NCBI GenBank assembly: GCA_022835595.1
Contig: BQUP01000003.1
Coordinates: 1,223,704-1,287,703 of the forward strand
DNA from: Cystobasidium ongulense
Taxonomy: Eukaryota; Basidiomycota; Cystobasidiomycetes; Cystobasidiales; Cystobasidiaceae
Reading direction: 5' to 3'
Length of the DNA: 64,000 nucleotides
Shown: positions 1-64,000 of the stretch, in pieces
Position numbering within the stretch: position 1 is the stretch's first letter
Layout: the number at the start of each line of letters is the position of its first letter
Notes under the pieces: generated by a model
The model's database searches: none
The model's input: the letters and a program-made list of their open reading frames with translations, nothing else
What the model was told of the DNA's origin: nothing
Program-made: the position numbers and the translations under genes

Positions 1-59
1 AGTCGAGTGGGCGTGCAGGGTGTCCATGCTGATGTGATGCCTGCTCCCGGTGCCCGCAG

Positions 60-2388
<2,329 letters not shown>

Positions 2389-2763
2389 ATTGCATACTAA
2401 GCTTGGAGCGAGCGAGCTCGTGCATCAAAAGCTTTCGTATGAAAGCTGTCACTCCCTCTAGACTGTGATAGTGTCTCCTTCAATCCGTGTAGATTACAGA
2501 GCTGTGTTTTCCCCACTCTATGTATTTCCCCAGCATTCAACGAGGAACATCTCCATATTCCAAGTGTCCGTGTGCAGTGCTTGCCTACTTGAAGTGTTAT
2601 CAATTTTATTTGCCACTCATGTCTCTGTTTACGCGAAAGTCGCGTCTTTGTTGACTTCAATTCATCAGCTTTTATTTGAAGCTTCGACATTTGCAGCAGG
2701 AGAAAGGCAGGATAAGAGATAGGAGAGATACAGAGCATCACTGCAGCAAGTATATCACGAGCC
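2389..2763. other. Intergenic: VMA2 3' region and POL12 promoter
   Basis: These 375 bases lie between two co-directional genes. They are T-rich after the VMA2 stop and hold no convincing ORF. They probably contain the VMA2 3' UTR and the POL12 promoter and leader. Confidence 0.6.
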
Positions 2764-5414
2764 ATGGCCGACAGCGGTGCTGCTGCTGCAACGCGTGTCC
2801 AGCTGGAGGAGCATTTTGGCGCTGGACTGCCTGCAGACGTCGTGACAGAAGGTGGGTGGATACGACATGGCGTGCATGCGGTGCGCTGATGGTAGCTGCC
2901 CTCATCAGCCCTCTCCATCCTGCGCCTGTATGCCCTCTCGCCGTCGGATCTCTTCTTCAAGTGGGAAGCTTTCCTGCTCTCAAACACCAACACGGCGCCC
3001 GTCTTTAATCTGGACAATTTGAGAGAGCTCAAGAAGGACATGCAGCTCTCTGCTGGCTCGAATGGCGCTGCTGTCAATGGCAGGCGAGAAACAGCGATGC
3101 CGACTCCAGGCACTGCAGCGACAAGCAGGATAAAGAAGCTCGCTGGAAGGGCCGCTCTGGACGGGATGTGAGTGAACCCAGCTCACTACACATCTAGTAG
3201 CATGCTGATGTTATGCTTGTTGCACTCTCCCAGCCTCGACGGTGCGCCTTCCACACCTCTGGCGAAACGCGCAAAGATGGGAATGGCAAGCAGTGGCGGA
3301 CCTTCGACACCGCTGCTCAACAACAAGAACAATCTCACTCCTATCGCTCGTCCAACGTCAAATGGAATGCGACCATCTGCCTCGTTCACGCCTTCTGCCG
3401 CCGCAGCCTCGACGCCTCACGCGCTCAGCAAGACGACCGCCGCGTTACCATCACATCTCTCGCATTCGCTAGGACCACCCAGCTCTCCGACCCCCAACGG
3501 ACTCGACACTCCATCCGCTTCCAGCTCCTTTGTCCGCTTCGAAGACCGCCAACACGCGCTCGAAGTCGTAGAGACTCTCAACGGCCACCTCAGCTCTATC
3601 ATCGGCACAGCGACCGAATCCAATACCTCGCGCATCGCTCTAGTCAGCAATGCCAATCCAAAAGACTATGTGTACCGCTATATGTTTGAGAAGACTACAG
3701 AAAGAGCTGCTGGTAAGAAAGGCTCTTGTGATCTGGGCTACGCGCTGCACGTGCCAAATTCACGCTGACACTGTGCTTCTATGATACAGTTCTTGACAAT
3801 GCCATCGATGAAGCTGCAGACCTAGTCATGCAATACTACGGTCTTGACGATATCGGCAATCCGGAGCACCCTTCACAAGACGATATCTACTGCGTGGGTC
3901 GAATATGCCCAGAGGGGGATACCGTCCGCCTCACAGATACAAGCATGCAACTGGAGTCGTCGCGCCGCTATGGAGGTGGCATGCGTGTACCCTTGCGGTT
4001 TGATGCTGAAGTATCGGTCAGGTCCTCGGACGATCCTAGCTTGTCGACTGGAGAAGGCGGTACAGGCCTCTTTCCTGGCATGATAGTCGGTCTCAAGGGT
4101 AGAAATCCAGGCGGCGGCTTCTTCACAGCATCCGAGATCCTTCTCGTAAGTCTCCATGCTTAAGGTTAGCCTAGTCTTCGTTCTTGCGGCATCGAGCTGA
4201 TTCGTAAGCCTGATTCACAGTTACCTCCAGTCGACCAACCCCAAACTTCAGTGACGGAAATGATAGATCACCAACACGGTCGCGCAAAGCTGGATGGTCA
4301 GCCTATGAGTGTCGTGACAGCGTGTGGACCTTTCACAGTTGACGATAACCTATCATACGCGCCGTTTGCTGCTCTGATGGATGAAATGGCAAATCTTCGG
4401 CCGGACCTTCTCATCCTCGTATGTTACACATTCAATTGCGTACATTATGCCCGTTTCCTGGCTGACCTGTATTCTCTACTAGCTTGGACCCTTTGTCGAC
4501 TCTTCGCATCCTCTCATGAAAGCAGGCGAGGTCGACGAAACACCCCAGCAAATCTTTCAGAATCTCATCTCTTCCAAACTTAGCTCATTCCTGGACTACT
4601 CCCTCAATACCAGTGCAATTTTAGTCCCTTCCGTACGGGACTTGATAAGTCATAATGTGGTGTATCCCCAAGCACCACTTGAACGGGAAGGCTTGAACTT
4701 ACACAAGGTAAGGAGCCAGCCATTTCGTTTCCTCTTAGTGTATACTGACTCTTGTCTAACGTTCAAACAGCGAGCCAAACTTCTCCCCAATCCTGCCGTC
4801 TTCTCAGTCAATGAGGTGGTCTTTGCCGTGACTTCGGCCGACACTCTGTTCTCGCTAAAGCAAAATGAATACTTCAAAAAAGCCCGAGATGTATCGTCGG
4901 ATCTGTCGAGTTATCCAAACGCATCTTCGTCCTCCATTGGGCTGGCTTCCAACAAGGATGTAATGGCAAGGATGTGTAGACACGTTCTCAGGCAGAGAAG
5001 GTACGTTCTGGCCGTAAATCTTCACCGAAACGTTACTGCAGCATACTAAGCGAACTCTATAGCTTCTACCCTCTGTTCCCAGCACCGTCTGCACCTCCTC
5101 TTGAGCCACTCAATCTGGATGTCACTCACAGCAATCTTCTCCGCTTCGATCAAGGGACTGGAGCAGATGTCTTTATCATGCCATCGATGCTCAAGCACTT
5201 CGCCAAGGTAGTGGACTCGGCTGTCATGGTCAACCCCGCCACAATGACCAGGAAGAACCAGCCGGGGACCTTTGCCAAGATGACAATATACCCCACTCCG
5301 CAGCGCGAGCTAGAAGAAGCTGCGAATGGCATGGAAGTGGATGACGATGATGAAGAAAAGACTCTCGAACACAGCATATACGAGCGCATCCGGGTTGATA
5401 TCGTCAAGATATAG
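2764..5414 (+). CDS. POL12: DNA polymerase alpha subunit B (primase complex)
   Basis: Subunit B is the regulatory (70-kDa type) subunit of the DNA polymerase alpha-primase complex, which starts Okazaki fragments in the nucleus and links to telomere capping. The start ATG at 2764 opens MADSGAAAATRVQLEEHFGAG. Introns begin at 2852 and, among others, after LDG near 3168, at 3711, 4146, 4420, 4709 and 5002. The N-terminal third carries a low-complexity Ser/Thr/Pro/Ala linker (STPLAKRAKMG, TPNGLDTPSASSS). The C-terminal part is the OB-fold plus inactive calcineurin-like phosphoesterase module, with DLLILLGPFVDSSHPL, ETPQQIFQNLI, ILVPSVRDLISHNVVYPQ, LPNPAVFSVNEVVFAVTSAD and FYPLFPAP. An acidic run MEVDDDDEE lies near the C-terminus. 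The stop is at 5412-5414, tail-to-tail with the next gene, 142 bases away. Length near 650-700 residues fits the family. Confidence 0.93.
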
Positions 5415-5556
5415 ATTGCGCATCATATACAGTCATAGAATATAATATAATGTTGTTGTAACACGACTCATTTTCCTCGGGTATCTTTAAGCACTACAGG
5501 AACGACTTTCGTTAAGTACTGACTGCCGACCTTACAAGTCTATCGTACTGAGGTCG

Positions 5557-8500
5557 TTAGATGACGTTCATGGCCTGACTGAGCAGCTGATCCAGGCGCT
5601 GAAAGATGAGGCAAATTAGCTTTAAACGGGCTACGTTGATGTAGGGCATGCAAAGTAGACCTACCAGATCAAGATCGTCAAGTCGTTGCCGACGTCCATC
5701 GTATACAGATGCCAATGACGGGCTCAGGCGTGGGAAAGAGGAGCTCCCATTGAGAACGGCGGCGACGGATGGAGATTCGGTACGAATCGGCCGCCAAGGG
5801 CCACTTTCTTGTTCGACAAGTTGCATAAGGAATTCGAGTCCAAGATCGTCCCTATATGGAATCGCAAGACGATTGGAACCCGAAGACTCGTTTCGGGTGG
5901 ACGAGACTGGCGTCGAAGTTGTATTGCCTGCTGATGTAGTAGCGGGTGTAGACGGGCTGCCACTATTTAAAGACGATGCATCGGATGCAATGGAAGCCAG
6001 TGAAGGCTGTTTTGCGTGACCTTTACTGGGAGCTCGACGAGGTGTAGATGAACCAGACGAAGGCGGAGCTTCCGGCTGAGGGGTAGACCGAGCTGAGGAG
6101 GAGGTCACTCTTTCAAGATTCTGAGGACCAGAAGACGCTCTTCCGATGCTTCCATTGCTGGTAGTACTTCCGGAACGTGCACGCATCATCTGTGATACGT
6201 ACGAAGGACCTCTGTCTGACCCAATGGATCCCATTCGTGTAGCGGTCATAGGAGTTGATCTTCCACTGTCTGCACCACTAGAAGATCGGCCGTTGCTTGA
6301 CGTCGACTCGTCGGGAACACCTCCATTTTGCTGCTGCCGACTTCGTAATGCAGAAGCGACGCCTGAAGGGCCAGGAGACGCTGCACCTTTGCGAACCTTG
6401 CTGAGCACCCGTTCAAGTCTCTGGTCGATGCTATCGGAATGTCCCGACTCGCCTTGCGGAGTGGTACTTTCGCTGCGTCGACTTGCGAGCGCTTGTTCGA
6501 GATAGTCGTTGGGCTGATCATAGCTTAAAGGGGCACTTGCAACGCGATCAATTGCCATGCGCTCTTCCGCATCAACTTCGCTTTCCGAAGGACCACTTTT
6601 GGGATTGTAATAGCCTGGTAGATATGCTGCAGGCGTAAGAGGTGATGCGAGTGCAGAAGCATAGCTTTCAGCCGTGACGTGCGACATCGCGGAAGTCGAG
6701 TCGCGAGCGGCGCTGTGTCCGACAATGCTCGTATGGTCGCTCTGTCGAGACGTGCTTCGCCATTCGTTCTCTACGATTTCGCTGATGTCAATCTCACTGC
6801 CGCCATCTGCAGCAATGTAGGAGTAGCGAGTATTAACGCCTTCCCGAGAGCTTCGGATAAGCGACTTATCTGCAAAGATAACGTCGACACCTTCCTTCTC
6901 GTTCTTGTGAGCGGATAGCATAGCCCGCTGATTTGCACGCGAAGCAGCTCGCTGGGCAGCAATGATTTCCTGCTTGGCCTGCTGGGGAGACATGGCTCTT
7001 TCGAGGGATGGCGGAATTTCTGCGATGGGTGTCGCATAAACGGATGTGCTTTCCGAAGCGCGCGATGCCGAACGCTCAGGTAGACTCAAGCTTGAACTGG
7101 AGTCTTCTCTCGTCCGTAATGGACTACCAAAGCTCGACGTCGACATTCTGCTTGCCCTCCTTATGATGAAAATCGGGTCTGTGGATTGCAGGTCAGAACT
7201 TGAGGGGGCGTTGTAAGGTGTTTCCATTGAACGTCTTCTGAATTCCTTGCTGCTCTTTTCGTAAGGTTTGAAAGCTGGTGGGTGTGCGTAGGCGTCCAAA
7301 ACTTTGCTAGAAGGGTTCAAGAGGACTTCTACAGACATACGTAATTAGCCTCTGGATGTCAGTGCAAATGCGGAACAGCCGCGGAACGTACCTTGTTCGT
7401 ACGAGCCAAGCTGTATTGAAGCGAGACAATAGCGCACTCGAGTCATACTGCGGCGTTTCATCATCTTGCTGTCCACATCATCTCCGCCGTCCACTACGCC
7501 TTCGACAATGCCAAACCGATCAAGGGCCGTTTCAAGAATCTCCGATACATTAGCGTTACGAGGGAAAAACAGTACCTTTTCGCGGTAATCCCCAGGAATG
7601 CTCATTGAATTCATACTAGGCGAACGCGATGCCTGTTGTTCCCGGTCTGCTAGTGTAGATTTGGCGATGAGGGAGTGAGAGAATGGATCGAATGCCATGC
7701 TATCTGGAAGATCCGACGGATGAATGACAATCTTGACGGCGAAGCGAACCAGTGGCCCGCTCTGCAACTTATCGGCCATGGAAACGCCAGATAGACGGTT
7801 TGCATCGAGATGCAAGTCGTCGCTTATACGTCGACCTGTAATAGTGCCTGTGGATGAGCTATCGCTAGATCGTTTACTTGTCGAAACAACCTTTGCCGAG
7901 CGCTTGTTGATGTACAGCTTCACGTTCGAATCGTCTGAGAAGTCAGACATTCGTAACTTCTCGATTGCGGGGTTCATAGACAAAGTCGAAGAGATGGAAC
8001 TTATCGACCCAACGCTGGATCGTTTGACAGATGGGAAGCCTTGTCCAGGTCGCAAGAATCCGGTTGCTTGGCTGAGAGATTCGAACAACTTCAAAGGATT
8101 TTGTCCGGGCAGGAATCGAGTCTCTTCACCGTCCACTTCCTTAGCTGTCAAGTAATATTCCTGCATTATCGCTTCCATGGGTGTGATTGTTTCGTTCGGG
8201 GCTACTGGTGGATCTAGTCGGAAACGCTGCATAGCTTGTTTGACAAGTTCCTCAGTGCTAGTGGTCTCATTGAGCAGCACTGTCTTGAATGTGGCATCAG
8301 CGATGATGTTGTCACCTGCAAACACTCGCAAGACGTTCAACACGGGCACCTCGCCTGAACCACCTGAGTTTGCCATGTGGGGCGAGCCAATCAAGCTTCC
8401 TGGTCGTAGTTGACGCCCTGTTGGTCCTTGCCCACTTGACGAGTTGCTCTGCATCGACGCTTGACTTGGCGAGATAGCCATATGGGTTTGAGGAGCGAGC

Positions 8501-10969
8501 TGTTGCCTGACTCCTGCATCATTGCGCGAAACCGATGTATGAGCTGGGCCTGCATTTACAGGAGGGGTAACAGTAGCTGCAAAGGTTGAGGAGTTGGTCG
8601 TGTCGCCTGGTGCGCGCGGATGAATACCGTAGGCCTGGAACATAACATTCTGAGCTTCGACCTGTTGTTGCCGACGAGCAGCCTCGGGACCAAACATCTC
8701 CTCCTTCGCTTGCTGCTGTGCACGCCTTTGCTGCAGGTGCTGGGTGACGGGACCGCTAGAACTACTGCCTCTGACCTTTTCCTGTTCCGGCGACTCGGGT
8801 GCAGGCGAGCTTGTAAGCGATCCTCTGTCGTCATCCGAGGTCGATTCCGAGTTTTTGCGTTGGGCACCTTTTTTGTCTTTATCCTCCTTCTTGTCCTTCT
8901 TGTTACGACTGAATAGCCCTCCAAGTATGCCACCAGATTTCTTCTTCTTCGAGGAACTTCCCGAGGCTGAGATATCGCTGGCGGGCGAGGCACCGCGTTT
9001 CTGAGCACTACTGGCAGATAATGCTGAATTGACAGATGAAGCTCCCGAGCCACGTCTGAAATGAGAGCGATCTTCAGCATCTTCGGTGCTAGTAGGGGTA
9101 TTTCGGCCCATTAGTCCGCTGCTGTAGGTGGACGAGACATTGCTGACGTCGGCATTGGCGGAACTAGCGTTGGACACGTTGCGCAGAGGCTGTCGTTGCT
9201 GTTGAGGTTGCAGATGACTTGAGCTAGCGGGCTCTGGTGCGCTTACTTCTGACAAGTTAGAATCCGTAGAATTCTCCCGGGCAATTCGCGGCGTTAGGGA
9301 GATTTTCTTGGTCTCGCTGTCTTGTGATGCAGTCGGACTTGACGAACCCGCATGTTCAGTAAAGGCCTTCAGTCTTGAGGCAGTACCAGGAGCTCCAGGC
9401 GGCGTTCTTTCCCTTTCGATTGCCGAGCCTCCAGAGTACGACGAAATGGTGCCTTGTGGAGCTTGCTGCTCTGAAAAGCGGACGTTTTGTTGTTCGGCTC
9501 GCAAGGTTTCATCCACAGATAGATTGCGAGACACATTCGCTTGCTGCTGCATTGGCCCAATCGACTCGGGACCTGGAGCAAAGTAAGCCGGCCTTCCACC
9601 ATTCGCGACTCCCAAAGCAGCTTGTGCTTTGGCCTGGATGGCGCGATTGAGAGGCGGCAGGACTTGCCCGTCGGCGTCGTATTCTGGTTCCTGGTCGTAG
9701 CCTTCTGAGGAGTCGTATGTTGACTCGTAAGGGACAGTGGCCTCCGATGTTTGCTGATTGTAGTAGCGCTGAGTCTGATCGTCCATCGCATGGTGATGCT
9801 GCTGTTGCTGTGCGTGCATGGTTTGGTCCCCTGCAAAGCCTTGCTGATGGCCATGAGCACGAGCGTGAGCGTGTCCGTGGTCTTCCAGACTTCCTCCTTC
9901 GAAACTGCCATCGCTTCCCTCCTCTTCTTCGTCTTCAAAGTCGCCCCTGCTTTCTCCTTCTTCGCCTTCTTCCATGCTCCCTTCAGACTCTTCATCGCTG
10001 TAGAGATAGCCGACATACTCTTGAAAGCTAGGAGGGCCAAAATCCACAAATCTGCCTCCTCCAGGGAGTTCGGGGTTGAGCTGCATCTTGGGTCGGCGCA
10101 TAGCCTCTTGGAGCATCCTGTTGGTTGGATGATGGGGTTGCCTGAAGTGGACTCGCGCTCGACGAGCAGAAGCAGCTCCATGGGCAATGTCCGACTCTCT
10201 TGCGCGTGCTTGCTGTGTGTGCGGGGAGGATGGTCAGAGTGTATACAAAGTGGCAAGCATGGCTCCCCACTTACATTCAGGTTCTGTTTCTTGTAGAAGC
10301 GTGCCAGACGCTCCTCTGGGGTCTCTATATTCTCAGCAGGGATGTAGCCTACGAGCTGAGTCTTCAATACGCGTACCAGCCACCAGTACGAGTTTGAGTC
10401 GTCGAGCAGGGTGAGCTGGTCGCCTTTGACGACGCTCGCCTGGCCTTCGACGGTGGCCAGGAAGGTGTGGAGGGCGTAGACGACGTCGTAGTCGATGTCC
10501 TCTTCGGCGTCGGGGAGTTCGAGCTCGGAGGACTCGTCTGGGTCTTCATCATCGTCCATATCGTCGTCGTCGTCGTCGTCGTCGTCGCCTCCATCGTGGT
10601 GGTCGTTGTCGCGTTCATGCTCGTCCGCGTCCGAGTCCGAGTTGCCGGGGTATTCGCCAGAGGTGGGAGGATGGTGCTGGTTGGCATACACGATGCTGCT
10701 GTCGTGGTGGTTGTCAGTGCTGTCAGTGTAGTGCTGCTGGTGCTGGTGGTCTTGCTGCTGTGAATGGACGGAGGGTGGTTCAGCATGCCCTCCTCATACC
10801 ACACCACCAACACGACATCCACACCCACCGCGTATCCGCCATGCTCATAGTGATGGCTGTACTGGTTGTACTGCGTGTCCCTCCCTGCATGCTGCCCGTC
10901 CTCGCTGCTCATGCTCCCATCTGCCAGCAGCTGGATCTCGCTGCTGTCGGGGTTGCCTGGAGCTGCCAT
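5557..10969 (-). CDS. SH3 and Ras-association domain scaffold protein, Bud14/Tea4-like
   Basis: This is a very large (roughly 1,600-residue) low-complexity protein. Near the N-terminus an Asp run (10556-10590) precedes an SH3 domain: VVYALHTFLATVEGQASVVKGDQLTLLDD, then YWWLVRVLKTQLVGYIPAENIETPEERLARFYKKQNLN. Further on are poly-Gln/His and Ser-rich stretches and a Lys-rich KKKKSGGILGGLFSRNKKDKK. A Ras-association-like domain follows (VLNVLRVFAGDNIIADATFKTVLLNETTSTEELVKQAMQRF, about 8190-8330). The SH3 plus its ETPEERLARF continuation resembles Bud14/Tea4 polarity and PP1-targeting proteins; this is inference. The start ATG is at 10967-10969. Introns lie near 10760-10833, 10150-10276 and 7345-7390. 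The last intron, 5599-5664, is 66 bases (3n) with no in-frame stop, so reading through it is also possible. The stop is at 5557-5559. Confidence 0.75.
5599..5664 (-). other. 66-base in-frame, stop-free intron
   Basis: On the minus strand the sequence GTAGGTCTAC...CTTTCAG lies between LDDLDL and RLDQLLSQAMNVI, the end of the SH3/RA gene. It has good donor and acceptor sites, is divisible by three and carries no stop in frame, so spliced and retained forms would both give a full-length protein. Confidence 0.6.
10556..10590 (+). repeat. GTC trinucleotide run (poly-Asp in the minus-strand gene)
   Basis: An almost pure GTC/GTCGTC run on the plus strand encodes a run of Asp residues before the SH3 domain of the minus-strand scaffold gene. 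Such triplet runs are prone to length change. Confidence 0.8.
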
Positions 10970-11387
10970 GGTGGGCGATGGACTGCGTGAGATGGGCTAT
11001 GCGCGTGAGTCTGCCATGGTGAGCTTGAGGAATGGGAGTGGGAGTGAGCAGAAGCGAGAAGAGCTGGATGGTGTACGAGTATCGTGTATCCTGTCTATCT
11101 TCAATCATGCACGTGATGGATGTGGAAGAGCAACGGCGAGCAGGAAAGTGCAAGACGAGCAGAAGATAGAGTAGAGCTGGAGGGTATCCCGAGTGCAGTC
11201 GCCTATTGGAGACCATTCCCTCGTCTCAGCCTTCTTCCTTCACTTTTGCAGCATTAATGATCACTCGACCACTCTTGCTCTCAATGCACGCCGACCTCGA
11301 CAAGCTCTTTCTTCTCTCAATCCACTCTGCTTTCCACTTCAAGTAGATACATCGCATCAGACAACACTCAATATAGCATAGACCACC
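10970..11387. promoter_or_regulatory. Divergent promoter between the SH3/RA gene and the Sec14-like gene
   Basis: These 418 bases separate two divergent start codons. They contain a CACGTG E-box at 11110-11115 and pyrimidine-rich stretches on the plus strand just before the Sec14-like ATG, typical of fungal leaders. I see no ORF worth calling. Confidence 0.55.
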
Positions 11388-13410
11388 ATGGCCAGCAATC
11401 TCCAGCACGCCGTCGCCCACACGCCCCCACTCGCTCCAGCAAAGGAAACCGAGAACCCTCCCCGACGGCCAGACCTCACAAGTGACCAGTTTGCAAAGCT
11501 ATCCACCCTGCTCGCACATCTAAATGGTCCAGACTTCATGCTCCCATCGACTGTTAAAGACGTAAAGGCAGCTCAAAAGGCCAGACTGAAGCGATTCGGC
11601 GCAAAGCCCGAGCAATGGAGTGGCCAGCCTTTAGCCTCTGGAAACAAGGACGAGCAACTGCTGCCCTTGAGTGATGTCGAAAAGTGCTTTTTGTCAACTG
11701 AGCGTGAGTTTGTGTCGCGCTCTGGACATTTCCTGTCAATGACCAATGCCTCTGACGTGATAAATGCATTTTCACAATCCTTGTTGCTATATCTCCCATC
11801 CACACCGGCACATACTTGTACACACACAGAATGCCAGAGATTCCTTCGTGCCGTAAAGTGGGATTTACCCTCCGCCTTCAACCGGACTGAAGAGACCATG
11901 GTGTGGCGCCGCGAATTCGAAGTCGAGAAGATCAACGACAATCCCGAAATGGTCGACGAAGAAGGCAAGACTGGCAAGGAGGTCATCATGGGTGTATGTC
12001 ATGTCTCCTACAGGCTTCATAGCTCGAGTTCCTTCTTAGCCCAGCTCACTCTCGCTTCTTCCATCTTCCGTTGCCGCCACCAGTGGGATCTCCAAAGACG
12101 ACCATGTCTCTACATGTTTCCTTATAGACAGAATGTGAGGAGGCCGAATCGTCCATCTCTTCCTTCTCGACTTCTCATCGCTTACTGACGCTTCGGATTC
12201 CAGACAAACACCCTCGATAGGCAGATTCAGTTTGTCGTGTGGTGTCTTGAACGCACCGTGGATATGATGGGTCCAGAAGTAGAGAACCTCTGCCTGGTGA
12301 GTCTTTGCTCATGACATCATCGTACTTGTCTCAAATATCTCTCTGAATTGTGTTTCTGCAATTTTGCCCACCACAGCTCATCGACTTTGGTACCGGAGAA
12401 AAGGGTGGCGGCGGACAGCCTACATCCCTTGGGCAAGCACGAAAGGTGCTCTCAATCTTGCAAACATACTATTGCGAAAGACTTGGTCGAGCATTGTGCA
12501 TGTGAGTCTCTCTGGGCGGCGACTTCTGAGCCTAATCGTCAAAAGCAGCGCACTTACCAGGTACTGTTTCTTTTCTTCGTGCTACAGTCGCATTCCCACC
12601 ATATTCTACGGCTTCTACCGCCTTGTTTCCCCCTTTGTTGATCCCGTCACCAAGGATAAGATCAGATTCAACCCCGACTGTCGTACACTTGTTCCCCCTT
12701 CCCAGCTTGACAAGCTTGCTTTCGGCGGCGACTTCAACTTTGAGTACAAGCACGAGAATTATTTTCCTTTCATGCATGAACTTGCCAAAACTCGAAGAGA
12801 GGAAAATCTATCTAGATGGAGACAGTTTGGAGGCAATCAGTGTGGCTTGTCCGAATTCATCATCAAAGGCGGCATGCAGAATGAGCGAACTTCTGAAGAT
12901 TACGAGCGAGAGCAATCTACTGCTGGCACAGCAGCTAATGGAGCACAGCTGGCAAACGGCTCTTCAGTATCTCAACAGGCGAATGAGACTGAGACCACTT
13001 CAGAAGTTGGCTCTACTCCAGCTCTTACCCCTGCGGTATCGCAAAGCGTAGCAACTTCGGGATCAAACTCGCATACCGAGCATGAATCTTTAACCGAAAA
13101 GGCCGCAGACGATGAGCATCATTCGCTCGAAAGGAACAATGAAGAATCTAGACAGCCGCAGGCTTTGGATGCCAAGTACCTGAACGGCAGCAGTAGCGCC
13201 GCCCGGGTGAACAGCGCCGACTCTTTTGTCACGAGCAAAGAGACCCTGAGTCCTCCGATTGCAACGACAATGGGACGTGAGAATGATGTTGATCGATTCG
13301 ACGCAGCCACAAAGGCCAATAAAGGATTGAATGGGACTGGAGAGGCTGGATTAGAGACTGGTATCGCGGGGCTTGTGATCAAGGAGGACGGATCTCTTGG
13401 AGCCGCATAG
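11388..13410 (+). CDS. Sec14-like CRAL-TRIO phosphatidylinositol transfer protein
   Basis: This is a Sec14-superfamily lipid-binding protein, probably of the PDR16/PDR17 (SFH) group, which exchange phosphatidylinositol and a second lipid between membranes. The ATG at 11388 has a perfect CACC context. After a Lys-rich N-terminal region comes a CRAL-TRIO N-terminal helix segment (CQRFLRAVKWDLPSAFNRTEETMVWRREF), then WDLQRRPCLYMFPYRQN, TLDRQIQFVVWCLERTVDMM, LIDFGTGEKGG, ARKVLSILQTYYCERLGRAL and IPTIFYGFYRLVSPFVDPVTKDKIRF: the lipid pocket and the floor helix. The C-terminal tail of about 180 residues is Ser/Thr/Glu-rich and probably disordered. Five or more short introns interrupt the first half. 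The stop TAG is at 13408-13410. The subfamily assignment is less sure than the fold. Confidence 0.85.
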
Positions 13411-14331
13411 GAGTTTGTCGAGCTTAGGAAAAACCAGGGACCTAGTCTGCTCGGTCTCCTCTAGTTCATGCATCTCCTTCAATATTACATCTGACCATCA
13501 TATGTAGCTTTTCCTGACAGCTATGTTAGCTCTTTTCATCAAGTTGGTCTGCATTTTTTACATGGCCCGTAGTGTCCAGCAGTCAAGTACGATAGAGCAC
13601 ACGAGTAGTTACTAGCATCATGGTAGTGCTTACTGGTATCTCGATAACACTTACTAGTATCTTGGTAGTGCATATTTCAACAGGAGTATCTACTGTAACT
13701 CCCGAACTGCAGTTCCCATTCCGGTGATCCTTCTAATGTCCCTGAGTGTTTCCGAGTGATGGCTGACGTGACTAACCATTGTCCAGCTAAGCTATACACT
13801 CTACCTCGGAGCTCGATGACGATATAGACCGCCCTACTGCTCAAGCTAAGCTTAGCTAATCGCTACTTGCGAGACTTGTAGCTACTTTAAGCATGGACTC
13901 CACTTCGGCAGGCTGATTGCTGGCTGAACACCCCAAGATGATCATCACCACAGCCCACACGCAGGCAAGGCAGGCGTGTCTCTGTCCAACTCCCTCGTGC
14001 CATCGTGTATCCATTATTGCTGTCATATTCCAGCCCTCAGCAGTGGCGACTGGTTGCCGCGTCGGATGGCCGATTCGGAGGCGCACGACAGAAGGGAAAA
14101 GGGAAAACTGCTCCCGTCGAGGATGGGGCATCTTGCCTCTGCTTCGACTGGACTGTGGCATACTCGCGACACTCGACGACACAGCGGACAACCTTGCACT
14201 GCAGATTGGGACATCGACAGACCGACAGATTGCGAGCATCCTCGGTGAGCGACACTCCGCCCTCGGCATGTCACGTGACTCGGGGCTGATATGCTACATG
14301 GCCAGATCAAACACAAGAGCAGTAGCAGTGC
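13411..14331. other. Intergenic region with a short tandem repeat and E-box
   Basis: These 921 bases hold no ORF I can support; the open frames on either strand lack recognisable motifs. Around 13605-13670 there are three degenerate copies of a 21-base unit (CTTACTAGTATCTTGGTAGTG-like). A CACGTG E-box lies at 14272-14277, 60 bases before the next ATG. Confidence 0.5.
13605..13670 (+). repeat. Three degenerate 21-base tandem units
   Basis: Units start at about 13608, 13629 and 13650 and share the pattern TTACTrGyATCwyGrTArTG with 3-5 mismatches each. They lie downstream of the Sec14-like gene; no function is visible. Confidence 0.55.
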
Positions 14332-14760
14332 ATGGCAGTCATCGTGCCCGCTAGAGCACTCCTCCGGTCTTCATCTCCCACACGCTCTATCATGTCGCGC
14401 ATGTCCTTTGCCGCCTCGCAGGGAAGCGAAGCTCACTCTGCAACCCAAAAGCAACCCATTGCTCTCGAACACGAACGCAATCTCGAGGAAGAGAAGAAGA
14501 ATGCAGCTCAGCTCGTAAAAGCGCTGGCCGAGCGATACGGAGAGCGAGCCGTCCAACGCTGGTCGACAGAGGGCGAGCAAGAGGCGTCATCCACCTCCTC
14601 CACCCTCGGCTCCTCGCCCACATCCACCTACAAACCCTTCTCAAGCACATGGGCAGCGAGATACTGGCAGCTGCAAAAAGTCAAAGCCGAGCAAATGCTT
14701 GCCGAGCTGGATCAGGTGGCGCGAGAAAAGAGCATGTCGGCAGAGGGAAAAGAAGCATAA
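14332..14760 (+). CDS. Small unknown protein, possibly mitochondrial (142 aa)
   Basis: This is an uninterrupted ORF with ATG at 14332 and TAA at 14758-14760. The first 26 residues (MAVIVPARALLRSSSPTRSIM) are Arg/Ser/Ala-rich with no acidic residue, as in a mitochondrial targeting peptide. The middle is a charged helix (ALEHERNLEEEKKNAAQLVKA), and the C-terminal helix has aromatic residues (STWAARYWQLQKVKAEQML). An E-box 60 bases upstream supports a promoter. I do not recognise the family. In-frame ATGs (for example at 14392) could serve as alternative starts. It is likely a real gene because the amphipathic helical pattern runs to the stop, but the function is unknown. Confidence 0.5.
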   Translation: MAVIVPARALLRSSSPTRSIMSRMSFAASQGSEAHSATQKQPIALEHERNLEEEKKNAAQLVKALAERYGERAVQRWSTEGEQEASSTSSTLGSSPTSTYKPFSSTWAARYWQLQKVKAEQMLAELDQVAREKSMSAEGKEA

Positions 14761-15834
14761 AGGCCTGCATACAACGATGCTATCAATCGCCTGGCTATTT
14801 CCATCTCACGCAAACCACGACTTCCGTTTATTGCATTTTACGACTTTTCGTTTCAGTTTCATCCAGCACGCGGTGTTGCGTGTGTATACCCAGCGCATCT
14901 GCCTGACAAGCCTCATGTATAGCATTTCGGGGAAGGGAAGAGTAGCATCTATTAGAACCTCTCCAGCAGTAGCGCCTTTTATCCTGGATCATTACATGTA
15001 TACCTTCCTTTCTTGCAATGAATCATTACTGTATCGCATCTCCCTGGCGATAAGTACGCAACGCTGTCCAGAAGCAGAGCCTGGATGATAGCAGCTAATC
15101 AACTCGAAAGCAGTACTGCCTGTGGATAACCATCCATTCGCCTGTCTGATGCTTGTCCATACTTATAAGAGCTCTTCCCGCTGCGAGTCGAATGAGGCTT
15201 TTCGCGACGTCGCCTCTTTGCTCTTTGCCGACTCGTGCAAGAGAGACGAGGAAGATTGCGAAGAGAAAGCTGTCTGCCCCAAGAGTCACCAAGGAGCTAT
15301 ACAGCCTGGTAGAGTAGATGCTGCAGCCCCTCGGCGTCGCACGGTGTTCCAAACGCAACCAGCTTGCACAGCGAGCTGCAGCCAGGCTGAACCGGCATCG
15401 CAAAGTACAGCCGCATCTGCATCAATCTATCGTCTATAACTTCTAGGATTCACATTTCCACCACAGCCTTACCAGAATCCAGGTTACAGAGGCGCTGGAT
15501 GGCTGCTCGCCTTGACGCCGGCCCTCTCTGCAAGGGAGGACGGACAAACTCCGCTCAAAGGAACTTTCCGAGCTCACGACCATACACAGCTTTTCGCGGT
15601 GTAGAGTTGTCATCCAGTCTAACCAACTGACCCACCTTTTCGCTGTTGAATTACCTGCAGCCTCGCCTGGTGCTCGGCGGCCAACGGACAGGCCGACAAA
15701 CTCAAGCAGACAGCCTGTCGAGGGAGCTGACCACCGCTGGATGGCCTAGCGCCAACCTGATGGCGTCTGTCTAAAGTTTGTCCTCGCTTCAACTACAACC
15801 GTGTTGTACAACAGAGGTCTTTTCACAGAGACGC
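14761..15834. other. Intergenic region with a possible small minus-strand gene
   Basis: Over 1 kb lies between two plus-strand genes. On the minus strand, 15303-15433 is open and protein-like (MQMRLYFAMPVQPGCSSL, then CKLVAFGTPCDAEGLQHLLY). It can be joined in frame through a 39-base GT-AG intron to an upstream stretch ending AAIQRLCNLDS (about 15472-15527). A possible 3' exon (15169-15232) ends in TAA. I cannot find a convincing start codon, so I leave it as a candidate. The rest looks like the 3' UTR of the small gene and the leader of the next gene. Confidence 0.3.
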
Positions 15835-18800
15835 ATGCCGCCGAGGACACCAACTCCCAATATAAGTCTGCCCACCATCGGGACACATCTATCAGATAGA
15901 GGCCATCATACCTGGCAGACTTTCAACACAAAGGCATGTCAACAAATGACTGCGCTCCATATGCTACTGCAAGGACATCCATTCTCGTTCACAAGGGCAA
16001 AGGCATCTTGGTTAAACGCGCTCTCACCAGAGATGTAAGTTTGGATCAGTCCAAACCAAGTGAATGACTTAACTGTCTGACTATGCGCTTGCCGCTCGCT
16101 ATAGGAGGCCATCAAAGATGCTATTAGCGAGTTTGACATCCACGCTGATGCGCCACAACTCTGTAAGTGGGACACCTCAGAACATGCCGCTTTGTCGCAA
16201 ACACATCACCCTTGCTAAATACATTGTCACTTTACTAGACCTCACATCCTTTGTGGGTGCCCAGGGTCAAGAGGTCGAAATCAGCAGATCGGCATTTGCC
16301 TTCATACGCGATACTATACCTGTCCATGTCCATCTTAGAGAGGAGGATGACAGTGCAGGTGAGCTACAAACCAGTCAGCGCGGGCTGGAGTACCAACTGA
16401 TTTATATATGTTTCTACTCGATCCCTAGAACGACCGCGGTGGCCAGCACTGCCCATGGCAGGACTCGTGCAAGAAGTGGCCAAGCCTGACCTGCCAGTGC
16501 AAGCTGCAGCGACTTCACGTTTCCCGTACTTGTTTGGCCGGGTCGGCGGAGAAGGCTCAAAGACGAGCGAGTCCAAAATTGAATCCAAGATGGAATCCAT
16601 ATCTGACTGGCAAAGGCATACGTCAGGTACTCCCGATACTAGCGCATCAGTCCATCGCCCGCGGCTGGAAACGTCTCAAGCACCAAAGCCGTACGCTACG
16701 CCTGTGCAAAGTCAAGAAGAGATGCTGTCAGAGAACGCTATGAACTCACTCATCAATAAATATGAGGCGCATGCGAACTCGTTGCCCTCCTCGCTCTCCG
16801 AGAGCCAACCCGGCACGTCGATTCCGAATCACGCAGGAAAAGCCTGGAATTGGTTCAAAAAAGCAGGAACCCTAGTGAAAGGCTCATCGGCAGCCGATGC
16901 TGCGGCGGACGTTAGCAAAGGTGATACTGCATCGTTTGCCAACGTGGATCCTACTTCAGCCAAAGCAAACACTATGCAAACCTCCAATGCACTTCAACTG
17001 CATGACCTGCCGAAAAGACCATCAAAAGATGACATGCAGTTTCACAGACATACTCTGAGTAAATATCGCGAAATACCAAAGCCACAGACTGCGCAGATTA
17101 CAGAAGAAATCGAGACACTTCTCCAGAGTGGGCATTCACCGCCTGCTGAGCAGCTGGAACAAACGAATCATCTGCCTCTTAAAACCAACAATGCGACCGG
17201 GGCAGTGCGGGCTTCTGAAAATTGGGGTCCGGGATCACTGGTATTAGATGACGGTATATCGGAAAGTAGTACAACGCTCAATGACCCGCAAGATTCGAAG
17301 CGACCGCCATGGTGGGCTAAACCTGTTGATGCATTTGACGAAAAGAATCGCAGAAAGTTGGGCCTCAAACCATTGCATTTGAAGAGGAACGAAACAGGCA
17401 ACATAGAAGATTTTGCTCCTGAAGGCCGGGAATTGCCAAATGAGCGAAACCGAAGTACTTCGCGGACAAATCGCCCACCCTCAATTGCTACAGCTGCGTC
17501 GAGAGACAGACAAATACAAACGGGAAAGGTCTCACCGGGGGTACCACTAGCTGGTCAGCGGAGGACAAGAATGAGTAGGATAGCCCCTATAAACAAGGAC
17601 GACAATAATGCGCGACCTCTGCCAGCTGACATACCAGAGTCACCATTCTCTTCGAGGCGCTTTACCAGACTCGACAGTATGCAAATCGGACACAGAGCTG
17701 CGCAATCAAGGGGTATGATTCCTCACGATGCTGTACCTGATGAGCAGCCCTCGAGAGGCTTGGAAGGACATCTGTCAGAACCGACCAAGTCGAACCCGCC
17801 TAGAACACGAGTTGAGGCCGAGGACGCACTGCCCACGAAAAGTTCTAAAGAAGCCCGAGCTCGTGTGCAGCGTGCTTCTTCCGACAAATCTGAAGAGACA
17901 GCATCAAACCCTACACGTTCAGCTGCGGTTCCACCGAAAGAGGCTATTACGAATCTGAGAGGCGCGGGTATGTTCTATCTTTTCAAGTCAATTGTCTGAC
18001 CTCGACTGACTTCTTTCACGCGATAGGCACAGATCCCAAACCGACAGTGCCTGTAGCGTTTCGCCCGCACGTCAGGCCCGTACCAGTCAGTCGATCCTCA
18101 AGCCAGCAGAGCGGGACTTTTGCGGCGGCAGCTATGGCTGCGCGGCGACAGATCACAAGGGATGGCAGTACTTACGGTGAGCAGCATGCGGCCCATCAAG
18201 ATAGACACGGCGCAACCAACGATAGGAGAACGGTCAAGCAACGGACATCCTTATCGTCTCTAAAAGACTTTGTCGCGGCAAATCTGCCTGACGAAGAAGG
18301 ATCTCAAGCTGAAAAGAACGACGATGAAACAGCGATAGTCAATGTTCAACGCTTGGTGCTAGGGCCGATGGATCTATCTTCCCCAAATCGTAAAGGATCG
18401 ACACTTGTTCTGAAGGCCAAGCTAGGGTTGTCCCAGCTTTCGCTAGAGTGGCAGCCCGAGTCGAAAGTTGTCCTTAACTTGCCGTTCGATGCTATCGCTG
18501 GCCTGCGAGTAAGTGGTGGGAGGAAGTTGGGAATACAGTGCTGTAGAATAACCTATGTCTTACCTCATCTCATCTGCAGCTACCTGACCCCGACTGCAGC
18601 GAATCGTTCATCATCATCAAGCCCACGACGGGGGATGTCCGCTCGATTTTGATTGAGGTGGATGCAGAGAATCTCCTCGTCTTTCAAAGGTTTGTTCTGG
18701 TATTTATCATGGGTCTGGGGGCAGATCTGGACCATGTATCGTGAGTGTGCTTTCTTCGTGCTAGATAGCGTGGTTGTACTAAACGAGTCTTGGGCAGGCC

Positions 18801-18840
18801 GGGAGACTTTTGCAAGATTTCCGAAGCAAACGGGTGGTAA
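15835..18840 (+). CDS. Large unknown protein with a possible C-terminal PH-like domain
   Basis: The ATG at 15835 opens MPPRTPTPNISLPTIGTHLS. The following exons read EAIKDAISEFDIHADAPQL, LTSFVGAQGQEVEISRSAFAFIRDTIPVHVHL and a long exon of about 1.5 kb (to 17967). The last exons read LVLKAKLGLSQLSLEW, then LPDPDCSESFIIIKPTTGDVRSILIEVDAENLLVFQ. The middle 500 residues are Ser/Pro/Arg-rich and probably disordered. The conserved-looking ends suggest an N-terminal helical module and a C-terminal beta-rich, PH-like module; both are inference. A final intron (18741-18797, with TACTAAAC branch site) leads to a short exon PGDFCKISEANGW ending TAA at 18838-18840. Without that splice the frame stops at 18742-18744. 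I do not recognise the protein. The length is about 800 residues. Confidence 0.65.
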
Positions 18841-19095
18841 TAGTAGATCCAGGTTTAATGTGTACGCAGGGAAATGTAGTCTATTCAAGCCATTGTACAT
18901 GCTCTGCTTCCCGTATTCCCTCTTGCTTCCTGCCGTTACCATCAAGTGGAAATGGAAAGCCGTGCACGTGACCAGTTCTCTCGTTTTCTCCTTCTCAATA
19001 CATCGACACGAGTTGGCGCAGCTCCAACAGCCGCAGCAAAGTAGACCAGCACGTCAGGCTACACCGTTGCTCTGCAGCACATCCCGCCCGCAGTC

Positions 19096-21980
19096 ATGGA
19101 TCTCTCGCTCAACTTTGCGACAGACGACGCTGCTCCTCGCGGGCGCAAGGCAAAACCTGCTGCTGGGGCAAGACGGCGACAGCAGCAGCAGCAGCAGCAG
19201 AAGGGCAAGAGCAGCTACAAGAGCCAGCCAGCAGCGACTACTGGAGCGCATGGCGATGGGAACGCAAGCTTGGCCTCGACATCCGGCGCCCCTGCTAAAA
19301 GTACAGCAAACTCGCACAATGCTGCAGGCCACCACCGCGAGCAGCAGCAGCAACAGCATGCAGGAGCGTCCACCAGCGAACAGGACGCAGCTGCAAAGAC
19401 ACCACTGACCGGCAGACCCCAGGTCATCAGCAGCCTCTTTCCTAAGTTCCCGCCTGGAACACGCCGTCCAGAGGTAGCAGCCGCCACCGACACGCAGGAC
19501 GAAGCGGAAGACTCGCCAGCAGCAGTGCTGGATCCCTCGAATGCGCCCTCGATGGCTGACGACTTTGCCAGCTTACCACTGCGGGCGAACATGGTCGCCC
19601 ACCTCAAAGGAAAGATGGGCCTCGCACACCCGACTACGATCCAAAAGCTGGCCGTCCCATTTTTGTGCAACAGCGAGACGCGCCAGAAAGACGCCATTCT
19701 GCAGGCACAGACAGGCTCAGGAAAGACGCTGTCGTATCTCCTGCCTATCATCGAAGACCTGCTTAGAATTGCAAGCTCCGCCTCGCAGCCAGGCAAACCA
19801 CTCGACCGAAGTATCGGTACAATGGCCATCATTCTTGTGCCAACCAGGGAACTGGCGAATCAGACCTTTGAGGTCGCGTGCCGTCTCTTGTCTTTCTCGT
19901 CGGACACTGGGTCTGCGAGCCACCGATGGATCACTCCGGGACTTCTGACCGGAGGGGCCCACCGTCAGCACGAAAAAGCTCGCTTGAGGAAAGGTATTCC
20001 CCTTCTGATAGCTACGGTATGCTGCTTCCCATTCACTCTAAAGCTTTCTTTCCAGCTTGCTGACCCATTCATACGCAGCCTGGCCGTCTTCTAGACCACC
20101 TCGAAACCACCAAGGCCTTCCGCATAGCAGGAGAAGTTGTTCGCAAGCCCAAAGATCCTTCCTCGAGCAGAGGAGGGCAAGAAGCAATAGATTCAGACGA
20201 TGAGTTCGCCATCGAAGACAGTCTTCAGGCACCTCTCGTCGGACCCGAAGGCGGAGATGACGAGGTCTCCTCCGATGAAGACTTCGAAGGAAAAGGTGTC
20301 TCACGCTCACATCGGCGCAACGCACCTTTGACATCTTCTCAGGAAACGACCATCAATCCGCATCTCAATCTGCGCTGGCTCGTTCTAGACGAAGCCGACA
20401 GACTTATGGATATGGGATTCGAGCCACAAATTACCTCAATCATGAACCTGCTGGCTTCACGCCTGGACAAGCGGAAAGCTGCTCTCGCTCGCGCACTCAA
20501 TAACGGCGATGTGAGAAGCCGGCTTGCAGGCCAACGACGCAAATACATAGAGCTCGATCAGCGAAGAACTCTCCTTTGCTCGGCTACAATTCAAGAAAAT
20601 GTGGAAAAGTTAGCAGGCGTAGCGCTAAAAGAACCCCTTCTGATCAAAGGTGATGGAGATAAGGCTCAAGATAGTAAAACATCCAATAAACCAAACGATG
20701 GCTCCTCATGGAGTCACTATGCTCCTCCTTCGCAACTCTCGCAAATGTACGCCACAGTGGAACCCAAACTGCGCTTTGTCGCTTTAATTGCACTTCTACG
20801 ACAACTCTTGCTTGCACCTGCCACAGCCTCAGCTCCTTCACAAAAGATCCTGGTGTTCCTATCGTGTACTGATTCTGTCGATCTACACTGGCACGCTATG
20901 GCAAACCTACGAATGGGCCGTGAACCTGGAGGGGAACTCAAGAAAGACAAAGAAGATGCCATTCGCACGCAGTCTGTCATCTTACCCGGTACGGCTGTGT
21001 ACCGGCTACACGGTAGTCTGGACTTGAAGACCCGTCTGTCAAGCTTGAAGGCTTTTGCTAGCAATAAGAGTGGCCCAGCGGTGCTATTCTGCACCAGTGT
21101 CGCTGCTCGAGGTCTAGACGTGCCTGATGTCAACTGTGTCATTCAATATGACCTGCCAACCGAGGTAACTGAATTTTGCATATTGAAACAATACCAAACT
21201 GACTCGTGAGATATTTCAGGGCGGAGTCACAGAATACGTACATCGTGTGGGTCGAACAGCGCGCGCAGGTGCAGGCGGACAGTCTTGGGTATTCCTTCTT
21301 CCGTCAGAAGCAGGCTGGGTGGACTGGGCGGAAAAAGAGATGAAACAAAGTGACGATGGATCCATAGAGAAACGTCTACACGAACGAACTATACACTCTT
21401 TATTGAAAAGCGGTTACGGCGGGAAGGACGCGCGCGATTACGAAACTCGTGCAACAGACGTGCAGATGGCATACGAGAGATGGGTAGCAGACGACTCTTC
21501 GGTAAGCCTTTCCACCTGGAAAGTTCGTCCACCTTCCTTGTAGGCTGATTTTTGGCTCTTCCATCAAAGAACTTGAATCTGGCACGAAAGGCCTTTTCAA
21601 GTCACGTCAGAGCCTACGCGACGCATCCAAGCAATGAAAAGGAGATTTTCCATGTCAAGAACCTCCATCTGGGCCATCTTGCAAAAGCATTCGGCCTACG
21701 TGAGGCACCGGCGGGCATCGGCGGTGTGCCAAAGCAGAAGAAGCAAGCGGCTGGCGCTCGTCTGGCACCAGAGAACAAACGCAAGAGGCCCTCGGGCAAC
21801 GATTCCGACAGTTCAGAGGAAGCTACTCCAGACCCCAAGAGGCCTACTATACCACGTTCTGGTCGCGCTCTCGAAGGTAAAGGATTGCATGGACCTCACG
21901 GTGTCACCCGACGCGACTTTAACATCGCCAACACGTCGGCTTTGGAGGCGCTTGTCGCGCGGAAAGGAGTTCGGAAATAG
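19096..21980 (+). CDS. DBP7: DEAD-box ATP-dependent RNA helicase DBP7
   Basis: This is a nucleolar RNA helicase of the DBP7/DDX31 group, needed for early 60S ribosomal subunit assembly. The ATG at 19096 opens [20 protein letters not shown], followed by a Gln run and the family signature [12 protein letters not shown]. Helicase motifs are visible in order: AQTGSGKT (I), PTRELA (Ia), TGG (Ib), [15 protein letters not shown] ([18 protein letters not shown]), SAT ([12 protein letters not shown]), then [17 protein letters not shown] (V) and [10 protein letters not shown] (VI). Introns interrupt before PGRLLDHL (20017-20078), at 21163-21220 and at 21501-21570. An acidic insertion ([13 protein letters not shown]) sits between TPGRLL and motif II. 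The basic C-terminal tail ends at TAG 21978-21980. An E-box lies at 18965-18970 in the promoter. Confidence 0.93.
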
Positions 21981-22118
21981 ACAAGGTCGGGTGCGATGTT
22001 CGTCTATTAGATCTAAGGCTTATCATTTGCCTGAGTAATTTACTACGACCTGTACGGTGTAGTGCTATTGTTGTTGCTATTTAATACATTTTAGGGAAGT
22101 TGCAGGATATATTGACGT

Positions 22119-23435
22119 CTACCGTGGCCCCAGGCTTTCGCGAAGCTCTTGGAACCGCCGCCACTCTTCTTCAGGCATTTCGTACGTGTTTGCGCCTTCT
22201 TCTGGGAATGTCCGGCTTTTGACTTCGTCGTGATAGGCGCGCAATGCATTGGGGACATCTTCTGCTAAATTTGCGAATTTCTTGCAGAACCGAGGGACTC
22301 GTTCAGTCATGCCAAGCATGTCTGTTTGCACCAGTACTTGACCTGCGCACGCTGAAGATGCGCCAATGCCTGTGAGCAGTAGCATAGTCAGCTTTGAAAT
22401 TTACGTGTTTGGCTGCAAGGAGAAAATGTCTTTACCAATTGTGGGTATCCGCAAATCGGATACAAGGGATTCTGCAAGTCGAGAGGGGAGTGCTTCTATG
22501 AGTATTGCGAAAGCACCAGCTTCTTGGAGAGCCAGAGCGTCTTTTGTGATTTGCAGCGCTGATTCTGCAGTTTTGCCTTGTACTCGGAAGCCAGAGAGCG
22601 CAGACTAGCGGGATGTCGGGTGGAGCCACAGTAGTAAGTAGATGCGATACGGTTCTGCAGCACCTGGTCAAGGATGGAGACCCACCTGTCTTTGAGGCAT
22701 GAGACCGATGTGTCCCATTACAGGAATTCCGATGTCGACTAGTCGGGATACCAAGGGCAGGACATCCTTGCCTCCTTCAATTTTGACAGCCTCCATTGCT
22801 CCTTCTCTCAGCATGCGTATAGCGTTTGTGACGCCAATTTCCATTGAAGCCTGATGGCTTCCAAAAGGCATGTCGCCTATGAGCAAGGGTGATTTTGCGC
22901 CGCGAGCGACTGCGCGGCAGTGGTAGAGCATCTCTTCCATTCCAATCTCGTTGGTGGATGCATACCCGCATGCAACCATGGCGAGCGAGTCGCCGACGAG
23001 ACAAATGTCGATACCGGCTTCTTCGAGGTATCTGGAGGGATGTCGGTCCAGAGTAGGCGGTGGCCACGTGAGAGAGGTCAGCCAGGATGACCACAGTCTC
23101 CACGCCCGACCGGATCTCACCTTGCACTGTGAAAGTCGTAGGCGGTGAGCATGCTGATGGGCGTGCCGGTCATGAACATGTGCTGGAGGGAGCGGAGGGT
23201 CACTTTTTTGCGAAGTTTTGTGGCTGCCGGGGGAGCCGTGTCAGGGAGTCCTACCAAGCGCACGGTAGGAGCAATACTGACCATCTGACCGCTCTGAAGG
23301 CCGCGTGCTGTACCTGCGTGCTGCCTGTCCTGGCGATATCGCTGGTGCACACTGGCTGCACGCTGAGGGTGATCGACCAGCACCACGGCGGATGGCCTTG
23401 ACGAGGCTGGCAGACAGCGTGGATGCAGCTTGCAT
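22119..23435 (-). CDS. ECM31: Ketopantoate hydroxymethyltransferase (PanB)
   Basis: This enzyme (EC 2.1.2.11) adds a hydroxymethyl group from 5,10-methylenetetrahydrofolate to 2-oxoisovalerate, giving ketopantoate for pantothenate and CoA. The start ATG is at 23433-23435. The first about 50 residues ([20 protein letters not shown]) are Arg/Ser/Ala-rich, a likely mitochondrial presequence. The body shows [138 protein letters not shown] and a C-terminal [16 protein letters not shown]. Three or more short introns are present (for example near 22390-22440, 22615-22690 and 23045-23125). The stop is at 22119-22121. The family assignment is secure. Confidence 0.93.
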
Positions 23436-24261
23436 GGTGGACAGAGGTGTGCGGATCTGGTCTTGCTGCTCGTGTCTCTATCCTATCAATAATGTCAAAG
23501 TAGTACTAATCCATACTAATGAAGTAATAATAATATCTAGATACTCTCTAGAAAGATGTTATCAATAATGTAGAAGTAGTGATAACGTATTAATAATACT
23601 ATTCTAGAAAGTATACTTTCTAGAAGGATACTATTATTAATTGAAAAGTAGTACTAATGAAGTAATAATAATATCATTCTAGAAAGGATACTTTCTAGAA
23701 AAGTGTTATTAATAATGTAAAAGTAGTAACACTATATTAACAAAATCTTTCTAGAAAGAATACTTTCTAGAAAAGTATTATTAATAATTTGAAAGTAGTA
23801 CTAGTACAGTAATAATAATATCATTCTAGAAAGTATACTTTCTAGAAAAGTACTATTATTAATTTCAAAGTAGTACTAATACATTAATAATAATATCATT
23901 CTAGAAAGTATACTTTCTAGAAAAGTACTATTATTAATTTCAAAGTAGTACTAATACATTAATAATAATATCATTCTAGAAAGTATACTTTCTAGAAAGA
24001 TCTTATTATTATCTTGTGAATACTTTTGTTATACTAATAATAATATCTTTTATTTGGTTAATACTTTTTTAATGTTAATAATAAGATCCTTCTAGAAAGA
24101 ACACGCTGCGTCTTGATGCTGCTCCTCTACACGCAGTGGCAAACAGCAAGCATACAAGACGTGCAAGCTGGAAAGCTCTGTCTATCTCTCGCCATCTCCA
24201 GTACCAACTCACTTTGAACTGACGCTGGGAGCGCCCTCCTGCACAGGCACCCTGCCATGCC
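23436..24261. promoter_or_regulatory. Divergent intergenic region ECM31-WSS1
   Basis: This stretch lies between two divergent start codons and must hold both promoters. Most of it is the 75-base AT-rich array; only about 50 bases on the ECM31 side and 165 bases on the WSS1 side are ordinary sequence. Confidence 0.6.
23485..24095. repeat. AT-rich array of a 75-base palindrome-bearing repeat
   Basis: About 600 bases of very AT-rich DNA interrupt otherwise balanced sequence. Exact phase marks (TCATTCTAGAAAG) recur at 23821, 23896 and 23971, a 75-base period, with degenerate copies back to about 23520 and a damaged copy to about 24095. Each unit contains two copies of the 12-base palindrome CTTTCTAGAAAG, or close variants, around a GTATAC centre, so the whole core (26 bases) is self-complementary. 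The rest of the unit is TAGTACTAATACATTAATAA-like. There is no coding potential. The edges are abrupt on both sides. Confidence 0.9.
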
Positions 24262-25820
24262 ATGATGGCGTCGTCGTCGGGCCCGCCTGGCGATGTAGGC
24301 CAGGTCAAGGTGAGGGCACGTATATCAGTCAAAGCCAGCAGTGAGCTGATACGACCTGCACACTCGCAATCATCCAGGTGGTCAAGGACATGCCACGCAT
24401 GGATGAAGCGCTGACTCTCCTCAAGAAGCTGCACAGTCTCTGCAAGCCCATCCAGAAGAAGTAGTAGGTGCTGGTGGTGGCAAGGTCATTTCGCCTAGCT
24501 GACGACGCAGACTAATGTGATGCATACTCTCTCTCTCTCTTCTGCTGACGGCCAAATCTCACTCTGGATTACTCACAAAGCGGATGGTACCTCCCCACCC
24601 TCACCGAATTCTTTCCAAGCAACCCAAACCTCCTCGGGATGAACCGAAACCACGGCGAGACCATCTTCATCAGACTTCGACCCGCCGACGACAAGTCTTC
24701 GTTCTTACCTCTGGAAGAATCCCTCGTTGGGACCCTCTTGCATGAATTCACCCACAACGTCCATGGACCTCATCACAAACAATTCTACGAGTTCCTGGAT
24801 AAATTGCAAGACGAGTATGATGTACTGCGCACAGGGGGATACAGCGGTGAAGGCTTCTTTAGCGAAGGCAAGCGAGCCGGCTACACACCCAATCTACCTC
24901 CGCACTTGGCCCGCGCAAAAGCTCTTCAAGGCGCACAACATCGCCAGCAGATCTACAGTATAATGGGACCCGCTGGTGGAAATAGGTTGGGCACCGGCAG
25001 ATCTACACTCGGCAAGACGCCCAAACAGATGGCTGCCGAATCAGCTGAGCGGAGAGCACTCGATGATAAAGCTTGTGGTCATGGTGAAGCTGTGTCAGGT
25101 TTGTCCGTCGAGCAGGAAATGGACAAGGCGACCCAAGAATCGACTACCATGTCTGAAGCTAAGACCGCAAGTACTTTGGTCGGGGCATCTGGCAGCTCGA
25201 CACCCAATACATGCACTGAGACTAGTGGACATGAATCAGACGACTCAGATATAGAAATTGTGTACCCTACAGAGGCGGCGGGCCCGAAACTTCTAGGGAC
25301 AGCCAAGGAAATTCGAAAACCGCCTATGACCAGCAAAACTTCGGAATCCAGGAAGCGCCCATTGACTCAGCCGTTGGAGCAAGCACGCAAGTCATTGAAG
25401 ACAACTGAACAGAGCTGGATCTGCCAAGTTTGCACATACGATAATGAGAAGCCGATGGCGCTGTGCTGCGAGATATGCGGCACACAGAGGCTAGAAGACA
25501 AGCCAGGGCCTGGTGCAAATGTACGGAGCGGCAATCACAGTTCTTCTGCGTCGTTTATGAACCCAAGCCAGAGATCTTCGGGGAAGACTTATTCAGCAAC
25601 CTGGTAAGCTCTAATTTCCCGACGGCTCGAGACAGAGCTTTTCGCATTGTCAGCGCTGATCCTCGTACCTCCTCGTCGCATCTGTTCGCCAATTTACTCT
25701 CTCTGATCATGACGATGCTTTAGGGTGTGCCATCTGTGTGGTGCAGAAACCGAGCATCAGTGGTGGACGTGTCGTTTATGTGGTCATATGAAGCTGTCGA
25801 GTTCAGATTCGAATGGTTAG
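24262..25820 (+). CDS. WSS1: WSS1-type WLM-domain metalloprotease with two zinc fingers
   Basis: WSS1/SPRTN-type proteases degrade DNA-protein crosslinks in the nucleus. The ATG pair at 24262/24265 opens MMASSSGPPGDVGQVK. Exons 24262-24309 and 24378-24463 join to 24581 onward, giving KKYGWYLPTLTEFFPSNP. The WLM domain follows with NLLGMNRNHGETIFIRLRP and the zinc-binding HExxH-x5-H motif LLHEFTHNVHGPH, then GYSGEGFFSEGKRAGY. A Ser/Thr/Glu-rich linker (SDDSDIEIVYP, a possible SUMO-interacting motif) leads to a RanBP2-type zinc finger (WICQVCTYDN, then CCEICGTQR). A second Cys-x2-Cys pair of fingers (WVCHLCGAET, WTCRLCG) is encoded across the last intron (25605-25722). The stop TAG is at 25818-25820. 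The motifs are complete, so it is likely active. Confidence 0.88.
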
Positions 25821-26039
25821 TTGCGGGTGACTTCTGACTTCATTATCAGTTCCGGTTGTTGTTGTATCTTTCATGGTAGGTTCGTTACTGGAAACTCATT
25901 GCAATGCTATGCTGTGTCTTCATTCTTTCGCCTCCACATGACGGCGCTAGCCTGCACGTGATCACCCAGCCTTCCGGTCCGAACAGAATTCGCAGCAGCC
26001 GGCTTTCTTTCCTGCCAACCCACCCATACTGACTGCACC

Positions 26040-27370
26040 ATGAGCGCAGCAGCAGAACCTGTCGTCATAAGCTACTCGAGTCTGCTCCACGATGATCTCA
26101 GCTCGCTCTACGACGACATCACGCGAGGGTTTGGATCTGAACCCGACTGTCTCGGCTTGATCATAGTCAAGGATCTGCCAGACCAGTACTCGCAGCTTCG
26201 CGAAAAGGCTTTAAGAGCATCTGCACAGTTCGCAAGCTTGCCGGAAGATGTAAAAGAGAGGTACACCGATCCCGCAAGCTCGTACAGTTTCGGCTGGTCG
26301 CACGGCAAAGGCAAGCAAGCAAGGCTTTCGTTTCGCTAGGATTGACGCGTCTACGGGCAAATTTGTCTGACTCTTATCTCTACAGAGGTTATGAATGGTG
26401 TACCAGGTGAGTGGCATTAATGTTATAGGTGTCTTATAGCTTATACTGAACTTTCAACACAGACACCCTAAAGGGTTCGTACTATGCAAATCCACTGTGC
26501 GACAAGCCAGAAGTGTCGGAAGGCTTGAAGACGGAACACCCAAGCTATCTTCGAGACAACGTCTGGCCCACACAAGACGACTGCCCCGACTTTGAACACG
26601 ACGTGAAAGCTCTGGCTCGCTTTATGACGGAAACAGCTTGCTTGCTCGCCAAGGCCTGTGACAAACTGGTAGCACAGCACAGCAATAGCCCTTCGGTCGA
26701 GAAGATGATAGCATCGTCTCGGTGCTCTAAAGCTCGCCTGCTACATTACTTTCCTCCTGCAAACCAGGTTGTATCGCTGCAGAGTGGCACAAGCGAGAAG
26801 GGGACAGCCGAGGACAAGGCAGATTCGTGGTAGGGTTTAAGTCTGGCGCATGATTCAGGGTACATGCGCTGACTATAGGGATACAGGTGCGGTGACCATC
26901 TCGACCACTCTCTTCTTACCGCGCTATGCCCCGCCATGTATCTTTTCCACCCGGATGGTGAAAAAGGCCTGTCACCTTTAGCAGTCCCGGCTCCAACAGC
27001 TTCTGCGGGCCTCTTCATACGGACACGGTCAGGGAAGGAACTGCAGGCGAAGATTCCTTCAGATTGCATGGCCTTTCAGACGGGCGAAGCGCTGCAGCTC
27101 CTGACTGGCAACCAACTGCAAGCAACGCCGCATTATGTTGCTGCAGGAACCGACGGAGCAATCTTGCCTTCGGTGCTGTCGACTATCGAAAAGAAGAAGT
27201 CGGAGGATTCAGCTTGGCAGAATGTACAGGCGGGTGTCATCTCGCGCGAGACAATGGCAGTCTTCCTCCAGCCAGATGTTGGAGAAGTGATAGGATCGGA
27301 TGGAGAGACGTTTGGTCAGTTTACGAAGCGCATCCTGGAAAGTCATTATGATAGTGAAGCGGAGAGGTAG
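26040..27370 (+). CDS. 2-oxoglutarate/Fe(II) oxygenase, isopenicillin-N-synthase-like
   Basis: This is a non-haem Fe(II) 2-oxoglutarate-dependent oxygenase of the IPNS/DIOX type, substrate unknown. The ATG at 26040 opens MSAAAEPVVISYSSLLHDD. The N-terminal DIOX_N-like region shows GLIIVKDLPDQYSQLREKAL and FASLPEDVKERY. The middle has SYYANPLCDKPEV and FMTETACLLAKACDKL. The iron site appears as HLDHS (H-x-D, in WCGDHLDHSLLTAL); a later TPHYV provides the second His. The family RxS 2-oxoglutarate anchor is not evident, so cofactor use is inferred. Introns lie at about 26319-26385, 26406-26461 and 26831-26887. The stop TAG is at 27368-27370. An E-box at 25955-25960 lies in the promoter. Many such fungal genes act in small-molecule metabolism; no cluster partners are visible here. 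Confidence 0.8.
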
Positions 27371-27766
27371 TGATAGATGCGGTGATATATCAGCACCAAC
27401 TGTCACTTTTACGCTGAAGGAGAGCAAAAGTATACTATCATTCTTTCTATAACATGTCACGTGCGGTGTTCTGACGGTCCTGGAGGAGGTCGTGGTATGT
27501 GGTGGATGGCATACTCGCAAGCCTGGTCTGCAGTTCCATCATTGTTCGCTGCCCATCTGTCCACTCCGCTATGCGTGTTATTGCTCTCGAATTATTCCAA
27601 ATTTCTGCGCCTGCTTTGCTCACCTCGCCGGCGTTGGGCGGACTTTGCGACTTTTCTATCAGCGTTGACTGGAAGAAAGCTGAAGAAACCTGCTGGGAGC
27701 CTGCATGCGGTGACACGAGCAGTCCATCTACAAGTACTATAAGCAGCCAGCCAGCCTGTCGCTGCA

Positions 27767-29527
27767 ATGAGCGAGTCAAGGCAAGCGGCTTCTGGTGCCG
27801 TCGCGCTCGAGAACAAAAAGAGCCAGAGCAAGAGCCCGGGCAAGAAGAAACAGCAGCCATATCCGATGTGGGCGCCATGCCATCCAACTGACGGACTGCA
27901 CAGCATCCACTGACGCTCATCCACCTGTATCACTTTCCAGGTATCTCGGCGGACTTGCAGGTGAGCAAGAGCGTGATCGGCTATGGAAGACGATAGATAT
28001 GCTGCATGTTCGTCGTAGACGTGCAGGCTGGCTGATGCTTGATTGTCATGACACGCAGCTTCTATAGCAGCCGTCGCTACGCACCCGCTGGACGTCAGCA
28101 AGGTGTAAGGAGATTTTCCCAGCCGGGCTCTCGAGCGAATGGCAATATACAGAAAGCAGCGGCATTCGCTGATTTCAAGGGTTTCCCCCCTCGCACAGCC
28201 GGATGCAGACTAGCAAGCACCATTCCATGTTCAAGGTCCTAGCCGACTCGGTAAAGACAGACGGTAGGTCAAGTCCGAAACTGCCCCGTATGAGGGGCGC
28301 CGCTGAAAAAGTAGAATCCCCGACTTCACTACACATGCAGGCATCGCCAAAGGAGCCTATGCTGGACTGTCTGCAAGTTTACTGCGCCAGCTGTGAGTTG
28401 ATGCATCTGTCTATATCGGCTCCTCCGTCCTGAACTTAAACGTAACCATGTAGAACATACTCCCTAACCCGCTTTGCGGTATACGACAAGACGAAAGAAT
28501 ACCTGGGCCAGAACAACGAAGGGGCTTTCTCGTTGTGGCAATTAGCAGTTGCTGGCGCGGCAGCGGGAGCAGCAGGGGGCTGTGAGTGGGCATCTCGACT
28601 TCAGGCTCTCCGACTCAGACTAAGCTCTATTCGCCCTTTTGCAACACAGTGGCTGGTAACCCGGCAGATATTGTGTTGGTGCGGATGATCTCAGACGTGA
28701 ATAGACCTCCCGCGGAGCAACTGAAGTATAAGAACGCGTGAGTATTCCCCACCTCCACGATACTCTGATCTCTGACGTTGTATTTTCAGAATCCAAGGCG
28801 TGAGGAGTATAATCCAGGACGAAGGCGCAATTTCCCTATTCAGAGGGTTAGGTCCTAATGTAGCTCGAGCAATCATCATGAACTCGAGCCAACTTGCATC
28901 GTAGGTGCTTTCTTGGTTAAATGTAAACGTTTCCCTGCTGAAATGGTTGCTCTAGATACGACTCTTTCAAAGGTCTGCTCCTGCGAAGCGGCTATTTCTC
29001 CGACAATCTGTTTGCACACTTCACGGCCGGCTTAATGGCTGGAACAGTGGCTACAACTGTGTAAGTGCAGTCACACGCAAGAGGAAAAAATGGACACTAA
29101 TTGCGAAGATCTAGCTGTGCGCCCTTCGATGTAGTGAAGTCGCGGGTTAGTAGTCATTTATATATTCAGATGTCCGCTTACCTGACAGATGCCCTTTCCA
29201 GATAATGAATTCCTCCGGGAACGACACCGTGAGTGACCGCATATTGTGTTACGGAATGGTCGCACTGACCTCGAGACAATTTGCAGGTTATGCAAATAAT
29301 TCGCCGCTCATTTGCCAAGGAGGGTATTTCTTGGTGCTTCCGGGGATGGACGCCAGCCTGGATTCGCTTGGCGCCTAACAGTCTCATTATTTTCATGTCG
29401 TTAGAGGTAAGTGAGCCTGAGCCTGTAGAGCCCGTTTTATTCTAATGTTTGTCCTCCACTCCAGCAACTTCGTAAGTTTGTTGACAAGACAAGGGAGCGT
29501 AAAGCCGGCGCCTCCATTGTACGATAG
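27767..29527 (+). CDS. DIC1: Mitochondrial dicarboxylate carrier (SLC25 family)
   Basis: This is an inner-membrane carrier that exchanges malate or succinate for phosphate. The ATG at 27767 opens MSESRQAASGAVALENKKSQ. The spliced product shows three carrier repeats, each with the P-x-D/E-x-x-K/R signature: THPLDVSK, NPADIVLVRM and APFDVVKSRI. Diagnostic DIC-like segments are YLGGLAG, AYAGLSASLLRQLTYSLTRFAV, FSLWQLAVAGAAAGAAG, GVRSIIQDEGAISLFRGLGPN, MNSSQLASYDSFKG, FAKEGISWCFRGWTPAWIRL and the final QLRKFVDKTRE. At least nine short introns split it. The stop TAG is at 29525-29527. Assignment to the carrier family is certain; the dicarboxylate subtype rests on the RQLTYSLTRF-type segment and GLGPN spacing. 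Confidence 0.88.
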
Positions 29528-30323
29528 CCCACATATGTAAAACAACACTTTAACGTAGTCTCGCCATTGGGCTGTCTTTTGCGTCACCATTCATCGCCCG
29601 TTGTCTCCCTTCTTTGGCTAGCAATTTCCCTAGCCCGGTCATTTATCGGCTTCAGTGTAGACTCTTGCATACATCAAAACAAACGGAATAGTGGCCCCTA
29701 CAAGTACTCTATGTATTATTGCATTCACCTGCAGGTCAGCGGATTGGGCAAAAGTAGTCGCGGGCGGGGGAGAGCACAGAGTCGTTCGCAGGCAGTTCAG
29801 GACAAGTGTAGTATCACTCACAGAGGTGCTAGAGCTGCTCGAACAGGCTGCACGCCTCCGTGGGGCGCTTGAAGCGGATTGACGTGGGTTGTTGTTCGCG
29901 ACATGGTGGGCAGACTGGGACCTGCGACAGAGGTGGAGGAGCGCGACGGGGGGTCAGGGAGGCGTCTACAAGGACAGCCTGCAGTGCTGCTGATGCCTGT
30001 GTGGAGGTCAGCTGCGATGTATGTGTGTGGATGAGGATGCGAGAGAACCAGCTTGACCCATCGCCTGCTATTCGCCGGGATCACCACCAGCCAACTTTCG
30101 TCCATGGGTCTGGCTGGGTGGTTGGGTCTGACGCTTGGGTCTGGCTTCGCATCTCTTAAACGTTGCATTCGTTGCATTGGCTGTCAATATAAAGATAGAA
30201 AAGAATAGGGTATAAAACACGGGTCATGCCTAACAGAGTGTCCGTCTTCACCGTCATCGGCTCGTTCGCGTCTCGTCAAGGGTCATCTAATGGGGAATTA
30301 ACTGATGTCTTTCCAGCCGTCAC
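29528..30323. other. Intergenic region, convergent side of the FKS1 gene
   Basis: These 796 bases lie between the carrier stop and the FKS1 stop. The plus strand has no supported gene. On the minus strand a possible small gene is listed separately at 29637-29903. A weakly purine-rich, repeat-free stretch follows to the FKS1 3' end. Confidence 0.4.
29637..29903 (-). CDS. Possible small membrane protein (about 50 aa)
   Basis: On the minus strand an ATG at 29901-29903 opens MSRTTTHVNPLQAPHGGVQP, followed by VRAALAPL, a GTGAGT donor, an intron with GCTGAC branch site, and a second exon with a hydrophobic segment (VLVGATIPFVLMYARVYTEADK) ending TGA at 29637-29639. An acceptor TAG just before AGTACTTG keeps the frame; the stronger CTGCAG acceptor 20 bases earlier would not. 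The result would be a single-span, tail-anchored-like small protein such as a mitochondrial complex subunit. The family is not recognised, and this is only a candidate. Confidence 0.3.
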
Positions 30324-33300
30324 TTAGATAGAGTCACAGAAGCTGCAATAAACTTCGAGGTGGTCGTGGAAGATGATCTGCGCGTGTGGAGAAATTCGAA
30401 TATCAGCTGAAATGGATTTACTGTATATTACGGGAACACAGGAACTTACGGGAAGGGCAATCAAAGCTGCAACAAGAATTGCACCCGCGAAGAAGACTAG
30501 ACCATATTTGAATTCTATTATGCGTCTTGCTTTGCGTGCACGCGCTGAGAAGATCGCGGGATGGACTGGTGGCAAAACAAAAAGTCAACATTTTTTTCTA
30601 AAGACAGGTTGTTGAGCGAAAACGTACTTTGTGCGGATTTTCGCAGCCAGAATAAAAGTGTACTGTGCGCAGTATCGATGTATGGAATGCAGCACGGGAT
30701 GAAGAGGATGTAGAGGAGCAGATGTCCGGTGATGCAGTCACCGGCAAACATCGACAGCTCGACAATCTTGACGACGTATTCACGTAGTGGTTGTGTGAAA
30801 GCGTGTGACCCGAGTCCTCTTCCATACCAGCGTCCTGTCCAGAAAGCGCGATTCGATTCGTCGTGCTTAAATTCTCTGCTCATGAAGCAAGCGATAAGAA
30901 TCTTCAAGAGAAGTCTCTGGATAGCGATCGCAGCCAATACTCCAACGACGGCATGAGATGTTGACCAGGCCTCGAGGAACCAGAGGAATTCGAAGCAAAC
31001 AATATAGCCGACAATGCTTAAAGCATGAGCGATCGCCGCAGTGACGGCACCAAACTGATGAAAGAGGAGAGACAGAAGAGTCGGTGAGTGCGGGGAAACA
31101 TACTCCTTGAAAGACTGGAAAGGCGGCTTACCTTGCCACAGCTATTCAGCATCGGACCAGCCAAGAGGGCAACAAAAAACACAACGAGGAGAACCACGGC
31201 ATTCCAGACGATGGGACCGAAAGAAATGATTGCCAAGCGGAGGAGGGCGTTGACTGGCCGAGCAGAGAGTGATTTTGTAAAAGTATAAGCCAGAAGAAGG
31301 ATGAACGCTTGAAGCGTAGGTCCAGAGAGCTCGGAGATTATGATTGTCTTCCATCCTACACGAGGTACGTCGATTGACAGCTTCTCGGAAGGCACTCCAA
31401 GCTTCTTCTTCTTGAATCCAGTGATGCGTGTTCGACTGAGACGGCAGTAACCAATCCAAGAATTTGCGTGTGATTTGGTGTTACCTCGAGACAGCCATCG
31501 AAGATACTCTCTATAGTCTACAAGGAAGTCACCCATGGAGAATTGATGAGGGTTGAAGACGAAAGGAGCGATGCAAAGGGCCACTGTGCATATGGAAAGC
31601 AAGTATCAGTCACCGCCCGACTGTGAGAACGAATTGTGCCAAATCTATCCTACTTACGGACTGTAAACCAGAAGTAGGTGATGTGCCAGATCCAGATTGT
31701 CATTGTAATATAAACAAGTAGTCCCAATGTCCTCATACCCATGTAGATACTAGGTCCGGCGAAACGGGAATAGAGGATAGCGAAGGAAATTCTGGAAGTC
31801 GCAAAGCCACGACCAGTAGCAATGTATCTTGCACCACCAAAGGATAGATCACTCAAGATGGAGTGGGTAAGAATCTGTGTGTTGAAGATCTCGAAGATGG
31901 GCGAGAGGGAAAGGAACTGTTTGCCCAGGCGGTAAAGAGCTCGCAAGACTCCTCTTTCGCACAGCTCTTGCAGGAAAAGAGGAAGGAAGGAGATAAAGAA
32001 GACGACGAAGATGGAAATGATGCAGCGCTTGATCCAGTCGTAGACGGGAACGAGATTGTAGCATCCAGACTGGTTGCCTACAAATTGACCATCGGACGTG
32101 TATCTGCAGATGAAGAGGCCTTGGTTCATGGTACCTAGGAGGACGAGCACGATCATGAAGAATTGAACAGCAGTGATGATGAGGATGTTGTTGATGTGGA
32201 ATCCTGGATGAGCGTAGTAAAAGGTCAAGAATCGATCCAGGGGCAGTTGTGTACCGAGGTAATAGCTGTAAAGTGGGCAGGTTAGGAGACGACCAGGAAA
32301 GCTGCTTCGGGATGCAGCAACTTACTACTCGCGCGACAACATCTGTTCACCCATACCAGTTCCAATCTTGGTTTGGAAATTCAAAATGGTGCCAAATCCA
32401 AGATCACGACCTTTACCACATTGGTAGTACTCGGTGTGCTTGATGCGACCTCCACGACCAAATGCATTCATACCAGCATAGATATCCTCGTTGAGATGCA
32501 ATCCCTTCTGTGCTTTCGAAACACCACCTCGCGTTGTCATGAAAATACCAGCAAGGAAATCAGGGTGACCGTAATGCAACTTGCCGCCGATTTGAGCCAA
32601 CGCTCGCGCAAGGAGGGTACCGAAAGTCTGTTCTTTACCAGCCGCGACGTCTCCCAAGATACCGATGTTCTCTGAGAAAATGTATTCACGGGCGCCAACA
32701 ATGGCGACGGGAGGTTTGACGGTGTATGGCGCATTTGCGGCATATGGATTCTGCTGGCCGATGTGGAACTCTTCGAACTCGCCCAATACGTTTCGGATCT
32801 TGAGACATTCCTCGAGGTAGTTGTCCTGATTGGCATCGATGAGCTGAAGGTATTCTCCACGGTAGAAGATAATAGCATGGTTCTGGTTGTCGGACTTTCC
32901 GTCGCCCAGAATGGGATTACCGGGCAGTTCAATCCTGAACTTAGGGCGGCGACGTCCGTCGGGCAAGATCTCAGAGTGTCCATCGATAAGTGCAGAGTAA
33001 ATGCGAGGTTCGCCTCCTTCTTTCCGTGGTCGTTCTTCATCGAGGTAGGCAATCTGTAGGTCGGGATAGGCGCGCAACAAGAATTCAGTATTCTCCACTT
33101 CCTCTTTGCTAAACTTTGAGTATCGCTGCATGGAGATGACAAATCGGAACTTGCGGCGAGCCATACGCTCTAGCTCGCGCTCGAGTCGCTCAGTGTTGCC
33201 GCCAAATTGCTGGACGATTTCTGGGTTTTCTACTCGGTAAAGGAGCTTGATGGCCTTGCTGTAGTTCATGAAACCCGACACAGTACGGTAAAGCGTCTGG

Positions 33301-36300
33301 GCACGTAGAGACGCCCAGATTCGTGTTCTCAAGGTGTATTCGGGGGCGGCAGATTTGAAACCAATAGTGTAGAAAGGAATATCGTCGGCGACCTTACTTT
33401 TCGTTTCGGACTTTTCGTCAGAACTGCCAGCACCGTTTGCGAATGGGTAATTGGAGAACACTGAAGATTCTTCAGCGAGAATCTTGGTATCGCGAACGAA
33501 GTTGTCCCACTCGAGGGGATGCAGCTGTTTGAGGTATTCGAGCAGAGTAACGCGGGTATTTTGATCCTCTTCACGTATGATTTCTCGAAGGGAAAGCAAG
33601 ATCTTCTCAGAGTAGTGAGGTGTGAGAACTGTAAATGTAGGCATGGCATCGATTGGCAAGGGTTCGGGAATGGCAGTTGTCAGAGACTGAGCAAAGAAGG
33701 AGATTCTGCGCTCGGCTTCCGAGCCGCGTGGGAAAAACTCTTGTTTCAGGCCTTTGTCATCTTGCGAGATGAAGAAGACTGGCGCTCGAAGTGTTCGACG
33801 TCCATCTGCTTCGGAAGAAACCTGGTGATAGAGCAAACGCTGGACGTGATCGATTGAGAGCAAGTGCTCTCTGTACATGGAGATGATGACGGCGTTCCAA
33901 ACTTGAGATACGAGGACCTTTGGCTTGTACTTGATTTCCATATCGGCAGTGGCTAGCAGCTTGGCGTAGATGCGCTTGGGTAATCGAGTAAAGATGTCTT
34001 TCCAAGGTGTCCAGATAGACAGACCGAGGGCAAAGGAGCGTGCAATGGAGAAGACGGTGTTCCAGATGACGTACCACAGGAAGGTATCGAGGAAGAAGAG
34101 AACCAGATCCATCACGAACATTGCTGCGAGAGTGAACGTAGGTTGGTATTGGCAGAGGCTGTTGCCCATAATCGAGTCTCGACAGTTTTGAACTCTCATG
34201 CCAACCATGACGCGAATAGGATTTTCAAACGACAGCGTCAAGAAAAAGTAGGATTCGGTAAACTTGCATCCAAAGATGAGGATCCAGAGAGCCAAGCTTG
34301 TGATTCGCTCGGTACGGGTGAGGCGTGGATAAGAGGCAGTAAAGGTCTGGTTTGCGAGATACTTTCTTGCCTTGCCTCCCACGCGATCTCCGAACATGCG
34401 TCCAGAAGGTACAACAGAGTATAGGATGACTGCCGAGAGAGCGATGCCAAACTCAACGTAGCTGAGAATGCGCGCAATTGTAGTAAAGCGGATTGTAGTG
34501 CCGTGAGAGATGTAGAGGTAGGGTCCAAGCGTTGCGGCGAAGATTGCGACGAGGAAGAGCAGTCTTGCAGTAAGATGAGAGTTATTCGACCAATTGGATG
34601 GAATGTATGACCATTCTGCGAGTGTTGCTGCAATCATAATGAGCGAGGCGGCGGCGCCACCCAGACCAACAGAACCCCAACGCATCGAAGGGGCGTAGTC
34701 TTTCTGGCCAGCGAGGGTGTAAATGTTTGTAGCGCTGTGGTAGAGAAGATACGAAAGGCAAAGGTGATCAGACGGTGCTGAATGACTTGGACCGAGACTC
34801 GAACATACACGAAGGCAGTGTAGAACCAGTACATCGAGATGTGCATGACCCAGATCCGGTTAAAATTGACCAAGAGGTGGAGGAAGGAGCGTTTCTCGTA
34901 GTATGTCTTGGAGAAAACCCTGTTCCATTCGACCTTGTCGAACTTCATGAATCGCTGATTTGGGGGAACGTCGACAAGGCGGGTCTACAATCAACGGACG
35001 CATTTCAGCACAAGATGACAATGCTCAACAATCACAGGGGAAATCTGACGCACCTTGTCAGTCAGTACAATCTTGGCGATGCCCTCTGGATACCAGAAGA
35101 GCTGATTGACATCGTCGTAGCCGATGGTGGTGTCGTGGTCCTTTTCCTTCTTGACGAATACACCATTGTCCACCTCGTAGGATTGGTCTCTGATGAAGCG
35201 GTAGAGAGGTCGGATGACGGAGCGAAGGTATAGACCTTCAGGGACGGGCTCTGTCCTGTTCTGGCACTCTGGGGAGCGGTAGTAGTCGTCTGCACACTTG
35301 AAAATAAAGCAGAGACACTCCGGGACAAATCTGACCTGGGCGGCTTCACCCCAGCAGAGCAGGTAGAGTGCAAGCTGGCGGACGCGGTCGTAGTCCGACA
35401 TGTTTGCCATTGCGTGTCTCCATCTGCTTGCTGCCGACTCTATCGATTTTGTGGCGCCCGACTTTGCTTTTCGCGCAAGACCGCCAAGTGGAGCGGTTTG
35501 AGTTTGTCCAATGGCATTTTCCAAGTCTAATTGCGAACTGAAATACTTGAGAGGGGAAAGAGAGCGAATGAGTCTAGTGATGCATGGATGCCTGGTCTGT
35601 GCTTACCCATAGCCTGTAGTTTGCATTGGGCCCGCCGATGTACTGGCTGTGGAGGGAGAGCAGCGCGGCAGCGGGGGAGGAGCGCGAAGCTTTCGAGTCG
35701 AGCTGGACCATGAGGAGGTCAAAGACATTACGGGAAGAATTTTTCTGAAATCCAAACTTGTTAGAAAGCTTTCGGAAAAAGAGAGCATTAGTTAATGTAG
35801 GCATTTGTAGAGGGAGGTGGATGGCCTCACATCCTCAAAGACATCTTCGATCTCTTCGCGCGACAGCGGGAGGGGATTGCCGTTTGTCTCGTTCCAGGCG
35901 GGGTATATATCCGTCTTGTCTGCAATGTACGAGTGCATCTCTGCGGTTGGCGTGTGTGCCGAGGACGAAGCATAGCCATTGTTGGGGAGTGGGTGCATCT
36001 GCTGGCTCTGCGAGTAGGCCTGGGGGTGCGAGAACGGGCCAGCTTGCTCGTCGGTCATTGCGGATTCCGAGTCTGACTGCATGTATCCTGCTGTGTGGTT
36101 GTGTGCGGTTGTAGTCGAGCGTGGTGTGGTCAATGTCGAATGAATATGCGAGGAATGGTGCGCGTTGAGCGGGAAGCGCGTTGGGACAAAGTCAGCCACG
36201 ACGACGGGCGAGACAGAGAGGGAGGAGCACCCACCAAACCTGCCATTGCCCCCCATCTGGTGAGCAGTGTGGACGCCCTCGCTGCCATACTCTGGCGTGT

Positions 36301-36307
36301 AGGCCAT
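30324..36307 (-). CDS. FKS1: 1,3-beta-D-glucan synthase catalytic subunit
   Basis: FKS1 is the plasma-membrane GT48 synthase that makes cell-wall 1,3-beta-glucan from UDP-glucose and is regulated by Rho1. The ATG at 36305-36307 opens [20 protein letters not shown]. Family landmarks follow: [86 protein letters not shown], the first membrane block, the long cytosolic domain ([75 protein letters not shown]) and the C-terminal membrane block. About eight introns are visible. The final exon is uncertain: after LIALP, either acceptor gives a short tail, with stop at 30324-30326 in one reading. The length of about 1,750-1,800 residues fits. Confidence 0.95.
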
Positions 36308-36914
36308 GCTGGTGGTGGTGTGTTGGCGCTGTCGCTGTCGACTGGCTGTAGAATGGCCGTGTGCTGTGCTGGGGGAGCGCCAGGACCTGGATCAGCACGA
36401 GGAGAGCGCGCATGCCATCATACACTCACATACTGACCCTATACCGTCTCAATCCTGCATCCAATCACCCCTCCAAGTCGTCCTGATGCAGAGAGGCGAG
36501 ATGCGATGTTTTCACCACTTTTACAGCGCGCCCGACTTCTCGATCGCAGCGATTTGGGGGTGCAGCGGTGAATCGATGGAGAGGACTGGTTGAAAGGCAG
36601 CAATTGGACGAGTAGGGCAGTGCGATCCACTTTGCTCGTGCACGCTTGCCCTCTCCAGGTGCTGGAGATGATTTGGAAGATTGCCACCGCTTTAGCCATC
36701 AACAGGCCAAGATTGTGCTGGAGGGTGGGCTGCATTGGGGAAAGATTAATGGCCGTTAATGACTGATTAGCACTGATAGATGGCATTGCTAATGGCATTA
36801 GTAAATTGGACTACCATCATTAGCAACCCTACTAACACTCATTACCACAGCCCTCCTTGTCATCACTAATCCTCCAGCCATCACTCTCCATCCACTCCCA
36901 ATTCCTCACCCAAC
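36308..36914. promoter_or_regulatory. Divergent promoter region FKS1 / Sec14-like gene
   Basis: These 607 bases lie between two divergent starts. Positions 36750-36850 carry several repeats of TTAATGAC, ATTAGCA and GGCATTAG-type words, unlike the coding flanks. No ORF is supported. Confidence 0.5.
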
Positions 36915-37222
36915 ATGGCTGGCTCGCCCAATCCACTCCCAGGTAGGCACATTCCTCTCTGTCGTTGCTCACTGCTGACTCTGCCTTGCCTGTCGCTGCT
37001 CGTGCTCTGCTCGTACTCTATGCCGCCTCGATCGCCCTATGGCCATACACCTCTACATGCAACCACAGCTGACGGCATCGTAGGAAAGCTCACTGACACC
37101 CAGCAAGCCGCCCTCAAGCAGTTCTGGAAGGTGGGTGGCTGGCTTGCTTGGAAGGACTTGTTTCATTCTCCCTTCTCTAGCTATTTGCACTGACGCATCA
37201 TACCCCATTCTATACTAACGGT

Positions 37223-37270
<48 letters not shown>

Positions 37271-39964
37271 TGTCTCTCTCTCTCTTACACACACCCTCTC
37301 CCTCTCCCTTCCATCATTATCACCGCACATATCATTCCGACTACCAGGAACTCTTTCAGGTGGGCAGCGGGCCAGTTTCTCCCTCTTCAGTCATCCCGCT
37401 AACAGTCATCCATGCCTCCCCTCAGCTCATAGACAACGCACCTCTCCGTCCTCCAGGAGAGAATGGGGATACACAGCCCTCGGCCGCCGCCGCCGCTGCT
37501 TCTGAAACGGGCTCAGAGCGGAACATCCCAAAGGTAGGCGAGCAAGGCAAAGGTGGTCAGTCCGTGGAATAACATTAACTTTCTGTCCTCTTCCATCCCC
37601 ACAGGACGACAATGCCAAAGAGCGTCAGCGCCAAGACGAGGAGATGCGCAACGCTCGCCTCGCTTTTGAGCAGTACGGAAGCGAGAGATTCGTACAGACT
37701 TTCTGGAGGTTTGTTGCAATGGATGTGCGTGAAGGCCGACGTATAGGACTGTCCATGTAGTTCTGCTAACTTTTGCGTCGGCTGTCAGCACCCAGACAGC
37801 TTGTGCTTAAAGTTCTTGAGAGCTCGCAAGTGGAATCCCACTGCAGTGAGTCGCCCTTTCAGCATGTGGTCTTCACGTTCCACGCACTCGTGTGCTGAGA
37901 TCTATTTCCAGGGTGTCGCCATGTTTGCCGGTGAGGTTGTTTAGTATCGTGAGCTATACAACCTAGAAGCTAACCCGCATACCCACGGATTATCAGCCTG
38001 CATGAAATGGCGGATAGAGTCCGGTGTAGAGGACATCTTCGAGAAAGGTGAAGAAGGTCTACAGCACGGCGAAGGCTTCCTTCACCAGATGACAAGCGGC
38101 AAGGCATACCTGCACGGTACCGACAGACTCGGACGGCCTGTCTTTTATGTTCACGCACGTATGCACAAGTCAAGCGAACAAAGCCCGAAATCACTCGAGG
38201 ATTTTGTCCTTTTTCAGGTAAGTTCAGGCATCTCGATAGTGTTTACGATGCCTATAAGCGTTAGTAGTGGTCGAAAATCGCCAATACTCACACGCCCTAT
38301 TTCTCCAGATGGAGTCACTCCGCTGCCTGGCCCACGGATCTGTGGAAAAAGTCACAATGGTCTTTGATCTCACAGGTAAGCCGCCTCAAGCCAGAGCCCC
38401 CTCCCGACCCTTCCTTGATGAAGCGTCTACTGCTCATTCTACGCAGGCTTTGGTCTGTCCAATATGGACTGGCGGGTGAGCAAGCGTGTTATGCTGTATT
38501 CCGTGCTTAATGGATACAGCTGACAGTCCCTTTGGTAATGATCTGCCTTATTGTAGTGTCTCTGGTAGGCTCATTTCTACAATCTTACATTTGTATACTA
38601 GCTGATGCATGCTCGTATTCTCCTAACCAGGTTTATTGTCAAGTAAGCGATACACCTTTCATATCACCATGACAGTGTCGAAATCTAACAGTCAATTTCT
38701 ACTCAGGTGCTTGGAGTCGTACTATCCCGAGTCGCTCAATGTCATCTTAATCAACAACCCTCCATGGGTCTTTAATGGTGTGTTTTTGAACCTTTGACTG
38801 AATGCATCCACCAGACGTTTGCTTAGAATTTCCACCATGAAGGTATTTGGAAGATTGTCTCCCCGGCCTTAGATCCCCAAGTCCGCGCAAAGGTTCAGCT
38901 AACCAAAAGCGCAGGAGTAAGTCCCAAGCCTTCGCTCTATTTTGGGCCCAGAAGATTTGCATCTGACTACCTTCTTCGCAATCTTCCAGGAGATTGAAGC
39001 ACACATCGCACCCTCGCATCTATCCCCGAGTCTCGGCGGTCAAAACAGCTGGGCCTGGAAGTACCCGAAAATAGCAGAGGGAGAGAACCACCTCATGAAG
39101 AATTTGAAGGAACGGAGGGTGAGTATACTGTGGTACCCAATACTGACACATCCCCCCACTGACGGCCCGTACGGGATGTTTGCGAATGGACAGCGTCTGC
39201 AAGCTGAGCGTGACTGGATGGCACAAGAGTTTCAAGAAGTCACAAGGCTGTGGGTGGAAGAATCAAGCGGGAGCTCTCATGCTACAAGGCGTGTTCAAAT
39301 AGCGAAGCGTATGCGAGCGCAGTACTTTGATCTCGATCCTTACATTCGCGGAAGGGGAGCATATCATCGGCTCGGCAACATCGTTGGAAAGTAAGTACCG
39401 ACAACAAGCCTTTTCCCACCTGCATTTGAAGTACTCGGACTCTAATGCCTGCTGTTTGTCAGCGGTCTGGTCGCCTTTCACTATCCTGGTGCCCATGATC
39501 TTGTTTCTGGCGAGCTGGAGGTCATTGGCATCGAAGGCAGCAAGGAGACGCTGGAGGCTGAGTTGGGAATCCATTCGAAAACAGGCCATGGGGACACCAG
39601 AACAAAAAGTCCTCCCCAACCGAAGCAAGATATGGAACCGAGTCTACGCGAAAGTCCGGTAGGCTATGAAAACATGTCATTTGTGTCCCGTGGGGAAGCG
39701 TCTCCTACGCAGGCTGTGGCGCCACCTACTCCTCAGAGTACAAGTCCAGTCCAGTCCACTCCCTCGCAAAAAGCGCAAAATCTGTCACGCCAGGCAAGTC
39801 GAGAATCTATGGCTTCCAGCTCTTTCAACTCGACCAGTGCATCGATTCCCACACAGAAATCAAAGACAAGCGGCAAGCTTCGGAAGCGTTTCAGCACGAC
39901 TGGCTCGAAGATCAAGCAGTTTGGCTCGATGCGTTCCCTGACCAGCACAGCGAATAATCGGTGA
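36915..39964 (+). CDS. Sec14-like CRAL-TRIO protein, CSR1-type
   Basis: This is a second Sec14-superfamily lipid transfer protein in the window. The ATG at 36915 opens MAGSPNPLP. The spliced product shows DGIVGKLTDTQQAALKQFWK, a linker with an Ala run, SERFVQTFW, the CRAL-TRIO N segment (HPDSLCLKFLRARKWNPTAGVAMFA), and the lipid-binding domain with GKAYLHGTDRLGRPVFYVHA, KVTMVFDLTGFGLSNMDW, FIVKCLESYYPESLNVILIN, NPPWVFN and WKIVSPALDP. A GOLD-like beta region follows (AYHRLGNIVGNGLVAFHYPG). The C-terminal 130 residues are Ser/Thr/Lys-rich. At least twelve small introns are present, one with a long CT run. The stop TGA is at 39962-39964. Compared with S. cerevisiae, CSR1 or related Sec14 homologues are the closest types by eye. 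Confidence 0.85.
37221..37284 (+). repeat. CT microsatellite inside an intron
   Basis: A nearly pure (CT)n run of about 64 bases, broken by two TG steps, lies in an intron of the Sec14-like gene upstream of the ELFQ exon. It is probably length-variable and may extend the polypyrimidine tract. Confidence 0.9.
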
Positions 39965-40406
39965 AGGGCTCTGACGACCATCAGCATGTAGCCTACCGGT
40001 TGCACCTTTGTAGCATAGCCGCAGCGTGACGTCTCTATATTACCCTCGTGATTCGGACACCTCTTGCAGGAATCATGTGTTGTGACGAGCTGAGCAAGAG
40101 ACGATACGAGTGCTGCAGCTTGCCAGCTTGATGATGGACGACAAGCTCGAGTCAGTCACGTGCTCGAAGTTTTCCCAGAGAAGTCAGAGAAGAAAGAGCA
40201 GAATCAGCTGGTTGCTTCTTGACTGACTAACAGCGTTCTCCAGCAACGAGTGAGTCAAGACAAAGAGCGGCCATCATCTCGTCGACGCTGCTGCGAGCCA
40301 ACGCCGACCTGCAGCGAACCTAGCCTGCCAGCGTTGAACCGCCTTTGCGCAGCTACACGCAGAGCACTCGAGCAGGCACAGCAAACGAGGCAGTCAGGAA
40401 GGCTGC
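39965..40406. other. Intergenic: 3' region of the Sec14-like gene and JmjC promoter
   Basis: These 442 bases separate two co-directional genes. They contain an E-box (CACGTG) at 40157-40162, 250 bases before the ATG at 40407, and no supported ORF. Confidence 0.5.
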
Positions 40407-42295
40407 ATGGTCGTATCAACCATGGGCCGAGCTCTGCTTTCCTCCAAGCGCGCGCTGGACGACTCACCTCTAGACGATCATCCGCGGAAAAAGCAAGAAT
40501 TGCTCCAGGAGCGAGTAGAACAGCAAGAAGTCTACAAGCCAGCAGCGACGACGTCCAGACCTCCATGCCAGCCGTTGGGCAACCTCATAGCACGTGAAAA
40601 CGCTCGCAACGCAAGAGATGGCGGCCTGGGCCGTCTGGCTGCGCTGCCCGACGAAATCCTGATTGGCATCTTCAGCGAACTCGAAGCGACAGACCTCATC
40701 CGCATACAGGCAGTGAGCCACGCTTTCTATGCATTCTCCCGCACAGAAGGCCACTGGAAGCACGAGTTCATTCTGCGCAACGCCGGCAAGCTCGAGCAGT
40801 GGCGAGGAAGCTGGAGGGGGACCTTTCTGCATCGATTCTGCAACGCCGGGGGCCTCTTCAACCTCGGTCTGCCTACAGATGCACTCCAGATATCTGACAT
40901 CTATTCAGACGCACTCTATATACCGTACTTGGCTGCGCGTTACGATCCTACCGCTATCGCATCAAGCTCCAAGTTCGCCGATAACATTAGACGAATTGAT
41001 GGAAGCACACTGTCGGTCGATGAGCTGGACGACACTCCTCTAATCCTCACAAACCTCATGAAAAGCTGGTCGGCACTTCGAGGCTCACAACCCTGGTCTC
41101 TGTCTGCTTTGGCGAGCCGCTTTCCCGCCGTTTCTTTCCGCGCCGAAGCTGTTCTTTCAAAGCTTTCCGACTATACTCCATATCACGACCACTGTCCGCA
41201 CGACGAAAGCCCTCTATATATCTTTGATGCCGAATTTGTGGAAAAGACCGAAGCTGCGGCCCCTGGGAATGGCCTGCAGCACGACTTCGATGTCCCCCAT
41301 CTCTTCCAAGATGACCTTTTCTCCGTCCTTGGCGATCAGCGGCCTAATTACCGCTGGCTTGTGAGTCTTATAATCCGTAACATGGCGTCTAATCTGACCA
41401 TGACTTATTTTTGCCTTGGGACAGATTGCTGGACCAGCACGATCTGGCTCTACTTTCCACTGCGATCCAAATGCTACCTCCGCGTGGAATGCTGTAGTCA
41501 CCGGCAGAAAGCTTTGGATTCTATTTCCTCCTCACGTCACACCCCCAGGCGTCTTCGTCAGCCAAGATCAAGCAGAAGTCCAAGCTCCCCTCTCCCTGGC
41601 AGGTACGTACTGGATGTCTGCCTTTTCCGCCGCGGTCAAGGGAGCTCACTTTACTTTTCTTACGTTAGAATGGCTTATGAACTATTACTATGATGCTAAA
41701 CGGAAGTTTGGCCCGCATGGCAGTGACAGGAACTTCAGAAACACCATGCTTGAAGGCATATGCAATGCAGGCGAAGTCTTCTACGTCCCGAGCGGGTGGT
41801 GGCATTGTAAGCCTCAAGTATAGCTGTCTCCTCCTGCCTCTTCCTGATACGACTGACCTACTCACAATTGTAGTGGTGATCAACCTTGAAGACTCCATTG
41901 CCGTCACTCAAAATTTTGTCTCTCGCACAAACCTTGACAGAGTTTTGCTTTTCCTGCGCCATCGTGCAGAACAAGTATCTGGCTTCTCGTGCGCGGGCGG
42001 CGGAGAGAACGACCTCCAGGACGAATCTGGTGGCGGTCACGCCAGCAAAATCTTTGAGGCTGCGCTACGTACATTACGGCCGGAACTGTACTATGCTGCA
42101 TCGAATCAAATACTAGTCCAATTACCAGATTCAGACCCTTTAATTCAACGTTCACTTGAAAATTGTTCCGAGGAGACGAACCAAAACTTATGGCATAGGC
42201 TACAGATGCCAGAAGGAGTAAAAGAGGCATCGTCGATTGGATTCTCTTTTGGATTTGACTCCTTGGACGCGACCGCCTGCGACGACGAAGAATGA
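40407..42295 (+). CDS. F-box plus JmjC-domain protein
   Basis: This is a JmjC-type Fe(II)/2-oxoglutarate oxygenase with an N-terminal F-box, resembling JMJD6-like proteins and S. pombe Jmj1-type proteins; it probably modifies protein side chains or links to an SCF ubiquitin ligase. ATGs at 40407 and 40422 are both possible starts. The F-box reads LAALPDEILIGIFSELEATD, then LIRIQAVSHAFYAF. The JmjC region shows PLILTNLMKSWSALRG, LYIFDAEFVEKT, YRWLIAGPARSGSTFHCDPN (with iron ligands in H-x-D), AWNAVVTGRKLWILFPPHVT, then AGEVFYVPSGWWHLVINLED (with the distal His) and IAVTQNFV. Three introns are present (for example 41359-41425, 41601-41669 and 41808-41872). The stop TGA is at 42293-42295. Confidence 0.88.
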
Positions 42296-42866
42296 TCTCC
42301 TAAGGGTGCCGAACATCGCCAGCTGCCCGGAACACGCAAGAAGCCCTTGTAAATGCTTGGAACACGTTCAAGTAATCTTCCTCACGATATGTTGCAGAAG
42401 CATTCATACAAATTCAGCAATACAGTCAGGTGTAGCGGGTTCTTGTCAATGAGGCGAACGGGCTTTAATGACCTGAAGATATATCGCGCCCATTTGCTAC
42501 GAGATTTGGCAGTCCTAGAAGCACTGCAGCCAAGAGCTGACGGGTAGTGTCCCACATCGCGCTTCAACATGAACAAAATATCCACACGGGACGTACTCAG
42601 TACATACGATGCGCTAGCCTTCCGGTTATCCAGCTGCCAGCCGCTTGCAGTCATCTGGACCCGAGCGACACAGGCGTCAAGTACGGCCTGCTCTTAGATG
42701 ATTACGAAGACTACCATAGTTAAAGCACATCTTTAGACAGAAGGTATCAGGCTTGCGAAAAACAAGCTGATGACAGAGCTGCAAGGGCAATAATGTGCTA
42801 CAAGAAGAGAAGCCAGAATGCTCCAGCCCCTTCAAACATTCGCATCAATCGAAATCGATGTGTAGT
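42296..42866. other. Convergent intergenic region
   Basis: These 571 bases lie between the JmjC stop and the DapA-family stop on the opposite strand. No ORF is supported. Positions 42772-42801 are similar to 58891-58920, the flank of a decayed DapA copy, showing that the duplication included 3' flanking DNA. Confidence 0.5.
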
Positions 42867-44303
42867 TTACGCCTTTCTACTCTGCTCCAGCTCCTTTTCT
42901 ATGTAAAGGATCTCCTGTACTGCATCTCGGAACTTTTCGCCGGCTTCATCTGAGAGGCAAGGTAAAGGTCTACGAGGTGCCTTACCGTAGCCGTAAAGAT
43001 CGCCCAATAGCCACTTAAGGGAGGGAATCTGCCCTCGCAAAGTCACCAGCTGTTTAGCAGAGAACGCTTCTAACTTAGGGAGATAGCCGAAAGTCTGACT
43101 CACGCCAGCATCAAAAGCCACTGCATCCGCGCGAGCAAGGGCAGCTTGTAGCTTGACGGCTTCCTGCAAGTTCTCCCCTACGAGCGGACCTTGCGAGAGC
43201 TCCCATAGCCGCTGAGAGGCGTATGGCGCAAAGTTAGGTGGTCCACCAATGCAGCCATCCGCCCCCACGGCTGCTGCTGCCAGCACATTGTCTATGAGTC
43301 CAGTCAAGACGAGGTATCTGACCATGTTTTGCCGGTCAGCGAGGCTCGAGACATGCTGTACTTAGGGAACACTCACGGCGCATTGGCGTCTCTCCTCGGG
43401 TATCTCTTCTCGAAATCCTCGTTGTGAATGGTGCTTGCTAGCCGCGTAAGCTTTCCAAGCCCAGTACAGGTAAGCTTCACTCCACACAAGTTACTCGCTC
43501 TTTGAGCTGAATTCTCGAGGAGTTCTTGCGAGAAGTCCAGTCCTCCAGTAGCATATACCGAGTCATAGATCATGCTGCAAGAGTCCGAGAGCAGAGGAGA
43601 TTTTACAACGCGGCCATTTGCTAGTCAGCTACCAATCTCTGCTTAGCGAGGTGCGTCGGTGAGACTGACACTGGAACCGGGGAAGCTGCAGCTACATCGA
43701 CAAAATGTTGCTCCATTGAGCTCGAGCTCTTGATTATACCTCCATAGTACCCAGACATGACGATGAGTACCCCATCCGCTCCGGCTCTGGTAATTTAGTG
43801 AACTATCAGCGGCGGCATGCGTAAGTCTTGGCGGAGGAAACGTCACCTACGCTGCGGCATCGTTGCATAAAGATATAGTCTCTCGCGTGCTCGGTGCCCC
43901 TGCTCCTGCCACTATCGCAATTTCGGTCAGGCCGATATCGTCCAAAGCTTTCCTTGCTGTCTTGATGACTTCGATTCGCTCCTCCGTAGACTGAGCCAGG
44001 AAGCTGTCAGGATGCTATACCTGCAGTACCTAAGGAAGAGTGGGTGGCTCACTAGCAGCGTGGCTTCGCCCAGTGTCCCCGACACAACGGGCAGACAGCC
44101 AGCCCGAGCGATGTGCTGCACGTGCTTTGCGAATGCCGCGTAGTCTGCGAGAGCACAAAAGCGTCAGAACGTCTTGCGAAGGACCCGCTTTCAAATACTA
44201 GTGCAGCACGCTGCCACTCACCTATGTCCTCGTTGGCATCGAAGAAGCAGGGAACGGGACAATACATGCCTCGTGCGAGAGAGCGAGCTGCTTGTCGGGC
44301 CAT
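42867..44303 (-). CDS. DapA/dihydrodipicolinate-synthase-family aldolase or lyase, copy 1
   Basis: This is a class I (Schiff-base) aldolase/lyase of the DHDPS/N-acetylneuraminate lyase superfamily; fungi lack DapA lysine synthesis, so a catabolic role such as 2-keto-acid aldol cleavage is expected. The ATG at 44301-44303 opens MARQAARSLARGMYCPVPCF. The spliced product shows HIARAGCLPVVSGTLGEATLL (the GTxGE-type carboxylate loop), EERIEVIKTARKALDDIGLT, AIVAGAGAPSTRETISL, a Tyr-bearing PVLIYDSVYATGG and the Lys-bearing NLCGVKLTCTGLGKLTRLAS (presumed Schiff base), then GADGCIGGPPNFAPYAS and LKWLLGDLYGYGKAPRRPLP. Several short introns are present. The stop TAA is at 42867-42869. A CGG-N6-CCG element at 44469-44480 lies upstream. 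It is paralogous to the gene at 54377. Confidence 0.85.
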
Positions 44304-45044
44304 CTGTGGACCTTTTTGGTTGACGTTTGTTACTGGGATGTTGGGATATCGGGCGTGGAGCAGACTCAGAAGTCAGATGAACGCTTGTGAGGTATCGGCA
44401 GATGTACTGCCGCCAGCGACAAGTAGCGCTACGGTAAAATGGCTTTAAGCGAGCGCTGATGGCTTCTTCGGGAAATGCCGACACGAAGGTGGCGACCACG
44501 ATAAGGCAGGACAACAAGTTGGCCAATGTTCACGACAACGCCCTATGACCACTTCACGCCCCTTCTGCCTGAAGTTCAGGAGTACCTGTATGGCAACGGC
44601 TCGCTCCTTTGATTCTGAACCTGTCCATTGGTCCTGACGCTACCAGGTCAAGCTTGTACTTGGACTATGTACATGCGGCAACCTCGGCATCACATTCAAA
44701 ACCATATCATGCTATGATATGCTGGTAGGTAAAATTGATTGAACCCCTTGCACGTATGCGCTGCAACAACAGTGATATGGCTGAGCACAAAGTCAAAAGG
44801 GTGCCTGTCTTCGGAATGGGTTCCACCTTAGTAGGCTACACAAGGCGCGAGCTGATCTCGTTCTTCATCAAGTCCTAACGAAGGAAGGCGTTTGTAGATA
44901 TACATGTTTTCGGTATAAACTGTACAGTTGGTGCTACTCTCGCTCGACCTTCAACCTTGCGAGCCGTTGGCCACTACAACTTAGCCTCCCGGTCTGTTAC
45001 AAGGAAGGGAAGAATAAGTTACTCGCCAGCTGATAATTTGGGCA
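44304..45044. promoter_or_regulatory. Upstream region of DapA copy 1
   Basis: These 741 bases precede DapA copy 1 (minus strand) and follow the DUF3830-like gene. The palindromic CGG-GAAATG-CCG at 44469-44480 lies 166 bases from the DapA start and closely resembles the elements at 47478 and 56163. The remainder holds no supported ORF. Confidence 0.55.
44469..44482. promoter_or_regulatory. Candidate Zn2Cys6 binding site (CGG-N6-CCG) upstream of DapA copy 1
   Basis: CGGGAAATGCCGAC: inverted CGG halves separated by six bases, with the shared core AAATGCCGAC found in other promoters of this block. It is 166-180 bases before the DapA copy 1 ATG. Function is inferred from the repeat only. Confidence 0.5.
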
Positions 45045-45568
45045 CTACCGTTGAGTGACGAGCTTACCTGATGCTGTAACCAACTCAAATTTGACAGACT
45101 GCGCCCCTCTCCAGAGAACTTTCTTGCCGATTTCTTGGAGTCTTTCTTGTCCTTTGTATACGGTGAGGAAGTGATTCCCTGCAACCTGGCCAACGATGCC
45201 TGCGTAAATTCAAGACTGATATCAGCCGTCATGCGAATGGTGTACAATACTAGAAGAGCCGCACTTGAGAAGCTGCACGCGCCGTACGCTAGGAGGACCT
45301 CTGTCTCGCTGATACCTCCAGGATAAACGATAATCATGCCCGGCGCGGGGTGCGAGGTCGGATTTTCGTGCGGAAGCTTGAGGTCCTCGTTGCCCAGTGG
45401 GATCCAGACAGCTTCTCCAGACCACCTAACATGGATCACCTTCTCTTTATATGGTAAAAGAGACTTGAACCACGCGACCGTCTTGGGCGCTGCGGACGAC
45501 TCGAATTTGGCATAGAGAATGATCTCGTTGTTCACTGTGATCTTCACAGCTTCGTTGTTGGCAACCAT
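45045..45568 (-). CDS. DUF3830-like small protein (cyclophilin-like fold), about 150 aa
   Basis: The start is taken as the ATG at 45566-45568 (MVANNEAVKITVNNEIILYA), because the recognisable domain begins there; the frame stays open upstream to about 45838. The product shows FESSAAPKTVAWFKSLLPYK, VIHVRWSGEAVWIPLGN, LPHENPTSHPAPGMIIVYPG, EVLLAYGACSFSS, then, across an intron (about 45208-45275), VAGNHFLTVYKGQERLQEIG and KKVLWRGAQSVKFELV. The order of motifs (APKT, HVRWSGE, NPTSHPAPG, AYG, AGNHF, GR/KxVLxxGA) matches my memory of the DUF3830 family, mostly bacterial and archaeal small proteins with a cyclophilin-like fold. The stop TAG is at 45045-45047 if the last GTAAGC is not used as a donor. 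The role is unknown. A CACGTG at 45654-45659 and ATGCCGAC at 45668-45675 lie upstream. Confidence 0.65.
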
Positions 45569-45943
45569 GCTCAAAGTCTTCTGAAGGCGAATTGGAGAAG
45601 AAGAAGCAAGCTGGACAGAAAGGCCAAGGCAGATAAAGAACGGGCAAACTGAGCACGTGAAGGTGAGATGCCGACGAATCCGACACTTCCGCCACAGGTG
45701 CAGGAAATGTCTCGAATATTGCCTGAATACCAGCACGCTTAGCAGAGGTATAGGAGACACGACGTCTATTAGAACAACGGCTGTATACCAAATTGGGGCC
45801 AGAAAGACTCGCAGGCATACGTCGGCAAGCAAGTACATTTTCAGGGAGCAAAAAGTGTATCCTGGAGCGAAATCTCTCTCAGGGATGCCAAGTATGGCCG
45901 TACAATATCCTACAGTCTGCTAAAGCTACAGATGGTTACTAGG
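45569..45943. promoter_or_regulatory. Upstream region of the DUF3830-like gene
   Basis: These 375 bases separate the DUF3830-like start from the TauD stop, both on the minus strand. They hold a CACGTG (45654-45659) directly followed by ATGCCGAC (45668-45675), a half of the shared cluster element. The open frame upstream of the chosen start has a hydrophobic, protein-unlike composition. Confidence 0.45.
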
Positions 45944-47215
45944 TCAGCATAGATTGAGCATTACCCGCATATCGTCTCGCTGGCACTCTCCATCGTCCTC
46001 TTCAACCAGAGCAGGGATGGGCTTGTTCGCAATGGGTGTGATGCGGATGGCATGTCTTCGCTCGCCCGGTGCATAGTCGAGCGTTTGGGAGTGGTTCGTG
46101 ATACGCTGATCCCACACACAGACGGTGCTGCGTGACACAAAGTTATCTGTGTCAGCAGCAGCCCATACCCAGCACCGAGATCATCCACAGGCACTCACCC
46201 TGCTTCGTAACGAATGCGGCATTGGAAGTCCTGCCCTCGAATAATGTGGTCAAAGAGGAATTTGAGCAGGTACTCGCTTTCTTCGACATCGAAACCAACA
46301 ATGCTCTTTGTGTAGACTGGGTTGACATAGAGTGCCTTCTGCTTTGTGACTGGATGTACGATGACTACAGGATGCGCTGTCTCGATAACTTGTCTTCGTA
46401 AGACCGCATCTTTGCCATTCTTAAGCTCCGCAGCGACGCCATCATTGTTGGTATGAATAGCGTAAAGGCCCTCGAGGCGTTTACGGAACTTGGGTGACAA
46501 ACGCTCGTAGGCACGAACGCTGCTGGAGAAGATGGTGTCTCCGCCTGCTCCCGCTGGAGACTCGAGCATCATGAAAAATGTGGTCCCAGGCGTCTGTGGT
46601 TCTGGAGACTGGTCGGTGTGAAATTGAATGGGAGACTTGCGCGCCCAAGATTTGCGTACACGGAGGTCGTCTCTGCTGTCGTACACGACCATGAGTTCGG
46701 GCGGGCCCTGCAAACAGCAATAGATAGGTTAGCTCCAATGATATTGCGCTTGCGGTATCAGGTATAACACTTGCATTCGCTGGATGAGGGGCCCAGCCGT
46801 GGACGTGGAGTGGGCCAAAGTGGCTGACGATCCGCTTCTGCTCTTCCATGCCAATGTCGATGAACTTCTGGTCTCGGAACACCAGCGCTCCTCGTTCAGC
46901 GGCCATGAGTGCGAGCTCATCGAGCCCTTTCCCGTCGAGGTCGGATAGCTGCACACCATGGATCTCGGTGCCGACTGCAGGTGAGATATCGACGATTCTG
47001 GTGGCAGTGGCTAAAAGATTGGGCTTTGCTGGATCTGCTCGATGTCCTGGGTCATCGTGCTCGAAGAGACCTATCTCCTCAACCTTTTCTAGCGGGTCAT
47101 ACAGCGGCATGTAGGCTGGGTATAGTGGCGTGCCATCTGGATTGACAGGCCGCTTCAAGCGGGCAGTGTGGTCGAGGGGTTTGGGTGCGCGGCTATGTTC
47201 TACTTGAATTCCCAT
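45944..47215 (-). CDS. TauD/TfdA-family 2-oxoglutarate dioxygenase, JLP1-like
   Basis: This is an Fe(II)/2-oxoglutarate dioxygenase of the fungal JLP1/taurine-dioxygenase type; relatives oxidise sulfonates, sulfate esters or other small acids. The ATG at 47213-47215 opens MGIQVEHSRAPKPLDHTARL. Family text follows: YMPLYDPLEKVEEIGLFEHD, DISPAVGTEIHGVQLSDL, ERGALVFRDQKFIDIG, VSHFGPLHVHGWAPHPANA, PELMVVYDSRDD, IQFHTDQSPEPQTPGTTFF (H-x-D iron ligands), TIFSSSVRAYERLSP, VIVHPVTKQKALYVNPVYT, and VCVWDQRITNHSQTLDYAPG followed by RRHAIRITP (distal His and 2-oxoglutarate-binding Arg). Two introns are clear (46712-46772 and 46132-46197). The stop TGA is at 45944-45946. It is divergent from the hydantoinase-like gene, 380 bases away. 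The length of about 380 residues fits, and all ligands are present. Confidence 0.88.
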
Positions 47216-47595
47216 GGTGGCTATGGAAGTGGAAGAAAGCTGTTTATTGTTAGGAAGGAGATGTAAAGGCGAAGATCAGTCTACCAAATTAGCAAAGGTG
47301 AGTTCCAGAGGGAAAGTCGGAAAGGTCGGTAAAGGAACGCTCGGTCCGAAGCGAATCCAGTCGATGGGTCAAGGCAGGCTTGGAGTTATCTATCTTCGGC
47401 AAGAAGTTGCCTAATTTACGGAAACCGAGAAACACCCGGCATTAATTCCTGCTTATCTCGTGCCTTCGGGTTGTGCTCGGAAAATGCCGACCGCAGACAG
47501 GCGGGCCAGGCGAGGACGAGCGTGTGGCAGAGACAGCCAGACGACAAGGCAGAAGCCAGGCAAGGACAGCACGAGACTCAGCCACACACAGCTAA
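47216..47595. promoter_or_regulatory. Bidirectional promoter between the dioxygenase and cyclic amidohydrolase genes
   Basis: These 380 bases separate two divergent starts. They contain CGG-AAAATG-CCG at 47478-47489 and GGTCCGAAGC at 47343-47352, the latter also present at 54276-54285 in the other bidirectional promoter of this block. Shared control of the pair is likely. Confidence 0.6.
47478..47492. promoter_or_regulatory. Candidate Zn2Cys6 binding site (CGG-N6-CCG)
   Basis: CGGAAAATGCCGACC contains inverted CGG halves spaced by six bases. Its last 14 bases are identical to 56164-56177 in the permease promoter. It lies about 105 bases before the amidohydrolase ATG and 263 before the dioxygenase ATG. 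Confidence 0.55.
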
Positions 47596-49964
47596 ATGAT
47601 GTACGACCTCATTGTAGTGAATGGCCTGGTGAGCACCGCCAGCGATATTGCGTGAGTGTCAGATTGCGACTCGGTTGCGCTGGACTGGCGAAGCACGAGT
47701 GACGCGCGAGCTGACAGACGACGGCACTACTATGCAGCCAGGTCGACGTTGCAGTGCAAAATGGAAAGATAGCCTTCCTTGGGAAGGTCCGGCAGGAGCA
47801 GCTTGACGGAGCGCGGCAGGTCATTGACGCAGAGTGAGTTGGCTGCAGTTGCTGGCGGACAGTCAGCATGAACGCCCAAGCTGACCTGAGTGGTTTGCGT
47901 CTCTCTAGCGGTGGTCATGTCTTCCCAGGTGGCAGTGAGTGACCCTTCCTTTTTTGGTGCACACGGCCCTAGCTTGTCATGCATGTGTCGTGATCTTCCA
48001 CTTGCTGGCTTGCATGTTTTGATGAGTTACTCTCCCTCTCTCTCTCCAGTCGACGCCCATGTCCACATCTCGCAGGTGGGCACAGCGACTTGGTTCGAGA
48101 GCCCAACGAAAGAGACAGCTGATTGAAGGGTCGGCCGGTTGGCTGCGGCCTGATCTATTGCGCAGGACTCGGGTGCTGCCAAATGCTCAGACAATTTCGA
48201 GACGGGTTCGAGGAGCGCTGCAGCGGGCGGCACGACGACCTTTGTCTCCTTCGCATGCCAGAATCGAGAGGACCCGAGCCTGCTTCAAGTCGTAGATGAC
48301 TATCGTAAGGTCTCCGTAGAACTCGACGCGTGTCGGACGTTCGCTGATGCTGCTTTATGTACTGTAAACTGATGCTTTACTTGTGCTAATTCTTGCTTGT
48401 ACTCACGTACGCACGCACACAGACAAGCAAGCCGACTCCACAGGAAGCTACGTCGACTATGGCTTCCACATCATTATAACAAATCCAGGACCCCATGTTA
48501 TCAAGGATGAGATACCAACACTAATGAAGCGAGGGGTGTCGTCATGCAAGCTCTTTGTGAGCCGCGATTTGCTACGCCTCGTCGTGACCCTGATCTAACT
48601 GAAGCCTCAATACCCACTGTCGAGCAGATGACCTATGACGCGATGAAGCTCCGCGACGACCAGCTGCTTGAAATCATGCTGGCTGCTCGACGGTGTGGCA
48701 TGACCACGATGATGCACGCTGAGAACGGGGACATCATCAATTGGCTGACCGAGAAGCTTGAAGAGCGAGGGATGCTAGGTCAGTGCTGCTCTCTGCCACG
48801 AAACCTGCATGGCAATACCATGGCTGATCACCAAAGCCTGCTATAGATCCAGTCTACCACGCTTGGTCCCGACCGCCGGCCGTAGAAGCAGAAGCCACGA
48901 ACCGCGCAATGGCACTGGCCGAGCTTGTCGATAACCCAATACTCTTCGTCCACGTCAGTGCAGCTGACGCAGCCACTGCGATCCGAAACGCACAAACTCG
49001 AGGCGTGCCTGTATTCGCAGAAACATGTCCGCAGTATCTTTATCTCACATATGCCGATCTGGAAAAATTTCATGATCCAAATTGCTTCGAAAATAGCAAA
49101 CATGTTTGCTCACCTCCTCCTGGACCCGATGGACAAGACCACAAGGCTATTTGGCGGTGAGATGTCATCTTGAGCGGAATGATAACCTGTGACTGATGAC
49201 CTCCGCCTCCAAACAGCGGCTTGCAAAATGGAACCTTCACAATCTTCTCATCTGACCATTGCCCTTACCTGTACGATGACGCTCAAGGCAAGATTCAAGG
49301 GATTCTCGAGCACGAACATGTTCCAGCTCCTGAGGACAAGGATTATAAGGGCTTTATGAAGACAAAGAAAGGACACTTCAAGTGAGCTTTCGATGGTACT
49401 GAAGGCGTGGCGGTGTCAATGCTCATCTTGATATCTTGTACGCGCAGGCATATCCCAAACGGCTGTCCCGGAGTAGAGACGCGCTTGCCTCTGCTATATA
49501 AAGGGCTGGAAGAGGGCCGCCTCTCGCCTCAGCGGTTTGTAGAGCTCACGAGCACGAATCCAGCCAAGCTCGTGAGTGTCCATGCCTGGTTCTAGATGAA
49601 GTCGGTAGGACAAGACTGATCACCAGCTCAGTACGGCATGTATCCCAAAAAAGGGTGCTTGCTGCCAGGTTCGGACGCCGACTTGACAGTCTGGTACCCT
49701 CCCAAAGCCAAAGCGCCTTTCACTATCACCAATGCCAACTTGCATCATAATGTTGACTATACGCCCTACGAAGGAACGCAGGTCACCAACTGGCCGAGGT
49801 ATACCGTCGTGCGTGGGAAGGTAGTATGGGACGGAGACCAGCAGGCAATAGTTGGGTCGCTGGGAGATGGGCAGTTTGTGGCGAGAGGCCCATCGCAGCT
49901 TTTCACGCAGTACGAAGGGCGTGCTGACGACAGTCGCCGGACGGCAAGGTGGCTTCACGAGTAG
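47596..49964 (+). CDS. Dihydropyrimidinase / hydantoinase-type cyclic amidohydrolase
   Basis: This is a binuclear metal amidohydrolase that opens cyclic amides such as dihydropyrimidines or hydantoins. ATGs at 47596 and 47599 open MMYDLIVVNGLVSTASDIAQ. The product continues VDVAVQNGKIAFLGKVRQEQ, GGHVFPGGIDAHVHISQ (H-x-H), SDNFETGSRSAAAGGTTTFV, GVSSCKLF (presumed carboxylated Lys), MMHAENGDIINWL (His), DNPILFVHVSAADAATAIRN (His), FAETCPQYLYLTY, FTIFSSDHCPYLYDD (catalytic Asp), HIPNGCPGVETRLPLLYKGL, TSTNPAKL, MYPKKGCLLPGSDADLTVWY and RYTVVRGKVVWDGDQ. At least seven introns are present. The stop TAG is at 49962-49964. All metal ligands are visible, so it is likely active. Allantoinase is a related alternative, but the overall text is closer to dihydropyrimidinase. 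Confidence 0.88.
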
Positions 49965-50139
49965 TCGCAGTCGCATAGCCCGAGCAATCCAGTGTCCGAC
50001 TTCAGATGCCAGATCATTGATGCGGCGATAAGCGCACCTGACTTTGTCGATCGCGTTTGCGATAAGGTGGAATTGCCGGGCTTTTGCAACTTTGCTTTCG
50101 ACTAATCTGGATTGTATTGATGAGAGCACGCGAACAGCG

Positions 50140-52765
50140 ATGCACGAAGGGAGTACCGCCGCCAATGAGCAGTATGGCACCCTGCTTGGCATCGCAGACC
50201 AGCGGGCCTCTGTGTCCCAAGCGAGGCCCCAGAGAAGTCCTTCCAGCACTCCAGCGGCGGCGGCGAGAGAACGGCCGTATCCGCGGAGAGCGGTGAAAGC
50301 CTGCGATCCATGCAAGAGCAAGAAGCAGAGGTGTACAGGGCCCAGTTCGGTACCGTGCACTCGCTGTGCAGTTGCAAAGAGGCCATGCTCGTTCGAGAAA
50401 GACTTTGTGGGCACTTTGGAGGGAAATCGCCCGGTGGCCTTTTCGCTGCAGATACTGCAAGACATGCAAGCAGAGTGAGTGAGCACGACGCTGACCACGA
50501 CAGGTGCTTTGTGTGTTGGGCTGGCTGATCGATTCTACCGATAACGCGATGTCAGCCTTTTGCAACAACGACAACGCATTGAGAATCTGGAAGCTCTTCT
50601 TGGAGCTCGGCCGGGCACAGCCTATGAGCATGACGGCGACAACACGATGACTGCGAACAGCGAAGACGAACAAGAAAGTCCAGGAGCCTCTGCATTGTCC
50701 CACTTGGATGGCAGCAGGCAGTCTGGATCACATGCAATCTTGCCACTCGACTCCCTGGAATCGTTTCATGATCATCAGCACGCAGCTATACCGTCAGCGG
50801 CAGCACCTCCTTTGTCGTTGAGGGAAGTTCAGTCAGAAGCTCCGACTGGCGTCTTGCGCTTCCTTGAATCCCGAACGGATGCACAAACAGCGCAGCACTT
50901 GGCCGCCAGGCAAGATCCGGTGAAGCTGGGTCTACTGAACATGAACGAAGCTCAGCAGCTCTTCGACATGTAAGTCCTAAGTAACGGATATGACAGCCAA
51001 ATAATTGTATAACCGCTGACTATGCCTTGTTACGCAAGTTTCTGGACATGCTGTCATCGAACTTGCTCCTTGCTGGATCCAGACACCCAGCGACAAGCCT
51101 TTCAAGTCTCCTCAGTGTCTCCGCTATTATTCAGTGTCATTTTGAGCGTCGCAGCCCGCTTTTGGAACGTCAAGGACTCGACCAAATCCATCCTGCATCC
51201 GCTGTATTGGGAAATGGTCCAGGTTGTGGACGCCTCTATCTCAGAGCTTCTCCTCCGCCCGCCAGCTTCCTGCATCTGCTTGGAATCCATACAAGGGTGC
51301 GAGATACGTGACCATCTAGAGCTGAGAGAAACTAAGAACGGACTGTCGATCTAGCCTCCTCTTATATTGCCAATACTCACCATTGCAACCCATCGGGCCT
51401 GATGGTGTTGCGCGGACACGGTTCAGTGGCAGTGGAGCGTGGGTACGTCCACATTCACACTTTGCCGCCATCTACCAGAACACTCAAACTGCTAAAATAT
51501 ATCCGCAGCTCGCCATCAGTCTCGCTTTACGGCTGGCAAAGGTCCTTAATCTATCTCAGCGGGCTGCGAGCTTTCCAGCCATGTCATTGGATGTAACTCC
51601 GGATGACATGAAACATATGCGCGTATGGATCAATCTTCTATCAGCAGACGCCATCTTGTCTTTATCGGCAAATTTGAGTCCAACCATGGATCCGACTATC
51701 GCCACTCGAGCTGTGCGCGACTATGAAAGCCACGACAGGAGTTTGCCGCTCGACAAAAGAATGGCGGGCTTATACGAGGTCGTCTTAATCACTCACAAAC
51801 TGTCAAATAATGGCCTAGATTTGCCTCTGGCGCAGATCGGTACCGGCGCATTGAAGAGGGTGAATTTAGAGCTTGATGAGTGGGAAAGATCGTGGAACAG
51901 GAACCTAGGTACGTGCTTCCTGTATGTTAATAACCACATTCTTCTGATTCACCACTTCCATAACAGCCAACTCAATCGATGCCGACCCTGAAGCCCAGTT
52001 TGTTTTCCCCATCACTACTGCGCGGTGGTATCGCTTAGTTCTCAACTCGGCATCTACAGGCGCATACACTTCGAACCCCTTCAGCCAGGCTCAAATATCG
52101 CTGCAGACAGGGTCATTGATGATTGCAGTCACCGCCGCAGCTCAGACACTCTGGCGATTCTCTCTCGAATCAACGGTGGACGAGGATGGCGATGGATGGC
52201 AAGCTACTTTCTCAGCGCCGTTGACAGTCAACAATGCAAGAGCTCGCGTCTTGGCCTACTCTGTAGATTCTTAGTAAGAGCAGTGTCCCTAAAGTTTGGA
52301 TACGTTTAGCTCACGAGTGTGGAACAGCTGGCTCACTCATAGCTTCTCCGCGATCTTGTTGGCAATCGCTTTCGACAAAGGCGCAATCGATGGTAAGCTA
52401 TTTCGCCACCATATGACTGACTATTCCCTGACTAAATTGTCGGTAAAGAGTCACTGCGTCTGCAAGTTCCTCCACTGCAGACGCAGGCATCTCCCAGCTC
52501 ACCTGTACTACGACTGCTTTCTCTAGCTTTGGCACTGGTGGACTCGATTATCGGGGTTGCACTGCACCACCCTGCAGCGGCCTACCGACCCTTCTTCCAG
52601 AGGGCACTGCAGACATGCACGCCCCTCGCTGCTGCCACTGTTGAGCAAGACGACTCGATTGAGCAATTTTTGCAACAGCTGAACGCGAGCAACAATTTCG
52701 ACCTAAGCGCCTTCAGCAACACCATGTTTACACAGCCTTGGGATGTAGGTACATGGAACGTGTAG
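50140..52765 (+). CDS. Zn2Cys6 fungal-specific transcription factor
   Basis: This is a Gal4-type regulator, probably controlling the surrounding catabolic genes. The first ATG in frame is 50140 (MHEGSTAANEQYGTLLGIAD). The zinc cluster reads ACDPCKSKKQRC, then CTRCAVAKRPC (C-x2-C-x6-C ... C-x2-C-x6-C). A short leucine-rich coiled coil (LLQQRQRIENLEALLG) follows an intron. The middle-homology region starts FWTCCHRTCSLLDPDTQRQ, SPLLFSVILSVAARFW and continues with IYPQLAISLALRLAKVLNLS and MRVWINLLSADAILSLSANL. Further exons read ANSIDADPEAQFVFPITTAR, RLVLNSASTGAY and TLWRFSLE. The last exons carry SLRLQVPPLQTQASPS and a hydrophobic, Gln/Asn-rich tail that may activate. The stop TAG is at 52763-52765, 35 bases from the opposite-strand dioxygenase stop. 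Around seven introns are present. Confidence 0.85.
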
Positions 52766-52800
52766 TGAAATGTGATGCAGGCTAGATACAAGCCGGCAGA

Positions 52801-54095
52801 CTAGGTGGACCTAGCGTAGGACAAGACGGTCTCGTATTGTTGAAGCCCGTCATCCTCCCTGACGATCTTAATCTGACCGGGCTGTCCCTTATCTACCGCA
52901 GCGGATTCCTCCATGGGCACACCAAGTGCAAACGGGCCATCATCTACGACGGTCGCTCGACGCACATCTCGAGCGTAACCTTCGCCATCAAATAATGTAG
53001 CTCTGTGCATCGATTGTCGGTTGTCCCACCAGACGAGATCACCAGCATTCTTCCATTCGACTTGGAAGGTGTATTGAGGCTGAGTGCAGTGTTCCATGAG
53101 CTCTTTGATCAACTTTTGACCGTCTTCGTCTGACATCCCCAAGATCCGCTTGGCATGTTTAGCGAGGTAGAGGACTTTGCGGCCATCTGGCCCGGTCTGA
53201 ACCAACTTGTGGCAAGAGGGAGGCTTTGCCTTCTTCTCCTCTTCCGTCGGCTCGGCGTAAAAGACTGGCGAGGCGAGCTTCCGGGAATACCATAGACTGG
53301 TAGGAGAAGGAAGTCAGCCGTGTCGGGGTTTAATAAGTCTGAACACAATTTGCACGCACTCGTGCTCAACAATCAAATCTTCTAAGGCTGCTTTGGTCGA
53401 TTCTGGGAGCCCTTCGTATGCTCTTCTGGTGTCAGCAAACCAAGTATTCGCGACGCCAGGCACTGCTCCGGCATGGCAGCAGAGGAGAGAATATTTTGCC
53501 CGAGGTGCGCTGTAGCTGGAATCGGTATGCCACAGCGCGTTGCCAAGAGAGTGGTGCCAGCGCCGCTGCAAGCTTGTGTCGGCATGTCACACCATTGATT
53601 GAGAGAGCAAAGGTACTCACGCTGCCTTTTTTGACGACGCTACCGTCCAACTCGATGCTGGTGAAGAGAGCCGCAGGTCAGCACAGTGCATCGCTTTTGC
53701 AGTACCAGCTAGGTAGTAAGTATGATCAACCAGTGCAACTCACTTGCCAACATCAAATAGGTAGGGCGTCCCCAAGCGCTGCGCCATGGCGTAGACAGGG
53801 TTCTTCTCTAAGGCTTTGCCCAGTTGAGCGGCGAACGCCACATGCTTATCATTGTCTATGGCCGTCTTGCGAAAAATCGTGACGGCAAATCGGTCCTGTA
53901 GTTCAAGAAGCTGATAGTGCAGGTTTTAGTATGGGTAGGGTTGCCTTGAAAAGCTCAAGAGGATTCAACTGAGCGACGCACCGTTTCGATAGTGTTTTGC
54001 GGTACAGGTTGACTAAAATCAACACCCTCGACTTCAGCGCCGAAGCCGCCTGCCAGTGGCTTGATTGTAAGATTGTTGATAACGAAGGATTCCAT
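52801..54095 (-). CDS. TfdA-like 2-oxoglutarate dioxygenase
   Basis: This is a second TauD/TfdA-family Fe(II)/2-oxoglutarate dioxygenase, closer to TfdA (2,4-dichlorophenoxyacetate dioxygenase-like) than to JLP1. I use the ATG at 54093-54095 (MESFVINNLTIKPLAGGFGA, then EVEGVDFSQPV), where homology begins. The frame is open upstream to an ATG at 54345-54347 with an Arg/Ser-rich, targeting-like sequence, so a longer form is possible. Landmarks: FAVTIFRKTAIDNDKHVAFA, ALWHTDSSYSAPRAKYSLLC (H-x-D), GVANTWFADTRRAYEGLPES, YSLWYSRK, LYLAKHAKRILGMSDEDG, LVWWDNRQSMHRATLFDGEG (distal His) and RDVRRATVVDDG (Arg). Three or four introns are present. The stop TAG is at 52801-52803. It is divergent from DapA copy 2. 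Confidence 0.85.
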
Positions 54096-54376
54096 GCTGC
54101 TTGCTGTGATGCACCTTGAGACTTGTACGTATGGTTGAGCAAGAAGATTGTCTGGAGCAGGCGCACTCTCCCCATTTGCCCTTGGTGAGTCCGTGATGCG
54201 GATCTGCGCTCCCGACGTTTCCGACGTTGCCGCTGGCCTTTTCGGCAGGCCCGATAAGCCAAGCGAGGTGCGGCTGGTCCGAAGCAGGGGTGTGCCACAG
54301 TGTTGATGGTGCTTACTTGCTCGTATTGCAAGTTGGGTACTGAGCATCAAGCTGCTGTTAAGTCTACCTTGTCAGC
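54096..54376. promoter_or_regulatory. Bidirectional promoter between the TfdA-like and DapA copy 2 genes
   Basis: This region carries three CCG triplets at exactly nine-base spacing (54212, 54221, 54230; CGG-N6-CGG-N6-CGG on the minus strand), a CGG-N5-CCG at 54271-54281 and GGTCCGAAGC at 54276-54285, shared with 47343-47352. If the dioxygenase starts at 54347 most of this is its coding sequence. Confidence 0.5.
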
Positions 54377-55823
54377 ATGAACGGCCACGCCACCCGTCAG
54401 CTGCGACCAGGCGTCTACTGCGCGCTGCCGTGCTTCTTCGATGCCAAAGAAGATATTGGTGCGTAGCCTGCTCCTGAACCCGAGCGAGCGAGGTCTCTAA
54501 CGAGTTGAATACAGATATCAAGGCCTTTGTACAGCACCTGCTGTGTGAGTGGTCAGATGGGGGTTTAGGGAACTGCGCGACACCCGCTGACCGCTATCAC
54601 CTGCATGCAGATGTGGTCAAGGGAGGATGCTACCCAGTCATCTCGGGATCCATGGGCGAGGCCATTCACCTCGTTAGTGCTGCCCTGCTCTCGCTGTCTT
54701 GCCTTGCCTTGCCTTGCACTGTGCTGACCTCGCTTCGCCAGACCTCGCAAGAACGCTGCACCTTGATCCGCGAATCTAGAAAGGCGTTGGATGCCGCTGG
54801 CTTTGGGGATGTCGGCTTGCTCGTCGGCGCAGGTGCACCAAGTACCCGAGCTACCATCAAGCTGGTCAAAGAGGCAGCGGAGTGAGTTGCTCAGGAGGAA
54901 GGACGTTCTCGAGAAAGCACAATTGACCCGACAGTTCCTTGGTACATCTACAGGGCCGGCGCAGATCAAGTGATGGTCATTTTGGACGGGTACTATGCTG
55001 GCCTGCTCAAAGCGAACCCACAAGCTATCAAGCGACACTTTATCGAAGTCGCAGAAGCCTCTCCCGTGCCTGTCATGCTGTACAATTTCCCAGCTGTCAC
55101 CGCAGGCATCGACCTTTCGCATGATCTCGTCGAAGACATCGCGAGAGAGGCGCCGAACACTTGCGGCATCAAGCTCACTTGCGCTAACGTCGGAAAGCTC
55201 ACGCGCCTCGCCGCTGTGGTCCAGTCATCCGAATTCCAAACGAAGCACCCGCGAAAAGACCCCAACGCGCCGTGAGCTGGTCAAGCTGATGCAGTATACA
55301 TAACCGAAAGAAAACAGCTAATTGCCGCGAACTTGTCAGATTCCTACTTCTGGACGGTCAAATCGATATACTGCTTGCGACAATGCCAGTAGGAGCAGGG
55401 GGGTGTATAGGGGGTGTGCCTAACTTTGCACCAGTAAGTCCACCTCCCTCGGGGCGCCCTGAGACAAGGACCGAGTTAACGGTATGACCGACAGCTTGTG
55501 TGCGCAAAACTGTGGAAGCTATGCACAGCAGGACTAGAAGGACAAGCACTTTATGAAGCGCGCCAGCTGCAGGCAGTCGTAGCCCGTGCAGACTATTTTG
55601 CTTCTGGCACAGGCGTGAGTAATTTGGGATATTAACGCACAACGCCAGCCTGACATCGATTTAACAGATACCCGGCATGAAATGGGCCTTGAATGACTTG
55701 TTCGGATACGGCATTTCTCCTCGCAGGCCTTTGCCAGCGATGGGAGATGCTGCTGGTAAACAGTTTATGGCAAACTTGGAAGAGATATTAGCCCTCGAAT
55801 CGCAACTAGCAAAAGTGTTATAA
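54377..55823 (+). CDS. DapA/dihydrodipicolinate-synthase-family aldolase or lyase, copy 2
   Basis: This is a paralogue of the gene at 42867-44303. The ATG at 54377 opens MNGHATRQLRPGVYCALPCF. The spliced product shows HLHADVVKGGCYPVISGSMG (GSMGE loop), LTSQERCTLIRESRKALDAA, VGLLVGAGAPSTRATIKLVK, AGADQVMVILDGYYAGLLKA, SPVPVMLYNFPAVTAGID (conserved Tyr), NTCGIKLTCANVGKLTRLAA (presumed Schiff-base Lys), LLLDGQIDILLATMPVGAGG, CIGGVPNFAPL and MKWALNDLFGYGISPRRPLP. Five or more introns (for example starting at 54460 and 54883) are present. The stop TAA is at 55821-55823. The residues of DHDPS-type catalysis are retained; the substrate is unknown. The permease follows on the same strand. Confidence 0.88.
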
Positions 55824-56367
55824 AGGCAGGGATACGCAACGTAGTCTGTATATTTTGCAGATGTAGCATCACATACCGATCTATCATTTGCTCGGCAATC
55901 ACCTAGCTGCATTTGGCCATGCTGTACAAGGCTTACGCCACAACGTCGCCGACAGCGCTCGCTGTCGGGACATTCAAAGATCGGGATACTTGCCGGGCCT
56001 GGGTGCTCAGGCCAGAGTCTCACCAATCTCCAGCACTGTCATTGGCTGTTGTCGTGTCTTTCGTTTCCGGCAACCCTACGGTACTTCGGGAAAGGCCTCA
56101 TTGGCTCTTATCTTTGGGCGTTAGGCGGCGGCCGGATTTACTCCCAAGAAATTCGGGATCTTTGGAAAATGCCGACCTCTTATCTCTTCTCCTACAATCT
56201 TTCAGGGAGGACTGCATCTTGCAGTCGGCAATCGCCGTGATGGGCCCGCGAGCTGTTATCCTCACGAGCTGGTTCCAATTCCTTCAAAAGCGGGATGTTC
56301 GCTCTCCCTTTCCAGCTTCTCTCTGTCAAGCCGCACCTTTGCCTTATCACTCGATAGGCTCTTCAAG
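55824..56367. promoter_or_regulatory. Upstream region of the MFS permease
   Basis: These 544 bases contain GGAAAATGCCGACC at 56164-56177, identical over 14 bases to the amidohydrolase promoter, and a TTCGGGAAA word at 56085-56100 also found at 44467-44475. The open plus-strand frame 55913-56380 is not protein-like. Confidence 0.5.
56163..56177. promoter_or_regulatory. Candidate Zn2Cys6 binding site upstream of the permease
   Basis: TGGAAAATGCCGACC lies 190 bases before the permease ATG. The right half (CCG) and the spacer match the site at 47478 exactly; the left half is TGG instead of CGG. Confidence 0.5.
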
Positions 56368-58485
56368 ATGTCGCACCTAGACTCACCTACAGCCTTGGAC
56401 CCAGTAGAAAAGAAGGGACTCGATGTCGAAGCTACCATCGTGCCTCACCTGTCACAGTCCGAGCAACTCGAATGGTCCGAGTACACCTCGCTCAAGGAAC
56501 ATTACGATAATGATCCCAAGGCCTACAAGAAACTGATCCGGAAGAGTGAGCATGCGATTCTAGAAGTGGCAACGCGAGCTGTACTAACAACGCGCTTGCC
56601 CTTTCAGTGGATATTCGAATTGTTATTTACCTCTGGGTAAGAGCAGCCGCACTCCCAGCTTGCGGTATCTTCACTGGAACACGGTTCTCTCCCCACAGTT
56701 CATTTACCTAATGAACGCCCTGGACCGCTCCAACGCTGGCAATGTCCGAATCTATACCTTTTTCAAAGACACGGGAATGACAGACTCCCAGTTCACTACT
56801 GGTCTTACGATCTACTCCTGCTTGTAGGGTCGGGTCTCGAGCCAAACACAGTGTCAGTCTACTGACGCTCGTTGCGTATACAGCTATGGTGGCCTCGAAG
56901 TACCGGCGCAGCTTATCTTACAGCGCATTGGTCCAAAGTGGTTCCTAAGTACCATAGTCACTGGATTTGGTGTTGTTACAGCTCTACATACTGTCATTGG
57001 CTCCCGTAGGTCGCGCCGCACTTCTCCATATGCAAACGCTGAGAGTATCTGCCACCTCGCCAGACCGTGACTTCTGGATCCTCCGCGCCTTTCTAGGAAT
57101 CTTTGAAGCTGGTATCTATCAAGGATCCTTCTACGTTCTGTCAAGGTGGTTTCTACCGAGCGAACTTCAAAAACGTCAGGGTATCTGGTACACAGCCACC
57201 ATGGTGTCAGGAGCCCTAGGTGGCCTGATCGCTTATGGTGTAGGGGGGCTGCAAGGCCGTCTAGGTTACCAGCAGTGGCAATGGCTATTTCTCATTGAGG
57301 GAACGCTTAGTAAGCGCCCTTTCCTGCCTTTTGCCGCAACTACAAATGACGTGACTGACTTTCTAATCTACAGCTATCTTTGTCGGTGTCGTGGGATTCT
57401 TCCTTTGCCCCGGTCTTCCTGGGAGATGGAAGTCTCGTTTCTTCACCGCCGATGAAATGCGCTTCATGGACCTGCGTGTCAAATATAAAGACGGCCCCAT
57501 TCCTCCCCGAGATGTCTTCGAGAAGAAAGCCATGGTCGATGCCGCCGCAGACTGGAAGGTGAGATCACGGCACTCTGACGTTCGATGGGGCGCATCCATG
57601 CTGATATACCTCCTCTAGACATATATTCATGCATCACTCCTTGCCTTCGGTGGCTCTATTCCTACATACAGCATCAACTACACCCTTGCTCTGATGATTC
57701 GACAATTCGGCTACACTGCCATCAAAGCGCAAGCTCTCACCGTCCCTCCTTACATCTTCGGCAGTTTCTGTGTCCTCCTCGGTGCCTGGTACTCCGACCG
57801 ATACCAAAAGCGCGCCAAGATGCTTCTGCTCTCCTACGGTATCGGCATGTGCGGCATCCTTGTTGTCTGGCCTTGCCTTTACTTCCGCGGAACGGCTGGA
57901 GCAAGCTATGCTGCTTTGTTCTTCGTCGTTGGCGCCTTCAATGCTCAGGTGAGCCCTTCTCTATCAATGTCGTCCCTTGTATCTGCTTGCGAATCGCTGA
58001 TACCTTTGCGTATCGCTTCCTAATAGGGACCTGCCGTGGGTGCTCTCGCAACAAACTTCCGCAATCCTGTCAAGCGTGCTGTTGGTGAGTCCACTTACTG
58101 GTTCCTCGCTCAGATGGACCCCAACTAATACGTGTCTGACTCGCAGCAATGGGTATCGTCGGCACAATCGGTCAGATTATTGGGGGTGTTGGTGGTGCAG
58201 TAAGTCTGTGCATTCACAGGAGTCTTATGCTTGTGAGCTCATGATATTCTATTTCAGAACATCTTCCGAGCTTCAGAAGCACCAACATACCCGACTGGCT
58301 TTGGGGTCATTACTGGATCTGTCATTTTCGGTGGCGTACTGCCCATTTCTGCTTACTGGTACATTCTTCGCCGCGAGAATAAGCGTCGCGATGCCATGGC
58401 CGTCGAAGACATTAAGGCTCAATACACTGAGCAAGAACTGTCAGATATGGGAGAGCGCAGTCCGCTATTCCGATACGTTACTTAA
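56368..58485 (+). CDS. MFS permease, Dal5/allantoate-nicotinate-permease-like
   Basis: This is a plasma-membrane proton symporter of the anion:cation symporter (Dal5/TNA1) family, importing carboxylates such as allantoate, nicotinate or related acids. The ATG at 56368 opens MSHLDSPTALDPVEKKGLDV. The spliced product shows VDIRIVIYLWFIYLMNALDR, SNAGNVRIYTFFKDTGMTDS (the family DRxNxGNA-like loop), YSCLYGGLEVPAQLILQRIG, WILRAFLGIFEAGIYQGSFY, GALGGLIAYGVGGLQGRLGY, QQWQWLFLIEGTLTIFVGVV, FCPGLPGRWKSRFFTADEM, IPTYSINYTLALMIRQFGY, LLGAWYSDRYQKRAKMLLLS and VGALATNFRNPVKRAVAMGI. About nine introns are present; one in the second membrane segment (near 57000-57060) I could not place exactly. The stop TAA is at 58483-58485. 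The length of about 500 residues and 12 membrane spans fit. Confidence 0.88.
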
Positions 58486-58890
58486 ACGTCATATGTCCTG
58501 GAACTTGCATGATGCGAATCACGCAATATGTAGATGTAGCTGTTTGAGGTTGAAAGATAGACTGGGCCGAGACTGAAATACATGCATGGACTGCTCCCTG
58601 CACTCGACTGCTTCCTGCACTCCCTGCCTGAGAAACGTGACTGTGAGAGCGTTGAGAGCGAGCTTGACCGGCGACATCTTCCTGCTTGGGGAAATGTTAA
58701 CACAGTGCTCTTCAACGCACGCGACATACGAGCATCGAAGACAGCTGAGCTTTCTGAGGGTTTGCGGTATGCCCGACGGATACAACCTAGGAGCGTGTAA
58801 TGCAACCTGGGGTAAGATACCCACGAAAAACAACGCGGATCAAAGACAGGGGAATATGGAAGTAAATGACCTCGCCAAGACTAACCCAGT
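58486..58890. other. Intergenic region after the permease
   Basis: These bases follow the permease stop and lead into the DapA remnant. No ORF with family features is present on either strand. Confidence 0.5.
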
Positions 58891-59243
58891 GAGAAAGCTG
58901 CAAGCGCAATGACGTGCTACGAGATGGACTTTCCGATAAGCTTGCGCCTTTCACCTAAACTTGCTGATTTTCATAATGCCAGAAGTAAACTTCACGCCAG
59001 CGTCATTTGCGACTGTCTCGACGAAAGCCAGCAAGGGTCGCTTGCAGCTGACAGCTCCCAGCATGTTGTGTGTAGCAACAAGATTGCTTGGCCACTAGAG
59101 CACCCTGGCCCTTGTCGGCCCTTGTGGCACATATCCCACGAACCTACAGCATATCGTGAATGCTACCATCGACGCCGCTGCTAGCAGCACATTGCCTTTG
59201 GGCCCAGTCAATACGAGGTACTTGGTCATGCCTTGCCAGGTCC
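58891..59243 (-). pseudogene. Decayed third DapA-family copy
   Basis: The plus strand at 58891-58920 resembles the 3' flank of DapA copy 1 (42772-42801, sharing GAGCTGCAAG-like and GTGCTAC words). The stretch 58992-59060 resembles 43101-43170 (CACGCCAGC, then GCAAGGG-GCTTGnAGCTnACnG), and 59180-59243 resembles 43270-43340 (GCTnGCAGCACATTG, CCAGTCAA, ACGAGGTA). About 230 bases of C-terminal coding sequence are missing between the first two blocks, and no open frame joins them. It is closer to copy 1 than to copy 2. Presumably it is a dead duplicate. Confidence 0.65.
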
Positions 59244-60332
59244 AGAAAGTCTTGGGGACACTTCATTGCGGGCAACACTATCACGCCGAGTCGAGTTGAA
59301 TGCGATGAAGTTGTCCTCAACTTTTACAGGTCTACGCAGGGTACAACAAGGGTGTCACTGGGCCCAGATAAGATTGAGAGGGTGCTGCTAGGGCCTGGCT
59401 GGGTTGTAACTCCCAACTGTTTAAAGAGTAATGTCGGCAATTAATTCATTAGCAGATGAAGTCTACCTGTACATCAAACTTTCATGCAGCATCCTGACTG
59501 GTCAAGAAAATATCGCATAAAGATTGGGCAGGGCCGTTAATGTTAGACGAGACCGGATTACCGGCTGTATTATCATTTTATTTTCCTGAGGAGGAATAAG
59601 GACGAAGTTGAGCCGTTGCGCTTGTTGTGTATTTGGGAGTACCGGGGGGAGTATCAGTTTGCTGGCAGTATCGTACCTGAGCAGACAAAATCTTATGCGC
59701 AAAAGTAAGAGACCAGGATACAAGGAGGCTGATTTGACCATTAGATCTGAAATAAGAAGAGAAAAGAAATTGCTACGATACAGCCTTTCGTGGTAAGGTT
59801 TGACCTATGATGGGCCGTTTTGATTTTGATGTCTGGACACGGGCTTATAAATACCTGTAGAGTAAAAAGACAAATGATCTTAGCACAGACAATGTCGTCT
59901 TATTGCGGGTTTCATTAGTCTTGAAAATGAAAGTCATTGATCTTGCTTCACCATTCAGTTCTACACTAACTGTGGTCAACCCTAGACTTGTCTGATGGTT
60001 ACCGCAGCAGATTCTTCCCATCGTGGATGACCAAGCAGAAAGTAGTTGAGCTCGACGCTACTGGCATTTACTAGCGTCTAGGTTGACAGTGTAATGTGGG
60101 GGTACAGAAAGCCTGCCAGATTTTGTGAATTACCGCCTGAGAACGCGAGGTTCTCTCTTGTTTGCAACAGGTCTCTGCGTCATTCTTGGTAAACACTCAG
60201 TGCATCACATGAACGCTGCTCTTATGTTCGATACAGCAGGAAGTAAGAGTGCAATCTACGAATTATCTTGACTACCAGGTGCTGTATCTGTACCAAGGAA
60301 TATATATCTGAAAACTACATGTGTCTTCTGTC
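59244..60332. other. Gene-poor region, likely retroelement-scarred
   Basis: This stretch of over 1 kb is relatively AT-rich with no supported gene. Positions 60278-60325 (TGTATCTGTACCAAGGAATA-like) resemble part of the LTR seen at 61495-61520 on the opposite strand, suggesting an LTR tail fragment. Confidence 0.4.
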
Positions 60333-60546
60333 TGTTTGAAAAGGAGAACTGCATGGAACATTCGGGTGGTCCGTGGCGTTCGACGCCTGGCTAATTTTTG
60401 ATAGAGAGGTGAGGGAGCGATGTAGTAGTAGCTTGAGCATCCCATGTATGATCTGATGAAGGCTTCGGTGAAGGCTCCGTTTGCTTTTCAATAACAAACA
60501 TAAAGTATACTGACGCTGCATGAGTCTATAGGGTTCTACCTTTCAC
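60333..60546 (+). repeat. Solo LTR of a Ty1/copia element, plus orientation
   Basis: The segment starts TGTTTGAAAAGGAGAACTGC and continues through GGAACATTCGGGTGGTCCGT and GATAGAGAGGTGAGGG to a likely end TTCTACCTTTCA (TG...CA limits). The first about 110 bases are nearly identical to the reverse complement of 61530-61639, the LTR of the element at the right edge. After AGCTTGAGCATCC the two diverge. Confidence 0.7.
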
Positions 60547-61464
60547 CGGCCTGACTGACTGTGATGTTCAACAATATCTGGACAGTACGAAGTGAAACTT
60601 GGCAATCTGTTATCAGGAGGACCTTGCTATGGGAGTTGTTAAGTGTATACATAGGGTCGTTGTGGTCCAGCCCGATAGGACAGGATATCTGAATCATAAT
60701 GCAACTAGCAGTTTACTACTGTCAGTCCCTAGTCCCCAAACTGCACTTCAATCAGATCCCCCGTCAGATCTAGCAGAGCTCCCGCGAGGTATTCTTCGAT
60801 TGGAATGATAAGTACACATATGATATCTGCTTACTTACTGGCCAAAAAAAATACCTTTATACTTGGTAGTTCCTGGACTTCTCATGCCGAAGATTGTATG
60901 GCCTTTCTCAGGTTATACATCATGGCTGTAAACATTACGACAATATCTCGGTGGCCAAGCCCGTTTGTACTGTCGTCGAATCATGCTCAAGCCAAGTATG
61001 CGAACACCTCAGCGTCTTTCGTCCATCCGCGTTTCCAACACGGTTCCGTATCGCATTATTCAAAACCTTCAAGAAAGGCGCCACAGTAAATGTCTGTATA
61101 TTACACTTTGCACGCAGCATCTCCATCCAGATCGGCAGAGCCCCAGTGAGTGTTTTGTATTCAATAGTAAGGTCTGGTGTTCTCTTCACCGACATGCGGT
61201 TGAATAGAAGTACCAAGTGAGTTAGGCTTGTAATGTATACCGACATTAAGGTGAAGAGGACCATCGGTTCTGTCGGAGTGGCAAGGTACTATGGGTATGG
61301 AGACAGCACAACCTGCCAAAGGCCATTGTCATGCGAGACGACCTGCATGAAGCTGAGGAGAGGTCGATCTCACATTACTGCAAAGGTGTCTATTTCATGA
61401 AGCTAGGCACAGTGGCGACTTGCTTGTCTTTTTTTGTTTCCTACATTCGAAGCTATCGGTAAGA
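60547..61464. other. Inter-LTR region without supported gene
   Basis: No convincing gene is present. A minus-strand open frame at 60935-61264 contains hydrophobic and copia-integrase-like fragments (LFNRMSVKRTPDLTIEYKTL) but no full motif; it may be old retroelement debris. Confidence 0.35.
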
Positions 61465-61639
61465 ATGTATACATTGACAAATTAGAATATACTGATTCTA
61501 TATGTATTACTTGGTAGAGATACAACGTTGGATGCTCAAGCTACTACAACATCGCACCCTCACCTCTCTATCAAAAATCAACCAGGCGTCGAACGCCACG
61601 GACCACCCGAATGTTCCATGCAGTTCTCCCTTTCAAACA
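61465..61639 (-). repeat. 3' LTR of the copia element (inner boundary clear, outer approximate)
   Basis: Read on the minus strand it begins TGTTTGAAAGGGAGAACTGC at 61639, immediately after a purine-rich tract (GAGTGGGAG) that overlaps the polyprotein stop, as expected for a polypurine tract. The outer end is placed near 61465 by a TATACA ending and is uncertain. Confidence 0.6.
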
Positions 61640-61646
61640 CTCCCAC

Positions 61647-64000
61647 TCATGGTACATTCGGTTGCTCCACCCCTAATCCTGCTGTATGATATTGAAACTT
61701 ATCGCGAGGAAGTGCTTTCGTGAGAATGTCGGCGTGATTGAAGTTTGTATCGAGATAGGCGACAGATAGCTCTTTGGAAGTGATGAGGGAACGGATATAG
61801 TGAAAGCGGAAATGAATGTGTTTCGTAGAATCGTGAGATGTTTTGTTTTTCGCCAAAGTGATTGCAGCTTGATTGTCGACAGCCACTGGAGTTGGAATTG
61901 AGATGGAATCGCTCATACCTAATGTGACAAGTGATCTCCGCTCCCACACTAAGTCTCTAGCAACATCGTCAAGAGCCATGTACTCCGCTTCTGCTGTTGA
62001 GTGTGCTTGAACACTTTGCTTTTTGCTCTTCCATCCAATGATTCCACCGTTGTACTTGACTATCCATCCTGTAGTAGATTTATAGTCTCGCGCGTCTGCG
62101 TTCCAGTCTGCGTCCACGTACGCTTGAAGTCCATCTTCTGTTCCACCTAATCTTATTCCATGCGTTCTGGTTCCAGCAATGTACCGTAGTATCCCTTTGC
62201 AGATCTCGAAGTGTTTCTCGGTCCATCCAGCATTGAAAGATGACATCCGATTGACAGCGAAGGTGATATCAGGTCGAGACATGGTAGACAAATATTGCAG
62301 GGATCCAGTCAGCTCGCGGTAAGGTAAATTCCGCGCAGCTTGAATATCTTCCGGATTGGGAATTGTTAAAGTGGATGGAACAGATGGTGACATTGGAACA
62401 TCACGAGTTTTGCAGCTGAGTAGCGAGAAACGTTCCAGTACTCTGTTTGTATATTGCATTTGAGTTATCCAGATCTTCTTTTCCGAACGGTTGCGATGGA
62501 TTTCCATTCCTAGGAAATGTTTAAGATCACCTTGTCTTTTGCAGGGAAAACGAGAATCGAGAACATCAATGAAGGCGTTGATTGATTCTTCGGAGTGTCC
62601 AGCAATTGCCTGGTCGTCCACATGCACATACAGCATCAACTGAATGCTCCCACTGTCTCCTTTGAGCAGGTAGACGCAAGCGTCGTCCTCATTTGCGATC
62701 CAACCTTTGCTTCTCAACCATCTATCTAATTCCTCATTCCAACATCTGCCAGCTTGCTTTAAGCCGTAGAGAGCCTTCTTGAGTTTTGCAATCTTGCCAT
62801 GACCTAGTTCTACTTCAGGAGGTAGGCGCATGTAGATAGTTTCATCGAGAGGACCGTGAAGGAAGGCTGTTGTGATGTCAAGACCTTTCAGTTCAAGATT
62901 GAGTGAAGCTGTAATAGATAGAAGAAGTCGGAACGACTGTCGGTGTCCAACAGGAGAGAAGGTTTCGAAGTAGTCGATGCCATGTCGTTGTGTGAATCCT
63001 TTTGCGCAGAGACGGGTTTTAAGTTTGTGGTCGCTGCCTCCAGACGGATCTATCTTGGTTGCGAGTACGAGTCGAGAGTCTATGGGCTTGTATCCAGAAG
63101 GGAGATCATTTCTGTCTATCAATTCCCAAGTTCCAGCTTTCTGAATACTATCTAATTCTTTTTGAAGACTTTCTCTCCAACCTTCTGCATCTGGTCCTTT
63201 CAGTGCATCAGTCATGTTGCGAGGCGTTTCCAGGGAGGTTACCATCAGTCCCAGCTCATCGCTTGACTCATCAGACTCGTTCAGGAGCGGCTCGTCGTGG
63301 ATTGTCATCGCTGGTGGTGAAAGTGTTCGTTGACGGATGGCAGCGCGAGTTCTGTTAGCAACAGGTGAAGGAGGCCTGAGAAGTTCATTATCATCATTGT
63401 CCGATTCGCTTTCTTCGTTCATCTCATTGGGTGGATGTTGAACAATAAGGTCGAGAGGCAGGTCATCTGCTTTTGTTGAGTTTTGCTTGGAAGGTTCTCG
63501 ATGTTCCGCTTCTCTTTCTTTCTCCCACTGAACATCGAGGAATTCCAAGTCGGGAACAGGATCACCTTTTCCAGGTATGTTCGACTCAACAAACCGGACA
63601 TCGCGAGCTCTGAAGAATCTCCCACTGTCTCTGTCTACCACGAGACAGTTGCTGGTGCCTTCTTCAAATCCAAGAAACGTTGTGAGTTCAGCTCTTGCGT
63701 CGAGTTTGCCCAACTCTCGATGAGCAGGCGGGACCCAAGTGTATGCAGCGCATCCAAAAACACGTAAGTGATCCGTTCGAGGTTTTCTTTCGAGAAGTTC
63801 TTCATGAGGACTGATTTCTTTTCCATTTCTAGGAATTCGATTTCGCAAATAGACAGAATGCGCTGCAGCGTATCCCCAATATTCACCAGGAAGACCACTG
63901 TCGAGCAGGAGAGTGCGAGCGTCGTTGAGGATGATGCCAATTCGTCTTTCTGCGAGAGCATTCTGGGCTGAAGTGTAAGGTATGGTTGTTCTGAACTCTA
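61647..64000 (-). CDS. Copia-type polyprotein: integrase end, reverse transcriptase, RNase H
   Basis: The open frame runs from the window edge to TGA at 61647-61649. In order it shows the integrase C-terminal region (TIPYTSAQNALAERRIGIIL, LRVFGCAAYTWVP, FLGFEEGTSNCLVVDRDS), an acidic linker, reverse transcriptase (TWELIDRNDLPSGYKPIDS, LCAKGFTQRHGIDYFETFSP, LDITTAFLHGPLDETIYMRL, KKALYGLKQAGRCWNEEL, LMLYVHVDDQAIAGHSEE with the YVDD-type catalytic pair, here as HVDD) and RNase H (LQAYVDADWNADARDYKSTT, IGWKSKKQSVQAHSTAEAEY, HFIHFRFHYIR-like tail, NHADILTKALPRDKFQY). No internal stop or frameshift is seen. This is a transposon gene, not a host gene. Confidence 0.93.
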   Translation of the reverse strand, partial: EFRTTIPYTSAQNALAERRIGIILNDARTLLLDSGLPGEYWGYAAAHSVYLRNRIPRNGKEISPHEELLERKPRTDHLRVFGCAAYTWVPPAHRELGKLDARAELTTFLGFEEGTSNCLVVDRDSGRFFRARDVRFVESNIPGKGDPVPDLEFLDVQWEKEREAEHREPSKQNSTKADDLPLDLIVQHPPNEMNEESESDNDDNELLRPPSPVANRTRAAIRQRTLSPPAMTIHDEPLLNESDESSDELGLMVTSLETPRNMTDALKGPDAEGWRESLQKELDSIQKAGTWELIDRNDLPSGYKPIDSRLVLATKIDPSGGSDHKLKTRLCAKGFTQRHGIDYFETFSPVGHRQSFRLLLSITASLNLELKGLDITTAFLHGPLDETIYMRLPPEVELGHGKIAKLKKALYGLKQAGRCWNEELDRWLRSKGWIANEDDACVYLLKGDSGSIQLMLYVHVDDQAIAGHSEESINAFIDVLDSRFPCKRQGDLKHFLGMEIHRNRSEKKIWITQMQYTNRVLERFSLLSCKTRDVPMSPSVPSTLTIPNPEDIQAARNLPYRELTGSLQYLSTMSRPDITFAVNRMSSFNAGWTEKHFEICKGILRYIAGTRTHGIRLGGTEDGLQAYVDADWNADARDYKSTTGWIVKYNGGIIGWKSKKQSVQAHSTAEAEYMALDDVARDLVWERRSLVTLGMSDSISIPTPVAVDNQAAITLAKNKTSHDSTKHIHFRFHYIRSLITSKELSVAYLDTNFNHADILTKALPRDKFQYHTAGLGVEQPNVP

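Follow-up and report, generated by a model that had tools for sequence, protein, structure and literature searches.

What might a run of eight adjacent genes in the fungus Cystobasidium ongulense be for, if it encodes two lyases, two dioxygenases, an amidohydrolase, a DUF3830 protein, a permease and a regulator? The genes occupy positions 42867–58485 of a 64,000-nucleotide stretch of contig BQUP01000003.1 (the window; Table 1), in the order DapA1, DUF3830, JLP1/TauD-type dioxygenase, hydantoinase-type amidohydrolase (HYD), Zn2Cys6 regulator, TfdA-type dioxygenase, DapA2 and MFS permease. All are complete and intron-bearing in the predicted gene models, whose frames stay open across plausible introns. 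A preliminary description had placed eight adjacent genes here, which the gene models and Pfam domains bear out, and its two bidirectional promoters correspond to the divergent pairs JLP1|HYD, with 380 bp between the genes, and TfdA|DapA2, with 281 bp. The reading favoured here, with a probability of about 0.6, is that the cluster is an inducible catabolic set whose target is a small cyclic amide or ureide that probably carries a carboxylate.

Table 1. Genes, candidate regulatory sites and flanking features, in window coordinates.
Feature	Position	Strand	Details
DapA1, DHDPS-family lyase	42867–44303	−	334 aa, 7 exons; Pfam DHDPS
Putative regulator-type site TCGGGAAATGCCGA	44468–44481	+	165 bp upstream of DapA1 start codon
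DUF3830 protein	45045–45568	−	152 aa, 1 intron; no other locus found in genome
JLP1/TauD-type 2-oxoglutarate dioxygenase	45944–47215	−	377 aa, 3 exons; first intron GC-AG
Putative regulator-type site TCGGAAAATGCCGA	47477–47490	+	within the divergent promoter of JLP1|HYD; 106 bp upstream of HYD, 262 bp upstream of JLP1
HYD, hydantoinase/dihydropyrimidinase-type amidohydrolase	47596–49964	+	517 aa, 11 exons; TIGR02033, motifs
Zn2Cys6 regulator with Fungal_trans domain	50140–52765	+	722 aa, 8 exons
TfdA-type 2-oxoglutarate dioxygenase	52801–54095	−	339 aa, 5 exons; Pfam TauD
DapA2, DHDPS-family lyase	54377–55823	+	333 aa, 8 exons; Pfam DHDPS
Near-copy of the site TTGGAAAATGCCGA	56162–56175	+	193 bp before permease; single mismatch disrupts first CGG
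MFS permease	56368–58485	+	517 aa, 10 exons; MFS_1
Apparent relic of further DapA gene	59174–59242	−	just outside cluster; 78% identical to DapA1 over 69 bp, E 5e-9
Ty1/Copia-like open reading frame	61647–63961		recognised by eye

A grouping of this kind is unlikely to have arisen by chance, because the genome has few loci of the families concerned: at least one for DUF3830, at least two of the hydantoinase type, at least four for DapA and at least nine for TauD. Random placement would produce it with a probability of approximately 1.3e-9, a rough figure from a crude model that treats the DapA pair as one and uses locus counts that are lower bounds. It is very improbable that the cluster, though real, is decaying, once larger and now partly rearranged beside a retrotransposon. 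The DapA relic and the Ty1/Copia-like open reading frame would suit such a history, but the models of all eight genes are open, and the genes' GC3 (0.54–0.62) resembles that of the upstream genes (0.52–0.59). Recent bacterial transfer of the entire cluster is rejected in view of the introns in all eight genes and by low identities to plasmid proteins, namely 30–31% for DapA2 and 33–39% for the TfdA-type dioxygenase (each among the 15 records listed), and at most 49% for HYD (among the 30 records listed).

HYD contains the Pfam domain Amidohydro_1 (91.6 bits; cut-off 25) and passes the TIGR02033 model for D-hydantoinases and dihydropyrimidinases (456.1 bits; cut-off 393.25). It stays below the cut-off of the dihydropyrimidinase subfamily PRK13404 (NF009941; 578.3 versus 647), for which the DUF3830-linked HydA of Azospirillum scores 836.3. 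Its best PDB match is the yeast dihydropyrimidinase 2fty from L. kluyveri, with approximately 45% identity over the aligned parts. The motifs AHVHI, CKLFMTY, MHAEN, FVHVS, SSDHC, CSPPP and IPNGC align with this enzyme; presumably, they supply the metal ligands and the ring-binding Tyr, Ser and Asn. Metal- and ring-binding motifs are thus common to HYD, the yeast enzyme and D-hydantoinases, whereas the gene neighbours of HYD are different ones.

The TIGR02033 score and the 2fty match would also accommodate a rather unlikely alternative, in which the core performs ordinary pyrimidine or hydantoin breakdown with a PYD2-type dihydropyrimidinase and the remaining genes are incidental neighbours. 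A second hydantoinase-type locus in the same genome (C7:958104-975861) is the better fit for this role, as its hydantoinase-type gene (45% identical to HYD) is accompanied by genes for a carbon-nitrogen hydrolase, a cytosine/purine-type permease and a DAO-type oxidoreductase. It also has a class II aldolase-type gene and a JLP1-like dioxygenase that is 41% identical to the one in the cluster; unlike the cluster, it lacks DUF3830. In addition, DapA1, the JLP1|HYD pair and the permease are linked by common promoter sites, which argues against incidental neighbours.

These candidate sites have the sequence TCGG(R)AAATGCCGA and the form CGG-N6-CCG; they lie before DapA1 and between JLP1 and HYD, and a copy with one mismatch precedes the permease. 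The exact 14-mer occurs twice genome-wide, both times in the cluster; with up to one mismatch there are ten copies, three in the cluster and seven elsewhere, the latter predicting 0.006 copies in the cluster, and a reversed-pattern control gives eight genome-wide. Three of the six cluster promoters share a 10-mer, an outcome seen in 7 of 1000 dinucleotide shuffles. As the motif was discovered by inspecting these very promoters, all such figures are partly post hoc. No such site was found upstream of four of the eight genes (DUF3830, regulator, TfdA and DapA2) when the cluster promoters were scanned; position 6434, outside the cluster, holds a copy with two mismatches. Contiguous genes with shared sites, here in three of the six promoter regions, are what is expected of a co-regulated fungal catabolic cluster. 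The earlier notion that the genes serve a single pathway, complete with regulator and permease, is strengthened by a genome-rare regulator-type site in three promoter regions, together with the conserved HYD motifs.

The regulator carries the six-cysteine pattern CX2CX6CX7CX2CX6C. Its Fungal_trans domain scores 27.9 bits (cut-off 23), while Zn_clus, at 19.8, falls just under its cut-off of 21. Two Zn2Cys6 proteins that control pyrimidine and purine pathways, Ppr1 and UaY, offer a comparison. They recognise repeats spaced by 6 bp (PMC4832277). The cluster resembles these systems in the cysteine pattern and the 6-bp spacing of its sites, and by this analogy the regulator may contact them.

Both lyases belong to the DHDPS family (PF00701; 100.6 bits for DapA1 and 99 for DapA2; cut-off 22.1). 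They are paralogues with 50% identity, in keeping with the duplicate pair proposed in the preliminary description. A role as the DapA of lysine biosynthesis (TIGR00674) is ruled out by scores of 80.4 and 81.5 versus a cut-off of 206.15. The best PDB match of DapA1 is 3qfe, and the second-best match of both lyases is human HOGA1 (3s5n), a 4-hydroxy-2-oxoglutarate aldolase. A Tyr and a Lys of both proteins align with 3qfe, and we take these to be the catalytic Tyr and the Schiff-base Lys; the YNFP motif is altered to YDSV in DapA1.

The two dioxygenases share the Pfam domain TauD (PF02668; 183.4 and 172.4 bits; cut-off 27), but at 25% identity over 183 residues they are not recent duplicates, and the second of the proposed pairs does not hold. 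In each, residues assigned by the HxD...H motif fit an iron triad (H177, D179 and H329 in the JLP1-type protein; H119, D121 and H272 in the TfdA-type protein); the JLP1-type gene requires one GC-AG intron for an open frame. Their best PDB matches differ, being TauD (1gqw) for the JLP1-like and a TfdA-type enzyme (5bke) for the TfdA-like protein. Taken at face value, these matches would suit scavenging of sulfonates or aryloxy acids, with desulfonation or ether cleavage by the dioxygenases as the central reaction and the other enzymes processing the carbon remnant. This is quite unlikely: both dioxygenases fall short of the taurine dioxygenase cut-off (NF007104; 147.6 and 114.3 versus 313), and the hydantoinase and DUF3830 would be left unexplained.

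The permease, likened to Dal5 in the preliminary description, is an MFS_1 protein (125.6 bits; cut-off 33.4). Its best curated model is TIGR00893/2A0114, presumably of the anion:cation symporter type, at 139.8 bits and thus below the cut-off of 395. The combination of oxygenases, transporter and Zn2Cys6 regulator is, as is generally known, also typical of biosynthetic clusters. It is nevertheless decidedly improbable that the oxygenases, lyases and amidohydrolase build or tailor a secondary metabolite which the permease exports. The Pfam results for the eight proteins include no backbone synthase, the best permease model is that of an uptake transporter, though below its cut-off, and catabolism is the usual context of hydantoinases and DHDPS-type lyases.

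The DUF3830 protein (PF12903; 99.2 bits; cut-off 26) was aligned with 22 prokaryotic sequences; of its 26 proteobacterial plasmid matches, 23 show 52–64% identity to it. Profile matches to PDB entries 3kop (5.5e-11) and 2nnz (0.0043), both of which we assume to have a cyclophilin-like fold, hint at its structure; an AlphaFold2 model of one bacterial relative, made without an alignment, has a pLDDT of 38. In a tree of 36 proteins, the fungal member sits on a long branch, with the attendant long-branch warning, in an unresolved fork with proteobacterial proteins. From sequence comparison, it is possible that DUF3830 alone was transferred from bacteria. On the same tree, five label changes are needed for the hydA-linked DUF3830 proteins, which is no improvement on random labelling (358 of 500 shuffles need as few); a single origin for them is conceivable at most. 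A scan of viral contigs found no relatives.

Among 19 plasmid regions hand-picked from 38 records, three of them near-identical Azospirillum operons, hydA lies near DUF3830 in eight and another ring amidohydrolase in six more (14/19 together); hydA and a DapA-family gene are both nearby in six. The picture differs when genomes of one bacterial class are drawn evenly. DUF3830 occurs in 27 of 289 genomes, and the 30 loci examined (34 of 35 places) include one with a hydA-like and one with an allantoinase-like neighbour. The closest same-strand neighbours (9 of 12 listed, plus one second neighbour) belong to mixed Pfam families or to none; one neighbour in this draw is an M20-type hydrolase. The cyclic-amide substrate guessed at earlier gains support from the plasmid neighbourhoods but none from the even draw. 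DUF3830 is an unstudied family whose genes, in bacteria and archaea, occasionally lie next to those of ring-opening enzymes. No paper on it was found in the open-licence literature.

The bacterial hydA-DUF3830-DapA operons on plasmids of Azospirillum, Aureimonas, Agrobacterium vitis and Paraburkholderia resemble the cluster in that each groups a hydantoinase/dihydropyrimidinase with DUF3830, a DapA-family lyase, a transporter and a regulator. In contrast to the cluster, they contain FAD-dependent oxidoreductases and ABC importers, and no TauD-type dioxygenase is annotated in the stretches examined; where matched, the pair of bacterial DapA proteins that were compared show 24–29% identity to the fungal ones.

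The closest known systems include the nicotinate-degradation (hxn) clusters of Aspergillus nidulans. In the part of the account available (PMC9304392), HxnS, X, V, W, M and N belong to other enzyme families, HxnM is akin to peptidoglycan deacetylase and not to hydantoinase, no direct step is assignable to HxnY according to the authors, and no DUF3830 or DapA-type gene is named. Fungi are known to have catabolic clusters that encode a dedicated regulator; a description of the present eight-gene set was not found in the open-licence literature. Searches of the same literature for fungal hydantoinase, dihydropyrimidinase, dihydrodipicolinate/allantoate-permease and hydroxyoxoglutarate-aldolase clusters returned nothing, or papers whose titles and opening abstract lines appear off-topic.

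For the favoured catabolic reading, the following scheme can be envisaged, in which the dioxygenase, hydantoinase and lyase steps are listed in arbitrary order. The permease would import the compound, and the two 2-oxoglutarate dioxygenases would hydroxylate it or remove a side group. The hydantoinase, assisted by DUF3830, would hydrolyse the ring amide, and the two DapA-family lyases could cleave or deaminate the resulting 2-oxo acid via a lysine Schiff base to give pyruvate-type products. The embedded Zn2Cys6 protein would bind the shared candidate sites and turn the gene set on. Two points that count against this reading are that Pfam detects neither a carbon-nitrogen nor an M20-type hydrolase among the eight cluster proteins and that DapA1 deviates from the YNFP motif.

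A further proposal is tentative and, on balance, doubtful: DUF3830 may be an unrecognised part of cyclic-amide or ureide ring opening in bacteria, haloarchaea and fungi (e.g. a cyclophilin-fold isomerase or the hydantoinase's hydrolase partner), acquired here from proteobacteria, with the bacterial hydantoinase-DUF3830-DapA module rebuilt with fungal lyases, 2-oxoglutarate dioxygenases, a permease and a Zn2Cys6 switch. If true, the rebuilt module would constitute a catabolic pathway so far undescribed. The regulator and its candidate sites form a pair open to experiment, and feeding tests could reveal the substrate of the cluster's pathway. Because the DUF3830 gene lies near ring-opening enzymes both in this fungus and on a number of prokaryotic plasmids, the cluster also offers a testable role for an unstudied protein family.

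The eight-gene cluster noted in the preliminary description is real and intact. It lies on contig C3 of a 19.77 Mb genome in 19 contigs, and its gene models, made with a small window-trained gene finder and then corrected manually, are complete, with 1 to 10 introns per gene and a reading frame that is open throughout in all eight. Codon use resembles that of the neighbours (GC3 0.54–0.62; upstream genes 0.52–0.59), and the upstream flank holds ordinary genes, by eye a V-ATPase subunit, glucan synthase and an F-box/JmjC protein, among others. The JLP1-like model requires a GC-AG intron (GCAAGT...TTGCAG), because an apparently conserved segment is otherwise lost. Downstream, the permease is followed by an apparent short remnant of another DapA gene, and a Ty1/Copia-like ORF (by eye; GC3 0.45, below its neighbours) adjoins the cluster. 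The cluster is probably catabolic and self-regulated.

Table. Features of the cluster and its surroundings (window positions).
Feature	Position	Strand	Remark
Two-mismatch site copy	6434		outside cluster
DapA1	44303-42867	-	
CGGCAG-N5-CTGCCG	44396-44412		upstream of DapA1
TCGG(R)AAATGCCGA copy	44468		before DapA1
DUF3830 gene	45568-45045	-	
JLP1/TauD-type dioxygenase	47215-45944	-	
GC-AG intron	46708-46774		in JLP1-like gene
TCGG(R)AAATGCCGA copy	47477		between JLP1 and HYD
Hydantoinase HYD	47596-49964	+	
Zn2Cys6 regulator	50140-52765	+	
TfdA-type dioxygenase	54095-52801	-	
DapA2	54377-55823	+	
One-mismatch near-copy	56162		before permease
MFS permease	56368-58485	+	
DapA relic	59174-59242		
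Ty1/Copia-like ORF	61647-63961		

Both lyases (DapA1 and DapA2) miss the DapA lysine-pathway cut-off of 206.15 (80.4 and 81.5); in the PDB they match best 3qfe, a putative DHDPS-family protein, and human 4-hydroxy-2-oxoglutarate aldolase. Identity between the two lyases is 50%, and with two other genomic loci it is 33–37%. The two dioxygenases share 25% identity and both preserve the HxD...H triad, the nearest relative being TauD for one and a TfdA-type enzyme for the other. The best curated model for the permease is 2A0114, of the anion:cation symporter family, at a score well under cut-off; the regulator carries the six-cysteine pattern, with a Zn_clus score slightly under cut-off. The hydantoinase HYD exceeds the curated D-hydantoinase/dihydropyrimidinase cut-off (456.1; cut-off 393.25), finds yeast dihydropyrimidinase as its best PDB match, and in alignment preserves the metal and ring-binding motifs. 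It falls under the PRK13404 subfamily cut-off (578.3; cut-off 647), unlike the DUF3830-linked HydA of Azospirillum, which is a member (836.3).

The permease would take up a cyclic amide or ureide bearing a carboxylate, which the two dioxygenases would oxidise; the hydantoinase together with DUF3830 would open the ring, and the lyases would cleave or deaminate a 2-oxo acid; the regulator would turn on the gene set via shared sites. This probable route is read from protein families, the direct observations being those of sites and residues only. None of the eight cluster proteins is a carbon-nitrogen or M20-type hydrolase, and a urea-type ring would therefore require outside help; a carbon-nitrogen hydrolase gene adjoins the second hydantoinase, on contig C7. 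That locus (C7:958104-975861), possibly a hydantoin-utilisation cluster, holds hydantoinase-type, carbon-nitrogen hydrolase, cytosine/purine-type permease, class II aldolase-type and JLP1-like dioxygenase genes, as well as a DAO-type oxidoreductase (D-amino-acid-oxidase-like by eye).

To our knowledge, the hxn nicotinate system of A. nidulans is the nearest described fungal system by logic. As described in PMC9304392, it comprises a specific regulator, MFS permeases, a cyclic-imide opener and a 2-oxoglutarate dioxygenase, HxnY being given no direct step there; its enzymes differ from those of the present cluster. A search of open-licence papers, judged by titles and abstract openings, brought up nothing apparently relevant on DUF3830 or similarly composed fungal clusters.

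Since the site pattern was picked after inspection of the cluster promoters, its statistics are descriptive: the window contains 11 CGG-N6-CCG sites, three of them in the six cluster promoter regions (0.43 expected), and two of those three share TCGG(R)AAATGCCGA; 7 of 1000 dinucleotide shuffles yield a 10-mer common to three of the six promoters; exact copies of TCGG(R)AAATGCCGA occur nowhere else in the genome; and the genome has 10 copies with one mismatch or none (reversed-pattern control, 8), three of which are in the cluster, where 0.006 would be expected from the seven elsewhere. The mismatch in the near-copy destroys the first CGG, and half of the cluster genes (DUF3830, the regulator, TfdA and DapA2) lack the site upstream. 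Ppr1 and UaY are reported to recognise repeats spaced 6 bp (PMC4832277), and Ppr1 to contact mainly CGG half-sites (PMC5729217). Another palindrome, of CGG-N11-CCG type, lies upstream of DapA1.

In prokaryotes, 19 regions were hand-picked from 38 DUF3830-matching plasmid records for top hits and taxonomic spread. hydA lies within about 3.5 kb of DUF3830 in eight (H1, H2, H4, H12, H17, H18, H20, H23), its proximity having been evident beforehand for H1, H2, H4 and H17, and for H3 and H9 outside the 19. Another ring amidohydrolase is near in six (H7, H8, H10, H26, H28, H32), and neither occurs within about 3.5 kb in five (H6, H14, H16, H25, H29), with a Zn-dependent hydrolase nearby in H25 and H29; neighbours of H14, H16 and H17 were judged by tblastn. 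A DapA-family gene is present in seven of the 19, and the trio of hydA, DUF3830 and DapA-family gene in six, from four genera, three being near-identical Azospirillum operons. When 289 genomes were drawn evenly from a single bacterial class, 27 carried DUF3830, at 35 places; tblastn of 30 loci covering 34 of these, some ending at contig ends, placed a hydA-like gene near it in one (L069, which has an M20-type hydrolase as well) and an allantoinase-like gene near it in another (L066). The association with hydantoinases, frequent in the hand-picked plasmid regions and rare in the even draw, is therefore a feature of accessory operons and no family-wide rule. On a plasmid of the haloarchaeon Halalkalicoccus jeotgali (L096, 6477-11878), DUF3830 adjoins an amidohydrolase gene, with the urate-degradation genes uraD, pucL and uraH near.

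The fungal genome has one DUF3830 locus. Among 26 proteobacterial plasmid records, 23 have a best place that is 52–64% identical to its protein, the others being two from Paracoccus (37–39%) and one short match; an alignment of 23 sequences shows 45–61% identity to it for 17 of the 22 prokaryotic members and 23–38% for the other five. Against the PDB, the family profile matches 3kop (5.5e-11) and 2nnz (0.0043), both cyclophilin-like. DUF3830 is the most interesting part of the cluster.
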